A stretch of 64,000 nucleotides of DNA. Origin: Carallia brachiata. Lineage: Eukaryota > Streptophyta > Magnoliopsida > Malpighiales > Rhizophoraceae. A program made the position numbers and the translations under genes. How positions within the stretch are numbered: the first letter of the stretch is position 1; each line of letters starts with the position of its first letter. Where the stretch lies: positions 3,589,250 through 3,653,249 of the forward strand of contig JADCRB010000016.1 of NCBI GenBank assembly GCA_021464245.1, given 5' to 3'. Shown here in pieces: positions 1 through 64,000 of the stretch. The notes beneath the pieces are model-generated. The model did not search any database, had not been told where the DNA came from, and saw only the letters and a list, made by a program, of their open reading frames with translations.

Positions 1-262
1 CATAGTTCAATACTCCTACCGCGCATGAGTACACAAGGCGATGACCCAATAGCAGAGTCTTGCCTCACACAAGTATAAAAAGCGAATAGTCAAAGCATAC
101 TCCTTGTCCACACGAGTATGAAAGACGAGACAACAACAACTCAACAACAAAGAGTACTCCAAACCCGCAGGAGCATAAAAGGTGAACAATAACAACTAAA
201 CAAAGCTTAATCCAGAACTCTTCGCCCATATGAGTATAAACTGTGAACAGCCCAAAAGGATA
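1..262 (+). repeat. 40-bp TATA-motif minisatellite, array 1 (cut by window edge)
   Basis: Degenerate tandem units of about 40 bp, each reading roughly CTCCTGCCTCGCACGAGTA followed by TAAAAGGCGACAA and a variable CA-rich spacer. The last unit diverges to GAGTATAAACTGTGAACAG, which also closes other arrays. In the family plan this array lies just upstream of the WOX-like frame, which begins here at 358. The array continues beyond the left edge. Confidence 0.9.
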
Positions 263-357
263 AAAATGATTAAGTGTTTGACTCTGAATCACTACTCTAG
301 TCTCCACCTTTTACTCGTTCTTACTGTAGGTCAAGCTTATGCAACCTTTCAGAAAAA
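263..357 (+). promoter_or_regulatory. Pre-WOX spacer with possible 3' splice acceptor
   Basis: A spacer kept before the WOX-like ATG in most copies: GTTTGACTCTGAATCACTA, then a pyrimidine-rich run and TTCTTACTGTAGG with AG at 328-329, about 30 bp before the ATG. Other copies read ACTGCAGG. Pyrimidine tract plus CAG/TAG-G resembles a plant 3' splice site and could let the frame be spliced onto an upstream leader. This is inference; no donor site has been shown. Confidence 0.35.
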
Positions 358-980
358 ATGGAACTAGTTGCAGAACCTCAGGACAAGGGAAAGGATAGGT
401 CACCATGCATTAGATGGCGACCAAGTTCATTGCAACTATAAATCTTGGAGGAGTACTTCCACAGCAATGAAGGTACTTGTCCTAACTTATCACAACTCTC
501 CCGACTCGCTTCACGTCTACAGTCGTACGAAGCAGTCGAAACAAAAATTGTGTATTTCTGGTTCCAGACTGGAGAAACCAAGAGAGAGCAACACAAAGGG
601 CTGCTGTTTCTAAAGCACAGTCTACCCTCACAGGTATTCCTATAGTTGATCTCACCAGTATAGCATCGACCTCAAATGTGGCAGTTCCGAACTCCACCAC
701 TGCAATGGTCTCTCAAGGCTATTTCAACAAAAGCTATAGCTTGTGAGGCTACATGTACTGGTCTTGGTGGTTTTATGGAGTCAACCAGGGGTTCATCCAT
801 TACAGGTACTTCAATTTGAGAGGAAACCTTGCAGTAGGAAGAAGCCGCTGCAGTGAAGCTTGCCTTTCTTTCCAGTAAACCTTGGCAACATCAAGTAGCA
901 AGAAAGTTTGAGTAGTGTCAACGTCACCGACCAGCCAAACAAGGATGCAATTGACTTGGAACTGTGCCTCGGGCCCCACA
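358..980 (+). pseudogene. WUSCHEL-type homeobox pseudogene, copy A
   Basis: The ATG at 358 opens MELVAEPQDKGKDRS, then the homeodomain start IRWRPSSLQL, where a TAA at 439-441 replaces the Gln of QLQILEE. The frame resumes with ILEEYFHSNEGTCPNLSQLS and reaches VYFWFQ with Trp TGG at 559-561. A one-base loss then shifts the NRRNRER stretch. Downstream the WUS-box region is shifted by one base and the EAR-like motif reads DLELCL (LELCL at 956-970). WOX proteins are plant homeodomain transcription factors; the WUS-box and EAR motif recruit TOPLESS-type co-repressors. No intron is apparent over about 600 bp. The copy cannot encode the full protein. It sits between minisatellite array 1 and the ATGGCTAGT frame, as in other copies. 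Confidence 0.75.
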
Positions 981-1251
981 AAGTCGACTGATAAAGATAA
1001 GGTGCAACGACTTTTGCGACACTGCCTTGACTTGTGCAACATGCGTCGGTCACCGCCTCGTTTGTCCCTTATGACAGAAAGGGACGTGAACGAGGATCCC
1101 TACCTAATCCAGCATATCCTCTTTCTGTCTTTTGCATAAAAACATCAAAAGAAAAAAAAAAGAACAACTTTTGTTGTGTATATATATTTCCTACATGCTC
1201 GGGTCACAGAACTCACCCCTTAGCACTCTCCTTTCTCTCTAAAGAAAGAAG
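981..1251 (+). other. Spacer between EAR motif and second frame, TATA-like
   Basis: About 270 bp conserved between copies. It ends with an A-rich stretch, TTTTGTTGTGTATATATTTCC, a CT-rich run (CTTTCTCTCTAAAGAAAGAAG) and ATGGCT. A TATATATTT roughly 75 bp before an ATG with a purine-rich context resembles a short plant promoter plus 5' leader. No function is shown. Confidence 0.35.
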
Positions 1252-1428
1252 ATGGCTAGTCCATACACTTTCATTACGAGAAATTCTTTAATCAAGAAGC
1301 TGCAGAAGAGTCCAAAAGAGAAAGAGAGTCGTTCACTTCGAAGCTCTCAAATCTTAGCCATTTTGGTCGATGAAGATCCAACCACTCTCCCTAATTCACA
1401 TCCATCACAACGAGCCGAAAAATTGTGA
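1252..1428 (+). CDS. Short open frame of unknown function (MASP ORF)
   Basis: An intact 58-codon frame from ATGGCTAGT to a TGA after RAEKL. The start and end match copies elsewhere (for example 55,098 and 63,691), but the middle is partly in a shifted frame, so this copy is not equivalent residue for residue. Most copies read MASPCVLFFRKFFNQEA, then a basic RVRKRKSRSL stretch that could be a nuclear localisation signal. I do not recognise the family. It may be a first exon captured with its promoter, or chance open sequence; the frequent frameshifts argue against selection. Confidence 0.3.
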   Translation: MASPYTFITRNSLIKKLQKSPKEKESRSLRSSQILAILVDEDPTTLPNSHPSQRAEKL

Positions 1429-1784
1429 CCATCCTCATTTGTTTTCAGATTCGGCGACGGACGAGGGAGTTCCAACTACTCTCCTTACGTCACGACATCT
1501 AGAAGAATCATAACTACGGCCCATCTTTCTATGTGCTGGCCTTGAAGTTCTGTGGTACTGGACCTTCTCTATGGGGAGGTTCAAGTTCTTTATTTACTGC
1601 ATCATGCTCATCTAAGCCAAGGAACTTCAACTTCTATAAAATAACCTTTGCGAGTTATGGAAGCTCGACATTAGCCAGGCTAATTGGAGACGAAGACTTC
1701 AAGATTCAATGTCAAGCATCAAGCTGGACTTCAAGACTCATTTTGGATCACATCCTCTAGCTCCTTCCTCACCAAGCCTTGATT
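1429..1784 (+). other. 3' internal region before LTR 1
   Basis: The conserved tail of the internal region (CATCCTCATTTGTTTTCAGAT to ...CTCACCAAGCCTTGA), ending at the LTR. The purine tract GAAGTGGGGGCA that normally precedes the LTR is partly deleted here, leaving GATT before TGTAAAC. No convincing coding signal. Confidence 0.6.
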
Positions 1785-2578
1785 TGTAAACACATAAAAT
1801 TAGAAAAAAAAAAAAAGCTTTGGACGACACTGGCCAAAAAATTTGTCTTTGGTCGGTGAGAAATATCATTCAAGAAAAAAAGGGCCACTCCATGGCCTAT
1901 AAATAGGCCATGGAGGCATCCTACCAAAGGCAACAATAAACAGCAAAAGCAACCCAAGAAAGCATTGGAGAGAAGTTTGCAAAACATTGCAAAAATTAAA
2001 ATCTCATTCTCCCCTTGCTATGTTTTTGTATTTTTGGGCATATACTCTTCAGATGCCATTAAGTGCGATATTTTAGAGTAAAGGTCCAAAACATTTAATA
2101 TACTTAATTTAATATATATTTTGGGTATATACTCTCTGGTCGCCTCAGATTGGGATCTACGAGAGTAAAAATCTAAAATATTAAAATATTAAACATATGT
2201 TTGGGATTAAGCCTCCCACGACCCTCAACAGAGTTTAACCAGTCTGAGTATGATCAAGCCCCGGCCCTTAGAGGAGTCAAACCAGTCCATTTGATATCAA
2301 GCCCATACGGCCCTCACTTGAGTTCCAGCAGTCCCCTAAGATCAAGCCTCATCCCTCAGTGGAATTTATTTCCATTAGTTCAAGTGCAAGCTGTGGAAAT
2401 TCAACCTCTTTCGGTCAAGATCAAGCCTTTGCGGCCCTTCACAAAATCACATAGGAGTATTAATCGGAGGATCACTGAGAGATCGGCCCCACATAAATTT
2501 TAAATCGTCACTTGTAGTTTATATCTGTATTTTTCGAGTATAACTATTGCAGGCTTGAAACATGCTGTCCCATTTACA
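1785..2578 (+). repeat. LTR 1 (subtype with GCCATGGAGGCATCC leader)
   Basis: Starts TGTAAACAC and ends ...TTTACA just before ATTTTTGGCATGCC, the primer-site region. It contains a TATA box inside a near-palindrome (CCATGGCCTATAAATAGGCC at about 1,891), AAATATTAAAATATTAAACAT and the 45-bp CGGCCCTCA...GAGATCAAGCC sub-repeats. About 794 bp. It can be read as the 3' LTR of the element entering from the left and as the 5' LTR of the next. Confidence 0.85.
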
Positions 2579-3084
2579 ATTTTTGGCATGCCTAGTGGGA
2601 CATCTCTACCTCCCATCTTCTGCTCCTAAAAAAAAAAAAAAGTTGGTGACAGCGGCTATTTCATGGCCTGCCAAATGAAAAAAAAAAGGGTGCGTGGGAA
2701 TCCGGCACATCATTGGCACCAAAGAAGAGCAAGACCACCTCTGCCAGCAAAATGGCGACTTCTCCATCGCTTGCATCAACTACCCTACTTGGGTATGTAG
2801 GTCCACAAATTCACGCATGAACACGGTTCCTCGCTACCCAAAATACTGAAATAGAGAATCTGCAACTCACACAGTAAAAATATTTCTCACCCAACTCTCT
2901 TGTCGAATGGAAAAGTCGACCATCCACTCCGATCGAAGTTGGGAGCAATGAGTCAAATCCCTACTAAAACCCTCCACTCCATTTTTCCAACTTGGAAGCA
3001 TGGTTCCAATCTAACTAGACTAGCAGAGGGACAGGAGCACCGATCCGACGGCAGCTCATTTCCAAGTTGGGGGCATGGTTCCCA
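2579..3084 (+). other. Primer-site-like sequence and 5' leader
   Basis: TGGCATGCCTAGTGGGAC at 2,584-2,601 follows the LTR end, at the primer-binding-site position. The leader has a run of A, a damaged copy of the CCATTTCATGGCC palindrome (about 2,656), the conserved CATCAACTACCCTACTTGGGTA, and the phrase ending TTTCCAAGTTGGGGGCATGG. No gag frame is recognisable. Confidence 0.7.
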
Positions 3085-3519
3085 TCCAAACTTGAAGCCC
3101 AAACCAAAATCTAAATCCTGAAACCCAAATCGAAACTCATGTTAAATTTAGGCCCAAAGTCAAAATCCAAATTCCTGGCAAAAATACAAATTCAAATTCG
3201 GGGGCAGACCCCAAAACCCAGCAAATCCAAACTCAATTTCATAGCCCAGATCCAAATTTCAGACTAAAGTACAAATCCAAATTTGGAGGCAGACCCCAAA
3301 CCTGGACTCAAATATAAAGCTCAAATCCAAAATCGGGCTGAAATCCAGGTTCAAAACCCAAATCCAAATCCTCAAAAACTAGACCCAAATTTTGGCCTAA
3401 AGTACAAATGCAGATTCGGGAGCAGACCCCAATCCTAGACCCAAATCTAAAGTCCAAATCCAAACTCAGGGCCAAACCCAAAACACTGACTCAAAGCCCA
3501 GATCAGTAGCTCAACAACC
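3085..3519 (+). repeat. CCCAAATCC-type repeat block
   Basis: Degenerate direct repeats built on CCCAAATCCAAATTC and GGGGGCAGACCCCAAACCC. Both reading strands give only low-complexity Lys/Pro/Ser/Asn frames, so I do not call it coding. The same block lies between the pol end and the minisatellite in all copies. Confidence 0.85.
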
Positions 3520-4262
3520 CAACGACAAAGTCCTGCCTTGCACGAGTATAAAAGGAAAACAGTTCAATGCTCCCGTATTGCATGAGTATAAAAAACAATA
3601 ATACAGCAAATCCAAACTCTTACCTCGCACGAGTATAAAAAACGATCAACAAAAGTACACTCCTGCCTCATACGAGTATAAAAGCAATCAATTGAAGCAG
3701 ACTCCTGCCTCGCACGAGTATAAAAGGCAACAACTCAACAATAGACTCCTACATCGCACGAGTATAAAAGACAAACAGCTTATTAACAAATCCAGACTCC
3801 CCCCGCACGAGTATGAAAGGCAACGACCTAGATTCACACTTCTGCCTCGCACGAGTATAAAAGGTAACGACTGAGATTCACACTCCTACCTCGCATGAGA
3901 TCAAAGGCGAACAGCTCAGCAGCAAATAACAAACTCCTACCTCACAGGAGTACAAATGGTGAATAGTTCAACAACAAATCCACACTCTTGCCTCGTACAA
4001 GTATAAAAGGCAAACAATTCATCAGCAAATCCGAACTCTTGTCTCGTACGAGTATAAAAAGCAACAATTTACAATAGACTCCTACCTCACACAAGTATAA
4101 AAGGTGACAACTCACACTCTTGGGCTGCATGAGTATAAAAGGCAAAACAGCAATAGCAATCCTGGCTCACATGATTATAAACTGTGAATGGCCCAAAAAT
4201 CAAATTCAGGACCTAATCCTAAACTCGTAGCACGCACGAGGATAAACTGTGAACGGCACCAG
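3520..4262 (+). repeat. 40-bp TATA-motif minisatellite, array 2
   Basis: About 18 degenerate units, most with CGCACGAGTATAAAAGG or a near variant. The last units read TGATTATAAACTGTGAATGG and GAGGATAAACTGTGAACGG, the usual closing form. Confidence 0.9.
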
Positions 4263-4608
4263 AAAATCATGACCCAGTCCAAGGTAGTGTTGACGTCATC
4301 AGCCTAGGAGGTAATTGATTTAAAGTTGCACCTCGGGTCCCACCAGGTTGGCTGATAAGGATAAGGTGCGACGACCTTTGTAGCACACGGTAATGACCTT
4401 TGCGACGTGTCGACCACTGCCTCGTTTGCCCTTTATTCTAGAAAGGGATGTGAAGGAGTACTCCACCTTATCCGGTATATCCTCTTTTTGACATTTACAC
4501 AAAAAAAAAAAAAAAAAAGGAAGCTTTTGTTGTGTATATATTTCTTGCATTCTCAAATTACAGAACTCACCCATTATCTCTTCTTTCTTTTAAAAAAAAA
4601 AAAAGAAA
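4263..4608 (+). pseudogene. WOX remnant: only the EAR-like tail, plus spacer
   Basis: The minisatellite joins through CCCAGTCCAAGGTAGTGTTG to the end of the WOX frame, which reads VIDLKLHLG at 4,311-4,337. The homeobox and WUS-box are missing. The same join, with the same CAGTCCA...GTAGTGTTG context, occurs at about 36,010, so this deletion probably arose once and spread. The usual spacer with a TATATATTTC stretch follows. Confidence 0.65.
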
Positions 4609-5212
4609 ATGGCTAGTCCCTGCACTTTTTGTTCAGGAAGTTTTTCAATCAAGAAGTTGGAGGTGCACGAGCTAAAAAGAGAAAAAGTAGCTCTCTTTGA
4701 GGTATCCTTAAAAGCCCTCAAATCTCAGCCTCTAACGCCATCAATGCCATGGCCGATGGAGTTCCAATTACTCTCCTTAGTTCACAACTATCGCACGAGC
4801 TCAGAAGTTGTAATCATCCTCTTCTATTCTCAGATGCGGCGACAGACAGAGAAATTCCAACTACTTTCCTTATGTCAAAGCAGACTCGAGGATTATCACT
4901 ACAGCCTATCTCTTTGTGTGTTGGTCTTCTTGTTTCATGGTACTAGCCTTTCCCCACAAGGAGGTTCAAATTATTTGTCTAATGGATCTTCCTCACTAAA
5001 AATGGAACGTCGATTTCTATATTGGTTGAAAGGCTGACATCCTCAAGGTCATATCAGTTTCTATGAGAGCCCAATAGTAGTTAGGCTAGTCGAAGTTAAA
5101 AACCTCATGATCCAATGTCCATCAAGATGTCTCAAGCTTCAAATTGGACTTCAAGACTTGGTTCGATCATGTCTCAAGGTCCTTCCTCACCAAGCCTTGA
5201 AGTGGAAGCATT
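4609..5212 (+). pseudogene. MASP ORF region, frameshifted
   Basis: Opens ATGGCTAGTCCC like other copies, but an early indel puts the rest out of the usual frame. A 142-codon run stays open by chance (4,609-5,037). The usual tail follows, with AAGCCTTGAAGTGGAAGCATTT as the purine tract before LTR 2. No known domain. Confidence 0.4.
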
Positions 5213-6021
5213 TTTAAACACATAAACTTTTTTTTAAAAAAAAAAGTTTTGGATGGCAGTAGCCAAAGAATTTGTGTTTGGCCGGTGAGAAATATCATTT
5301 AAATGGCCTATTTATAGGCCATGGAGGCATCCCACCAAAGGCAACAACAAGCAGCAAAAGCAAGCTGAGAAAGCATTGGAGAGAAGTTTGCAAAACATTG
5401 CAAAAATTAAAATCCCATTCTCCGCTTACTACGTTTTTGTATTTTTGGGCGTATACTCTCTAGATGCCATTAAGTGCGATATTCCAAACTAAAGATCCAA
5501 AATGTTTAATGTACTCAATTCCATACATATTTTGGATATACTCTCTAGTCGCCTCAAATTAGGATCCACGAGAGTAAAAATCCAAAATATTAAAATATTA
5601 AACATCTGTCTGGGATTAAGCCTCTTACGGCCCTCAATAGAGTTAATCCACCTGAGAACAAACCCCTATGGCTCTCAGTAGAGTTAAACCAGTCCGAGTA
5701 GGATCAAGCCCTGATCCTTAGTGGAGTCAAACTAGTCTATCTGAGATCAAGACCATACAGCTCTCATCGGAGTTCCAGCAGTCCCCTGAAGATTAAGCCT
5801 CAGCAGAATTTATTTTCATCAGTTAAAGAGCAAGCTATAGAAATTCAATCTCTTTCGATGAAGATCAAGCCTTTGCGACCCTTGACGAAATCACATAGGA
5901 GCATTAATCAGAGGATCACACAGAGATCGACTCTACATAAATTTTAAATTTTCACTTGTAATTTGTATCTGTATATTTCAAGTCTAACTGTTGCAGGCTC
6001 AAAACATACCGTCCCCTAACA
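5213..6021 (+). repeat. LTR 2
   Basis: Pairs by subtype with LTR 1: GTTTTGGATGGCAGTAGCC and CCATGGAGGCATCCCACC shared. TATA-like CCTATTTATAGGCC at about 5,308. Ends GTCCCCTAACA. Instead of a primer site, the next bases are WOX sequence (join near 6,024), so a recombination or deletion lies exactly at the LTR edge. Confidence 0.8.
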
Positions 6022-6320
6022 AATTTTGTAGCTTGTGGGACTACACATATTGGTCCTGGTAGTTTTATGGAGTCAACTAAGGATTCATCCGTTATGGATA
6101 CTTCAGTCTAAGAGGGAACATTGTGTCAGGGGAGAGCTATTCCGATGAGACTTTATCTCTTTTTCCAGCGTACCCTCGCGACATCAATTGGTCAAAAGGC
6201 TCTAGTAATGTCGACATCATTGGCCCGCTAAACGAGAATGCAATTGACTTGGACCTGCTCTCAGGCCCCGCTAGGTCAGCCAACAAGGCTAGGGTACAAC
6301 GACTTTTGTAGAACTACGCA
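6022..6320 (+). pseudogene. WOX-type pseudogene, copy C (C-terminal half, WUS-box and EAR open)
   Basis: Begins abruptly after LTR 2 at the LWDYTYWSW part of the frame; the homeodomain is absent. One uninterrupted frame then runs through SDETLSLFPAYPRDINW, with the WUS-box TLSLFP at 6,150-6,167 and an EAR-like DLDLL at 6,246-6,260, to a TAG after RVQRLL. TL-x-LFP is the diagnostic motif of the WUS clade of WOX proteins, and L-x-L-x-L is the TOPLESS-binding motif. Just after the stop, a duplicated EAR-like stretch reads VELRIESRDV. No ATG in a normal setting and no homeodomain, so no full protein is expected. Confidence 0.75.
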
Positions 6321-6756
6321 TTGAGTCCCGTGATGTCAGCCGACGATGACAAGGAGGAAAAGGAGCGATGACTTTCGCGACATACGACATTGACTTTTGC
6401 AACACGTGTTGGCCACCGCCTCGTTTTTCTCTTGTCCCAGGAAGAGACGTGAAGTGGGATACCACCAGATTTTGCATATCTCCTTATTGACTTTTTTTTA
6501 AAAAAAAGCAGCTTTTATTGTGTATATCCTGCTTGCTCAAATTACAAAGCTCACCCCTCAGCACTCTTCTTTCTCTCTAAAGAAAGAAGATGGCTTGTTC
6601 CTACTTTATCTTTTATAGGAAATTTTTTTATCAAGAAGCTGCAGACATAAGAGTTAGAAAGAGAAAGAGTCATTCGCTCGAATGTCAGCTTCTGACACCA
6701 TTTTGGTCGACGAAGTTCAAACCACTCTCCTTAGTTCACATCTATCACAACAAGCC
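6321..6756 (+). pseudogene. Spacer and MASP ORF region, copy C
   Basis: The spacer reads TTTTATTGTGTATATCCTGC and leads to ATGGCTTGTTCC at 6,590. The frame MACSYFIFYRKFFYQEAADI and RVRKRKSHSL follow the family, then shift. Near 6,757, at CAAGCCAAGA, the sequence switches into LTR interior, a microhomology-type join. Confidence 0.5.
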
Positions 6757-7425
6757 AAGACTTCGAGAGGGCGAGAGAAAAGCTTGCAAAAACCAATCGC
6801 AAAACAATTCTACCTTTTCTCCCTTTAAGTGCGATCTTCTAACCACTCTCCTTACTCTTTGAATGCCGTTATGTGCGATCTTCTAGAGTAAATGTCCAAA
6901 ATATTTAATATATTCATTTCCATGCATATTTTAAATTCATACTCTGCGACCGCCTCATATTGGGATTTGTGAGAGTAAAAATTCAAAATATTAAAATATT
7001 AAATATCTATATGAGAATAAACCTCCTACAGCCCTCAGCAAAGTGAATCCACTTGAGAACAACCTCTACGGCCCTCAGCAGAGCTAAACCAGTTCGCTTA
7101 TGATCAAGCCCTAGCCCTCAATGGAGTCAAACCAGTCCATCTGAGATCAAGCCCAGACGGCCTTCACCGGAGTTCCAACATCCAGTTAAGATTCGGCCTC
7201 GACCATCAGTGGAATCTACATCCTCAGTTCAAGAATCAGTTAGTAGAAATTCAACCTCTTTTGGTCAAGATTAAGCCTTCGTGGCCCTTGAAAAAATCAC
7301 ACATAAGCATTAATTGGAGGATCTACCCAGAGATCGACTCCACACAAGTTTTAACTTTTCATCTTTAATTTGTACTATATTTTTAAGTCTAACTGTTTAG
7401 GCTCAAAACATACGGTCCCCTCACA
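6757..7425 (+). repeat. LTR 3, 5'-truncated
   Basis: Enters the LTR at GAGAGAAAAGCTTGCAAAAACC, downstream of where the TATA box would be, then has the AAATATTTAATATA, sub-repeat and GGTCCCCTCACA end. It lacks the TGTAAAC start. Directly followed by inverted minisatellite, not a primer site. Confidence 0.75.
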
Positions 7426-9066
7426 ATTTTTTGACACTATTTACCTTTTATACTTGTGCGAGGCAGAAGTGTTGAATTTGCTGAGCTATCGCCTTTTATA
7501 TTCGTTCGAAGCAGGAGTGTGCTATTGGATTGTTGTCTTTTATACTCAAGTGAGGCAGAAGTGTTGAACCGTGTTGTCGACTTTTATACTCTTGCGAGGC
7601 AAGAGTATGTTGTAGAAATGTTGCCTTTTACACTCATGCAAGGCAGGAATGTGGATTTGTTGATGAGTTGTTGAGCTGAGTCGGGGGTTCTGGATTTGTC
7701 CTCGAATCTAGATTTGTACTGTAGGTCGAAATTTGGTTTTGGATTTTGAGGATTGGGATTTGGGTTTTGAGCTTGGATTTGAGCTCAAGTTTGGATTTGA
7801 GCTTGGATTTGAGCTCAAGTTTGGATTTGAGCTTTATATTTGAGTCTAGGTTTGGGGTCTGCCCCCGAATATGGATTTGTACTTTAGTCTGGAATTTGGG
7901 TCTGGGATATGAACTTGAGTTTGGATTTGTTGAGTTTTGAGGTCAGCCCCTGAATCTAGATTTAAACTTTCGGCAAGAATTTGGATTTGGATTTTGGGCC
8001 CAAGTTTGAGCCCGAGTTTGGATTTGGGCTTCAAGCTTTAGATTTGGGTTTTTGGGCAGGGTTTGAGTTTGGGTTTTGGGAATTTGGATTTCAACTGGGA
8101 TTTGGTTTTGGGTTTTTGGGGGCAAATCCCAAACCCCGATTTAGCTTAACAGCTCAACAATCCAACAACAAACCACAGACTCCTACATTGCATGAGTATA
8201 AAAGGCAACAGCTCGACAACAAATCCATACTCCTGCCTCGTACGAGTATAAAAGGAGAACAGTTCAACAAAAACAACAAACTCCTGCCTTGCACGAGTAT
8301 CAAAGGATTAGGGGTTTGAGTCTGAATCACTATTGCAGTCTCAACCAGAGAGGTAGAGTTTCATTAGAGTGGCTCCCTCCTGATGCAAAGTTTTCTCCTA
8401 GACTGAAGTTCCTATAAGGGATGAACCCCTAGGTGACTCCATAATCGCCTTTTATACTCGCACAAGGTAGGAGTATGGATTTGTTGTACTGTTGCCTTTT
8501 ATACTTGTGTGACGCAAGAGTGTGAATTTGTTGCTAAACTGTTTGACTTTTATACTTGTACGAGGTTGGAGTGTTGAAAAATTGTAGTTGTCGCCTTTTA
8601 TACTCGTGCAAAATAGGAGTTTGTTGTTTTGTTGTTGAACCGTTCGTCTTTTATACTCGTATGAGGCAGGAGTATGGAGGGCGACCAACTGAAGCAAAAT
8701 CCTACCTCGAACAAGTAAAAAATGCGAACAGTTTACCAATCCAGACTCTTGCCTCACACGAGCATAAAAGGCGACAACCCAACAACAAACTCCTGCCTCA
8801 CACGAATATAAAAGGCGATCAATTAAAGTAGACTCCTGCCTCAAACGAGTGTAAAAGACAACAATCGAGCAAATCCAAACTCCTGCCTCGCATGAGTATA
8901 AAAGGTGACAACCCAATAACAGACTCCTACCTCGCATGAGTATAAAAGGCAACAACTCAATAGTCAAATAATACTCTTAGCACGCACAAGTATAAAAGGC
9001 TAGATGGCAACAACCACACAAAGCCTAGTACAGAACTCCCGGACAGCACGAGTATAAACTGTGAAC
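7426..9066. other. Scrambled inverted minisatellite and CCCAAATCC blocks
   Basis: In order: minisatellite on - (7,442-7,672), CCCAAATCC block on - (7,680-8,150), minisatellite on + (8,163-8,316), a WOX fragment on - (8,345-8,440), minisatellite on - (8,446-8,672), minisatellite on + (8,676-9,066). Four strand switches lie within 1.6 kb, giving foldback-capable inverted repeats. No gene is carried. Confidence 0.8.
8345..8440 (-). pseudogene. WOX-type fragment, inverted (about 95 bp)
   Basis: On the minus strand this matches the middle of the WOX-like frame: TTATGGAGTCACCTAGGGG, then TTCAGTCTAGGAG..., corresponding to the FYGVN...FIPY...FSLGG region before the WUS-box. It is joined at one side to the pre-WOX spacer (GAGTCTGAATCACTATTGC) in the opposite strand, so it is a recombination scar. 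Confidence 0.7.
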
Positions 9067-9930
9067 AGCACCAAAAAATCAGGACTCAGTCCAAAACTCC
9101 TCAATCCCCCTGAGGTTGACTGACAAGGATAAAGTACAACGACTTTTTGTAGTGCACGGTATTGACTTATGTGACACGCCTCGACTGCTGCCTCGTTTAT
9201 CTTGTATGACAAAAAAAAACGTGAAGGAGAACTCCACCAGATTCCGCATATCTCTTTTTTGACTTCAAAAAAAAAAGGGTAGCTTTTGTTTTATATATAT
9301 TTCCTGCTTGCTCAAATCACAGAACTCACCCCTCAGCACTCTCCTTTGTCTCTGAAGAAAGAACATGGCTAGTCCCTACACTTTTTTTCATAGGAAATTC
9401 TTTAATCAAGAAGCCACAGACATAAGAGTCAGAAAGAGAAGGAGTTGTTCACTTTGAAACTCTCAAATCTCAGCCTTTGATGTCATCTTGGTTGATGAGG
9501 TTCCAACCACTTTCCTTAATTCACATCTATCACAACGAGCTGAAAGGTTGTGACCATCCTTATCTATTCTCAAATGCAGCGATAGACAGGAAAGTTTTAA
9601 CTACTCTCCTTACCTCACGATATGTGGGAGAGTCGTTACTACTGCTCGTCTCTCTGTGAGTTGGCCTTGTTGTGCCATAACGTTGGGCCTTCCTCATGAG
9701 AAGGTTCAAGTTCTTTGCCTACTGCATCATCCTTACCTAAGCGATAGAAATTCAAGTTCCATAAAATAACCTTTGCGAGCTATGGAAGCTTGACAGCAGC
9801 TGGGCTAGTCAGAGTTAAAGACCTCAAGATTCAATATTCATCAAGACGTCTCAAGCTTCAAATTGGACTTCAAGACTTAGTTCAGATCACGTCCCAAGAT
9901 CCTTCTTCAACAAGCCATGAAGTGGGGGCT
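9067..9930 (+). pseudogene. WOX-less tail, spacer and MASP ORF region
   Basis: After the minisatellite only the post-EAR spacer remains (TTGACTGACAAGGATAAAG). ATGGCTAGTCCC at 9,365 opens 30 codons, MASPYTFFHRKFFNQEA then RVRKRRSCSL and a TGA at 9,455-9,457. The family tail follows to the purine tract GAAGTGGGGGCT before TGTAAAC. Confidence 0.5.
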
Positions 9931-10783
9931 TGTAAACTAAAAAAAAAAAAAAAAGAAGAGGGAGAGTCAAGAGCTGACATCTAGAAGGAAGAAAAAGAAA
10001 AAAAAAATCAGAGTCAAGGGTCGACATTTAGAAGAGAGGAAAAAAAAGGTCAGCGAAAAGTTGGTGGCACAGTACTACACAATGTGTCCTCCCAGCCTAT
10101 AAATAGGTGCAAAATCTCCAACAACCAATCCCACCACAAAAACACGAGGGGCATAGCAAAAATTAAATTCGAGGAGCCAAAGTATTATTGTTTAAAACTT
10201 TTCCCTTATGTTTCCATATTTTGGGCATATGCTCCCCATACTTTATCAAGGGAGATATTCCTGATATAAACCCCAAAATATTTAATATAATCTTTGATTG
10301 TCTCAGATTGGGATCTACGAGAGTAAAAATTTAAAATATTAAAATATTAAACATCTAGCTGGGATTAAACCTCCTACGGCCCTCAGTAGAGTCAGTCCAC
10401 ATGAGAAGAAGCCCTACGGCCCTCAGTGGTGTTAAACCAGTCTGAGTGGGATCAAATCTCGGCCCTTAGTGGAGTCAAGCTAGTCCATCTAAGATCAAGC
10501 CCATATGGCCCTCACCGGAGTTCCAGCAGTCCCCTAACATCAAGCCTCGACCATGAGTGGAATTTATTTCCATCAGCTCAAGAGCAAGTTCTGGAAGTTC
10601 AACCTCTTTTGGTCAAGATCAAGCCTTTGCGACTCTTGACGAAATCACACATGAGCATTAATCGGAGGATCACAAAGAGATTGACTTCACATAAATTTTA
10701 AATTTTTAAATATTCACTTATAATTGGTATCCATATTTTTCGAGTCTAACTGTTGCAGGCTTGAAACATACCGTTCCCGCACA
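9931..10783 (+). repeat. LTR 4
   Basis: TGTAAACTAA start, a purine-rich stretch with GTCAAGAGCTGACATCTAGA repeats, TATA box CCTATAAATAGG (TATAAATAG at 10,098-10,106), sub-repeats, and end CCGTTCCCGCACA. About 853 bp. A degenerate primer-like site, TGCACGTACAGTGGGACC, follows. Confidence 0.85.
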
Positions 10784-11206
10784 ATTTTTTGCACGTACAG
10801 TGGGACCTCTTTGCCTTCCATCTTTTGCTCCTTAGAAAAAAAACATTCAGCAGGAATTCAACGCCAACATCGTAATAGTCATGATGATAAGCACAACCAA
10901 CGCGGAAGGCAAAATCGCATAATTGGAAAACAAAATTTTGTAGTTGATGAACGTTTTAGAAGAAATGGATAAAAAAATTGCCAATCTCAAAGAAAAGGCT
11001 CCAATATAGTTTGATCCTGAGACTAGTGGCGAGCAGCCATATCTGCCTAGTTTCACTCCAAAAGCAACTCCAACCAACCTTTTCCTTGCTGGAAAACAAC
11101 TAAGCGGTCCCACACAGCTACCACTTTCAAGTTCTATTGCTTCATTATCTGTCCAACAATTATAGGACATGATAACGAATACAGTCCGTCTACAACAAAG
11201 CGCAAG
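10784..11206 (+). pseudogene. gag N-terminal fragment of the Ty3/gypsy family
   Basis: Follows LTR 4. The frame, broken by several stops, reads a coiled-coil-like segment (LEEMDKKIANLKEK), then DPETSGEQPYLPSFTPKATP and a Ser/Leu-rich stretch ending SVQQL and ITNTVRLQQSA. The same order occurs in the longer gag copies at 13.8, 28.3 and 42.7 kb. It is cut off at about 11,206 by an inverted LTR piece, before the Retrotrans_gag domain. Confidence 0.7.
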
Positions 11207-11578
11207 GAAAAACTATGTAGTACTGTGCCACCAACATTTTGCTGACTCTTTTTTCCCTCTCTTTTAGATGTCGGCTCTTGACTTTGATTTTTTTTTTCCT
11301 TTTTCTAGATGTTGGCTCTTAACACTTCCTCTCCCTTTTTTTTTTTCAAGTGTACAAATGCCCCTACTTCAATGCTTGGTGAGGAAGGATCTTGGGACAT
11401 GATCTGAACTAAATCATCAAGTCCAGTTTGAAGCTTCAGTCATCTTGATGAACATTGAATCTTGAGGTCTTTAACTCCAACTAGCCCAGTTGCTGTCGAG
11501 CTTCCATAGGAATCGATACGACCTTGAGGATCTCAACCCTCCAGCCAATATAGAAATTAAAGTCTCATGGTTTTGGTG
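11207..11578 (-). repeat. Inverted LTR start plus 3' internal tail
   Basis: On the minus strand: the 3' internal tail (11,578-11,357, CTTCAATTTC... to CAAGCATTGAAGTAGGGGC), then the LTR start region (11,356-11,207) through GTCAAGAGCCGACATC and CAGTACTACATAG, stopping before the TATA box. Flanked on both sides by plus-strand family sequence, so this is a 370-bp inversion. Confidence 0.75.
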
Positions 11579-12063
11579 AGGTTGGTGGCACAGCGACCAT
11601 TTCATGGCCTATTAGGACATGAAATGGCCAACACCAACACAGCCTCAAGGGCAAAATGGAAAAAAAAAAAAAACAGAGAGGTAGGAATCCAGCACATCAT
11701 TGGCACTAAAGAAAAGTGGGACCTCCTCTTCCAGCAAAATGGTGACTGTTCTATCGCTTACATCAACTAGCCTACCTGGGTATGTAGGTCCACAAACTCA
11801 TGAATAAACAAGGTTCTTCGCTGCCCAAAACGCTGAAATGGAGAATCTACAGCTCACATAGTAACAAGATTTCTCACTGAATGGAGAAGTTGACCATCCA
11901 CTCCGATCAAAGTTGGAGGCAACGGTTAAAATCCCTACTAAACCCCTCCACTCTAGTCTTCCAACTTGATAGCACAATTCCCATCCAACTAGACCAGCAG
12001 AGGGACAGAAGCATCGATTCGGTGGCAAGCTCACTTCCAAGTTGGAGGCACAGTGACAATCCA
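11579..12063 (+). other. 5' leader fragment
   Basis: GTTGGTGGCACAGCGACC opens the leader. A palindrome CATTTCATGGCC...GGACATGAAATGG lies at about 11,590-11,628. Conserved CATCAACTAGCCTACCTGGG and the TTCCAAGTTGGAGGCACAG end follow, then minisatellite. No gag. Confidence 0.7.
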
Positions 12064-12346
12064 ATAAATCAAACTCCTACCTCGTACGTGTATAAAAGGT
12101 GACAGTTCAACAACATATTCTTGCCTCATACGAATATAAAAGGTGATCAACTGAAGTAGACAGTCAAGATCAAGCCATTACAGCCATTGACAAAGTCACA
12201 CAGATATAAATCGGGTGGGGTTAGATCTTGTCCAATCAGCATTTTGTCTGGCCTGCCTAGCGCAGTGGTGTGCTCCCAAAATAACACAAAAACTTACAGT
12301 GGACGCACTTGGAGGCAAGCTCACTAAGCCTTGAAGTGGGGGCATT
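12064..12346 (+). other. Short minisatellite, LTR scrap and 80 bp of unplaced sequence
   Basis: Two minisatellite units (12,064-12,155), a piece of LTR 3' region (GACAGTCAAGATCAAGCC...ATCGG, about 12,160-12,210), then about 12,215-12,300 with no match elsewhere in the window (GTTAGATCTTGTCCAATCAGC, TCTGGCCTGCCTAGCGCAG). The family tail GCCTTGAAGTGGGGGCATT resumes before LTR 5. Confidence 0.6.
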
Positions 12347-13007
12347 TGTGAACATGGTTTTTTTTTTCCTTTAATGAAAAAAAATCAAAGGTCGGCAAAC
12401 CAACCATTGAAACTTATGGTATGTTTATATAATCAAAAAAAACAAAAAGCGTCCTTCAATGGCCTATAAAAGGCCATCAAAACCCCCCCAACAAAAAAAA
12501 AACAACAAGCCAAGACACTGAGATAGCGAGAGAAAAGCTTGCAAAAACCAATTGCAAAACAATTCCACATTTTTTCCCTTATACGTTTTCGTACTTTGGG
12601 TGTATTCTCTCTAAATGTCGTTAAGTGCAATCTTCTTGAGTAAAAGTCTAAAATATATAATATATTCCTTTCCATACATATTTTGGGTTTATACTTTGTG
12701 GTCACCTCAAATTGGGATATGCGAGAGTATAAATCTAAAATATTAAAATATTAAACATTTGTCTGGGATTAATCCTTCTATGGCCCTTAGCAGAGCTAGT
12801 CCACCTGGGAACATGCCCCTATGGCCCTTGGCAGAGTTAAACCAATCTGAGTGGGATCAATCCCTGGCCCTCAGTAGAGTTAAACCAGTCCATTTGATAT
12901 CAAGCCCATACCACCCTTACCAGAGTTCCAACAACATATTCTTCGGTCGCCTCAAATTGGGGCCTATAACAAAATTCAAAGGTCGGCTCCAACCTTTGAA
13001 AAGTGGG
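12347..13007 (+). repeat. LTR 5 (subtype with GGTCGGCAAACC), 3'-truncated
   Basis: TGTGAACATGG start after a good purine tract GAAGTGGGGGCA, then an inverted-repeat segment AAAGGTCGGCAAACCAACCATTG, TATA-like GGCCTATAAAAGGCC at about 12,460, and sub-repeats. Breaks off near 12,935 in the sub-repeats. The last 70 bp are LTR scraps with CCTTTGAAAAGTGGGG, a purine-tract-like string, before the next LTR. Confidence 0.7.
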
Positions 13008-13763
13008 GTTTTATAAAAAAAAGAAAAAAAAAAAGGGTTTGTCTGTGGCCTATAAAAGGTAACCATTCCCCCCAGCCAATCCACAACAAGCCAAGACGTC
13101 GAGAGAGTGAGAGAGAAAAGCAATTACAAAACCATTTCAAAACTCTCAAAACCTACCTCCTTACATTTTTGTATTTTGAGCGTATACTCTCTAGACGTCA
13201 TTAAGTGCGATATTCCAGAGTAAAAGCCCAAAATGCTTAATATACTCAATTCCATACCTATTTTTGGTATATACTCTTTGGTCGCCTAAGATTGGGATCT
13301 ACAAAACTAAAAATCCAAAATGTGTAAACTATTAAACATTTGTCTGGGATTAAGCCTCCTACGGCCCTCAGCAAAGTCACCCCACTTGAGAATAAGCCCC
13401 TACGGCTCTTAGTAGAGTTAAACCAGTCCGAGTGTGATCAAGCCCCAACCCTCAGTGGAGTCAAGTTAGTCCATCTGAGATCAGGCCCACACGGCCCTCA
13501 TCGAAGTTCCAGCAGTCCCTTGAGATAAAGCCTCAGGCCTCAGTGGAATTTGTCTCCATCAGTTTAAGACTAAGCTGTAGAAATTCAACCTCTTTCGGTC
13601 AAGATCAAGCCTTTGCAGCCCTTGACGAAATCACACAGGAACATTAATTAGAGGATCACACAGAGATCGACCCAACATAAATGTTAAATTTTCACTTATA
13701 ATTAGTATTTGTATTTTTCGAGTCTAACTGTTGCACGATCGAAACATGACATCCCCCCACACG
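13008..13763 (+). repeat. LTR 6
   Basis: Starts in TTTATAAAAAAAAG without a clean TGTAAAC. Has TATA-like GGCCTATAAAAGG, GTATACTCTCTAGACGTC, the TATTAAACAT motif and sub-repeats, and ends ATGACATCCCCCCACAC. Acts as the 5' LTR of the gag-bearing element that follows. Confidence 0.7.
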
Positions 13764-15208
13764 CTTGATGGGACTTCTCTGCCTTCAACACCAACATCAT
13801 CGTAGTCATGATGACAAGCACAACCAACGCAGAAGGCAAGATTGTATAATTGGAAAACAAAATTTTCCAGTTGATGGAAGCTTTGGAAGAAAAGGATTGA
13901 GAAATTGCCAATCTTAAATAAAAGGTTTCAATACAGGTTAATCCTGAGACTAGTGGGGAACAGCCATATCCACTTGGTTTCACTCCCGAAGCAACTCTAG
14001 CCAACATTTTCCTAGCTGAAAAACAACAAGCGGTCCCACACAACTACCGCCTTCAAGTTTTATCACTTTATTATCTGTCCAACAATTATTGAACATGATA
14101 ACGAATACAATCCGTCTATAAGAAAGTGCACTATTTTCAAGTTCACAAATGTACGTCAAAATGTACATGAGACATATTGAAAACCTTTGCATGCCCTTGG
14201 GCTACTAGCCGCCCAACTTTCAACAATTTGATGGACAAGGTGATCCAAAGCAGCACATTGCTCACTTTGTTGAAGGAACTTACCGTGACCTTTTGGTGAA
14301 ACAGTTTGTTCGTTCACTCAAGGACACCGCCTTCACCTGGTTCATAAACCTTGAATCAGAAACAATTGACAGTTGGGAACAGTTGCAACGCGATTTTCTG
14401 AATAGATTTTTTAGCACCCGTTGAATAGTGAGCATGACGGAGCTCACACGAGCCAAGCAAAGGAAAGGAGAGTCTGAAATTGAATACATAAATAGATGGT
14501 GTGCTCTCAGTATCGATTGCGAGGATCGTCTGACAGAGACTTCCGCTATAGAAATGTGCATTCAAGGGATGCACTGAGACCTGTTATACATCTTGCAGGG
14601 TATCAAACCTCGAACTTTCGAGGAATTGGTGACTCGTCTGCATGACATAGAGATAAGCATCAAAACTGTGCCCCCATCCAATTGGACTAGGATGGGGGCC
14701 AGGAAGTGATGGTCGTTGATACTCCACCAATAAAAGTAGAAGCTAACACAAAAGTAAGCCCTCCAGTGCTAACAATTTTGCTGAAATAACAAGAAAAGGG
14801 AAAAACGACGTTGCGCGAGTTCAAACAGAAGAAGTATCCATTCCTTGACTCTGACGTTCCAGGCATTCTCGATCAAGTTTTGGAAGCTAAGCTGATCATA
14901 CTCCTAGAATGCAAGTAATCCAATCAAAAGGATAGGGTCAATGATCCGAAATTCTGCATGTATCACCACACAATTAACCATACAACCGAAAGTGTTTCGT
15001 CCTAAAGGAGCTGATCTTAAAGCTCATAGTCCAAAATAAAATCATTTTGGATTGGGAAGACGTAGCCTCAGCCAACTAGACCATTGTCTCTTTGAATCTG
15101 TTAGAGGAAAGTCGGAATAAATCTACGCTTACACGCTGTCGGATCAGAGATGTATCCTGACCTGGTTCGATTAAGCGGCAAGTTTCTAAAGTATTGTTAT
15201 GTGTAGAT
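13764..15208 (+). pseudogene. gag pseudogene fused to the last codons of pol
   Basis: Reads an N-terminal coiled-coil-like part, DPETSGEQPYP, then the Retrotrans_gag domain from about 14,190: FQQFDGQGDPKQHIAHFVE, LLVKQFVRSLKDTAFTWF, SWEQLQRDFLNRFFSTR, ELTRAKQRKGESEIEYINRW. Further on come FLDSDVPGILDQVLEAKLI and a zinc-knuckle-like YHHTINHTTE. Near 15,110 the frame jumps to the end of pol: out-of-frame LTRCQIRD, then GKFLKYCYV and stop at 15,208. Protease, RT, RNase H and most of integrase are deleted. Several stops and frameshifts. The same gag-to-pol-end join occurs at 27.0 and 41.4 kb. Confidence 0.8.
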
Positions 15209-15344
15209 AAAAAAAAAAGAATGCAAATAAAAAAACAAAATTTGAAAAAAAATCAAAAAAAGAAAAGAAATGTGAAAGGAAAAAAACAAAAACAAAAATA
15301 AGAAGATTCAAAAAAAAGAGAAAAAATGTTGAGGAACGTGTATA
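15209..15344 (+). repeat. A-rich tract after pol end
   Basis: About 110 bp of mostly A with scattered C/G (AAAAATCAAAAAAAGAAAAG-like), present in nearly every copy immediately after GCATTGTTATGTGTAGAT. No gene. Confidence 0.8.
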
Positions 15345-15709
15345 GTCCCTTTGTCCAAATCCCAATTCCAGCTAAAGACTCAAACCCAAAGCTCAAATCC
15401 AAAATCAGGTCCAAACTCGGGTTCAAAATCCTAAACCCAAATTCCAGCCTAAAGTCCAAATCCAAATTCGGAGGTAAACCCCAAACCTGGATCCAAATTT
15501 CAACTCAAAATCTAAACTGAAACTCAAACTTGTGCTCAAAGCCCTGACTCAATTTCTGGCCTAAAATCCAAATCCACATTTGCGGGCTGACCCCAAAATT
15601 GGACCCAAATCTAAAGCGTAAATCCAAGCCCAAATTCAAATTCTGGCCAAAGTTCAAATCCAGTTTCGGGGGCAAATCCCAAACCCCGACTCAGCTCAAT
15701 AGCTCATCA
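15345..15709 (+). repeat. CCCAAATCC-type repeat block
   Basis: Degenerate direct repeats with GGGGTAAACCCCAAACCTGG and CCAAATCCACATTTG variants. Short low-complexity frames are not supported as genes. Confidence 0.85.
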
Positions 15710-16660
15710 GTAAATCCACAATTCTGCCTCACACGAGTATCAGAGGCAACAAATGAACAACAGACTACTGCCTCGCACTAGTATAAAAGGTGACAAATGA
15801 ACAACAGACTTCTACCTCACATGAGTATAAAAGGCGACAACATAGTTCAACACTCCTACCTCACACTAGTATAAAAGGTGACAATCCGACAGTACACTCC
15901 TACTTCGCACGAGTATAAGAGGCAACAACTCAGCAAATTCAACACTCCTGCCTCGCACGAGTACAAAAGTCGAATAGCTCCACATCATCGTTTAACACTC
16001 CTACCTCGCACGAGCATAAAAAGCGAAAAGCGCCACATCACTGTTCAACACTCCTGCTTTGCATGAGTATAAAAGGCGAACAACTAAATCAAACTCTAGC
16101 CTCACACGAGTATAAAAGGCAACAATTACGACAACAAACTAGACTCCCAGTCTGCATGAGTATAAAAAGCGGGACGACAACAGCAAAATAGAGTCCTACC
16201 TCACATGAGTATAAAAGGCAAACAACTCAATAGCATAGTTCAACACTTCTACCTCACACGAGTATAAAAGTCGATAACTCAACTACAACTCATACTCCTA
16301 GCCCGCACAAGTATAAAGGCGACAACCCAACAACAAACTCCTATCTTGCACGAGTATAAATGGCGACAACATAATTCAACACTTTTGCCTCGTATGAGTA
16401 TAAAAGGTGACAACCCAATAACACACTTTTGTCTCGCACGAGTATAAAAGGAGAACAGATCAACAGCACACTCCTACCTCGCACGAGTATAAAAGATGGT
16501 AGTTCGACAACAACACTCTCTTGCCTTGCATGAGTATAAAAGTCGACAGCTCAACAGTCAAAACATATGCCTAACTCGTACAAAAGGCAAAATAGCAACA
16601 ACTAAACAAGGCCTAGTTCAAAAATATTGGCCCGTATGAGTATAAACTATGAATGGCCCA
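15710..16660 (+). repeat. 40-bp TATA-motif minisatellite, array 8
   Basis: More than 20 units with CGCACGAGTATAAAAGGCG and variants. Spacers include CAACAACACAGTTCAACACT. The closing unit has GAGTATAAACTATGAATGG. Confidence 0.9.
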
Positions 16661-16766
16661 AAATGATAATAATGATTGAGGGTTTGAGTCTGAATCACTA
16701 TTCTAGTCTCAACGTTTTACTCGTTCTTACTGTCGGTCAAGCTTCTGCATCCTTTCAATAAAAAAG
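16661..16766 (+). promoter_or_regulatory. Pre-WOX spacer, acceptor-like site damaged
   Basis: Same spacer as before copy A (GTTTGAGTCTGAATCACTA, TTTTACTCGTTCTTACTG). Here the acceptor-like CAGG is mutated to TCGG, so the possible splice site is lost in this copy. Confidence 0.4.
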
Positions 16767-17357
16767 ATGGTACTAGCTGTAAAACCTCTGAACAAGAGAC
16801 AAGATAGGTCACTACGCATTAGATGGCAACTAAGTCCAATGCAACTGCAAATCTTGGAGGAATACTTCTGCAACAATGGAGGTACTTGTCCTAGCTTATC
16901 ACGACTCTCCCAACTTACTTCACAATTGCGGCCGTACAGAGCAGTCGAAAAAAAATGCGTATTTTTGGTTCCAAAACTGTAGAAACAGGGAGAGAGCAAC
17001 ACAAAGAGCTGCTGTTTTTGAAGCACAGTCTACCATCACAACTATTCCTATGGTAGATCTGATCAGTATGGCGTTGTTCTCAAATGAGGCAAGTCCAAAC
17101 TCCACCATTACAATGATCCCTCGAGGCTGTTTCAACCAAAACTATAGCCTGTGAAATTACACATACTGGTCCTGGTGGTTTTGTGGAGTCAACTAGGGGT
17201 TTATCCCTTACAGAAACTTCGGTCTTAGAGGAAACTTTACACCAAATTGGAGCCTCTCTGGTGAAACTCTACCTCTCTTTTCGGTACAATTCGGCGATGT
17301 CAACTAGCAAGAGAGTTCTAGCAATGTCAATGTCATCGGTCCACCAAGCGAAGATGC
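16767..17357 (+). pseudogene. WUSCHEL-type homeobox pseudogene, copy D
   Basis: The ATG at 16,767 opens MVLAVKPLNKRQDRS, then IRWQLSPMQLQILEEYF and TCPSLSRLSQLTSQLRPYRAV: homeodomain helices I and II in one frame. A one-base indel in the A-run after AVEKK shifts the frame; in the next frame helix III reads AYFWFQNCRNRERATQRAAV (Trp TGG at 16,966-16,968). The downstream frame has FNQNYSL then a TGA, and WUS-box-like TLPLFS at 17,266-17,283. At about 17,357 the sequence leaves the WOX frame (SEDAI then a CCCAAATCC block), so the EAR motif is lost. The RW-x-P-x-x-x-Q-LQILE and WFQN patterns identify a WOX homeodomain. Two frameshifts, two stops and the truncation make it non-functional. Confidence 0.8.
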
Positions 17358-17757
17358 AATATATTATCCAAACTCAAACTCGGGCTCAAAACCTAAATCC
17401 AAATCCTGGCCCATAGCACAAATTCAAATTTTGGGGGCAACACAACAGTTCCACTCAACACAGTTCAACACTACTGCCTCCCACGAGTATAAAAGGCGAC
17501 AATACAATTCAACATTTCTGCCTCGCACGAGTATAAAAGGCAACAACACGACAGTTCAACACTCCTGCCTTGCACGAGTATAAAAGGTGATAATCCAACA
17601 AGTCAAACTCTTGCCTCACATGAGTGTAAAAGGTGACAACACAGTTCAACAATTCTGCCTTGCATGAGTATAAAAAGTGACAACCAAACAACACTTCTGT
17701 CTCGCACGAGTAGAAAAGGCGAACAAATCAACAACACACTCTAGCCTCGCATTAAGG
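17358..17757 (+). repeat. CCCAAATCC block and minisatellite array 9
   Basis: A short CCCAAATCC block (17,358-17,455) then seven minisatellite units with CGCACGAGTATAAAAGGC. The last unit, CTAGCCTCGCATTA, breaks into an inverted LTR at about 17,757; here the orientation of the whole region flips to minus. Confidence 0.85.
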
Positions 17758-18308
17758 GCCAGGGCTTGTTTCCACTCGGACTGGTTTAATTCCACTAAAG
17801 GCCGTAGAGGTTTGTTTTCAAGTGAACTGACTCTGCTAAGAGCTGTAGGAGGCTTAATCCTAGACAGATGTTTGACAATTTAATATTTTGAATTTTTACT
17901 CTTGTATATCCCAATTTGAGGCGACTGAAGAGTATATACAAAAAATATGTATGGAATTGAGTATATTAAATATTTTGGGCCTTGTATACAAAATATCTCC
18001 CTTCATGGAGTTTGGGGAGCGTATGCCCAAAATACGAAAAAGTAGGGGAAAAGTTTTAAACAAAACTTTGGCCCATTGAATTTAATTTTTGTTGTGCCCC
18101 ACGTGTTTCTGCAGTGTGATTGTCTGTTGGAGGTTTTGCGTCTGTTTATAGGCTGGGAGGAGACACTATATAGTACTGTGCCACCAACTTTTCGCTGACT
18201 TTTTTTTCCTCTCTTCTAGATGCAGCTCTTGACTCTGATTCTTTTTTTCCTTTTCCTCCTTCTAGACGTTGGCTCTTGACTCTTCCTCTTTTTTTTTTTT
18301 TGAAGTTA
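17758..18308 (-). repeat. LTR 7, 3'-truncated
   Basis: Minus strand: starts after CCTTGAACTGGGGGCATTTTT at about 18,308, with GTCAAGAGCCAACGTCTAGA repeats, TATA-like CCTATAAACAG at about 18,145, AAATATTTAATATACTC, and part of the sub-repeats. It stops at the join with minisatellite array 9. Confidence 0.8.
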
Positions 18309-19159
18309 AAAAATGCCCCCAGTTCAAGGCTTGGTGACGAAGGATCTTGGGATGTAATTTGAACCAAGTCTTGAAGTCTAATTTGAAGCTTGAGACGTCT
18401 TGATAAACATTGAATCTTGAGGTCTTCAACTCTGACTAGCCCAACTGCTGTCAAGCTTCCATAGGAATCGATACGACCTTGAGGACGTTAGCCCTCCAAC
18501 TAATATAGAAATTGAAATCCCATGGTTTTGGTGAGGATGATGCAGTAGGCAAAGAACTAGAACCTTTCCATAACCAAGGCCCAGCACCATGGCACAACAG
18601 GGCCAGCTCACAGAGAGACAGGCTGTAGTGATGACTCTCCCGTATGTCGTGATGTTAGGAGAGTAGTTGGAACTTCCCCATCCATCACGTATATGAGAAC
18701 AGATAGGGATGTTCACAACTTTTCAGCTCGTTGTGATAGATGTGAATTAAAGAGAGTAGTTGGAACTTCATGGACCAAGATGGCGTCAAAGGCAGAGATT
18801 CAAGAGTTTCGAAGCAAATGACTCTTTCTCTTTCTGACTCTTGTGTCTGCAACTTCTTGATTAAAGAATTTCCTGAAAAAGAGAACATAGGGACTAGCCA
18901 TATTCTTTCTTTAGAGAGAAAGAAGAGTTGAGGAGTGAGTTCTGTAACTTGAGGACGCAAGAAATATGTACACAACAAAAGCTGCCCTTTTTTTTTTCAA
19001 AGTAAAAAAGGACATATGCAGAATCTGGTGGGGTCTTCCTTCAGGTTTTTTGTTAGCCATACGAGAAAAATGAGGTAGCGATTGAGGCATGTCGCACAAA
19101 TCAATACTGTGCATTGCAAAAAGTCGTTGTACCTTATCCTTGTCAGTCGGCCTAGTAGG
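18309..19159 (-). pseudogene. MASP ORF region and post-EAR spacer, minus strand
   Basis: ATGGCTAGTCCC begins at 18,901 and runs 33 codons down to 18,800: MASPYVLFFRKFFNQEVADT, then RVRKRKSHLLRNS and stop. Upstream lie the TATATTTCTTGC stretch and the A-run. A longer overlapping frame (19,306-18,911) is only a shifted reading of the WUS-box/EAR segment and spacer. Confidence 0.5.
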
Positions 19160-20386
19160 GCCTGAGACGCAGCTCCAAGTCAATTGCGTCTTTGCTTGGC
19201 AGACCGGTAACGTTGACACTACTAGAATTCTCCTGCTAGTTGACATCGTTGGAGTGTACCAGAAAGAGAGGTGGAGTTTTGCCGAAGCGGGTCCCTCTTG
19301 GTGCAAAGTTTCCTCCTAGACTGAAGTTCCTGTAAGGGATGAACCCTTGGATGACTCCATAAAACCACCAAGGCTAGTATGTGTAGTCCCACAGGCTACA
19401 GTTTTAGTTGAAATAGCCTTGAGGGATCATTGCAGTGGTAGAGTTTGAACCTGCCTCATTTGAGGACGACACCATAATAGTGAGATCTACCATAGGAACA
19501 GTTGTGATGGTTGACTATGCTTCAGAAATAGCAACTCTTTGTGCTGCTTTCTCCCTGTTTCTCTGGTTTTGAAACCAGAAATACACATTTTTTTGTGGGT
19601 TATTATCCAAAAATAGCACTACCTTTACCTTTTTTTACAAATCTAGCACCACCTTCAAAAATTAACAAATCTAGCACAGTTTAATTATTTTTTTTACAAA
19701 TCTGGCACAACCTTTAACAATTAACAAATATAGCGTATTTCAATTATTTTCTAACAAATCTAGCACACTGTCAGCTAAAAATACTTAGTTAAAAGTAACT
19801 AAATCTCTTAGTATACATATATAACACATTTATGTCTAAATCTAGTACAATTTAAAATTCCCAAATGTCATATGTGCATACTGGAGATCAGATTATTTTT
19901 AACTGAAAGTGTGCTAAATTTGTTGAAAAATAATTGAACGTCAAAATCCAGTACAATTTAAAATGCCCAAATATCATATGAGCATGTGTGCATACTGGAG
20001 ATTCGATTTTTTTTTTACTGACAGTGTGCTAGATTTTTTGAAAAATAATTCAACTATACTAGATTTGTTAATTGTTAAAGGTTGTGCTAGATTTGTAAGA
20101 AAATAATTAAATTGTGCTAGATTTGTTAGTTTTTAAAGGTGGTGCCAGATTTGTGAAAAAACACAAAGGTGATGTCATTTTTTGATAATATCCCATTTTT
20201 TGTTTCGACTGCTCCGTACGGTCGTAGTCATGAAGCAAGTTGGGAGAGCTGTGATAAGTTAGGACAAGTAGCTTCATTGTTACAGAAGTATTCCTCCAGG
20301 ATTCACAGTTGGATTAGACTTGGTCGCCATCTAATGCGTGGTGACCTATCTTCTCCCTTGCCCTGAAGTTCTATAACTAGCTCCAT
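19160..20386 (-). pseudogene. WUSCHEL-type homeobox pseudogene, copy E, split by a MITE
   Basis: Minus strand from the ATG at 20,386: MELVIELQGKGEDRS, IRWRPSLIQL then TGA at the same Gln codon that is TAA in copy A, then ILEEYFCNNEATCPN and the helix II region. The MITE interrupts at 20,194-19,597. After it the frame gives VYFWFQNQRN (Trp TGG intact at 19,577-19,575). The WUS-box is degraded to TPPLFL; the EAR-like motif is perfect, LELRL at 19,178-19,164. The MITE lies exactly in the run before VYFWFQ, inside helix III coding sequence. Confidence 0.8.
19597..20194. mobile_element. 598-bp long-TIR MITE, probably Mutator-like
   Basis: Ends are inverted copies: GGGTTATTATCCAAAAAT at the left and the complement GGGATATTATCAAAAAATG at the right, with similarity continuing about 200 bp inward. 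Flanks duplicate ATTTTTTTGT (19,587-19,596) and ATTTTTTGT (20,195-20,203), a 9-10 bp target duplication as in Mutator-like elements. Removing it restores the sequence seen uninterrupted in other WOX copies. Inside each TIR a roughly 50-bp unit (ACAAATCTAGCACAACCTTT and like) is repeated. AT-rich, no coding capacity. Confidence 0.88.
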
Positions 20387-20988
20387 CTTTTTTACTGAAA
20401 GGATGCAGAAGCTTGACCTGCAGTGAGAACGAGTAAAAGGTTGAGACTGGATTAGTGATTCAGACTTAAACCCTTAATCATTTTTATCTTTTTGGTCCGT
20501 TCACAGTTTATACCCATGCGGGCCAGGAGTTTTAGATTGGATTTTGGCCTGTTCACAGTTTATACTCATACGAGCCAAAAGTGCTAGAGTTGGCCTTGTG
20601 TAGCTGTTTCTGTTTCCCCTTTTATACTCGTGCAGGCCAAGGGTGCTGGACTAGGCCTTGTGTGGCTGTTGCCATCTCGCCTTTTATACTCGTTCGGATT
20701 AAGTGTATGGTTTGACTGTTCGCCTTTTATACTCGTGCGAGGTAAGAGTCTGTTGTTGGGTTGTCACCTTTTACACTCGTGCCAGGCAGGAGTCTATTGA
20801 ATTGTGCTGTCGCCTTTTATACTCGTGCAAGGCAAGAGTATGTTGATGAGTCATTGCCTTTTATACTCGTGTGATGCAGGAGTCTGTTGTTGGGTTGTTG
20901 CCTTTTATACTCGTGCAAGGCAGGAGTGTTGAATTGCTAAACTGTTCGCTTTTAATACTCATGCAAGGAAAAAGTTTGTTGTATTTGT
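20387..20988 (-). repeat. Pre-WOX spacer and minisatellite array 10
   Basis: Minus strand: minisatellite units at 20,988-20,510 with GAGTATAAAAGGCGA, closing units GAGTATAAACTGTGAAC, then the spacer CTGAATCACTAATCC...TTTTACTCGTTCTCACTGCAGG (acceptor-like CAG intact, about 20,421) and the A-run before ATG. Confidence 0.85.
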
Positions 20989-21515
20989 AGATGTTGACTT
21001 GGGCTTTGAGTCAAGATTTGGTTGTTTCCCCCGAATCTATATGTGGACTTTGGGCTGGAATCTAGATTTAAGGTTTTGAACTCGAGTTTGGCCTCGAATT
21101 TAGATTTGGGCTTCGGGCCAAGATTTGGATTTGGGTCCGAGTTTGGGGTCTAGATTTTGAGGATTTGGATTTGAACTGGGATTTTGTTTTGGGTTTTGGG
21201 CCTAAGTTTGAGCCTGAGTTGGGATTTGGGCTTTGGATTTAGGTCCGAGTTTGGGGTTTGCCTCGAAATCTAGATTTGGAATTTGAGTTTAGGCTTTGAG
21301 TCTAAGATTTGGACTTGTTGACTTGAACTAGAATTTGGTTTTGGGTTTTGAGTCCGAGTTTGGATTTGGATTTTGGATTTGGATTTGAGCTTTGAGCTTT
21401 GACCGAAGTTTGAGCCCGAGTTTGGATTTGGGCTTCGAGTTTTATTTGGGGTTTGGGGGCCTGCCCCAAATTTAGATTTGGATTTTAAGGAAGGGTTTTG
21501 AACCTGCACATGAAC
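20989..21515 (-). repeat. CCCAAATCC-type repeat block
   Basis: Minus-strand version of the block, with GGGGCAGGCCCCCAAACCCC and CCAAATCCAAACTCGG units. Low-complexity frames only. Confidence 0.85.
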
Positions 21516-22254
21516 TTTAGAAGCACTTTTTTTAATTCTTTTATTTTTTTTTTGCTTTTATTTTTAAACATTTTCCTTTTTTTCTTTTTTTTTTTTGCTT
21601 TCTTTTGAATTTTTTTGGCTTTTTTTTTTAAAATTCTGTTTTTTTGAATTTTTTTCTTTTTTTTAATTTTTTACACATAACAATGCTTAAGAAATATATT
21701 GCTATTTAGGCCATTTCAGACGCCTTCTTTCGAGGTCGGCAATTTTCTGATATATGATCTCCTACAGCTGTAAAAATCCTCTTTCTATTTCTATAAGCAC
21801 GTCTCCGAAGCTAGGACCGTCAATAATCATGATGTCAAATTGGTAGATGATGCTCCACGGAAGACTGTAGTGGAGGGGCCTTTTGATTTTTCTCGACTTG
21901 TTTCAGTAGAACGTGTTGGATCCTGCTGTTGAGCAGAATTTGATGCTTGGACCAAGGCAGTTGGTCGATTTCTCTATTTAGTGATAGAGCCACGTGAAAA
22001 GTCTAGTTGCTGTCAGAACTACAGATCTTTCATTTGAAATTTGTTGGTGGTGAGGAATCGTGTCCTTGCACGATTTTGTGGACTCTTTTGAGTGGCAAGG
22101 AACTATTTCCATGCATGAGTCTATGGACCTGTGTACCCAAATAGGATAGTTGATATAGGTGATAGAGCAGAAACCTTTTTGCTGGTGGCGGTAGTCGTGT
22201 TCTTCCTTGTTGGAATTTTTTTCTTTTAAGGAGCAAAAGATGGGAGGCAAAGAT
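21516..22254 (-). other. 5' leader and A-rich tract, minus strand
   Basis: Minus strand: leader with CATCAACTATCCTATTTGGG, GTGGCTCTATCACTAAATAG and CTTGGTCCAAGCATC; the pol-end phrase is poorly preserved (TTCTTAAGCATTGTTATGTG remains). The A-rich tract is at 21,675-21,520. The 21,700-21,960 part is more diverged than in other leaders. No gag domain. Confidence 0.6.
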
Positions 22255-22272
22255 GTCCCACTAGGCATACTA
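22255..22272 (-). other. Primer-binding-like site of LTR 8
   Basis: Minus strand TAGTATGCCTAGTGGGAC, a mutated form of the TGGCACGCCCAGTGGGAC that follows LTR ends in this family. Its place, five bases inside the LTR, fits a primer-binding site. I cannot say which tRNA would prime. Confidence 0.55.
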
Positions 22273-22277
22273 AAAAT

Positions 22278-23152
22278 CGCGATTGGAACCCATATGTTTC
22301 TAACATGCAATCATTAGACTAAAAAATATAGATATAAATTACAGATAAAAATTTTGAAATTTGTGTCGGGTTGATCTCCGTGTGATCCTCTAACTAATGC
22401 TACTGTGTGATTTCGTCAAGGGCCATAAGGGCTTGATCTTGACCGAAAGAGGTTGAATTTCCACAACTTGCTCTTGAACTGTTGAAAATAAATTCCACTG
22501 AGGGCTGAGGCTTGATCTCAGGGGACTACTAGAACTCTGGTAAGGGCCATATGAGCTTGATCTCAGATGGACTGGTTTGAATCTACTGAGGGTCGAGGCT
22601 TGATCCCACTTGGACTAATTTAACTTTGGTAAGAGCTGTAGAGACTTGTTCTCAGGTGGACTGACTCTGCTAAGGGTCGTAGGAGGGTCAATCCTAGACA
22701 GATGTTTAATATTTTAATAGTTTGGATTTTTGCTCTCATGGATCCCAATCTAAGGCGACTGGAGAGTATATGCCCAAAATATGTATGGAATTGAGTATAT
22801 TAAATATTTTGGGCTTGACAACTGGAATGTCTCCCTTAATGGAGTTTGGAAGCGTATGCCCAAAATACGAAAACGTAAAGGAAAAGTTTCAAATAAAACT
22901 TTGGCCCCTTGAATTTTAATTTTTGCTGTGCCCCCTGTGCTTCTGTGGTGTGATTAGTTGTTAGAGATTTGCGCCTATTTATAAGCTAGGAGGAGACACT
23001 GTATAGTACTGTGCCACCAACTTTTCACTGACATTTTTTTTACTCTCTTCCAGATGTCGGCCATTGACTATGATTTTTTTTTTCTTTTTCCTACTTCTAA
23101 ATTTTGGATCTTGACTCTTCCTCTTTTTTTTTTTTTTTTTTTTGAGTTTACA
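22278..23152 (-). repeat. LTR 8
   Basis: Minus strand TGTAAACTC start at 23,152, GTCAAGATCC/GTCAATGGCCGACATC repeats, TATA-like GCTTATAAATAGG at about 22,985, AAATATTTAATATACTC, sub-repeats, end GGTTCCAATCGCG. About 875 bp. Its start lies 4 bp from the end of LTR 9. Confidence 0.83.
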
Positions 23153-23156
23153 AATT

Positions 23157-23982
23157 CAACAATTATAATTGGGACCCATATATTTCGAGTCTCAAATAGT
23201 TAGACTTCGAAAATAGATATACGAATTACAAGTGAAAATTTTGAAATTTGTGTGGGATTGGTCTTTGTGTGATCCTCTAATCAATGCTCCCATGTGATTT
23301 TGTCAAGGGCCACAAGGGCTTGATCTTGACCGAAAGAGGTTGAATTTCCACAGCTTGCTCTTGAACTGATGGAAATAAATTCACTGAGGGCTGAGGCTTG
23401 ATCTCAGGGGACTACTAGAACTCCGGTGAGAGCTGTCTGGGCTTGATCTCAGATGGACTGGTTTAACTCTACTTAGGGCTGGGGCTTGATCCCGCTCAGA
23501 CTAGTTTAGCTCTGCTGAGGATTGTAAGAGGCTTAATCTCAGACAGATGTTTGATATTTTAGTATTTTAAATTTTTACTCTCGCAGATCCCAATCTGAGG
23601 TGACTGAAGAGTATATACGTAAAATATGTTTGGAAATGAGTATATTAAATATTTTGGACCTTTACTCTAAAAGATCATGCTTAATGGCGTCTAAAGAGTA
23701 TGCGCCCAAAATATGAAAACGTATAAGTGAGGAAGTTTTGTTAAAGGATTTCACAGATGCTTCCTCAGGATGCCCCAAATGGTTAGTTGTGAAGGCTATT
23801 TATAGGCCTTTTTGCAAAGCAAGCAGACAAAGGCCAATGGCCTTTTGTCAATTCTGGTTGGCAGCAACTTGTTGCCAACCTTTATAACTTCATTTTTTTT
23901 TTTTCAGTTAGGCACCGACTCTTGACTTTTTTTTTTTTTTCCTTTTGTTTTCTTTTTTTTTTTAAATTTTTTAATGTTTACA
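23157..23982 (-). repeat. LTR 9 (subtype with GGCCTTTTGTC)
   Basis: Minus strand TGTAAACATT start at 23,982 after CCTTGAAGTGGGGCCATT, TATA-like GGCCTATAAATAGCC (about 23,799), a segment with repeated GGCCATTGGCC, then the common sub-repeats and end ...GGGTCCCAATTATAATTG. This is the 3' LTR of the element whose 5' LTR is split by the chromovirus. Confidence 0.83.
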
Positions 23983-24690
23983 AATGGCCCCACTTCAAGG
24001 CTTGGTGAGGAAAGACCTTCGAACGTGATCTGAACCAAGTCTTGAAGTCCAGCTTGAAACTTGAGACATCTTGAGGAACATTGAATGTTGAAGTCCTTAA
24101 CTCCGATTAACTCAGCTGATGTCGGGCTTTCATAGCTCGTCAAGCTATCTTATAGAACTTGAAGGACCATGGTTTAAGTGAGGCTAATCTACTAGACAAA
24201 GATCCTGAACTTCCCCACGAAGAAGGTTCAGTACCACAGAATTTCAAGGTCAACGCATAGAGAGATGGGTCGTAGTTATGATTCTTCTATATGTTGTGAC
24301 GTAAGGAGAGTAGTTAGAACTTCTCTGTTCGTTGCCACATTTTTCAGCTTATTATGATATATGTGAATTAAGGAGAGTGGTTGGAACTTCATTGACCAAC
24401 GTAGCGTCAGACGCTGAGATTCGAGAGTTTCCTGAAATTAAGCGAACGACTCTTTTTCTTTTTGACTCTTATCTTGCAGCTTTTTTATTAAAGAATTTCC
24501 TGAAAAAGAGAATACAGGGACTAGCCATATCCTTTCTTCTAGAGAGAAAAAAGAGTTGAGGGGTAAGTTTTGCGACTTGAGGACGTAGAAAATATATACA
24601 CAACAAAAGCTGCCTTTTTTTTTGCTTTTTTTTTCAAAGTCAAAAAGGAGATATGCAGAGCCGTTGCACCTTATCTTTGTCTGCTAGCTT
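23983..24690 (-). pseudogene. MASP ORF region and spacer, minus strand
   Basis: ATGGCTAGTCCC starts at 24,528 and gives MASPCILFFRKFFNKKAAR then stop after a short deletion. The TATATATTTTC stretch and A-run precede it. The tail to LTR 9 has CAAGCCTTGAAGTGGGGCC. Most of the post-EAR spacer is deleted (join near 24,660). Confidence 0.5.
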
Positions 24691-25314
24691 GGTGGGGCCC
24701 AAAACGCAGCTCCAAGTCAATTGCGTCTTCGCTTGGTAGACCGATGACGTTGACATTACTAGAACTCTCCTGTTGGTTGACATCGCTGGAGTGTACTGCA
24801 AAGAGAGGTAGACTCTCGCCAGAGTGGCTCCCTCCTAGTGCAAAGTTTCCTCCTAGACTGAAGTTCCCGTAAGGGATGAACCCCTAGTTGACTGCATAAA
24901 ACCACTAGGACCAGTATATATAGCCGCACAGGCTACGATTTTGGTTGAAACAACTTTGAGGGATCATTGCTATCATGGAGTTTGGACCTGCCTCATTTGA
25001 GGACAACGCCATACTGGTAAGATCTACCACAGGAACAGTTGTGATGGTAGATTGTGCTTCAGAAACAACAGCTCTTTGTGCTGCTCTCTCCTTATTTCTC
25101 TAATCTGGAACTAGAAACACACATTTTTTTGTTTCGATTGCTTTGTACGGCCGCAGTGATGAAGTAAGTTGAGAGAGCTGTGATAAGCTAGGACAAGTAC
25201 CTTCATTGTTGTTGAAGCACTCCTCCAAGATTTGTAGTTGCATTGGACTTGGTCGTCATATAATGCGTGTGACCTATCCTCTCCCTTGTCCTGAGGTTCT
25301 GCAACTAGTTCCAT
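24691..25314 (-). pseudogene. WUSCHEL-type homeobox pseudogene, copy F
   Basis: Minus strand ATG at 25,314: MELVAEPQDKGEDRS, then a small deletion shifts the homeodomain (in other frames NAYD..VQCN and ILEECFNNNEGTCPSLSQLS are seen). The helix III Trp codon is TAG (25,113-25,111), a stop shared with copies G, H and I. The C-terminal part is open in one frame: ESLPLFAVHSSDVNQQESSS, with WUS-box-like SLPLFA at 24,814-24,797, through GLPSEDAIDLELRFGP, EAR-like LELRF at 24,715-24,701. So the repression-motif half is well kept and the DNA-binding half is not. Confidence 0.8.
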
Positions 25315-26412
25315 CTTTTTTACTGAAAGGATTAAGAAGCTTGACCTGCAGTAAGAACGAGTAAAATGTTGAGACCGAAATAGTGATTCAGACTCAAAAC
25401 CCCAATCATTTTTATCTTGTTGGGCCGTTAACAATTTATTTTTATCTTGTTGCACCGTTAACAATTTATACTCATGCCGACCAGTAGTTTTTGATTGGCC
25501 CTTGTTTGGTTGTTGTTGTTTCGTCTTTTTGTGTGGGTTAAGAGTATGCTTTGACTGTTGAATCGTCCCCTTTTATACTCGTGCGAGGTAGAAGCATTTT
25601 GTTGTTGAACTCTCGCCTTTTATACTTATGCGAGGCAGGAGTGTGTTGTTGATCTTTTTGCCTTTTGTACTCGTGTGAGACAGGAGTGTATTGTTGGGTT
25701 GTCGCGTTTTATACACATGCAAGGAAGGAGTGTTGAATTGTGCTATTGCCTTTTATACTTGTGCGATGTAGAAGTGTTGTTCAGCTGTTCGCTTTTTATA
25801 CTCATGCGAGGCAGGAGTTTGTTGGTGGGTTGTCGCTTTTTATGCTCGTGCAGGCTAGGAGTCTAAGTTGTAGATGAGTTATCACCTTTTATACTCAGGC
25901 GATGTAGGAGTGTTGAACTATGCTGTTGAGTTGTTCGCCTTTTTATACATGTGCAAGGCAAGAGTCTATTTTGTCGTTGTCGTCTCGCCTTTTATACTGA
26001 AGCGAGCTAGGAGTCTAGTTTTTTGTTGTTGTTGTCGCCTTTTATACTCGTGTGAGGCAGGAGTTTGATTCAATTGTTCGCCTTTTATACTCGTGCAAAG
26101 CAAGAGTGTGGAACGATGTTGGGGAGCTGTTCGCCTTTTATACTTGTGTGAGTCAGGAGTGTTGAACATTGTTATGGAGTTGTTCATCTTTTATACTCGT
26201 GCGAGGTAAGAGTGTTGAATTTGCTGAGTTGTCACCTTTTACACTGGTGCGAAGCACGAGTGTGGTATTGGATTGTCGCCTTTTATACTCGTGCTAGGCA
26301 GGAGTGTTGAATCATGTTGTCGCCTTTTATACTCGTGCGAGGTATGAGTCTATTGTTGATCTATTGCCTTTTATACTCATGCAAAGTAGAAGTGTGGATT
26401 TGCTGATGAGCT
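25315..26412 (-). repeat. Pre-WOX spacer and minisatellite array 11
   Basis: Minus strand: about 24 units with GCACGAGTATAAAAGGCG between 26,412 and 25,560, a closing section with a 31-bp direct duplication around TTAACGGTGCAACAAGATAA and TTAACGGCCCAACAAGATAA, then the spacer with ACTCGTTCTTACTGCAGG (acceptor-like site intact, about 25,350). Confidence 0.85.
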
Positions 26413-26749
26413 ATTGAGCTGAGTAAGGGTTTAGGATTTGCCCCCAAACCTGGATTTAAACTTTGGTCGGAATTTGAATTTAAGCTTGGATTTACGCTTT
26501 AGATTTGGGTCCAGGTCTGGGGTCTGCCTCCGAATGTGGGTTTGGATTTTAGGCCAGAAATTGAGTTAGGGCTTTGAGCTCGAGTTTAGATTTTGAGCTT
26601 GAATTTCGATCCGGATTGGGGGTCCACCCCCGAATTTGGATTTGGACTTTAGGCCAAAATTTGGGTTTGGGGGTTTTTAACCCGAGTTTGGACCCGATTT
26701 GGATTTGGGCTTCAAGTTTGAGTTTTTAGTTGGAATTGGGATTTGGGCA
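26413..26749 (-). repeat. CCCAAATCC-type repeat block
   Basis: Minus-strand block with GGGGGTGGACCCCCAATCC and CCAAATCCAAATTCGGGG units. No coding support. Confidence 0.85.
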
Positions 26750-28345
26750 CAGGGACTGTATATGTGCCTCAACATTTTTTTTTTCTATTTTTTTGAATTT
26801 TTAATTTTTTTCTTTACTTTTTTTTCTTTCACATTTTTTTTGCTTTTTTTTTTTGGAATTTTTTTATTTTTTCTAATTTTTTTCTTTTTTTATTTTTTTA
26901 TCTACATATAACAATGCTTTAGAAACTTACTGCTTGATTGAGCCAGGTTGGGATACATCTATGAATTGGCAGCGTGTAAACGTAGATTCATGCCGACTTT
27001 CCTTCGATAGATGCGAAGAGACATTGGTTTGGTTGGCTGAGGCTATGTCCTCCTAGTCCAAAATGATTTTATTTTGGACTATGAGCTTCAATATCAGCTC
27101 TTTAGCATGAAACACTACTCGGTTGGATGGCTGACTATGCAGTGATACCTGCAAAATTTCAGAGCATTGACTTGATCCTTCTCATTGGGTTGCTTGCATT
27201 CTAGGAATATGATTAGCTTAGCTTCCAAAAGTTGATCGAGAATGCCTGGAACGTCAGAGTCAGGGAATGGATACTTCTTCTGTTCTAACTCTCACAATGT
27301 CGCATTTCCTTTTTTTTTTTACTTTGAATTGTTAGCATTGGAGGGCTCACTTTTGCGTTAGCTCCTACTTTTATTGGTGGAGTATCAACGACCGTTGCTT
27401 CCTAGCCCCCATCCCAGTCCAAAAGTTTATCTCCATGTCGTGCACACGGGTCGCAAACTCCTCGAAAGTTCAAGGTTTGATACCCTGTAAGATGTATAAC
27501 AGCTCCCAGTGCATCCCTTGAATGCACATTTTGACAGCAGAAGTCTCCGTCAAAGGATCCTTGCAATCGAGACTGAGAGCACGCTAACTGTTTATGTATT
27601 CGATGACAGACTCTCCTTTCCTTTGCTTGGCTCTTGTGAGCTCCATCATGCTCACTATTCGATGGGTGCTGAAAAATCTATTAAGAAACTCGTGTTGCAG
27701 CTATTACCAACAGCCAATTGATTCTAGTTCAAGGTTTATGAACTAGGTGAAGGCGGTGTCCTTGAGTGAACGAACAAACTGTTTCACCAAAAGGTCACCG
27801 TAAGTTCCTGCATTGCTGCAGGTTTCAACGAAGTGAGCAATGTGTTGTTTTAGATCACCTCGTCCATCGAATTGTTGAAACTTGGGTGGTTTGTAGCCCA
27901 AGGGCATGCTAAGGTTTTCAATCCGTCTCGTGTATGGTTTGACTCACATTTGTGAACTTGAAAATGGTGCACTTTATTGTAAATGGACTGTATTCGTTAT
28001 CTTGTTCTATAATTGTTGGACAGATAATGAAGCAATAGAACTTGAAGGCGGTAGCTGTGCAGGACCGCCTTGTTGTTTTTCAACTCAGAAAATGTTGGTT
28101 GGAGTCACTTCTGGAGTGAAACCAAGCGGATATGGCTGTTCCCCACTAGTCTTAAGATCAATTTGTATTGGAAGCTTTTTTTTTATATTGGCAATTTCTC
28201 AATCCTTTTCTTCCAAAGCTTTCATCAAATGGAAAATTTTGTTTTCCAATTCAACGATTTTGCCTTCCGCGTTGGTTGTGCTTCTCATCATGATTGCGAT
28301 GATGTTGGTGTTGAACTCCTGCTAGAAAATTTTTTTTAAAGCAAA
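26750..28345 (-). pseudogene. gag pseudogene with pol end, minus strand
   Basis: Minus strand from about 28,340: coiled-coil-like LENKILHLMKALEEKD region, EQPYPLGFTPEVTP, then the Retrotrans_gag domain with FQQFDGRGDLKQHIAHFVET, YGDLLVKQFVRSLKDTAFTW, and FLNRFFSTHR. It continues through FPDSDVPGILDQLLEAKLI and a CHHC-like knuckle to the pol end (GKFL/SKFLKHCYM and stop, about 26,913). The A-rich tract is at 26,905-26,755. Several stops. The join from gag to pol end matches the copies at 15.1 and 41.4 kb. Confidence 0.78.
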
Positions 28346-28362
28346 ATATTGAAGGCAGAGAG

Positions 28363-28380
28363 GTCACACTAGGCATGCCA
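28363..28380 (-). other. Primer-binding-like site of LTR 10
   Basis: Minus strand TGGCATGCCTAGTGTGAC, one base from the form following LTR 1, about 10 bp inside the LTR end. Confidence 0.6.
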
Positions 28381-28390
28381 ATAATTGTGA

Positions 28391-28495
28391 GGGACTTGTA
28401 TGTTTCAAGCCTCAAACAGTTAGGCTTCAAAAATACAAATACAAATTATAAGTGAAAATTTAAAAATTATGTGGGGTCGATCTCTGTGTAGATCC
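28391..28495 (-). repeat. LTR 10, 3' piece
   Basis: Minus-strand LTR end (GAGGCTTGAAACATACAAGTCCC and the preceding AAATTTTCACTTATAATTTG). Interrupted at 28,495 by the chromovirus. The sequence resumes at 34,571 with TCCAATTAATGCTC, as in uninterrupted LTRs. Confidence 0.85.
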
Positions 28496-28869
28496 TGATG
28501 TAGGATGAATAGGAAGAACAACCTAAGTCAGGAATCCACCCGACAACTAATCACTCGGGAATCCACCCGAAAAGAATCGAGAATCCACTTGAAAGAAATT
28601 TGTATGTAATCAATATTCAATTGCATAAAGTTTGAAAAAACAATAAAGGTTCAAGCTCTATTTATAGAGCTACATAGGTAAATCTTAAACCGAAACAAAT
28701 AACTGCTAACAGATAATTACGGAAATAACTGAAAAATAAACACATAGTTAACACGTCCTAAACAAGAGAGAATCTAATAACTGAATAACAAATCCTATCC
28801 TACGTGGACCGAAACTTTCAGAATTTCTTCCGAGAGAAGAAATTTTTTTCAGCAACTGCAACTGCATCA
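28496..28869 (-). repeat. Chromovirus 3' LTR (374 bp)
   Basis: Minus strand begins TGATGCAGTTGCAGTTGCTG right after a purine tract (CCGGAGGGGAA) and ends CCTATTCATCCTACATCA. Contains a TATA box CTATAAATAGAGC at about 28,658-28,670. The last codons of the integrase/chromodomain frame run into it (stop at 28,818). Confidence 0.85.
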
Positions 28870-29336
28870 TTCCCCTCCGGTTGAAAAGAACTCAACTCCG
28901 TCCAGGAAGACACCAAGTAACCATCAAGCAACTCAGGATCTATCAATCGAAGATCATTCTCAGGAAGCCAAGTAGCATCAGAGGCAGGATGACCTTTCCA
29001 CTGAACAAGAAAACGTTGAAATCCTCCATAAGAAGAAGCAACGTACTCTTCATCCAAGATAGTCTCAATATCCTCAGCACGTGTCGCAAAAGTAGGTGTC
29101 TTTTGCACAGCAGTACCTGAAAAGAGACTAGAAGGCAGAGAAGGAGGCTCGAAAGTGCCTTGGTGAGGTGTCAAATCGTCCACATTGAAAATAGTACTAA
29201 TGTTCAAGTCAATTGGTAAATCAAGTAAATATGCATTAGGTCCAAGTTTTTCAATAATGGAATATGGGCCAATAGCTCGAGCTTGCAACTTTTTGGGCTT
29301 ATTTTTAGGGAATCGCTCAGGACAGATGCGAACCAT
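28818..29336 (-). pseudogene. Chromovirus integrase C-terminus and chromodomain
   Basis: A 172-residue open frame. The first part (QARAIGPYSIIEKLGPNAYL, LDLNISTIFNVDDL) is the integrase C-terminal domain with its GPY/F-type motif. Residues from about 90 to 130 are a chromodomain: ILDEEYVASSYGGFQRFLVQ, WKGHPASDATWLPENDL, with the aromatic positions expected for methyl-lysine binding (Y, W, and a W-x-P) present. Chromodomains direct chromovirus insertion to chromatin. Best preserved segment of the element, but upstream integrase is broken. Confidence 0.85.
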
Positions 29337-30420
29337 GACAAAATCATCAACATGAAATTGTTTATCTTGACGATGTACATCAGCAGCAAGCTTATAATCA
29401 ACATTACTTAAAGCAATCTTGCTCCTAATCTCAGCATGTAGGTTATGAATATGTGTGGCAAAATTTTCAGCAGGCTCAGAAGAACGAAGATTAGGAGGAA
29501 GGGGAATGAGGTCAACAGGTGTGCGAGGGGTATAACCATGGACAATCTCAAATGGGCTCTTACCAGTCAGACGGTTGACAGAATTATTGTAGGCAAACTC
29601 AACTGTTGGTAAAATCGAGTCCCAATTACCTTATTTTTCACCCACTAGACACCTAAGTAAGTCTCCCAAACTTCGATTAACTATCTCAGTTTGACTATCT
29701 ATTTGAGGATGAAATGCAGATGAAAATTTCAAACAACTCCCAAACAATTTCCAAAGTGTTTTCTAAAAATAACTCACAAACTTAACATCTCTATCAGACA
29801 CAATAGAAACAGGCAAATCGTGCAATCTAACAACTTCTTTGAAAAACAACTTTGCAATATGAGATGCATCAGTGGACTTATTACATGGAATGAAATGAGC
29901 CATTTTAGAGAATCTATCCACAACCACAAAGATGCAATCATTACCACGAACTGTCCTAGGCAAACCAAGCACAAAATCCATGGTAACATCATGCCAAGGT
30001 GTATGTGGAGCAGGAAGTGGTGTGTACAAACTAGTGTTATGCTTTTTAGCTTTAGCAACTTGACAAGTGTAACACTATGATACAATTCCAGACACATCTC
30101 TCTTCAACGAAGGCCAGTAAAACCTATCCTCAACAAGTGCAATAGTCTTATCCCTTCCTAAGTGACCAGCTAACCCACCAGCATGCATTTCCCAAACTAA
30201 AAAGTCACGAAACGATGTACGTGGAATGCACAACTTGTTAGCTCTAAACAGAAATCCATCAAGCACAACAAAGTCAACATAGTCCCTACAATTTCCATCA
30301 CAAATAGATTGAAATATAAGACCAAAATCAGGACAAGTAGGGTACTCATCATGCAATCTCTCGAAACCTACAACATGAGCATGCAACTCTTGAAGAACAC
30401 GCACAACTACTCAGAGCATC
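29337..30420 (-). pseudogene. Chromovirus integrase, zinc-binding and catalytic core
   Basis: Minus strand: H2C2 zinc-binding part with EMHAGGLAGHLGRDKT, then ...SGIVS, a TAG stop and [13 protein letters not shown]. The catalytic core follows: [20 protein letters not shown] (first Asp), [10 protein letters not shown] (second Asp), a frame break, then HPQIDSQTEIVNRSL (the Glu) and FAYNNSVN. All D, D, E positions are recognisable across frames. Stops and frameshifts at about 30,077, 29,763 and 29,629 prevent one protein. Confidence 0.85.
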
Positions 30421-30856
30421 AGCAGCTTTGCTTTCCATACCAGAGCAATGTTTAAGCACAAAAGAATACTCATTAAGAAATTCAACCCATTTAGCATGCT
30501 TAGCAAATTTCTTTTGAGAATTCAAATAACGTAAAGCTTGATGGTCAGAAAACAAAACAAACTCCTTAGGAACCAAATAGTACCTCCAATGACGCAAAGA
30601 CTGAACAACAGCATAAAACTCCTTATCATGTATAAAGTACCTTTGCTTCGCTTCATTGAGTTTTTCACTGAAAAAGCAATGGGGTGTCCTTCCTGACTCA
30701 GGAATCCCCTAACGAACCTCTGATAGAAGGAGGCTAAACTAGAAATCTACGAGCTTCAGTAAGAGACTTAGGCTCAGGCCACTCTTGAATGACTCAAACC
30801 TTTTCAGGATCCACAGCTATACCACAAGCAGAAACAATAAATCCTAAGAATAACAC
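30421..30856 (-). pseudogene. Chromovirus RNase H region
   Basis: Minus strand HDKEFYAVVQSLRHWRYYLV, FVLFSDHQALRYLNSQKKF, AKHAKWVEFLNEYSFVLKH, SKAADALSS. These match the RT-linked RNase H of Ty3/gypsy elements; SDHQAL and N-x-ADALS are the usual motifs. The 5' part (30,640-30,850) has frameshifts and a stop. Confidence 0.8.
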
Positions 30857-31447
30857 CTAAGATTGCAAGAATGTACACTTTTTAAGGTTAGTATACAACT
30901 TAGCTTCTCTAAGAGTAAGGAAAACTAACTGAAAGTGATCTAAGTGTTCTTTCTCGAACTTACTGTAGATAAGGATGTCATCAAAGTAGACCATTGGAAA
31001 CCGATTTATGAATGGCTTCAGAACATGAGTCATAACCCTCATAAATGTACTAGGAGCATTTGATAACCCAAAGGGCATGACTAGCCACTCATATAATCCA
31101 TCCTGCATCTTAAACGCAGTCTTCCACTCATTCCTAGGCCGAATGCATAGCTAATGATAACCACTACGAAGGTCTATTTTAGAATACCAACTAGAACCAG
31201 CTAGCATATCCAACATATCCTCTAGCCTCAAAATTGGAAATCGGTACTTGATGGTGATCCTGTTGATAGCTCGACTATCAACACACATCCTCCATGACCC
31301 ATCTTTCTTGGGGGTCAACAAAGCAGGAACAACACAAGGACTAAGTCTATGTCGTACAAAGCCCTTAGACAACAATTCTTCTACTTGCCTATTTAACTCT
31401 TGATGTTCCTTTAGGTTCATCATCTAGTGTGGAAGATTAGGTAACTG
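30857..31447 (-). pseudogene. Chromovirus reverse transcriptase
   Basis: First part (31,423-31,151): [51 protein letters not shown], then stop. Second part (31,108-30,857): [30 protein letters not shown] with the YFDD active-site box, then KKCTFLQS and stop. The two catalytic aspartates of YFDD and the one in KIDL are kept, but stops split the domain. Confidence 0.88.
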
Positions 31448-32020
31448 TTAACCAGGAACTAAGTCACTGGCATGTTGTATGTCCCGCATGGGTGGGAGCT
31501 CCTCGGGAAGGTTATCACGCATAATATCCACAAATTCCTTGAGTAATTTATCAAAAGAAGAAGGAAGAATAGCTCGAGGTGTGCTCGAATGTGGAATAAC
31601 CTCTTTGGAAACAACAACTATCAAATAGTCATTACTCCCTAACTCCCTTTCAAAGGCCTTATGATCCAAAATGTGAAGGCCTTTATTAGCAGAAACATGG
31701 GGAAGAGATTTGGGTTTCGGCCTCGTGTCCTTAACAGAGGGCTTAGCTGGGTTCAGGATGATGTTCTTGCCTTCATACTTGAAGACATAAGTATTCTCCC
31801 GACCATGATTGGTAACATTAAGGTCATAGAGCCAAGGACGACCTAGGAGATTATGAGCCACATCCATGGGTAGAACATCACAATAAACCTTATCCTTATA
31901 GTCGTCTAGTTGAATGGGCACTAAGCACCGCTCTGTGACCGGTAAGGTGGTTTTATTCAACAAAGCTACTCGAATGGTTGCGGATGTGGTTCTGCTTTAA
32001 GGTTCAATCGTGAAAGAGCA
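31448..32020 (-). pseudogene. Chromovirus protease to RT linker
   Basis: A 171-codon frame (31,963-31,448): VYCDVLPMDVAHNLLGRPWL, the conserved segment after gypsy protease (LLGRPW), then a linker KPSVKDTRPKPKSLP and EFVDIMRDNLPEELPPMRDI leading into the RT domain. A frameshift near 31,965 separates it from the protease. Confidence 0.8.
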
Positions 32021-33536
32021 GATTTTGCAACAACATTCATGGTACTCCCTCCATCGATAATCAGCTTACAATTGCGATCTCCAGATCGAATGTAGGTGTG
32101 GAATATGCTTGTACGTTTCCACGTATCATTGTCCACAACAGTAGACAAAACACACCTAACAACAGCACAATGCTGGTCATCATCCTCGAAGTCTTCGGTG
32201 AATTCATCATCCTCACCGGAGTACTCCAAGGGATCAACAACTTGATCTTCGCTCTCTAAGAGATCGTCAGACTCTTTCTCCACAGTGAGAGCACGATCGG
32301 AACAACGAGAGGCAATGTGACCCTTTTTATAGCAACGAAAACACTCAACGAGAGTGTTACTTGCACGAGATTCGGGAGCAGAGCGTACCGGATGAGAAGT
32401 GGAAGGAGTGGAGTGCAAAGAAGTGGAAGGATTGACAGGTTTGTCTTGAGAAATGGAACCAGAAGAAAAGGAGGTTTTGGTTGCATGCACTCCAACAGAG
32501 GGGGACAAGCGCGTGAATGAAGAGGTCTTGAGTACTTCTCAACCTTTAAGGCCTTGTGATAAGCTTCTTCTAGAGAATCAAGACCAAGTAAGAGAATCTC
32601 TTTTTGGATTTCAGGCTTGAGACCGTTGACAAAATGGTTTAGAGTGAGGTAAGGATCTTCATACAATTCACATCTAAGGAGAAGCTCTTCGAATCTAGAC
32701 ATGTAAGCAGTAATGTTAGAAGTCATTTGCCTAAGATTTAGAAGCTGAGAATAGAGTTAACTGCTATGATAGGAGGGAATATATTTAGCTTTTAGCTTCA
32801 TTTTCATGACTTCCCATAGGATGAAAGGAGGCTCACCTAAACGTTCAGCTCTACGAAGTTCATTCCGCCAGAATTTTTAGCTGACCTTACCAATTTCATC
32901 TTTGGAAATTGAACACGCTTAAGATCATTCTTGTCATACCATGCAAAATAATCCTCTAAACTATCAAGCCAGTCGAGAAACACTTCAGCATTCAATTCAC
33001 CATTATCTAACTTGATCTTCCTAGTGATGTCATTGTGATCTGGACATGCATGCATGTGTTGTAGTCTATGATACCTGTCATGAACTCGAGTATACACATC
33101 ATCACGCACATCATCATGCAATTCATGAATAGGATGCCTACGTGTACCCCTAGGGACATGACATGTCGGAAATGGATCATGATAAAAATCCTCTTCATCA
33201 ATATGTCCATGTAGATTTCCATCGAGGGGAAACCTAACAGTTGGTCTCGGGGTGACTAATTCCTAGGGTCCTGTAGGTGAGGCGTAGGAAAATGGTCATG
33301 ACAGAACCCTCAACATAGGTTGCCCCAATTGGCTGTCCAACAGATTCGTCCACTAGTTGTTTGTCCAAACGTTTTAAAATTGCATTCAGTTGGGTGGACA
33401 AATTAGCAAAGTCATTTCTAAGGCTATTCATGTCGGACTGATAAGCAGATTGTGCGGTGTGAACTTCAGCTCGAAACTTATCTATTTTAGAAGTCGGTTT
33501 GGTAGCAGATTTGGCTGTTTCTCGGGTATTAACCAT
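32021..33536 (-). pseudogene. Chromovirus gag, CCHC knuckle and protease start
   Basis: Minus strand from the ATG at 33,536 (MVNTRETAKSATKPTSKIDK, a coiled coil with FANLSTQLNAILKRLDKQ). Next a gag domain in pieces (LNAEVFLDWLDSLEDYFAWY at about 32,960; MSRFEELLLRCELYED and LNHFVNGLKPEIQKEI at 32,700-32,600). Then a CCHC knuckle CFRCYKKGHIASRC (about 32,340) and the protease active site LIIDGGSTMNVVAKSALSRL (about 32,050), where DGGS replaces the usual DSGA/DTGA. At least three frameshifts or stops. Confidence 0.85.
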
Positions 33537-34565
33537 GTTTTATAAAAGAATTATGCTAAGATCAACACTAATTGCAAAAAGTAATATAAAAATTATAAAC
33601 TACTATGATGCACACAATCAAAATAAAATATGGTGAACGAGCGATAATGCTATGGGCAAACAAAAGTATTGGTGATAAAGGAAAACATGGTAAAATTATA
33701 GGTAGTGAAAAAGTTGACAGTATAAAATATGACAGTGATGTTAAAGGAACAGTAAATATGGGGTAATAAAATAGAAGGTAGAAATTTTCTTTTTTTTTTT
33801 TTTTGGACCAAACAAAAATTTACTAAAATATTAAACTGACTTAAAAAATTAATCAAAATTTCAATGAAGAAGAAAATTACCTCAAACTTAATCAAACTTC
33901 CTACTGTCATAGTGATGTGGGGTTGTTTTCCAGCAACGGTGGAACAACTTTGGCGGACGGTAGCAGACTCTGGCAATGTCATCGAGCTCCGGGGACAGTG
34001 AAGAATGGTTCTGGCGAGGGTAGAGAACCACGGGAAGGCCGAAGGGACGTCTGGGTAGCGCTGGCGAAGGGAGCAATGTGCTACCTAGGCGGAACAGAAG
34101 CGGCGCTATGAAACAGATGATTGGATGGCGTCATGGATGATCGATCAAGCCCTGACAGGGACGAAAAATGTTAGATCGGACGTCAGAGAACCTTTTCTGA
34201 TCAAGTTCGAGCGTCGGCGGCAACGAAAAAAGCAGTGATCGAGCGACACGCAAAAGGAAAGCAGTGAGTTTCGAACCCCGTTTGGGGAAATTCCGGTGAG
34301 GCGACGATGCGTGGGTGTCGGGGGTGGACAAATCTGGCGGTGGGGAACCTAGGGAGGTGAGTTTCAGATGTCGCCAGTGGACGGTGAAGGCGGCGATAGT
34401 TCGGCGAGCGGAGTCGATGTCGACGTCGGCGGGGGCTAACAAAAGCTGAGTTTTTGGGATTTGTGTGATTTTTTAATGGTTTTCTGTGATTTTCAAGGTT
34501 AAGAACGATGGAAAACAAGTTTAGGAACATATTTGGTGCGTGATTTAGGATCAGCAACTGCATCA
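33537..34565 (-). other. 5' region of the chromovirus: AT-rich stretch and GC-rich unplaced segment
   Basis: Upstream of gag, 33,540-33,890 is AT-rich with no frame. From 33,900 to 34,460 the DNA is clearly GC-richer than anything else here (GCCGCCTTCACCGTCCACTG, CCGGAGCTCGATGACATTGC on the minus strand). I find no copy of the 374-bp 3' LTR here, only its first bases at the outer end (34,565-34,552). A donor-like TTTGAGGTAATTTTC occurs at about 33,883, so a captured host 5' exon plus intron is possible. No protein is recognised. Confidence 0.5.
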
Positions 34566-34570
34566 GATCC

Positions 34571-35215
34571 TCCAATTAATGCTCTTGTGTAATTTTGTTA
34601 AGGGATGCGTGATGAATTTCCACAGTGTGATCTTGAACTGTTGGAAATAAATTTCACTAAGGGCCAAGGCTTGATCTCGGATGGATGCTGGAACTCCAGT
34701 GAGGGCCGTGTCGGATTGATCTCAGATGGACTGGTTTGACTCCACTAAGGGTTGGGGCTTGATCTCACTCGAACTGGTTTAGCTCCCCTGAGGGCTATAG
34801 GGGTTTAATCTTAGATGGACTGGCTCTACTAAGGGCCGTAGGAGGTTTAATCCCAAACAAATGTTTAATATATTAATATTTTGAATTTTTACTATCGCAT
34901 ATCACAATTTGAGGTGATTAGAGAGTATATACCTAAAATATGTTTAGAAATAAGTATATTAAATATTTTGGACCTTTACTATGAAAGATCGCGCTTAAAG
35001 GCATCCAAAGAGTATGCGCACAAAACATGAAAACTTATAGGTGAGGAAGTTTTGTTAAAGGATTTCACAAATGCTTCTTTGACATGTCGCAAATGGTATG
35101 TTTGCAAAGGATATTTATAGGCCTTTTTGTAAAGCAAGCAAACAATGGCCAATGGCCTTTAGTCAATTCTGGTTACTGCCAACCTTTCTGACTTTTTTTT
35201 TTTTTATAGAGTTAG
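34571..35215 (-). repeat. LTR 10, 5' piece, start truncated
   Basis: Minus strand: continues LTR 10 with sub-repeats, TATTAAATATTTTGG-type motifs, TATA-like CCTATAAATATCC (about 35,113) and GGCCATTGGCC. It breaks at about 35,215 in CTAACTCTATAAAA, before the TGTAAAC start, and joins plus-strand CCCAAATCC repeats. With the 3' piece it makes one LTR. Confidence 0.82.
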
Positions 35216-35990
35216 GAACTGAAAAAAAAGCTCAAACTCATCACGCCTAGATTCCAATTCCAGCTAAAAACTCAAACTCGAAGCCCAAATAAAAAATTGG
35301 GTCCAAACTCGGGTTCAAAAGCCCCAAACCCGGATCCAAATTCCAGCTCAAAATTTAAATTTGAGCTCAAAGTCAGGCTCAAAGTCCCAACTCAATTTCT
35401 GGCCTAAAATCCAAATCCACATTCGGGGGCAGACTCCAAACCTAGACCCAAATCTAAAACCCAAATCGAAGCCTAAATTCAAATTCCGGCCAAAGTTCAA
35501 AACCAAAGTCGGGGGCAAATCCTGAACCCCGACTTAGCTCAACAGCTCATCAACAAATCCAGACTCCTGCCTCGCATGAGTATAAAAGGCGATGACCAAA
35601 TCTAGACTCTCACCTCAAACGAGTATAAAAGGCGAACAACTCAGTAGCAAAAAATAAACTCCTGCCTAACATGAGTATAAAAGGTGAATAGTTCAACAGC
35701 AAATCCACACTCCTGCCTTGCATGGGTATAAAATACAAACAACTCATCAGCAAATCCAGACTCTTGCCTCGAACGAGTATAAAAGGCAACAATCTAACAA
35801 CAGACTCCTAGCTCGCACGAGTAGAAAAGACGAAAACCGACTCTCTTAGGCTGGACGAGTATAAAAGGTGAAACAGCAATAGCAATCTAGAACTCATAGC
35901 CCACATGATTATAAACTGTGAACGGCTCAAAAATAAAATTCAAGACCCAGTCCAAAACTCTTGGCCCACACGAATATAAACTGTGAACGA
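35216..35990 (+). repeat. CCCAAATCC block and minisatellite array 12
   Basis: Plus strand again. CCCAAATCC block at 35,235-35,540, then about nine minisatellite units (CGCATGAGTATAAAAGGCG) and two closing units with TATAAACTGTGAACGG. Confidence 0.85.
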
Positions 35991-36351
35991 CATCAAAAAA
36001 TCATGACCCAGTCCATGATAGTGTTGGCGTCATCAGCACAGGATGCAATTGACTTAAAGCTTCGCCTCAGGCCCCACAAGGTTGGCTGACAAGGATATGG
36101 TGCAACAACTTTTACGACACACATTATTGCCTTGACTTGTTCTATATGTGTCGACCACCACCTCGTTGTCTCTTATGGCAAGAAGAAACGTGAAGGAGGC
36201 CACCACCTAATCCAACACATTCTCTTTTTAACTTTTACATAAAAAAAAGTCAAAAGGAAAAAAAAAGCAACTTTTATTATGTATATATTTCTTGCATTAT
36301 CAAGTCACAGAACTTACTCTTCAGTTGTTCTTTCTCTCTAAAGAAAGAAGA
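35991..36351 (+). pseudogene. WOX remnant: only the EAR-like tail, second example
   Basis: CCCAGTCCATGATAGTGTTG joins the array to the end of the WOX frame. DAIDLKLRLRPH is open, LKLRL at 36,054-36,068. Same breakpoint as the 4.3-kb copy. Then the spacer with TTATTATGTATATATTTC. Confidence 0.65.
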
Positions 36352-36920
36352 TGGCTAGTCCCTGTGTTCTCCTTTTCAGGAAATCCTTTAATTAGAAAGC
36401 TGCAAACACAAAAGTTAGAAAGAGAAAGAATCATTCTCTTCAAGGGATCCTCAAATTTCGACCTTTGAGGCCATCATGGTCGATGAAGTTTCAACCACTT
36501 TGCTTGGTTCACAACTATCATAGCGAGCTAAAAAGTTGTGATCATCGTCATCTATTCTCAGATACGGCGATAGATGGGGAAGTTCCAACTACTCTCCTTA
36601 CATCGCGATGTATAATGAAATCATCACTACAGGCCACCTCTTTGTGTGCTGGCCTTAAAGTTCCGCGGTACTGAACCTTTTCTATGGGAAGGTTCAAGTA
36701 CTTTGCTGACTAGATCATCCTCACCTAAACCATGGGATTTCAAGTTCCATAAAATATCCTTTGTGAGTTATGGAAGCTCAACATCAGCCGGCCTAATCAG
36801 AGATAAAGACTTCAACAGCCAATGTTCATCAAGACATCTTAAGTTTCAAACTAGACTTCAAGACTTGGTTCAAATCGCGTCCCAAAGTTCTACCTCACCA
36901 AGCCTTGAAGTGGGGGCATT
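36352..36920 (+). pseudogene. MASP ORF region
   Basis: ATGGCTAGTCCCTGTGTTCT opens MASPCVLLFRKSFN then a TAG. Family tail to CCTTGAAGTGGGGGCATT, a perfect purine tract just before the LTR. Confidence 0.5.
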
Positions 36921-37648
36921 TGTAAACAAGTTTTTTTTTCTTTAACAAAAAAAAAAATCAAAGGTCGGCAAATTGACCTTTGAAATCTCAATGGCCGGTT
37001 TGCCAACCATTGAAAGTTCTAACATGTTTAAAAAAATAAAGATCTTTTAGTGGGCCATAAAAGCCCATCAGAGCCCCCCAACCAAAAAACACAAAAAGCC
37101 AAGACATCGAGATGGCGAGAGAAAGCTTGCAAAAACCAATTGCAAAACAATTCCACATGTTCTCCCTTATACGTTTTCGTATTTTGGGCGTATACTCTCT
37201 AAACGTCATTAAGTGCTATCTTCCATAGTAAAGTCCAAAATATTTAATATACTCATTTCTATACATATTTTTCGTTTATACTCTCCGATTGCCTCAGATT
37301 AGAATATGTGAGAGTAAAAATCTAAAATATTAAAATATTGAACATTTGTCTAGGATTAACCCTCCTACGGCCCTCAGTAGAGCCAGTCCACTAAAGAATA
37401 AACCCCTACGGCCTTCAGCAGAATTAAAGCAATCCTCGTGGGATCAAGCCCCGACCCTCTGTAGAGTTAAACCAGTCCATTTGAGATCAAACTGATACAG
37501 CTCTCAACGAAGTTCCAACATCCACCTGAGATCAAGCCTTGACCCTCAGTGGAATCTACTTTCTTAGTTCAAGAATCAGGTTATGGAATTTCAAACTCTT
37601 TCGGTCAAGATCAAGCCTTTGTGGCCATTGACAAACTGTTCAGGCTCG
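36921..37648 (+). repeat. LTR 11 (subtype with GGTCGGCAAA)
   Basis: TGTAAACAAG start, AAAGGTCGGCAAATTGACC with its inverted partner nearby, TATA-like region GGGCCATAAAAGCCC, then the common middle and sub-repeats. Ends early at GACAAACTGTTCAGGCTCG and passes into 80 bp of minisatellite. Confidence 0.8.
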
Positions 37649-38323
37649 AAATAGGTGAACAGCTCAACACAAAAAGGCTAACAGCTCAGAACAATAGATT
37701 CCTGCCTCGCATGAGTATAAAAGGCGGGGTATTCCAGATATAAAGCTCAAAATATTCAATATACTCAATTCCATACATATTTTGAGTATATACTCTCTGA
37801 TCGCCTTAGATTGGAATCTACAAGAGTAAAAATCCAAAATATTAAAATATTAAACATTTGTCTGGGATTAAGCCTCCTACGGCCCTCAGTAGAGTTATTC
37901 TACTTCAGAACAAGCCTCTATGTCACTCAACAGAGTTAAACAGTCCGAGTGGGATCAAGCCTTGGCCATGAGTGGAGTCCAACCAGTCCACTTGAGATCC
38001 AAGCCCATACGGCCCTCATTGGAACCAAGTGATTCCGAACGAGATCAAGCCCATACGGTCGTCACTGAAGTTCCAGCATCTACCTAAGATCGAGCCTCGA
38101 CCCTCAGTGGAATTTATTTCCTACAGTTAAAGAGCACAGTGTGTAAATTCAATTTCTTTTAGTCAATATCAAGCCTACGCGACCCTTGACGACATCAAAA
38201 AGGAGCATTAATCGGATGATCAAATAGAGATTGACCCCACACAAATTTGAAAATTTTCATCTATAATTTATATATATTTTTTCGAGTCTAGCTGTTTGTA
38301 TGCTCGAAACATACGGTCCCCTA
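37649..38323 (+). repeat. Minisatellite scrap and LTR 12, 5'-truncated
   Basis: Two minisatellite units (to 37,728) join LTR interior at GGGGTATTCCAGATATAAAG. LTR 12 then runs to its 3' end, CATACGGTCCCCTAC, and meets an inverted LTR at 38,323. Confidence 0.78.
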
Positions 38324-38920
38324 CTGAGGACCGGCTTGATCTCAGGTAGATGCTGGAACTCCGGCAAGGGCTGTATGGGCTTGATCTCGTTTGGAATGGC
38401 TTGGTTCCGATGAGGGCCATTTGGGCTTGGATGTCTTGTGGACTAGTTGGACTCCACTGAGGGCTGGGGATTCATCCCACTCGGACTCTTTAACCCTGCT
38501 GAGGGCCGCAGAGGCTTGTTTGTAGGTGGACTAACTCTTTTGAGGGCCGCAGGAGCCTTAATCTCAGACAAATGTTTAATATTTTAATATTTTGCATTTT
38601 TACTCTCGTAGATCCCAATTTGAGGCAACTGGAGAGTATATACCCAAAATAAGTATGAAATAGAGTATATTAAATATTTTAGGGTTTACATCTGAAATAT
38701 CTCCCTTAACAGAGTTTGGGGAGTATATACCCAAAATACGAAAACGTAAGGGAAAAGTTTTAAACAAAACTTTGGCCCCTTGAATTTAAATTCTGTTGTG
38801 CCCCACGTGTTTCTGTGGTGTGATTGGCTGTTGGAGATTTTGCACCTATTTATAGGCTAGGAGGAGACACTATGTTATACTATGCTACCAACTTTTTGCG
38901 GACCTTTTTTTTCCTCTTTT
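38324..38920 (-). repeat. LTR 13, truncated at both ends
   Basis: Minus-strand LTR interior with sub-repeats, AAATATTTAATATACTC, TATA box CCTATAAATAGG (about 38,849) and the GTAGCATAGTATAACATAG stretch. Its 3' end is missing at the join with LTR 12 and its start is missing at the join with plus-strand spacer at about 38,920. Confidence 0.78.
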
Positions 38921-39587
38921 TTTGTTGTGTATATATTTATTGTATCCTCAAGTCATAGAACTCACCCCTCTTTTCTTTTTTATCTCTAAAGAATGAATAT
39001 GGCTAGTCCCTCTGTTCTCCTTTTAGGAAATTCTTTAATCAAGAAGCTGCAGACACAAGAGTCAAAAAGAGAAAGAGTCATTCACTTCAAAACTCTCGAA
39101 TCTCAGCCTCTAACGCCATCTCGGTCAACGAAGTTCCAACCACTCTCCTTAATTCACATCTATCACAATGAATTGAAAAGTTGTGACCATCCTCATTTGT
39201 TCTCAGATGCGACAACGGACGGGGATGTTCCAATAACTCTCCTTACGTCACGACATATAGGAGAGTCATCACTACAGCCCGCCTATCTGTGAGTTGACCT
39301 TGTTCTACCATCATGCTAGGCCTTCATCATGGGAAGGGTCAAGTTCTTTGCCTCCTGCATCACCCTCACCAGAACCACGGGACTTCAATTTCTATATTGG
39401 CTGGAGGGCTGACATCCTCAAGGTCGTATCGATTCCTATGAAAGCCCGACAGTAGTTGGGCTAGTTTAGTTAAAGAACTCAAGATTCAATGTTTATCAAG
39501 GCGTCTCAAGCTTCAAACTGAACTTCAAGACTCAGTTCCGATTACGTCCCAAGATCCTTCCTCGCCAAGCCTTGATGTGGGGATAGT
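38921..39587 (+). pseudogene. MASP ORF region
   Basis: TTTGTTGTGTATATATTTATT, then ATGGCTAGTCCCTCTG at 38,999. A missing base moves the frame, so the 99-codon open run (MASPSVLLLGNSLIKKLQTQ...) is not the family frame. Tail to CCTTGATGTGGGGATAG before TGTAAAC. Confidence 0.45.
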
Positions 39588-40410
39588 TGTAAACTAAAAA
39601 AAAGAATAGAAAGAGGAAGAGTTAAGAGCCGACATCTAGAAGGAGTAAAAAGAAAAAGAAATCAGAGTCAAGAGCCAACATCTAGAAGAGAGGAAAAAAC
39701 AAAAAATCAGTGAAAAGTTGGCGGCACAGTACAACACAGTGTCTCCTCCTAGCCTATAAATAGGCACAAAATCTCAACAGCCAATCACACCATAGGAACA
39801 TGGGGGCGCAGCAAAAATTACATTCAAGGGGCCAAAGTTTTGTCTAAAACTTTGCCCTTACATTTTGGTATTTTGGGCATACGCTCCCAAAACTCCATTA
39901 AGGGAGATATCCTAAATACAAAACCCAAAATATTTAATATACTCAATTCCATACATATTTTGGGTATATAGTCACCGGTCACCTCAGATTGGGATCTACG
40001 AGAGTAAAAATCTAAAATATTAAAATATTAAACATTTGTTAGGGATTAAGCCTCCTACAGCCCTCAGCAGAGTCAATCCACCTGAGAACAAGCCCCTAAA
40101 CAGAAGAATTAAACCAGTCTGGGTAGGATGAAGCCTTGGCCCTCAGTGGAGTCAAACTAGTCCATCTGAGATGAAGCTCATACGGCCCTCACCGGAGTTC
40201 CAGCAGTCCCCTAAGATCAAGCCTCGGCCCTTAGTGGAATTTATTTCTATCAGTTCAACAGCAAGCTATGAAAATTCAACCTCTTTCGGTCAAGATTAAG
40301 CTTTGGCCCTTGATGAAATCACATAGGAGCATTAATCGGAGGATCACATAGAGTTCGACCCCACAAAAATTTTAAATTTTCACTTGTAATTTGTATATAT
40401 ATTTTTCGAG
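39588..40410 (+). repeat. LTR 14, 3' end missing
   Basis: TGTAAACTAA start, GTTAAGAGCCGACATCTAGA repeats, TATA box GCCTATAAATAGG (about 39,753), common middle, sub-repeats; ends at TATATTTTTCGAGTC and switches to minus-strand minisatellite. Confidence 0.82.
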
Positions 40411-40845
40411 TCACCTTTTATACTCTTGCGGGCTAGGAATCTGAGTTGTAGTTGAGTTATCGCCTTTTATACTCATGCAAGGTAGGAGTGTTGAATTATG
40501 CCGTTGAGTTGTTCCTCTTTTATACTCGTGCAGGCAAGGAGTCTAGTTTGTTGTTGTAGATGTTGCCTCTTTATAATCGTGCGAGGCAGGAGTTTGATTC
40601 AGTTGTTCACCTTTTATACTCGTGCGACGCAGGAGTGTTGAATTTGCTGAGCTGTTGTCTTTTATTCTCATCAAAGTAGGAGTGTGTTGTTGGATTGTCG
40701 CCTTTTATACTCGTGTGAGGCAAGAGTGTGTTGTTGGATTGTCGCTTTTATACTCGTGCGAGGCAGGAGTCTGTTGTTGATCTGTCGCCTTTTATACTCA
40801 TGTGAGGTAGGAGTGTGAATTTGCTGATGAGCTATTAAGCTATTG
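40411..40845 (-). repeat. Minisatellite array 14
   Basis: Ten to eleven units on the minus strand with GCACGAGTATAAAAGGCG and CACTCCTGCGTCGCACG-type starts. Confidence 0.88.
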
Positions 40846-41210
40846 AGCTGAGTCAGGGTTCGAGATTTGCCCCCGAATCTGGATTTGAACTTTGGTCGGA
40901 ATTTGAATTTAGGCTTGGATTTGCACTTTAGATTGGGTCTGGGTTTGGGGTTTGCCCCCAAATGTGGATTTAGATTTTAGGCCAAAAATTGTGTTGGGGC
41001 TTTGACCATGAGTTTGAGCTCGAGTTTAGATTTTGAGCTAGAATTTGGATCCAGGTTTGGGGTCTGCCCCCGAATTTAGATTTGGACTTAGGCCGGAATT
41101 TGGGCTTGGGGGTTTTGAACCCGAGTTTGGACTCGATTTTGGATTTGAGCTTCGGGTTTGAGTCTTTAGCTGGAATTGGGATTTTGGGCACAGGGATTGT
41201 ACATGTGCCT
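40846..41210 (-). repeat. CCCAAATCC-type repeat block
   Basis: Minus-strand block with GGGGGCAGACCCCAAACCTGG and CCAAATCCACATTTGGGGG units. A 96-codon frame over it is low complexity and not called a gene. Confidence 0.85.
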
Positions 41211-42830
41211 TAGCATTTTTTTTTCTCTTTTTTTTTTTTTTTGCTTTTTTTGTTTTTTTCTTTTACATTTTTTTGCTTTTTTCGATTTTTTCAAATTTTT
41301 TTATTTTTTAAAAATTTTTTTCTTTTTTTTTTGCTTTTTTTATTTTTTAATTTACACATAACAATGCTTAAGAAGCTTACTGCTTGATCGAGCCTGTTCG
41401 GGATGCATCTCTGATCTGACAACGTGTAAGCGTAGATTCATGCTTACTTTCCTTTGACAGATTCAAAAACACAATGGTCTGGTTGGCTGAAGCTACGTCT
41501 TCCCAGTCCAAAATGATTTTATTTTGGACAATGAGCATTAAGATTAGCTCGTTTAGGACAAAACACTTCTCGGTTGGATGGTTGACTGTGCAGTGATACT
41601 TGCAGAATTTTGAATCATTGACCTGATCCTTCTGATTGGGTTGCTTGCGTTCTACGAGTATGATCAGCTTAGCTTCCAAAAATTGATCGAGAATGCCTGG
41701 AACGTTAGAGTCAGGGAGTGGATCCTTCTTCTGTTCCAACTCTCGCAACGTCGCCTTTCCCTTTCCTTGTTGTATTGGTTAAATTGTTAGCACTGGAGGG
41801 CTCACTTTTATGTTAGCTCCTACTTTTATTGGTGGATTATCAACGACCATCACTTCTGGCCTCCGTCCCAGTCCATTTGGATGGGAATCGTGCCCCCAAA
41901 AGTCTTGATGCTTATCTCTATGTCATGCACACCAGTCGCCAATTGCTCGAAAGTTTGAGGTTTGATACTCTACAAGATGTATAACAGCTCCTAGTGCATC
42001 CCTTTAATGCACATTTCTATGGCGGAAGTCTCAATCAGACGATCCTTGCAATCGAGACTGAGAGCACGCCATCTATTTATGTATTCAATGACAGACTCTC
42101 CTTTCTTTTGCTTTGCTCTTGTGAGCTCCATCATGCTCACTACTTGATGGGTGCCAAAAAATCTATTGAGAAACTCACGTTGCAGCTGTTCCCAACTATC
42201 AATCGATTCTGGTTGAAGGATTGTGAACCAGGTGAAGGCAGTGTCCTTGAATGAACGAACAAACTGTTTCACCAAAAGGTCACCGTAAGTTCCTGCATTG
42301 TTGTAGGTTTTGACGAAGTGAGCAATGTGCTGCTTTGGATCACCTCGTCCATCGAATTGTTGAAACTTGGGCAGTTGGTAGCCGAAGGGCATGCTGAGGT
42401 TTTCAATCCGTCTCGTGTATGGTTTGATGTATATTTGTGAACTTGAAAATAGTGCACTTAACGGACTGTATTCATTATCATGTCTTTTAATTATTGGACA
42501 GATAATAAAGCAATAGAACTTGAAAGCGGTAGCTGTGCTGGACCACCTTGTTGTTTTCAACTATGAAAATGTTGGCTGAAGTTGCTTCTTGGAGTGAAAC
42601 CAGGCAGATATGGCTATTCCTCATTGGTCTCAGGATCAACTTGTATTAGAGCCTTTTCTTTGAGATTGGCAATTTCTTGATCCTTTTATTCCAAAACTTT
42701 CATCAACTAGAAAATTTTATTTTCCAATTCTCTGATCTTGCCTTTTGCGTTGGTTGTGCTTGTCATCATGACTGCGACGATGTTGGTGTTGAATTCCCCT
42801 CTGAATTTTTTCTTTTTTTAGGAAGCAGAA
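41211..42830 (-). pseudogene. gag pseudogene, best preserved copy, with pol end
   Basis: Minus strand. The Retrotrans_gag domain is open in a 189-codon frame (42,560-41,991): MPFGYQLPKFQQFDGRGDPK, QHIAHFVKTYNNAGTYGDLL, VKQFVRSFKDTAFTWFTIL, SWEQLQREFLNRFFGTHQV, ELTRAKQKKGESVIEYINRW. A second frame (41,748-41,377) has LPDSNVPGILDQFLEAKLII and a knuckle CKYHCTVNHPTEKC, spacing C-x2-H-x4-H-x4-C, a CHHC variant seen in some plant gypsy elements. It then runs into the pol end out of frame (SKLLKHCYV and stop). The A-rich tract is at 41,355-41,213. The N-terminal coiled coil lies upstream at 42,790-42,580. Confidence 0.82.
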
Positions 42831-42846
42831 GATGGAATACAGAGAG

Positions 42847-42864
42847 GACCCACTAGGCATGTCA
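42847..42864 (-). other. Primer-binding-like site of LTR 15
   Basis: Minus strand TGACATGCCTAGTGGGTC, a mutated version of the family site. Confidence 0.5.
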
Positions 42865-42871
42865 AAAATTG

Positions 42872-43166
42872 TGAAGGACCATATGCTTTCAGCTTGCAAA
42901 TAGTTAGACTCAGATATACAGATACAAATTACAAGTGAAAATTTTGAAATTTATCTGGACCAATCACTAGTTGGATCCTCCGATTAATGCTCTTCTGTAA
43001 TTTTGTCAAGGGATGACTGATGAATTTCCACAGTGTGATCTTGAATTGTAGGAAATAAATTCCACTAAGGGTCAAGGCTTAATCTCAGGTGGATGCTGGA
43101 ACTCCGGTGAGGCCCGTATGGGCTTGATCTCAGATGGACTAGTTTGACTCCACTAAGGATTGTTAG
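42872..43166 (-). repeat. LTR 15, 3' part only
   Basis: Minus-strand LTR end with AAATTTTCACTTGTAATTTG and two or three sub-repeats (AGTGGAGTCAAACTAGTCC). It breaks at about 43,166 into a second gag fragment. Confidence 0.75.
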
Positions 43167-43434
43167 ACAGATAAAGAAGCCATAGAACTTGAAGGCAACA
43201 GCTGTGCGACACTGCCTTGTTGCTTTTCAGCAAGGAAAATGTTGGCTGGAGTTGCTTCTATAGTGAAACCAAGCGGATATTGCTGTTCCCACTAGTCTTA
43301 GGATCAACCTGTATTGGAGCCTTTTCTTTGAGATTGGCAATTTCTTGATGCTTTTCTTCCAAAGCTTTCATCAATTGGAAAATTTTGTTTTCCATTGCTG
43401 CGATCTTGCCTTCCTTGTTGGTTATTGCTATTTT
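43167..43434 (-). pseudogene. gag N-terminal fragment, minus strand
   Basis: A second copy of the gag N-terminus (coiled-coil LENKILQLMKALEEK region, PVGTAISAWFHYRSN-type shifted readings, and the SVQQ tail), 270 bp. It joins minisatellite array 15 on one side and LTR 15 on the other, so it is a rearrangement product. Confidence 0.7.
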
Positions 43435-44340
43435 GCCTTTTGTGCAGGTTAGGAGTATGCTTTGACTATTGAGTCATCGCCTTTTATACTCGTCCGAGGT
43501 AGGAGTGTGTTGTTGTTAAACGGTCGCTTTTATACTCGTACGAGGCAGGAGTGCATTATTGATCTGTTCGCCTTTTATACTCGTGTGAGACAAAAGTGTG
43601 ATTTTATGTTGTGTTGTCGCCTTTTATACTCGCAAAAGGTAGGAGTCTGTTGTGCCGAGTTTTTCGCCTTTCATACTCATGCGAGGCAGGAATCTGTTTT
43701 AGTTGGTTGCCCTTTATATTCGTGTGAGGTAAGAGTCCATTGTTGAGCTGTCACCTTTTATACTCATGCGAAGCATGAGTCTAGTGTTGAACTGTGTTGT
43801 CACCTTTTATACTCGTGCGAGGCAAGAGAGTGATTTGTTACAGAACTGTTCAATTTTTATACTCATGCGAGGCTGGAGTGTTGAATTGTTCGCCTTTTAT
43901 GCTCGTGTGCGGCAAAAGTTTGATTTGCTGGACTATCGCCTTTTATACTCGTGCGAGGTAGGAGTGTTGAACTGTTGTGTTGTCGCTTTTTATACTCATG
44001 CAGGCTATGAGTCTAATTTGTTGTTGTAGTTGTCGACTCTTATACTCGTGCGAGGCAAGAGTATTGAATTGTGTTGAGTTCAATCGTTATGTTGCTGATT
44101 TAGGCTTTGAGTCAATGGTTGGGGTTTGCACCCGAATTTTGATTTGAGCTATGGGCCAATCTTTGGAATTGGGTTTTGAGCCCGAGTTTGAGTTTCGGCT
44201 TTGAGTTTCAAACCTAAGTTTAGATTTAAACTTCAAGTTTCAGTCGGGGTTTGGCGTCTGCCCCCGAATCTAGATTTGAATTTTAAGGAAGATTTTGGGC
44301 TTGAATATAGATTTTTGGGCCAAGCTTGTAAATGAGCTTC
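43435..44340 (-). repeat. Minisatellite array 15 and CCCAAATCC block
   Basis: About 16 units on the minus strand (GCACGAGTATAAAAGGCGA), then the CCCAAATCC block (44,335-44,095). Confidence 0.88.
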
Positions 44341-45030
44341 AGACTTTTTTCTCGTTTTTTTCTTTTTTTCATTTTTTTGTTGTTTTTTTTATTTTTTTGT
44401 TTTTTTCAATTTTCTGAATTTTTTTATTTACACAGAACAATGCTTTTTAAATTTTCATGCTGATTGGACTGGTTCAAATGTTCTTTTGGTTTGACAGCAT
44501 GTAAGTGTCGTTGGTGTAGACTTCTTAAATCAGGTATGACCCATCCCATTTGGAAGCGAACCTATCACTGGATTGGTGCTTTTGGTCTTGTTAGATGGAA
44601 ATTGTGCCTCAGTTGGGAAGACTAGAGTGGAGGGGTGTGGTAAGGATTTGACTCGTTGCCCCTAACTTCAATTAGAGTGAATAGTCAACTTCTTCATTTA
44701 GTGAGAGAGTCATGCAAGAGATCTTGGTACTGTGTGAGCTACAGAATCTCTATTTTAGTTTTTTATTTGAGTGGCAAGAAACCGTGTCCGTATCCAAATT
44801 TGTGGACTTACGTGCTCAAGTAAGGTAGTTGATGTAGGCAATGGAACAGTCGTCTATTTGCTTGCGGAGGCGGTCTTGTGCTTGTGATGCGCCGGATTCA
44901 TGTCCCTTTTTTTTTGGCCCTGGGATTATGTTGGTGTTGGCCATTTTATGGCATAGGCCATGAAATGGCCGCTGTGCCACCAACCCCTTTTTTTTTTTTT
45001 TTTAAGGAGCAAAAGATGAGAGGCAGAGGT
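44341..45030 (-). other. 5' leader with pol end and A-rich tract, minus strand
   Basis: Minus strand: the palindrome GGCCATTTCATGGCCTATGC with its partner at 44,938-44,970, CATCAACTACCTTACTTGAG, AAGTTGACTATTCACTC, then the pol-end phrase (KWDGSYLI-like, TTCCAAATGGGATGGGTCAT at about 44,560-44,540) and the A-rich tract (44,435-44,345). No gag. Confidence 0.7.
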
Positions 45031-45314
45031 GTCCCACCGAGGGCAACAAAAATTGTAAATGGAGACCGTATCTTTCGAGCTTAAACAGTTAGACTCGAAA
45101 ATACAGGGCCAAAAAGTTACAGATGAAAAGTTAAAATTTGTGTAGGGTTGATCTCTAGGTAGACCCTCCGATTAATGCTCTTGTGTGATTTTGTTAAGGG
45201 CCACGAAGGCTTGATCTTAATCGAAAGAGGATGAATTTCCACAGCCTAATTCTTGAACTGGGGAACTAGATTCCACTAAGGGCCCAGGCTTGATCTCAGG
45301 TGGATGTTAGAACT
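45031..45314 (-). repeat. Primer-like site and LTR 16, 3' part only
   Basis: Minus-strand primer-like TGTTGCCCTCGGTGGGAC at 45,048-45,031, then an LTR end of about 260 bp (GCTCGAAAGATACGGTCTCC to the first sub-repeats). It breaks at 45,314 into plus-strand post-EAR spacer. Confidence 0.72.
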
Positions 45315-46064
45315 CCTCGAGCCTCGTGGGGTTGACCGACAAGAATAAGGTGCAACGATTTTTGCAATACGTGTCAGTCATTGCTTCGTTTGACCCTTAT
45401 GACAAAAAGGGACTTAAAGCAGGACCCTACTACATTCTACATATCTCCTTTTTGACTTTGAAAAAAAAAATCAACAAAAGGGGGGCAGCTTTTATTGTGT
45501 ATATATTTCCTGCGTCCTCAAGTCAAAAAAACACCCCTCAACTTTTCCTTTTTTTTGAAGAAAGAATATGGCTAGTCCCTGTGTTTTTTTTTTCATGAAA
45601 TTCTTTCATCAAGAAGCTATAGACACAAGAGTCAGAAAAAGAAAGAGTTGTTCGCTTCGAAACTATCGAATCTTAGCCTCTAACGCTATGTTGGTCGATG
45701 AAATTCCAACCACTCTCCTTACATCACGACATACGGGAGAGTCATCATTACAACCCGTCTTTCTGTGAGTTAGCCTTGTTGTGCCATGCTGCTGGGCCTT
45801 TGTCATGGGAATGTTCAAGTTCTCTGCCTACTGCATCATCCTCACCAGAACCATGGGACTTCAATTTCTATATTTGCAGGAGGGCTGACATCCTCAAGGT
45901 CATATCGGTTCCTGTGAAAGCTCGACAGCAGCATGGCTTGTTGGAGTTAGAGACCTCAAGATTCAATGTTCATCAAGACGTCTCAATCTTCAAACTGGAC
46001 TTCAAGACTTGGTTTAGATCACGTCCCAAGATCCTTCCTCACTAAGCCTTGAAGTGGGGGCATT
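45315..46064 (+). pseudogene. Post-EAR spacer and MASP ORF region
   Basis: ATGGCTAGTCCCTGTG at 45,568 gives MASPCVFFFMKFFHQEAIDT, RVRKRKSCSLRNYR, AMLVDEIPTTLLTSRHTGES, a 66-codon frame. It follows the family frame, then skips an internal part (PTTLLSSH joined to TSRH). Tail to CCTTGAAGTGGGGGCATT before the LTR. Confidence 0.5.
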
Positions 46065-46948
46065 TATAAACTCAAAAAAAAAAAGGAAGAGGAAGAGAAG
46101 AGTCAAGAGCTGCTATTTAGAAGGAGGAAAAAGAAAAAAAAAATTAGAGTCAAGAGCCGACATCTAGAAGAGAGGAAAAAAAAGTCAGCGAAAAGTTGGT
46201 GGCAAAGTACTACACAGTCTCTACTCCCAGCCTATAAATAGGCACAAAATCTCCAACAGCCAATGACACCACAGAAACACGAGGGCACAACAAAAATTAA
46301 ATTCAAGGGGCTAAAGTTTTGTTTAAAACTTTTCCCTTACATTTTCATATTTTGAGCATACACTCCTCAAACTCCATTAAGAGAGATATTCTAGATATAA
46401 AGCTCAAAATATTTAATATACTCAATTCCATACATATTATGGGCATATACTCTCTAGGCGCCTCAAATTGGGGTCTACGGGATAAAAATCTAAAATATTA
46501 AAATATGAAACATCTGTTTGGGATTAAGCCTCCTACTGCTCTCAGCAGAGTTAGTCCACCTGAGAACAGGTCTCTACGACCCTCAGCAGAGTTAAACAAT
46601 CCAACCAATCCACCTAAGATCCAAGCTCATACGCCCCTCTCTTGAACCAAGCCATTCCTAACAAGATCAAGCCCATACGGCCCTCACCAACATTCCAGCA
46701 TCTACCTGAGATCAAGCCTTGGCCCTCAGTGGAATTTATTTCTTATAGTTAAAGAGTACGTTGTGGAAATTCAATCGCTTTCAGTCAAGATTAAGCCTAT
46801 GCGGCCCTTGACAGTATCAAAAAGAGCATTAATCGGAAGATCAAATAGAGATCAACCCCACACAAATGTCAAAATTTTCATCTGTAATTTATATTTATAT
46901 TTTTGAGTATAACTGTTTGCAGGCTCGAAAAATACAGTCCCTGCCACA
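46065..46948 (+). repeat. LTR 17
   Basis: TATAAACTCA start (TGTAAAC mutated), GTCAAGAGCCGACATCTAGA, TATA box GCCTATAAATAGG (about 46,230), common middle, sub-repeats, end ACAGTCCCTGCCACA. Meets LTR 18 end to end in opposite orientation. Confidence 0.83.
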
Positions 46949-47512
46949 AATTGTGAGAGGACAATATGTTTCAAACCTGCAACAGTTAGACTCAAAAAAT
47001 ACATATACAAATTACGAGTGAAAATTTAAAATTTATATGGGCTCGATCTCTGTGTGATCCTCCAATTAATGATCTTTACGATTTTGTTAGGGGCCCCAAC
47101 GACTTGATCTTGACTTAAAAGGTTGAATTTCCACAGCTTGCTTTTGAACTGATGGAAATAAATCTAACTAAGGGTCGAGGCTTGATCTTGGGAGACTATT
47201 GGAACTCTAGTGAGGGTTGTATGGGCTCGATCTCAGATGGACTGGTTTGACTCCACTGAGGATCGGGCCTTGATCCCATTCAGACTAGGTTTAACTCCGC
47301 TGAGGGTCGTAGAGGCTTGTTCTCAAGTGAACTGACTCTGCTGAGGGTCGTAGGAGGCCTAATCCCAGACAGATGTTTAATATTTTAATATTTTAAATTT
47401 TTGCTCTCGTAGACCCTAATCTAAGGTGGCCGGAGAGTATATACTCAAAATATGTATGGAATTGAGTATGTTAAATATTTTGGGCTTTATATCCAGAATA
47501 TCTCCCTTAATT
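46949..47512 (-). repeat. LTR 18, start missing
   Basis: Minus-strand LTR from its 3' end (GTTTGAAACATATTGTCCTC) through sub-repeats to GATATTCTGGATATAAAGCCC. It breaks at about 47,512 into WOX copy G. Confidence 0.8.
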
Positions 47513-47824
47513 GAGGGCGAAGCTATACTGGTGAGGTCTACTATAGGAACAACTGTGGTAGAAACAGACTATTATGTAGAAATAGCAGCTCTTTATGTTG
47601 CTCTCTCTCTCTATTTCTCCAGTTCTGGAACTAGAAATAAACCTTTTTTGTTCGACTGCCCGTATAACCGCATTCACGAAGCAAGCCAGAAGACTTGTGA
47701 TGCATTAGGAGTAGTACCTCCATTGTTGTGGAAGACTTCCCTCAGATTTGTAGTTGCATCGGAGTTGGGTGCCATCTAACGTGGCTATCTCCTTCCTTGT
47801 CCTGATGTCTTGCAACTGGTTCTA
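47513..47824 (-). pseudogene. WUSCHEL-type homeobox pseudogene, copy G
   Basis: Minus strand. The start codon is mutated to ATA (47,824-47,822): EPVARHQDKEGDS, then RWHPTPMQLQI, and a lost base before the EEVF/GSLPQQ segment. The text GGTTTATTTCTAGTTCCAG gives VYF-stop-FQ: the helix III Trp is TAG (47,633-47,631). The frame continues NWRNRERATQRAAIST... and is cut at 47,513 by LTR 18. It belongs with copy I by its AAGAATRGAA start and CATCAGGACA sequence. Confidence 0.75.
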
Positions 47825-48480
47825 TTCTTCTCGATGAAAAAGGAGTAGAGGCTTGATATGTAGTGAAAACGATTCAAGACTGAAGCAATGACTCAAGCTC
47901 AAACTCTTGATTGCTTTTATTTTTTGGGCCATTCACAATTTACACTTATGAAGGCCAGGAGTTTTGGACTAGGCCTTGTATGGTTGTTGCTGTTTTGCCT
48001 TTTGTGTGGGTTAAGAGTATGCTTTAACTATTAGTCGTTACCTTTTATACTCGTGCGAGGCAGGAGTTTGATTTACTGGATTGTCGCCTTTCATACTCAT
48101 GCGAAGAAGGAGTTTTGAACTATTGTGTTGTTACGTTTTATACTTGTGCAAGGTAGGAATATTGAACTTTGTTGTCGCCTTTTATACTCGTGCGAGGCAG
48201 GAGTGTTGAACTGTGTTGAGTTGAACTGTTGCGTTGCTAATTTGGGCTTTCAGTCAGTGGTTGAGGTTTGTCCCCGAATTTGGATTTGGGCTGTGGGCCA
48301 AGATTTGGTTTTAGGTTTTGAGCCCGAGTTTGAGTTTGGGCTTTGAGTTTCAAACCTTAGTTTAGATTTGAACTTCGAGTTTTAGTCGGGGTTCGAGATT
48401 TGCCTCTGAATCTGGATTTGGATTTTGAGGAAAGATTTTGGGCTTGACTTTAGATTTTTGGGCTAAACTTACACATGAGC
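47825..48480 (-). repeat. Pre-WOX spacer, minisatellite array 16 and CCCAAATCC block
   Basis: Minus strand: CCCAAATCC block (48,475-48,235), a short array of about six units (48,230-47,990) with closing units, then a spacer in which the acceptor-like CAGG reads CATATC (about 47,862). Confidence 0.8.
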
Positions 48481-49225
48481 TTCAGACCTTTTTTTTTCAT
48501 TTTTTTTCTTTTTTCATTTTTTTGTTGTTTTTTTTCTTTTTTTTTCATTTTTTTTGCTTTTTTTTATTTTTTTTCAATTTTTTTATTTACACAAAACAAT
48601 GCTTTTTAAATTTACCTGTTGATTGGACCAGTTCGGATGTCCTTTTCATTTGACAGTATGTGAGCGTCGTTGGCGTAGACTTCTTGAACCAAGTATGACC
48701 CGTGCCATTTGAAAGTGAGCCTGTTATTGGGTTGGTGCTTTTGGTCCTATTGGATGGATGTTGTGGCCCAACTAAGAAGACTGGAGTGAAGGGGCTTGGT
48801 AAAGATTTGACTCGTTCCTCGCAACTTAGGCCGAAGTGAATAGTCGACTTATTTATTTAGTGAGAGAGTCTGGTGAGAGATCTTACTATTGTGTGAGCTA
48901 TAGATTCTCTATTTTAATTTTTTTTAAGTGGCAAAAAATTGTGTTCATGCACGAGTTTGTGGACATGCGTGCCCAAGTAGGGTAGTTGATAAAGGCGATG
49001 GAGCAATCACCATTTTATTGTCAGAGGTGGTCCCACTCTTTTTTTGTGCCCATGATGCGTCAGATTCTTACCCTTTTTTTTTCATTTTGTCCTTGGAGCT
49101 GTGTTGGTGTTGGCCATTTCATGGCCTAATAGCCCATGAAATGGTTGTTGTGCCACCAACCTCTTTTTCTTTTTTTAAGAGCAGAGGATGGGAGGTAGAG
49201 AGGTCCCACTAGGCGTGCCAAAAAT
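48481..49225 (-). other. Primer-like site, 5' leader, pol end and A-rich tract, minus strand
   Basis: Minus strand: TGGCACGCCTAGTGGGAC at 49,220-49,203, the palindrome CCATTTCATGGGCT...AGGCCATGAAATGG (about 49,107-49,146), CATCAACTACCCTACTTGGG, AAGTCGACTATTCACTTCGG, and the pol-end segment with HGSYLVQEVYANDAHILSNE (about 48,700-48,640) and a stop after GPINR. A-rich tract at 48,590-48,485. Confidence 0.75.
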
Positions 49226-50067
49226 TGTGAGGGGACCATATGTTTCGAGCCTAAACAGTTAGACTCAAAAATGCAGTACAAATTACAGATGAAAAGTTAA
49301 AATTTGTGTGGGGTCGATCTCTAGGTAGATCCTTTGATTAATGCTCCTAGGTGATTTTGTCAAAGGCCACGAAGGCTTGATCTTAACCCAAAGAGATTGA
49401 ATTTTGACAGCCTGATTCTTGAATTGAGGAAGTAGATTCCACTGAGGGCTGAGGCTTGATCTTAGGTGGATGTTGGAAAAATGGTAAGTGCCGTATGGAC
49501 TTGATCTTAGATGGACTGGTTTGACTCCAGTGACGGCTGGGGCTTGATCCCACTCAGACTTGTTTAGCTCCGTTGAGGGCCGTAGGGGCTTGTTCTCCGA
49601 TAGATTGGTTCTGCTGAGGCCCATAGGAGACTTAATCCTAGATAGATCTTTAATATTTAACATTTTGGATTTTTACTCTTGCAAATCTCAATCTGAGGCG
49701 ACCGTAGAGTATAAACTCAAAATATGTATGGAAATGAATATACTAAATATTTTAGACTTTCACTCTGAAAAATTGCACTTAACCCTGTTCAGAGAGTATA
49801 CACCCAAAATACGAAAACGTATAAGGGAGAAAATGTGTAATTCTTTTGCAATTGGTTTTTGCAAGCTTTTCTCTCGCCCTTTGGTGTCTTGGCTTGTTGT
49901 GTTTTTTTGTTGAGGGGCTTTGATGCCTTTTATAGGCCACTGAAGGACCTTTTTTTTTTTTAAAACATACCATAACTTTCAATGGTCGGCAAACCGACCA
50001 TCGAAATTTCAAAGGTCTGTTTGCTGACCTTTTTTTTTTTTGTTAAAGAAAAAAAAATATGTTTACA
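49226..50067 (-). repeat. LTR 19 (subtype with GGTCGGCAAACC)
   Basis: Minus strand TGTAAACATA start at 50,067, two inverted AAAGGTCAGCAAAC / GGTCGGTTTGCC segments, TATA-like GGCCTATAAAAGGC (about 49,930), common middle, sub-repeats, end GGTCCCCTCACAA. About 842 bp. Its start abuts WOX copy H in opposite orientation. Confidence 0.85.
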
Positions 50068-50693
50068 AAAATCTTGGAGGAGTACTTCCACAACAATGAA
50101 GGTACTTGTCCTAGCTTATCACAGCTCTCCAAACTTACTACACGATTGCAGCTGTACAGAGCAGTCGAAATAAAAAAAGTATATTTCTAGTTCTAGAACT
50201 AGAGAAATAGGGAGAGAGCAACACAAAGAGTTGCTATTTCTGAAGCACAGTCTACCATCACAACTGTTCTTGTGGTAGATCTCACCACTATGGCGTCATC
50301 CTCAAATGAGGCAGGTCCAAACTCTACCATTGCAATGATCCGTCAAGGCTATTTCAATCAAAACTATAGCCTATGGGCATCGTCCTCAAACGAGGCTGGT
50401 CTAAACTTTACCACTGCAATGATCTCTCAAAGATGTTTCAACCAAAACTATAGCCTGTGGGACAACGCTACTAGTCCTGGTGGTTTTATGGAGTCAACCA
50501 GTAGTTTATCCCTAACAAGAACTTCAGTCCAGGAGGAAACTTTGCACCAGGATGGAGCTTCAGCAAAACTCTATCTCTCTTTTCGGTACATTCTGACGAC
50601 ATCAACCAACAAGAGAGTTCCAGTAGTATTAATGTGACCGGTTTGCCTAGCGAAGACGCAATTGATTTTGAGCTGCGTCTTGGCCCCCACTAG
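50068..50693 (+). pseudogene. WUSCHEL-type homeobox pseudogene, copy H, with in-frame duplication
   Basis: Begins inside homeodomain helix I (ILEEYFHNNEGTCPSLSQLS) right after LTR 19; the ATG part is missing. VYF is followed by TAG (50,188-50,190) in place of Trp, then two more TAGs. The next part is open: NRERATQRVAISEAQSTITT, then ASSSNEAGPNSTIAMIRQGY FNQNYSLW followed at once by a second, diverged copy of the same 28 residues (50,293-50,460). The C-terminal segment is open in another frame: WUS-box-like TLSLFS (50,568-50,585), INVTGLPSEDAIDFELRLGP, His and a TAG at 50,691. The FELRLGPH end with a stop may show the original C-terminus. Confidence 0.78.
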
Positions 50694-51547
50694 GCCGACC
50701 GACAAGGATAACGTGCAATGACTTTTTGCAGTGCACGGTATTGACTTGTGCAACATGCCTCGATCACTACTTCGTTTGTCTTGTATGGCAGAAAGAAACG
50801 TGAAGGAGGACCCTACTAGATTATGCATATCTCCTTTTCAACTTTGAAAAAAAAAAAAAAAAAGGGAGGCAACTTTTGTTATATATATATTTTCAGCATT
50901 CTTAAGTCACAAAACTAATCCCTCAGCTCTTCTTTCTCTCAGAAGAAAAAACATGGCTAGTCCCTGTGTTCTCTTTTTCAGGGAATTCTTTAATCAAGAA
51001 GCTGCAGACACAAGAGTCAGAAAGAGAAAGAGTCGTTCGCTTTGAAACTCTTAATGAAGAAAAAATATGACGCCATCTTGGTCGATGAAGTTCTAACCAC
51101 TCTCCTTAATTCACATCTATCACAACGAGCTAAAAAGTTATGACCATCAACATCTGTTTTCAAATGTGGCAGCGGACGAGGAAGTTCTAACTAGTCTGCT
51201 TACGTCACGACAAATGGGAGAGTCATCACTACAGCCCGTCTCTCTATGAGTTGGCCTTGTTGTGCCATGGTGTTGGGCCTTCGTCATGGGGAAGGCTCAA
51301 ATTCTCTACCTACTTCATCATCCTCACCAGAACCATGGGACTTCAATTTCTATATTGGCTAGATGGCTGACATCCTCAAGGTCGTATTAGTTCTTATGGA
51401 AGCTCGACAACAGCTGGGCTAGTCAGAGTTGAAGACCTCATGATTCAATGTTCATCAAGATCTCTCAAACTTCTAACTGGACTTCAAGACTCAGTTCGAA
51501 TCATGTCCCAAGATCCTTCCTGACCAGGCCTTGAAGTGAGGGCATTA
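50694..51547 (+). pseudogene. Post-EAR spacer and MASP ORF region
   Basis: ATGGCTAGTCCCTGTG at 50,953 opens MASPCVLFFREFFNQEAADT, RVRKRKSRSL, then TGA. Upstream TTATATATATATTTTC and an A-run. Tail to GACCAGGCCTTGAAGTGAGGGC. Confidence 0.5.
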
Positions 51548-51632
51548 AATTGTGAATGAGACCCATATGTTTCGAACCTCAAACAGTTAGGCTTCGAAAA
51601 TACATATACAAATTACAAGTGAAAATTATTTA
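51548..51632 (-). repeat. 80-bp inverted LTR end inserted before LTR 20
   Basis: Minus strand reads the LTR 3' end (AATTTTCACTTGTAATTTG to GGTTCGAAACATATGGGTCTC). It sits between the purine tract (GAAGTGAGGGCA) and the LTR 20 start, separating two sequences adjacent in other copies. Confidence 0.75.
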
Positions 51633-52504
51633 TAAACTCAAAAAAAAAAAAAAAAGGAAGAGGAATGGTTAAGAGCTGACATCTAGAAGGAGGAAAAAGA
51701 AAAAAAATCAGAGTCAAGAGCCGACATCTGGAAGAGAGAGAAAGAAAAAAGTTAGCGAAATATTGGTAGTACAGTACTATATAGTGTCTCCTCCCAGCCT
51801 ATAAATAGGCGCAAAATTTCCAACAGCCAATCACACCAAAGAAACACGGGGGGCACAGCAAAAATTAAACTGAAGGGGCCAAAGTATTGTTTAAAACTTT
51901 TCGTTTATGGTTTCGTATTTTGGGCATACGCTCCCCAAACTCTATTAGGGGAGATATTGCAGATATAAAACCCAAAATATTTAATACACTCAATTCCATA
52001 CATATTTTAGGTGTATACTCTCTGATCGCCTCAGATTAGAATCTACGAGTGTAAAAATCTAAAATATTAAAATATTAAACATCTGTTAGGATTAAACCTC
52101 CTACAGCCCTCAGCAGAGTCAGTCCACCTGAGAATAAACCCTCACGGCCCTCAGTGAAGTTTAACCAGTCCGAGTGGGATCAAGCCCCAGCCCTAAGTGA
52201 ACTCAAACCAGTTCATCTGAGATCAAGCCCATACGGCCCTCACCAGAGTTCCAGCAGTCACTGGAGATCAAACCTTGGCCCTTAGTGGAATTTATTTCCA
52301 TCAATTCAAAAGCAAGTTGTGGAAATTCAACTTCTTTCGATCAAGATCAAGCCTTTGCTGCCCTTGAGAAAATCATACAGGAGCATTAATTAGAGGATCA
52401 CATAGAGATCGACTCCACATAAATTTTAAAATTTCACTTGTAATTTGTATATGTATCTTTTAAGTCTAACTGTTGCAGGCTTAAAACATATAGGTTCTAT
52501 TGAC
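51633..52504 (+). repeat. LTR 20 (5' LTR of the reference element)
   Basis: Starts TATAAACTCAAA (TGTAAAC mutated), GTTAAGAGCTGACATCTAGA, TATA box CCTATAAATAGG (TATAAATAG at 51,800-51,808), common middle, sub-repeats, end GGTTCTATTGACA. Pairs with LTR 21. Confidence 0.85.
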
Positions 52505-53225
52505 AATTTTTGGTATGCCCGATTAGACATCTCTGCCTCTTATTTTTTGCTCCTTAAAAAACAAAAAAAAAAAGAGGATGGTGGCACGGTGGCCATTTCA
52601 TGGCCTATAGGCCATGAAATGGCCAACGACAACACAACCCTAAGGCCAAAAAGAAGGGACAAGAATCCGGCGGATCACTATCATAAGACTGCCTCCGCCG
52701 ACAAATAGATGATTGTTTATAGGCCATGAAACGGCCAACACCAACACAACCCCAAGGCAAAAAAAAAGGGACAGGAATCTGGTGCATCACTAGCATAAGA
52801 CTACCTCCACCAGCAAATAAACGATTATTCCATTACCTACATCAACTACCTTACTTGGGTACGCAGATCCAAAAATTCGGGTGTGGACACAATTTCTCAC
52901 CACTAAAAAAAAATTAAAATAGAGAATCTGCAGCTCATACAGCAGTAAGATCACTCACTCGACTCTCTCACTGAATGGAGAAGTCGACTATTCACTCCAA
53001 CCGAAGTTGGGGGCAACGAGTCAAATCCTTACCAAGCCCCTTCACTCCAGTCTTCCTACTTGGGGCATAGTTTCCATCCAACAGGACGAAAAGCACCAAT
53101 CCAGTGACAACCTCACTTTCAAATGGGATGGGTCATACTTGGTTCAAGAAATCTACACCAACAACGCTTACATATTGTCAAACGAAAAGGACATCCAAAC
53201 TACTCCAATCAGCAGGTAAATTTAA
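52505..53225 (+). other. Primer-like site, 5' leader with tandem duplication, pol end
   Basis: TGGTATGCCCGATTAGAC at 52,511-52,528, then the palindrome (52,591-52,624). A roughly 113-bp segment (GGCCATGAAATGGCCAAC... to ...ACAAATAGATGATTG, 52,605-52,718) is repeated at 52,719-52,832. Next CATCAACTACCTTACTTGGG, AAGTCGACTATTCACTCC, and the pol end in frame: LTFKWDGSYLVQEIYTNNAY, ILSNEKDIQT, stop at about 53,218. K-W-D-G-x-Y-x-V...AYxL is the closing part of plant gypsy pol (integrase tail). Confidence 0.75.
52591..52624. repeat. Perfect 34-bp palindrome in the leader
   Basis: Reads the same on both strands without a mismatch; core CATGGCCTATAGGCCATG. Imperfect versions occupy the same place in other leaders (2,656; 11,590; 44,940; 49,107; 56,535; 60,335). 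Position just downstream of the primer-like site suggests an RNA stem-loop for dimerisation or packaging; function is inferred. Confidence 0.85.
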
Positions 53226-53431
53226 AAAGCATTGTTTTGTGTAGATAAAAAATTCAAAAAAATAAAAAAAAAGCAAAAAAAATTCAAAGAAAAAAAAACT
53301 ACAAAAAAATGAAAAATGAAAAAAAAAGTCTGAAGCTTATGTGCAGGTTTAGCCCAAAAATCTAAATTCGAGCCCAAAATCCTTCCTCAAAATCCAAATT
53401 CAAATTCAGGGGTAGACCCCAAACCCCGACT
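53226..53431 (+). repeat. A-rich tract and short CCCAAATCC block
   Basis: A-rich to 53,330, then only about 90 bp of CCCAAATCC block (GGGGTAGACCCCAAACCCCG). No gene. Confidence 0.8.
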
Positions 53432-54164
53432 CAGATCAACAACAGACTCCTGCCTCACACGGGTATGAAAAGGCGACAATCCAACAGTACACTCCTGCTT
53501 CGCACGAGTATAAAAGTGACAGCTCAGCAAATTCAACACTCTTTCCTCGCACGAGTATAAAATTCGAATAGCTCCACAACGCCGTTCAACACTCCTGTTT
53601 CGCATGAGTATAAAAGGCAAACAATTGAATCAAACTCCTGTCTCACACGAGTATAATAAGCGACAGCTACAACAACGAACTAGACTCCTAGCTTGCACGA
53701 GTATAAAAGGCGAGACGACAATAACAAAACAGACTACTGTCCCATATGAGTATAAAAGGCGAATAACTCAACCCAAGCAGACTCTTACCTCGTACGAGTA
53801 TAAATGGCGAACAGCTCAGCACAACAGTCTCCTGCCACGAACGAGTATAAAAGGCGACAACATAATACAAAATCACACTCCTATCTTGCATGAGTATAAA
53901 AGGGAAATGGATCAACAACACACTCCTGTCAGGTACGAGTATAAAAGACGACAACTCAACAGTCAAAGCATACTCCTAACCCGTACAAAAGGCGAAACAG
54001 CAACAACCAAACAAGACCCAGTCCAAAACTCCTGGCCAACATGAGTATAAACTGTGAACGACCCTAAAAATAAAAGCAATCAAGAGTTTGAGTCTCAGTA
54101 ATTGCTTTAGTCTTAACTCGACTTTATCATATATCAAACCTCTGCTCCTTTTTCATTGAGAAGA
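53432..54164 (+). repeat. Minisatellite array 17 and pre-WOX spacer
   Basis: About 15 units (GCACGAGTATAAAAGGCGA) to 54,055, the closing unit with TATAAACTGTGAACGACC, then a spacer of the second lineage (GTTTGAGTCTCAGTAATTGC, TTTATCATATATCAAACC), where the acceptor-like CAGG is not kept. Confidence 0.88.
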
Positions 54165-54890
54165 ATGGAAGCAGTTGTAGGACATCAGGATAGGGAAAGA
54201 GATAGGTCACCCAGCATTAGATGGCACCCAACTCCGGCGCAACTGCAAATCCTAGAGGAAGTCTACCGAAACAATTGAGATACTATTCCTAATGCATCAC
54301 ATCTCTTCCAGCTTGCTTCGCATTGTACGGGGCCGTCAAAACGAAAAAAGTGTATTTCTAGCTCTAAGCCAGAGAAATAGAGAGAGAGTAACACAAAGAG
54401 CTATTGTGTATACAGAACAATCTGTTCCTACCATCACAGTTGTTCCCATAATAGATCTCACTAGTCTAGCTTCGTCCTCAAGTGAAGCTGGTCTAAACTC
54501 CACCACTGCAATGGTCCCTCAAGGTTACTTCAACCAAAGTTGTAGCTTGTGGGACTACACATGCTGGTCCTAGTGGTTTTATGGAATCAGCTAGGGGTTC
54601 ATCCCTTATGGATACTGTAGTCCAAGAGGGAATTTTGTATCAGGGGAGAACTATTCCGGCGAGACTTTATCTCTTCTTCTGGCACACCCTGGCGACGTCA
54701 ATTGGTTGGAAGGTTCCAGTAATGTTGACGCCATTGGCCCAGCAAACGAGGATGCAATTGACTTGAAGCTGCGTCTCAGGCCCCGCTACGTCGATCAACA
54801 AGGCAAGGGTACAACGACTTTTTGGGAACTGCGCCTCGAGTCCCGTGATGTCGGTCGACAAGGATAAGGAGCGACAACTTTGGCAGCATA
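54165..54890 (+). pseudogene. WUSCHEL-type homeobox pseudogene, copy I, C-terminal half open
   Basis: The ATG at 54,165 opens MEAVVGHQDRERDRS, PSIRWHPTPAQLQILEEVYR, NN then TGA: the helix I region is intact and closest of all copies to a canonical WOX start (RW-x-P-T-P). Beyond, DTIPNASH reads on; the helix III Trp is TAG (54,359-54,361). The C-terminal part is one frame: GETLSLLLAHPGDVNW (WUS-box-like TLSLLL at 54,664-54,681), GPANEDAIDLKLRLRPR (EAR-like LKLRL at 54,763-54,777), then a duplicated stretch with WELRLESRDV (ELRLE at 54,826-54,840) and stop. The second EAR-like motif is shared with copy C. Confidence 0.8.
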
Positions 54891-55097
54891 CGAAATTGAC
54901 GTTTGTAACACGCGTCGACCACCGCTTCATTTCTCTCTAGTGGTAGGAAGAGACGTGAAAAGGGACCCCACCAAATTCTACACATCTCCTTTTTGACTTT
55001 GAAAAAAAACAGGCAGCTTTTGTTGTGTATATATTTCCTGCCTGCTCAGATCATAGACTCACCCCTCAGAACTCTTCTTTCTCTCTGAAGAAAAAAG

Positions 55098-55268
55098 ATG
55101 GCTAGTCCCAACACTTGCTTTTATAGGAAATTCTTTAATCAAGAAGCTGCGGATACAAGAGTTAGAAAGAGAAAGAGTCGCTCACTTCAAAACTCTCGAA
55201 TCTCAGCCTCTGACGCTATCTTGGTCGATGAAGTTCCAACCACTCTGCTTAGTTCACATCTATCATAA
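55098..55268 (+). CDS. MASP ORF, intact copy (56 codons)
   Basis: ATGGCTAGTCCC to TAA: MASPNTCFYRKFFNQEAADT, RVRKRKSRSLQNSRISASDA, ILVDEVPTTLLSSHLS. Basic RVRKRKSR at residues 21-28. No known domain or membrane segment. It sits 75 bp after a TATATATTTCC and near a CTTTCTCTCTGAAG run. It keeps the frame that most other copies show broken. It may be a captured first exon or chance sequence. No strong support for translation. Confidence 0.35.
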   Translation: MASPNTCFYRKFFNQEAADTRVRKRKSRSLQNSRISASDAILVDEVPTTLLSSHLS

Positions 55269-55666
55269 CGAGCCAAAAAGTTGTGACCATCCTCATCTGT
55301 TTTTAGATGCGGCGATGGACAGGGAAGTTCCAACTACTCTCCTTACGTCACAACATATAGGAGAGTCATCACTATAGCCCGTCTCTTTGTGAGTTGGCCT
55401 TGTTGTGCCATGATGCTGCTGGGCCTTCCCCATTGGAAGGTCAAGTTCTTTGGCTGCTGCATAATCCTCACCTAAGCCATGGAACTTCAAGTTCTATAAA
55501 GTAACCTTTGCGAGTTATGGAAGCTTGCAGCAGCTAGGCTAGTCGAAGTTAAAGACCTTAAGATTCAATGTTCATCATGACGTCCCGAGCATCAAACTGG
55601 ACTTCAAGACTTGCTTCAGATCACGTCCCAAGATCCATCCTCACCAAGCCTTGAAGTGGGGGCATT
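55269..55666 (+). other. 3' internal tail and purine tract before LTR 21
   Basis: Family tail (GTTCCAACTACTCTCCTTACG, GCCATGGAACTTCAAGTTC, CAAGACTTGCTTCAGATCACG) ending CCTTGAAGTGGGGGCATT, the polypurine tract position directly before TGTAAAC. Confidence 0.7.
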
Positions 55667-56449
55667 TGTAAACTCAAAAAAAAAAGAAGAGGAAAGTCAA
55701 GAGCTAACGTCTTGAAGGAGGAAAAAAAAAATCAGAGTCAAGAGCCGACATCAAGAAGAGAGAAAGAAAAAAAAAATCAATCAAAAGTTGGTGGCACAGT
55801 ACTACACAGTGTCTCCTCCCAGCCTATAAATAGGTGCAAAATCTCCAACAGCCAATCACACCATAAAAACACGGGGGGCACAACAAAAATTAAATTCAAG
55901 GGGCCAAAGTTTTGTTTAAAACTTTTCCTTTACGTTTTCGCATTTTGGGTATAAGCTCCCCAAACTTCATTATGGGAGATATTCTAGATATAAACTCAAA
56001 AATATTTAATATACTGAATTCCATACATATTTTCGGTATATACTCTTCAATCGCCTCAATTTGGGATCTACAAGAGTAAAAATTCAAAATATTAAAATGT
56101 TAAACATCTGTCTGGGATTAAGCCTTCTACGACCCTCAGCAGACTAAGTTCAACTGAGAACAAGCCCCTACGGCCCTCAGCAGAGTTAAACCAATCCGAG
56201 TAGGATCAAGCCCCAGCCCTCAGTGGAGTCAAACTAGTCCATCTGAGATAAAACTCATATGACCCTCAACGGAGTTCCAACAGTCCCTTGAGATCAAGCC
56301 TCGGCCCTTGACAACCTTGAAAAGGATCATTAATCAGAGGATCACACAATGATTGACCCCACACAAATTTCAAAATTTTTATCTGTAATTTATATCTGTA
56401 TTCTCAAGTCTAATTGTTGTACACTTGAAACATACGAGTTCCCCTCACA
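55667..56449 (+). repeat. LTR 21
   Basis: TGTAAACTCA start, GTCAAGAGCTAACGTCTTG and GTCAAGAGCCGACATC, TATA box CCTATAAATAGG (TATAAATAG at 55,825-55,833), AAATATTTAATATACTG, sub-repeats, end GTTCCCCTCACA. 783 bp. Shared edge between the reference element and the next internal region. Confidence 0.87.
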
Positions 56450-57480
56450 ATTTTTGGCACACCCAGTGGGACTTCTCTACCTCTCATCTTTTGCTCCTTT
56501 AATTAAAAAAAAAAAAAGAGGTTCGTGGTTTAACCGCCATTTCATGGCCTTATAAAATGGTCAACATTAACACAACTCCAAGGGAAAAAATAAGGGGGGT
56601 AGGAATCTGGCGCATCATTGACACCATGGAAGAGTAAGACCAACTCCACTAGCAAAAAGGTGATTACTTCATCGCCTGCATCAACTACCCTACTTGGGTA
56701 TGTAGGTCCACAAACTCGCGCAAGGACACGGTTCCTCTCCACCAACAAAATTCAAATAGAAGATTTGCAGCTTGCATAGCAACTAGATTTCTCACATAAA
56801 CAAAGCAATCAACCACCTACCTCGACCGAAGTTGGGGGTAGAGCGTCAAATTCTAATCAACAAGAGGATCCGACAAGTTCTGCTAAAACAAGTCAGGAAA
56901 AATCAGGAAAGCCCTCCATTGCAATCTTCCATGGAGCATCATCTGGCAACTTTGATGTCTTGATGACTAACACCGCCAGCATAGAAGACACGTTTGCAGA
57001 GTTGGATAGTAGAATTTTACAATTCAATAAAAGATTAGAGGAACTGGATCAAGAATTGTTTTCTCTCCAATAATTAGAGGACGTGATAGAAAACAAGTTA
57101 GCCGTCCTTAAGGAGAAATAACAAATTGGGCATTACCAAGTCTGACCCATTAATGCAATCAATTGCGAATATCATCCTTAATCGTCTTAAGTAGGGGGAA
57201 CAGTTCCCATCGAACTAGACAGCAGAGGGACACCAGGACCGACTCGTGACAAGCTTACTTCTAAGTGGGATGGGCCATACCTAGTTTGAAGAAATATGCA
57301 CAAACAACGCTTACATGTTGTCAGGAATGCATCTCGACCTGGCTCAATCAGTAGTAAATTTTTGAAGCATTGTTATATATAGATTAAAAAAATAATAAAA
57401 GAAAAAAATTCAAAAAGCAAAAAAATTCAAAAGAAAAAAATAAAAAAGAAAAAAGATGAAAAAAAAATTTCTGCAACGCA
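56450..57480 (+). other. Primer site, leader with coiled-coil frame, pol end, A-rich tract
   Basis: TGGCACACCCAGTGGGAC at 56,455-56,472 is the cleanest primer-like site here. The leader has a damaged palindrome (56,535). Pol end at 57,254-57,370: SKWDGPYLV then TGA, out-of-frame remains of YTNNAYML, SKFLKHCYI and stop. A-rich tract at 57,375-57,470. Confidence 0.75.
56866..57120 (+). pseudogene. Coiled-coil frame in leader, probable gag N-terminus remnant
   Basis: EDPTSSAKTSQEKSGKPSIA, IFHGASSGNFDVLMTN, then a heptad-rich stretch (TFAELDSRILQFNKRLEELD, QELFSLQ) to TAA at 57,071-57,073. The same frame goes on LEDVIENKLAVLKEK and stops again. It resembles the coiled-coil LENKILQLMEALEEKDREIA of the gag copies only in type, so it may be a more distant gag. 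Not seen in other leaders of the window. Confidence 0.5.
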
Positions 57481-58060
57481 CGTATAGGCCCACTCCAAAT
57501 TCTTGCTCAAAATCTAAACTCAAGTTCAAACTCGGGTTAAGACACCAAATCCAAATTCTGGCCTAAAGTCCAAATCCACATTCAGGGGCAAATCTCAAAC
57601 CCCGACTCAAACCTGAGGCCCAAATCCAAATTTGGGCTCAAACTTGGAGTCAAACCCTTATATCCAAATTCCAGCCCAAAGTCCAAGTCTATATTTGGGC
57701 GTAGACCCCAAACCCAGACTCAAATATAAAGCTCAAATCCAAACTTGGACTCAAAACCCAAAACCAAATTCTGGTTCAAGTCAACACTTCCAAATCCTAA
57801 ACTCAAAGCCCAAACTCAAATTCTAGCCTAAATTCAAAATCCAGATTTTGGGGTAGACCCCAAACTCGAACCTAAATCCAAAGCCTAAATCCCAACTCAA
57901 ACTCAAACCCAGGCCCAAAACCCAAAACCAAATCCCAATTAAAATCCAAATTCCCAAAATCCAAACTCAGACCTTGGCCCAAAAAACCAAATCCAAATTC
58001 AAACTTCAACTTAAATTCCAGATTCGAGGGCAATGATCAAACCCTTACTCAAAGCCCAAG
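57481..58060 (+). repeat. CCCAAATCC-type repeat block, long copy
   Basis: About 570 bp of units such as GGGGTAGACCCCAAACTCG and CCAAATCCAAACTTGGACTC. Longest of the plus-strand blocks. Confidence 0.87.
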
Positions 58061-58685
58061 TCCACAGCTACAAACACAACAAACTCCTGGCTCGCATGAG
58101 TATAAAAAGGCAAACAGTTCAACAATTCAATGCTCTTGCCTCGCACGAGTATAGAAGGCGAATAGCTCCACAACATGGTTCAACGCTCTTGCCTTTCACG
58201 AGTATAACAGGCGACAATCCAGCAGCACACTCTTGCTTCGTACGACTATAAAAGGCGAAAAATCAACAATAGACTCTTGCCTCGCACGAGTATAAAATGC
58301 GATCAACAAAAGTACACTCCTACCTTGCACGAGAATAAAAGGCGATCAACTGAAGCAGACTCCGACCTCGCACGAGTATAAAAGGCGATCAACTAAAGTA
58401 GACTCATGCCTCGCGTGAGTGTAAAAGGCAACGACTCAACAATAGACTCCTGCATCGCACGAGTATAAAAGGTGAACAACTCATTAGCAAATCTAGACTC
58501 CTGTCTCGCACGAGTGTAAAAGGTGAACAGCTCATTAGCAAACCTAGACTCCTGCCTTGCACGAGTATAAAAGGCAACGACCGAAATTCACACTCCTGCC
58601 TCGCACAAGTATAAAAGCAACGACCTAAATCAAGACTACCGCCTCACATGAGTATATAAGGAGAACAGCTTAGCAGTAAAACCAG
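58061..58685 (+). repeat. Minisatellite array 18
   Basis: About 15 units, many with perfect GCACGAGTATAAAAGGCG. It ends without closing units, joining LTR interior at about 58,688. Confidence 0.88.
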
Positions 58686-59395
58686 GCGAAGCAACAAAAA
58701 CAAAAGACACAAACGTAATGAGGAAGAAAGAAATTTGGGAAAACCAAGTTTTCCAAAACCTCTCCCATACGTTTTCGTATTTTGGGCGTATACTCTCTAG
58801 ACTTCATTAAGTGTGATATTCTAGAGTAAACGCCCAAAATATTTAATATACTCATTTCCATGCATATTTTAGGTATATAATCTTTGGTCGCCTCAAATTG
58901 GGATCTGCAAAAGTAAATATTCAAAATATTAAAATATTAAACATTCGTCTAACATTACACGTCCTACATCCCTTAGCGAAGCCAGTTTACTTGAGATTAA
59001 GCCCCTACGGCCTTTATCGGAGTTAAACAATCCAAGTGGGATCGAGCCCCGACCCTTAACGCTATCCAACTAGTCCACCTGAAATCTAAGCCCTTACGGC
59101 CCTCATCGAAACCAATCCATTCTGAATGAGATCAAGTCTATACGGCCCTCACCGGAGTTCTAGCATCTACCTAAGATCAAGCCTCGGCCCTCAGTGAAAT
59201 TTATTTCCTACAATTAAAGAGCATGCTGTGGAAATTCAATCTTTTTCAGTCAAGATCAAGCCTATGCAGTTCTTGACAACCTCACAAAGGAGCATTAACC
59301 GGAGGATCACACAGAGATCGACCCCACACACAAATTTCAAAATTTTTATTTTTAATTTATATCTTTATTTTTGAGTCTAATTATTTCAAGCTCGA
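58686..59395 (+). repeat. LTR 22, 5'-truncated
   Basis: Enters at CAAGTTTTCCAAAACCTCTC, then CATACGTTTTCGTATTTTGG, the common middle, sub-repeats, and end TTTCAAGCTCGAAACAAAAC. LTR 23 follows directly. Confidence 0.8.
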
Positions 59396-60248
59396 AACAA
59401 AACAAAAAAAATAGGAAGAGGAAGAGTCACGAGTTGACATCAAGAAGGAGGAAAAAGAAAAAAAAAATCAGAGTCAAGATTTGACATCTAGAAGAGGAAA
59501 AAAAAAGTCAGCAAAAAGTTGGTGTCACAGCACTACACAGTGTCTCCTCCCAGCCCATAAATAGGCATATAATCTCCAACAGCCAATTACACCACATAAA
59601 CACGGGGGCACAACAGAAAACTAAATTCAAGGGGCCAAAGTTTTATTTAAAACTCTTCCTTTTCATTTTTGTATTTTGGGCATACGCTCCGCAAACTCCA
59701 TTAAGGGAGATATTCCAGATATCAAGCCCAAAATATTTAATATACTCAATTTCATACATATTTTGGGTATATACTCTCTGGTCGTCTCAGATTGGGATCT
59801 ACGAGTGTAAAAATCGAAAATATTAAAATATTAAACATCTGTATGGGATTAAGCCTCCTATAGCCCTTAGTAGAGTCGATCCACTTGAGAACAAGTCCCT
59901 ACGACCCTCAATGGAGTTAAACTAGTCTGAGTGGGATCAAGCTCTGGCCCTCAGTGGAGTCAAACTAGTCCATCTGAGATCAAGCCCATACGGGCCTCAC
60001 CAGAGTTCCAGCAGCCCCCTGAGATCAAACCTCAGCCCTCAGTGGAATTTATTTCCATCAGTTCAAGAACAAGTTGTGTAAATTCAACCTCTTTCAGTCA
60101 AGATCAAGCCTCTAGGAAATCACACAGGAGCATTAATAAGAGGATCGCACAAAAATTGACCACACATAAATTTTAAATTTTCACTTGAAATTTGTATTTG
60201 TATTTTTTGAGTCTAACTATTGCGGGCTCAAACATACCATCGTAGACA
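59396..60248 (+). repeat. LTR 23
   Basis: Starts in AAACAAAACAAAAAAAATAGG without TGTAAAC, GTCACGAGTTGACATCAAG, TATA-like CCCATAAATAGG (about 59,556), common middle, sub-repeats, end CATACCATCGTAGACA. Primer-like TGGCATCCCAGTTGGAC at 60,254-60,270. Confidence 0.83.
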
Positions 60249-60960
60249 ATTTTTGGCATCCCAGTTGGACATCTCTGCTTCCACTCTTTTGCTCCTTAAA
60301 AAAAAAAAAAAAAAAAGAGGTTGGTGGCACAACGACCATATTATGGCCTATAGGACATGAAGTGGCTAGCACCAACACAACCCCCCGGCCAGAAAAAAGG
60401 GAAAGGAATCCAGCGCATCACTGGCATAAGACCACCTCTACCAACAAATAGACGACTGTTCCATTGCCTGCATCAACTACCTTACTTGGGTACCCAGGTC
60501 CACAAATTCGGGTACGAACATGGTTTCTTGCCACTCAAAAAAAATTAAAATAGAGAATCTACAGCTAACATAGGAGTAAGATCTCTTACCTAACTTTCTC
60601 ACTGAAAGGAGAAGTCGACTATTTACTCTGACCAAAGTTGGGGGTAACAGGTCAAATCCTTAGCAAGCCCATCCACTCCAATCTTCCCAATTGGCGCATA
60701 GTTTCCATCCAACAGGACCAAAAGCACCAATCCAGCGAAAGGCTTCCTTCCAAATGGGACGGGTCATACTTGGTTTAAGAAGTCTACACCAATGATGTTT
60801 AATTGCGGCCAAACCAAAAGGACATCCGAACTGGTCCAATCAGCAGGGAAAATTAAAAAGCATTGTTATGTGTAGATTAACAAAAAAGAAAAAGAAGCAA
60901 AAAAAAAAAAAGAAAAAAAAACAACAAAGAAATGAAAAAGAAAAAAGATGAAAAAAAAAG
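60249..60960 (+). other. 5' leader, pol end, A-rich tract
   Basis: Imperfect palindrome at 60,330-60,367, CATCAACTACCTTACTTGGG, AAGTCGACTATTTACTCTG, pol end SKWDGSYLV, TAA, EVYTND, GPIS (about 60,745-60,850), then A-rich tract 60,865-60,960. Confidence 0.75.
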
Positions 60961-61399
60961 TCTGAAGCTCATGTGTAAGTTCAGCCCAAAAATCTAAATT
61001 CAAGCCCAAAATCCTTCCTCAAAAACCAAATTCAGATTCAAGGGCAAAACCCGAACCCCGGTCGAAACTCAAAGTTCAAATATAAGCTCAGGTTTGAAGC
61101 TAAAAGCCCAAACTCAAACGCGGGGTCAAAACCCAAATCCAAATCCCGGTCTATAGCCCAAAACCAAATTCGGGGGTAAACCCCAACCACTGACTCAAAG
61201 CCCAAATCAGCAACACAACAGTTCAACTCAACACGGTTCAACTCAGTTCAACAACAAATCTAAACTTAGGATTGAAGCTCAAAGCCCAAACTCAAATGCG
61301 GGGTCAAAACCCAAATCCAAATCTTGGTCCATAGCCCAAATCCAAATTCTGTGGTAAACCCCAAACACTGACTTAAAGCCCAAATCAGCAACACAACAG
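60961..61399 (+). repeat. CCCAAATCC block, internally duplicated
   Basis: Two related stretches, 60,970-61,250 and 61,255-61,420. Both contain GCTCAAAGCCCAAACTCAAA or close, GCGGGGTCAAAACCCAAATC, CCAAATCAGCAACACAACAG and AACACGGTTCAAC, so about 160 bp was duplicated. Confidence 0.82.
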
Positions 61400-62690
61400 T
61401 CCAACCCAACACGGTTCAACACTCCTGCCTCGCCTGAGTATAAAAGGCGACAACTACAATGACAAATTAAACTCTTAGCCCACACGAGTATAAAAGGTGA
61501 CAACACAGTTCAACATTCCTGCCTCGCACGAGTATAAAAGGTAACAACAAAATAATTCAACACTCCTGCCTCACATGAGTATAAACGGTGACAATCTAGC
61601 AAATTAAACTCCTGCCTCGCACGAGTACAAAAGGCAAACAATTCAACAGTTCAACAGTCATGCCCCGCACGAGTATAAAAGGTAACAGATCAATAATAGG
61701 CTCCTGCCTCACACGAATATAAAAGGTGACAACACGGTTCAACACTCCTGCCTCACACGAGCATAAAAGGCGACAATCCAACAGCACACTCCTGCTTCGC
61801 ACAAGCATAAAACGTGGCAGCTCAGCAAATTCAACAGTCCTGCTTTGCACGAGTGTAAAAGGCGAACAACTCCACAATACCATTCAACACTCCTGCCTCG
61901 CATGAGTATCAAGAGCAAACAGCTCCACAACACTCTTCAACAATCCTGCTTCGCACGAGTATAAAAGACGAACAACTGAATCAAACTCTCGCCTCGCATG
62001 AGTAGAAAAGGTGACAACTACAACAACAAACTAGACTCCTAGCCCGCATGAGTATAAAAGGCGAGACACAACAGCAAAATGGACTCCTGCCTCGCACGAG
62101 TATCAAAAGCGAACAGCTCAACAACACTGTTCAACACTCCTGCTTCGCACGAGTATAAAAGGCAAACAACTGAATCAAACTCTTGTTTCGCATGAGTATA
62201 AAAGGCGACTACTACAACAACAAACTAGACTCCTAGCCCGAATGAGTATAAAAGGCGAGACGGCAACCGCAAAATAGACTCCTGCCTCACACGAGTATAA
62301 AAGGCGAACAACTTAATAGCATAGTTCAACACTCCTACCTCGCACGAGTATAAAAGGTGATAACTCAACTACAACTCAGACTCCTAGCCTGTACGAGTGT
62401 AAAAGGGGACAACCTAACAACATACTCCTAGCTCGCACAAGTATAAAAAACGAATAGCTGAACAACACTTTTGCCTTGCACGAGTATAAAAGGCAACAAC
62501 ACAGTGCAACACTCCTGTCTCGCATGAGTATAAAAGGTGACAACCCAACAACACACTCTTGCCTCGCACGAGTGTAAAAGGCTACGACTTAATAGTCAAA
62601 GCATACTCCTAACCCACACAAAAGGCAAAATAGTAACAACCAGACAAGGCCCAGTCCAAAACTCTTGGCCTGCGTGAGTATAAATTGTGA
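61400..62690 (+). repeat. Minisatellite array 19, longest in the window
   Basis: About 32 units in 1.3 kb, most with GCACGAGTATAAAAGGCG. Higher-order similarity is visible: the set with CTAGACTCCTAGCCCGCATG, GAGACACAACAGCAAAATGG and CACTCCTGCTTCGCACGAG occurs at about 61,990-62,140 and again at 62,190-62,290, so groups of units were duplicated together. Confidence 0.9.
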
Positions 62691-62804
62691 ACGACTCAAA
62701 AGGATAAAAATGATTAAGGGTTTAAGTCTTAATCACTATTCTACTCTCAACCTTTTACTCGTTCTTACTGCAGGTCAAGCTTCTACATCCTTTCAGTAAA
62801 AAAG
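62691..62804 (+). promoter_or_regulatory. Pre-WOX spacer with acceptor-like site
   Basis: GTTTAAGTCTTAATCACTATTC, then CCTTTTACTCGTTCTTACTG, CAGG with AG at 62,772-62,773, 32 bases before ATG. This is the clearest copy of the putative 3' splice site. Confidence 0.4.
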
Positions 62805-63430
62805 ATGAAACTAGTTGTAAAATGTCAAGATAAGGAAGAGCATAGGTCACCACGCATTAGATGGCAACCAAGTCCAATGCAACTGCAAATCTTGGAGGAG
62901 TACTTTCGCAGCAATGAAGATACTTGTCCCAGCTTATCACAGCTCTCCCAACTTACTTCACGAATGCGGCCGTACAGAGCAGTCAAAACAAAAAAAATGT
63001 GTATTTATGGTTCCAAAACCGAAGAAACAGGGAGAGAGCAGCACAAAGTTGTTGTTTCTGAAGCACAGTCTACCATCACAGCTGTTCTTGCGGTAGATCT
63101 CACGAGTATGGCGTCGTCCTCAAATTAGCCAGGTCCAAACTCCACCGCTGCAATGATCCCTCAAGGCTATTTCAACCAAAACTGTAGCCTATGGGACTAC
63201 ACATACTATTCCTAGTGGTTTTATGGAGTCAACAAGTGGTTCATCCTTTACTGGAACTTCAGTCTAGGAGGAAACTTTGCACCAAGAGGGAGCTGCTCCA
63301 GTGAAACTCTACCTCTCTTTCTGGTATACTCCAGTGACGTCAACCAGTAGGAAAGTTCCAGTAGTGTCAACGTCACCGGTCTGCAAAGCAAAGACACAAT
63401 TGACTTGGAGCGGCGTCTCGGGCCCCATAA
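62805..63430 (+). pseudogene. WUSCHEL-type homeobox pseudogene, copy J
   Basis: ATG at 62,805: MKLVVKCQDKEEHRS, PRIRWQPSPMQLQILEEYFR, TCPSLSQLSQLTSRMRPYRA with helices I and II in frame. A one-base change in the A-run after AVKTKK shifts helix III (in the other frame VYLWFQNRRNRERA, Trp TGG at 63,008-63,010). A second indel restores the first frame at VSEAQSTITAVLAVDLTSMA, SSSN then TAG. The WUS-box is TLPLFL (63,306-63,323) and the EAR-like motif is degraded to LERRL (63,405-63,419), both in one frame. The 107-codon open run is the longest with intact helices I-II. A two-indel copy, so not functional as is. Confidence 0.82.
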
Positions 63431-63690
63431 GGCCGGACAACAAGGATATAGTGCAACAACTTTTTGCAATGCACAGTATTCACTTGTGTGACACGCCTCA
63501 ACCGCAGCCTCATTTGTCTCGTATTGTAAAAAGAAATGTGGAAGAGGTCCACACCAGATTCTGCATATCTCATTTCTGACTTCGAAAAAATAATCAAGAA
63601 AAGGTGGCAGTTTTTGTTGTGTATATATTTCTTGCGTTCTTAAGTCGCACAGCTCACCCCTCAACTCTTCTTTCTCTCTGAAGAAAGAAT

Positions 63691-63879
63691 ATGGCTAGTG
63701 CTTGTGTTCTCCTTTTTAGGAAATTCTTTAATCAAGAAGCTGAAGACACAAGAATCAGAAAGAGAAAGAGTCATTCGCTTCGAAACTCTCTAATCTCGAC
63801 CTCTAACGTCATCTTGTTCGATGAAGTTTCAACCACTCTCCTTAGTGCACATCTATCACAACGAGCTGAAAAATTGTGA
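63691..63879 (+). CDS. MASP ORF, intact copy (62 codons)
   Basis: ATGGCTAGTGCTTGTG to TGA: MASACVLLFRKFFNQEAEDT, RIRKRKSHSLRNSLISTSNV, ILFDEVSTTLLSAHLSQRAE KL. Full-length family frame. TATATATTTCTTGC and CTTTCTCTCTGAAG upstream. Unknown function; basic RIRKRKSH could be a nuclear signal. Same doubts as for the other copies. Confidence 0.35.
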   Translation: MASACVLLFRKFFNQEAEDTRIRKRKSHSLRNSLISTSNVILFDEVSTTLLSAHLSQRAEKL

Positions 63880-64000
63880 CCATCCTCATTTGTTCTCAGA
63901 TTCGGCAACAGACGGAAAAGTTGCAACTACTCTCCTTACATCACGACATACAGGAAAGTCATCACTATAGCCCGTCTCTCTGTGAGTTGGCCTTGTTATG
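63880..64000 (+). other. 3' internal tail, cut by window edge
   Basis: Family tail after the MASP ORF (CATCCTCATTTGTTCTCAGAT, CATACAGGAAAGTCATCAC, TGAGTTGGCCTTGTTATG). The LTR expected some 300 bp further is outside the window. Confidence 0.65.

Follow-up and report, generated by a model that had tools for sequence, protein, structure and literature searches.

The closest described system comes from Vigna. A 2023 meeting report (PMC10714607) describes, for Vigna marina and V. riukiuensis, WOX genes that have been multiplied inside LTR sequences; the amplification is recent, with identical LTRs and TSDs, and exceeds 1000 copies in V. riukiuensis. The original prediction for the locus studied here had regarded such a retrotransposon cargo as undescribed, a belief that this report contradicts; a literature search, which covered subscription papers incompletely, yielded no WOX-carrying LTR elements besides it. 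In both cases an LTR element has increased the copy number of a WUSCHEL-related homeobox gene. By contrast with the recent Vigna copies, those described here are old and decayed, with cassettes that are 71–84% identical, a minisatellite, gag remnants and two cassette types; the accessible part of the Vigna report states neither WOX subclade nor anatomy (PMC10714607). A WOX cargo in an LTR element is already known from Vigna, and the present family differs from it in age and preservation.

Retand/TAT elements of the Ty3/gypsy type likewise have a long region from pol to the 3' LTR in which tandem repeats and additional coding sequence are found, and the LTR size observed here falls in their range. 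According to PMC11963269, however, no known domain is assigned to their sense frames, and TRP28 is encoded by antisense ones, whereas the present family has a sense WOX gene. TRP28, the antisense mark of Retand/TAT, had no match in five antisense frames of the unit w13 described below. Gypsy elements of orchids that encode an m6A demethylase domain are similar in that a host-type enzyme or regulator is kept as an extra frame, but the protein is a different one, and the excerpted text names no homeodomain among the domains recorded from 121 angiosperm genomes (PMC9289625).

The window, i.e. the whole stretch of 64,000 nucleotides analysed here, is filled with dead copies that all belong to a single family of Ty3/gypsy LTR retrotransposons. 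LTRs, PBS-like sequences and polypurine tracts (PPTs), as found in LTR retrotransposons, are present, and neighbouring units have LTRs in common. There are ten PBS-like sites across the window, an eleventh candidate at 6018 being judged false, and ten PPT-LTR junctions according to our reading of 19 candidate rows, nine of which were dismissed as chance or partial. Pfam recognised gag (Retrotrans_gag) in a unit at 41446..43158 on the minus strand (3.9e-14), which is cut short of the WOX position, and in the w6 unit (5.6e-6); the gag piece of the w8 unit was missed by Pfam and is assigned on DNA similarity. Relatives of gag in a protein search, in which 443 of 472 candidates passed, are plant proteins named Ty3-gypsy, and the best match among the best 120 of the 443 has 71% identity over 78%. 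Eudicots account for the plant names noted among these 120; one further record is labelled Salmonella.

Cassette homology was detected at 14 sites, 12 of which contain coding sequence (w1–w4, w6–w9, w11–w14), and none of the 14 lies outside element remnants in the 64-kb window. This agrees with the predicted occurrence of at least ten WOX-like copies or pieces at the same place and in the same orientation in repeated elements. In copies on both strands the gene is in sense, with a 44-bp minisatellite before it and the PPT after it. Based on our own reading of the cassette and minisatellite maps, ten of 18 arrays with at least two units have a coding piece behind them on the same strand, two have cassette flank only and six have neither. 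Of the slot originally proposed between the end of pol and the 3' LTR, the position just before PPT and 3' LTR stands, while "after pol" is weakly supported because no recognisable pol remains in the window copies, save a short piece resembling the end of an integrase, which had no match in Pfam.

Six of the 12 coding copies (w1, w6, w7, w8, w13, w14) span most of the gene. Among the copies of type I, w14 (62679..63650, plus strand) is the best preserved, w1 occupies 256..1208 (plus), w12 (50069..50909, plus) is missing its 5' end and has an 84-nt insert, and w7 (18941..20512, minus) has its homeodomain split by an insert of about 590 bp. The w6 unit (13148..17360, plus) comprises an LTR, gag, an 18-unit minisatellite and a type I WOX copy at 16641-17360. 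The most complete unit is that of w8 (23157..35222, minus), in which a chromovirus interrupts the 5' LTR and which further has gag, the minisatellite, a type I WOX copy at 24571-25439 and a 3' LTR; its LTR pair is 77% identical. Type II is represented by w13, by the 3' part w3 (6018..6542, plus) and by the 5' half w11 (47505..47942, minus). The gene's last 18 codons and 3' flank remain in w2 (4284..4564, plus) and w9 (36019..36311, plus), and w4 is a 98-bp WOX piece (8347..8444, minus). Only the 3' flank is left in w5 (9099..9323, plus), with four gene codons, and in w10 (45360..45525, plus), with none.

The interval 51633..56449 is an LTR-to-LTR unit whose features, including the cassette w13, all lie on the plus strand. 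Its 5' LTR lies at 51630-52505 and also serves as 3' LTR of the w12 unit. The LTR end with one of the PBS-like sequences (52502..52528) is followed by a leader of the gag-less type (52520..53219), at the end of which is a candidate integrase C-terminal remnant, suggested by a motif but negative in Pfam. The minisatellite (53504..53947) has ten units with the core CTCGCACGAGTATAAAAGGCGA, which had no matches in IMG/VR. Its TATAAAA stretch is conserved at 92–98% over 176 units; a promoter under selection was considered and rejected, there being no sign of selection because A/T positions outside the stretch are equally well kept (93–98% for three of them) and C/G positions decay everywhere. The type II cassette (about 54046..54946) consists of 5' flank, gene and a duplicated EAR region. 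Its decayed frame runs from the ATG to the EAR-like motif (54165..54786), with the homeodomain starting at 54219, a WUS-box remnant, GETLSLLLAH, at 54659..54688, and the EAR-like motif DLKLRL together with an in-frame 60-bp tandem duplication, common to w3, at 54760..54888. A 3' spacer separates the cassette from the PPT GAAGTGGGGGCA (55653..55664), and the 3' LTR (55667..56449, TG at about 55667 to CA, about 783 bp) is at the same time the 5' LTR of the unit that follows.

The carried gene is a WUSCHEL-type (WUS-clade) homeobox gene. In tblastn, unmended DNA of all eight homeodomain-bearing copies matched the homeodomains of WUS and STENOFOLIA (STF), with best E values per copy from 1.8e-9 to 0.003; the w13 homeodomain piece by itself, 34 codons long, gave 4.7e-6 to 6e-5. 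Chance is excluded: the sole other match reached an E value of 0.16, and among 50 dinucleotide shuffles the best gave 0.045. A 208-residue read-through scored 2e-11 against Pfam Homeodomain (43.9 bits, cut-off 22.9), single unmended pieces all staying under that cut-off (best 19.6 bits). Against PDB it matched WUSCHEL (2.3e-14) and STENOFOLIA (2.5e-14), with the next at 0.09, and the scripted subfamily-I majority behaved alike (3.8e-14, 4.1e-14, next 0.16). The WOX identity originally proposed is thereby confirmed, as are the WUS box and the EAR-like motif: the read-through frame contains a homeodomain, a WUS box and an EAR-like motif near the C terminus, and is without intron. TLxLF is present in four of the eight copies covering the WUS-box site (w6, w12, w14, w3) and related forms in the other four, the P being retained in w1 and w3; permutation of the read-through C terminus produced TLxLF in 244 of 100000 cases. 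PMC5977200 describes the WUS box as confined to the modern clade and the EAR-like motif as occurring in the WUS and WOX5 subgroups, and the C-terminal EAR-like motif found here is in line with either subgroup. The extra homeodomain residue, said in PMC3701499 to mark the WUS clade, is counted as present because the element aligns gap-free to WUS (6ry3) and with one gap to STF (6wig); in the copies it is H, C, N or R, not Y.

Homeodomain length, WUS box and C-terminal EAR-like motif thus resemble the WUSCHEL subclade, but this gene is element-borne and intronless, and of 63 homeodomain positions only 27 agree with the WUS consensus, as compared with at least 53 in host WUS rows. Raw homeodomain identity fails to single out WUS (WUS 27/63 and, with provisional sequences, WOX1 28/62 and WOX13 27/62). 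In a tree the copies group on a very long branch with the modern clade (WUS and WOX1-5; unstarred 93/91), not inside WUS. A protein search with the single read-through gave no match among 129 candidates. In a profile search, 117 of the best 120 of 3457 matches have WUS-length homeodomains, a ranking that leans to WUS because the query included the Arabidopsis WUS and STF homeodomains; the closest proteins among these 120 reach at most 44% identity over at least 30% of the query. The C terminus alone matched these 120 weakly (best E value 7e-4, in a small preselected set).

Types I (w1, w6, w7, w8, w12, w14) and II (w3, w11, w13) align from the last minisatellite unit onward. Their common minisatellite-to-gene junction supports what the original prediction had put forward, namely that a single capture was probably followed by amplification. 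Divergence between the types is limited to the cassette, reaching background at about 54946, and exchange or separate uptake may explain the types because the 3' spacer does not track the division into cassette types (Mantel r 0.05, p 0.36). Both observations would also be expected if divergence and constraint had arisen in the host, in a fast-evolving WUS paralogue that was taken up late or twice, giving rise to the two types; we consider this improbable, as the two types have their upstream junction and some 120 bp of 5' flank in common and no close protein appeared among the best 120 profile matches. That many WOX pieces are crowded together might even recall a host WOX cluster later invaded by elements, but this reading, already contradicted by the slot that the gene keeps on either strand, after the minisatellite and before the PPT, by the shared junctions and by the absent intron, can practically be dismissed.

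A weightier alternative, albeit still an unlikely one, is that the WUS-type gene was transduced once and merely copied along, its protein being of no use to the element. Plant LTR elements are known to take up genes (PMC7264820), and the copies in the window are dead: each copy readable over at least 66 codons has at least two stops, and between-copy substitutions are without codon pattern (1244, 1259, 1316). The dN/dS interval for type I versus type II includes 1 (0.61, CI 0.33–1.14), the mean within type I is 0.90, and w2 and w9 are from elements that have lost most of the gene. Against a mere passenger speaks the preferential retention of the homeodomain core despite heavy divergence, with 14 of 16 family-invariant residues kept versus 11 of 37 other WUS-conserved residues (p 1.8e-4; invariance provisionally defined from eight Arabidopsis homeodomains); a core-less homeodomain might have escaped notice. 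Likewise, 14 of 28 fixed single-codon differences between the types are synonymous versus 0.298 expected (p 0.019), an excess seen in frame only (out-of-frame controls, p 0.44 and 0.29). The sole fixed indel between the types within the frame is 3 nt long, and both types go back to a nearly open frame. Core retention and in-frame synonymous excess suggest a protein that may have stayed functional during element spread; the other tests are weak or null, including that of informative versus singleton sites (p 0.34) and an indel contrast (p 0.007–0.013) that becomes 0.03–0.05 with a 37+22 gap read as one 60-nt duplication.

Taking these data together, we favour, at a probability of roughly 0.6, the view that a Ty3/gypsy family took up a WUSCHEL-type gene long ago, most likely from spliced mRNA, and that the gene, placed in sense between minisatellite and PPT, made a functional accessory protein while the family was active. 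Production of the protein during that phase is inferred because the core of the homeodomain, the WUS box, the EAR-like motif and the frame could still be recognised in the common ancestors of both types despite heavy change. WUSCHEL maintains plant stem cells, and WUS-clade proteins control them; plants lack a germ line set aside early, and insertions can be inherited only if they arise in meristem lineages. The putative accessory transcription factor would bind DNA via its homeodomain and recruit repressors via WUS box and EAR-like motif, and might thereby aid expression or copying of the element in shoot stem cells, the cells that pass new insertions on to the plant's offspring. More tentatively, and with the odds somewhat against it, we speculate that the WUSCHEL-derived factor became a standing accessory gene under selection, enabling the element to influence these stem cells or to be active there. 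If true, a retrotransposon keeping a stem-cell regulator would be a plant parallel of viruses carrying growth regulators, element exploitation of meristem control would become testable, and, together with the Vigna case, retrotransposons would have captured a stem-cell regulator repeatedly. Copies carried by elements may also swell the number of WOX genes counted in annotated genomes.

The family described here belongs to a kind already known: LTR elements that have captured a regulator of the host. The original prediction held such cargo to be undescribed, which is contradicted by a Vigna case of WOX genes within LTR elements: according to an excerpt of PMC10714607, reporting a talk by K. Naito, WOX copies accumulated in V. 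marina and V. riukiuensis, the latter having more than 1000, mostly between identical LTRs with TSDs. A homeodomain is not named among the extra domains in the consulted section of a survey of 121 angiosperm genomes (PMC9289625), and PMC11963269 reports that the sense frames of Retand elements encode no known domain. The present family differs in its age and anatomy, in having two types of cassette and in showing signs of prolonged constraint.

Many decayed and rearranged copies of this one family, on both strands, make up the bulk of the window (64 kb, 40.7% GC). A unit runs from an LTR (about 0.8 kb, TG...CA) through a PBS-like site and a leader, joined in some units by gag, to a stretch that is A-rich and C-rich; next come a minisatellite with units of about 44 bp and the WOX cassette (the WUSCHEL-type gene with its flanks), and the unit closes with a 3' spacer, then the polypurine tract GAAGTGGGGGCA and an LTR. 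LTRs are common to neighbouring units, which leaves no target-site duplication to read. The Pfam domain Retrotrans_gag was matched at 41994-42560 (3.9e-14) and in the unit of w6 (5.6e-6; w1 to w14 are the places with cassette homology), and the gag piece of the w8 unit, which is below Pfam detection, was assigned through 83% DNA similarity. Relatives of gag in a protein search are Ty3-gypsy proteins of plants. Pol was not found in the copies of the WOX-carrying family within the window, except for what we take, from a motif, to be a possible integrase end at about 53.1-53.2 kb (Pfam negative).

Cassette homology occurs at 14 places, 12 of which hold coding sequence, in line with the at least ten copies or pieces originally counted; w5 and w10 have the 3' flank only. 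WUSCHEL (WUS) and STENOFOLIA homeodomain queries matched all eight homeodomain-bearing copies (w1, w6, w7, w8, w11, w12, w13, w14) in unmended DNA with best E values of 1.8e-9 to 0.003; the single other match had an E of 0.16, and 50 shuffles gave nothing better than 0.045. One column frame of 208 codons extends across the copies from M through homeodomain and WUS box to an EAR-like motif. The proposed homeodomain was borne out by the protein read across these decayed copies, which matched Pfam Homeodomain (2e-11) and, in the PDB, WUSCHEL and STENOFOLIA (about 1e-14; next entry 0.09-0.16). In its C-terminal part the ordered pattern of TLxLF and then the EAR-like motif was reached in 0 of 100,000 permutations. 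The w7 homeodomain is interrupted by an insert of about 590 bp with 59-bp tandem repeats (19595-20186). At w2 (4141-4327) and w9 (35867-36049) the minisatellite is followed almost directly by the gene's last 18 codons; these two perhaps represent a subfamily that lost the homeodomain.

Three published criteria all point toward the WUS subclade: the WUS box, a feature of the modern clade, the EAR-like motif, a feature of the WUS and WOX5 subgroups (both from an excerpt of PMC5977200), and an extra homeodomain residue, given for the WUS clade in the portion of PMC3701499 consulted. This residue varies among the element copies (H, C, N or R); in angiosperms it is usually tyrosine. A profile search, biased toward WUS through its own query rows, passed 3457 of 7549 candidates, and among the best 120 of these 3457 the homeodomain was of WUS length in 117 and one residue shorter in three. 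Because raw homeodomain identity did not discriminate among WOX types and the tree gave the long-branched copies no closer position than alongside the modern clade, a placement that was unstarred, identity with WUS itself is likely but not proven.

No intron interrupts the frame from the homeodomain across the WUS box to the EAR-like motif. Given that the WUS box of the WOX5 subgroup lies on a second exon, as an excerpt of PMC5977200 states of AtWOX7, which lacks it, and that the intron predicted for spruce WUS is longer than 2 kb (PMC3701499, in part), this would fit uptake from spliced RNA. All copies reaching that far, of type I (w1, w6, w7, w8, w12, w14) and type II (w13, w3, w11), align from the last minisatellite unit onward; therefore a single uptake, as originally proposed, is the simplest reading. 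Over the cassette's first 450 bp the types differ by 0.25-0.32, as against 0.14-0.17 within type I. Since this excess divergence stops at about 54946 and the 3' spacer of seven units shows no such split (Mantel r 0.05, p 0.36), it appears that cassettes either passed from one element lineage to another or were already diverged before. In type II, the EAR region carries an in-frame 60-bp tandem duplication in w13 (54769-54888) and w3 (near 6250-6370).

Was the protein working? On the negative side, every row read over 66 or more codons has at least two stops. Changes between copies favour no codon position, so that decay went on freely once the copies had inserted. The informative-site test was null, dN/dS between types was 0.61 (interval 0.33-1.14; out of frame 1.14 and 0.86), and within type I it averaged 0.90. 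On the other side, 14 of 28 fixed single-codon differences between types are synonymous (expected 0.298, p 0.019), as are 10 of 17 under a stricter cut (p 0.014); frame-shifted controls gave p 0.44 and 0.29, and 0.73 and 0.59, respectively. Fixed length differences number one in frame (3 nt, per 580 columns) versus 1, 7, 1, 37, 22 and 9 nt outside it (per 349 columns); with 37 and 22 counted as one 60-nt duplication, 5 lie outside the frame against 1 inside (p 0.03), and of frame-breaking differences 3 lie outside against 0 inside (p 0.053). Of 63 homeodomain positions only 27 agree with the WUS consensus (host WUS rows, at least 53). Yet the homeodomain keeps 14 of 16 family-invariant residues versus 11 of 37 other WUS-conserved ones (p 1.8e-4), the invariant set being taken from eight Arabidopsis sequences and recognition of copies itself favouring a kept core. 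A neutral relic would lose both classes alike, and this retention is the strongest sign of a working protein. The homeodomain of such a protein would bind DNA, and its WUS box and EAR-like motif would recruit co-repressors; made by the element, it could increase how strongly the element is expressed or how many stem-like cells the apex contains.

Several further features of the elements were observed. LTR 5' parts (e.g. at 2006, 37157, 55918 and 23739) form several groups that differ in upstream (U3) sequence and have the downstream part in common, and the leader of the w13 unit contains a 112-bp tandem duplication (52606-52826). A chromovirus-like element (28496-34565; integrase end with SH3_Tf2-1, 1.8e-17, and Chromo, 2.4e-7), flanked by a 5-bp duplication, GATCC (28491-28495 and 34566-34570), has inserted into the w8 unit within its 5' LTR. 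The minisatellite units (18 arrays, e.g. 61434-62580) hold a TATA-box-like core; their A and T positions are kept and their C and G positions decayed, as expected from the loss of methylated cytosines.
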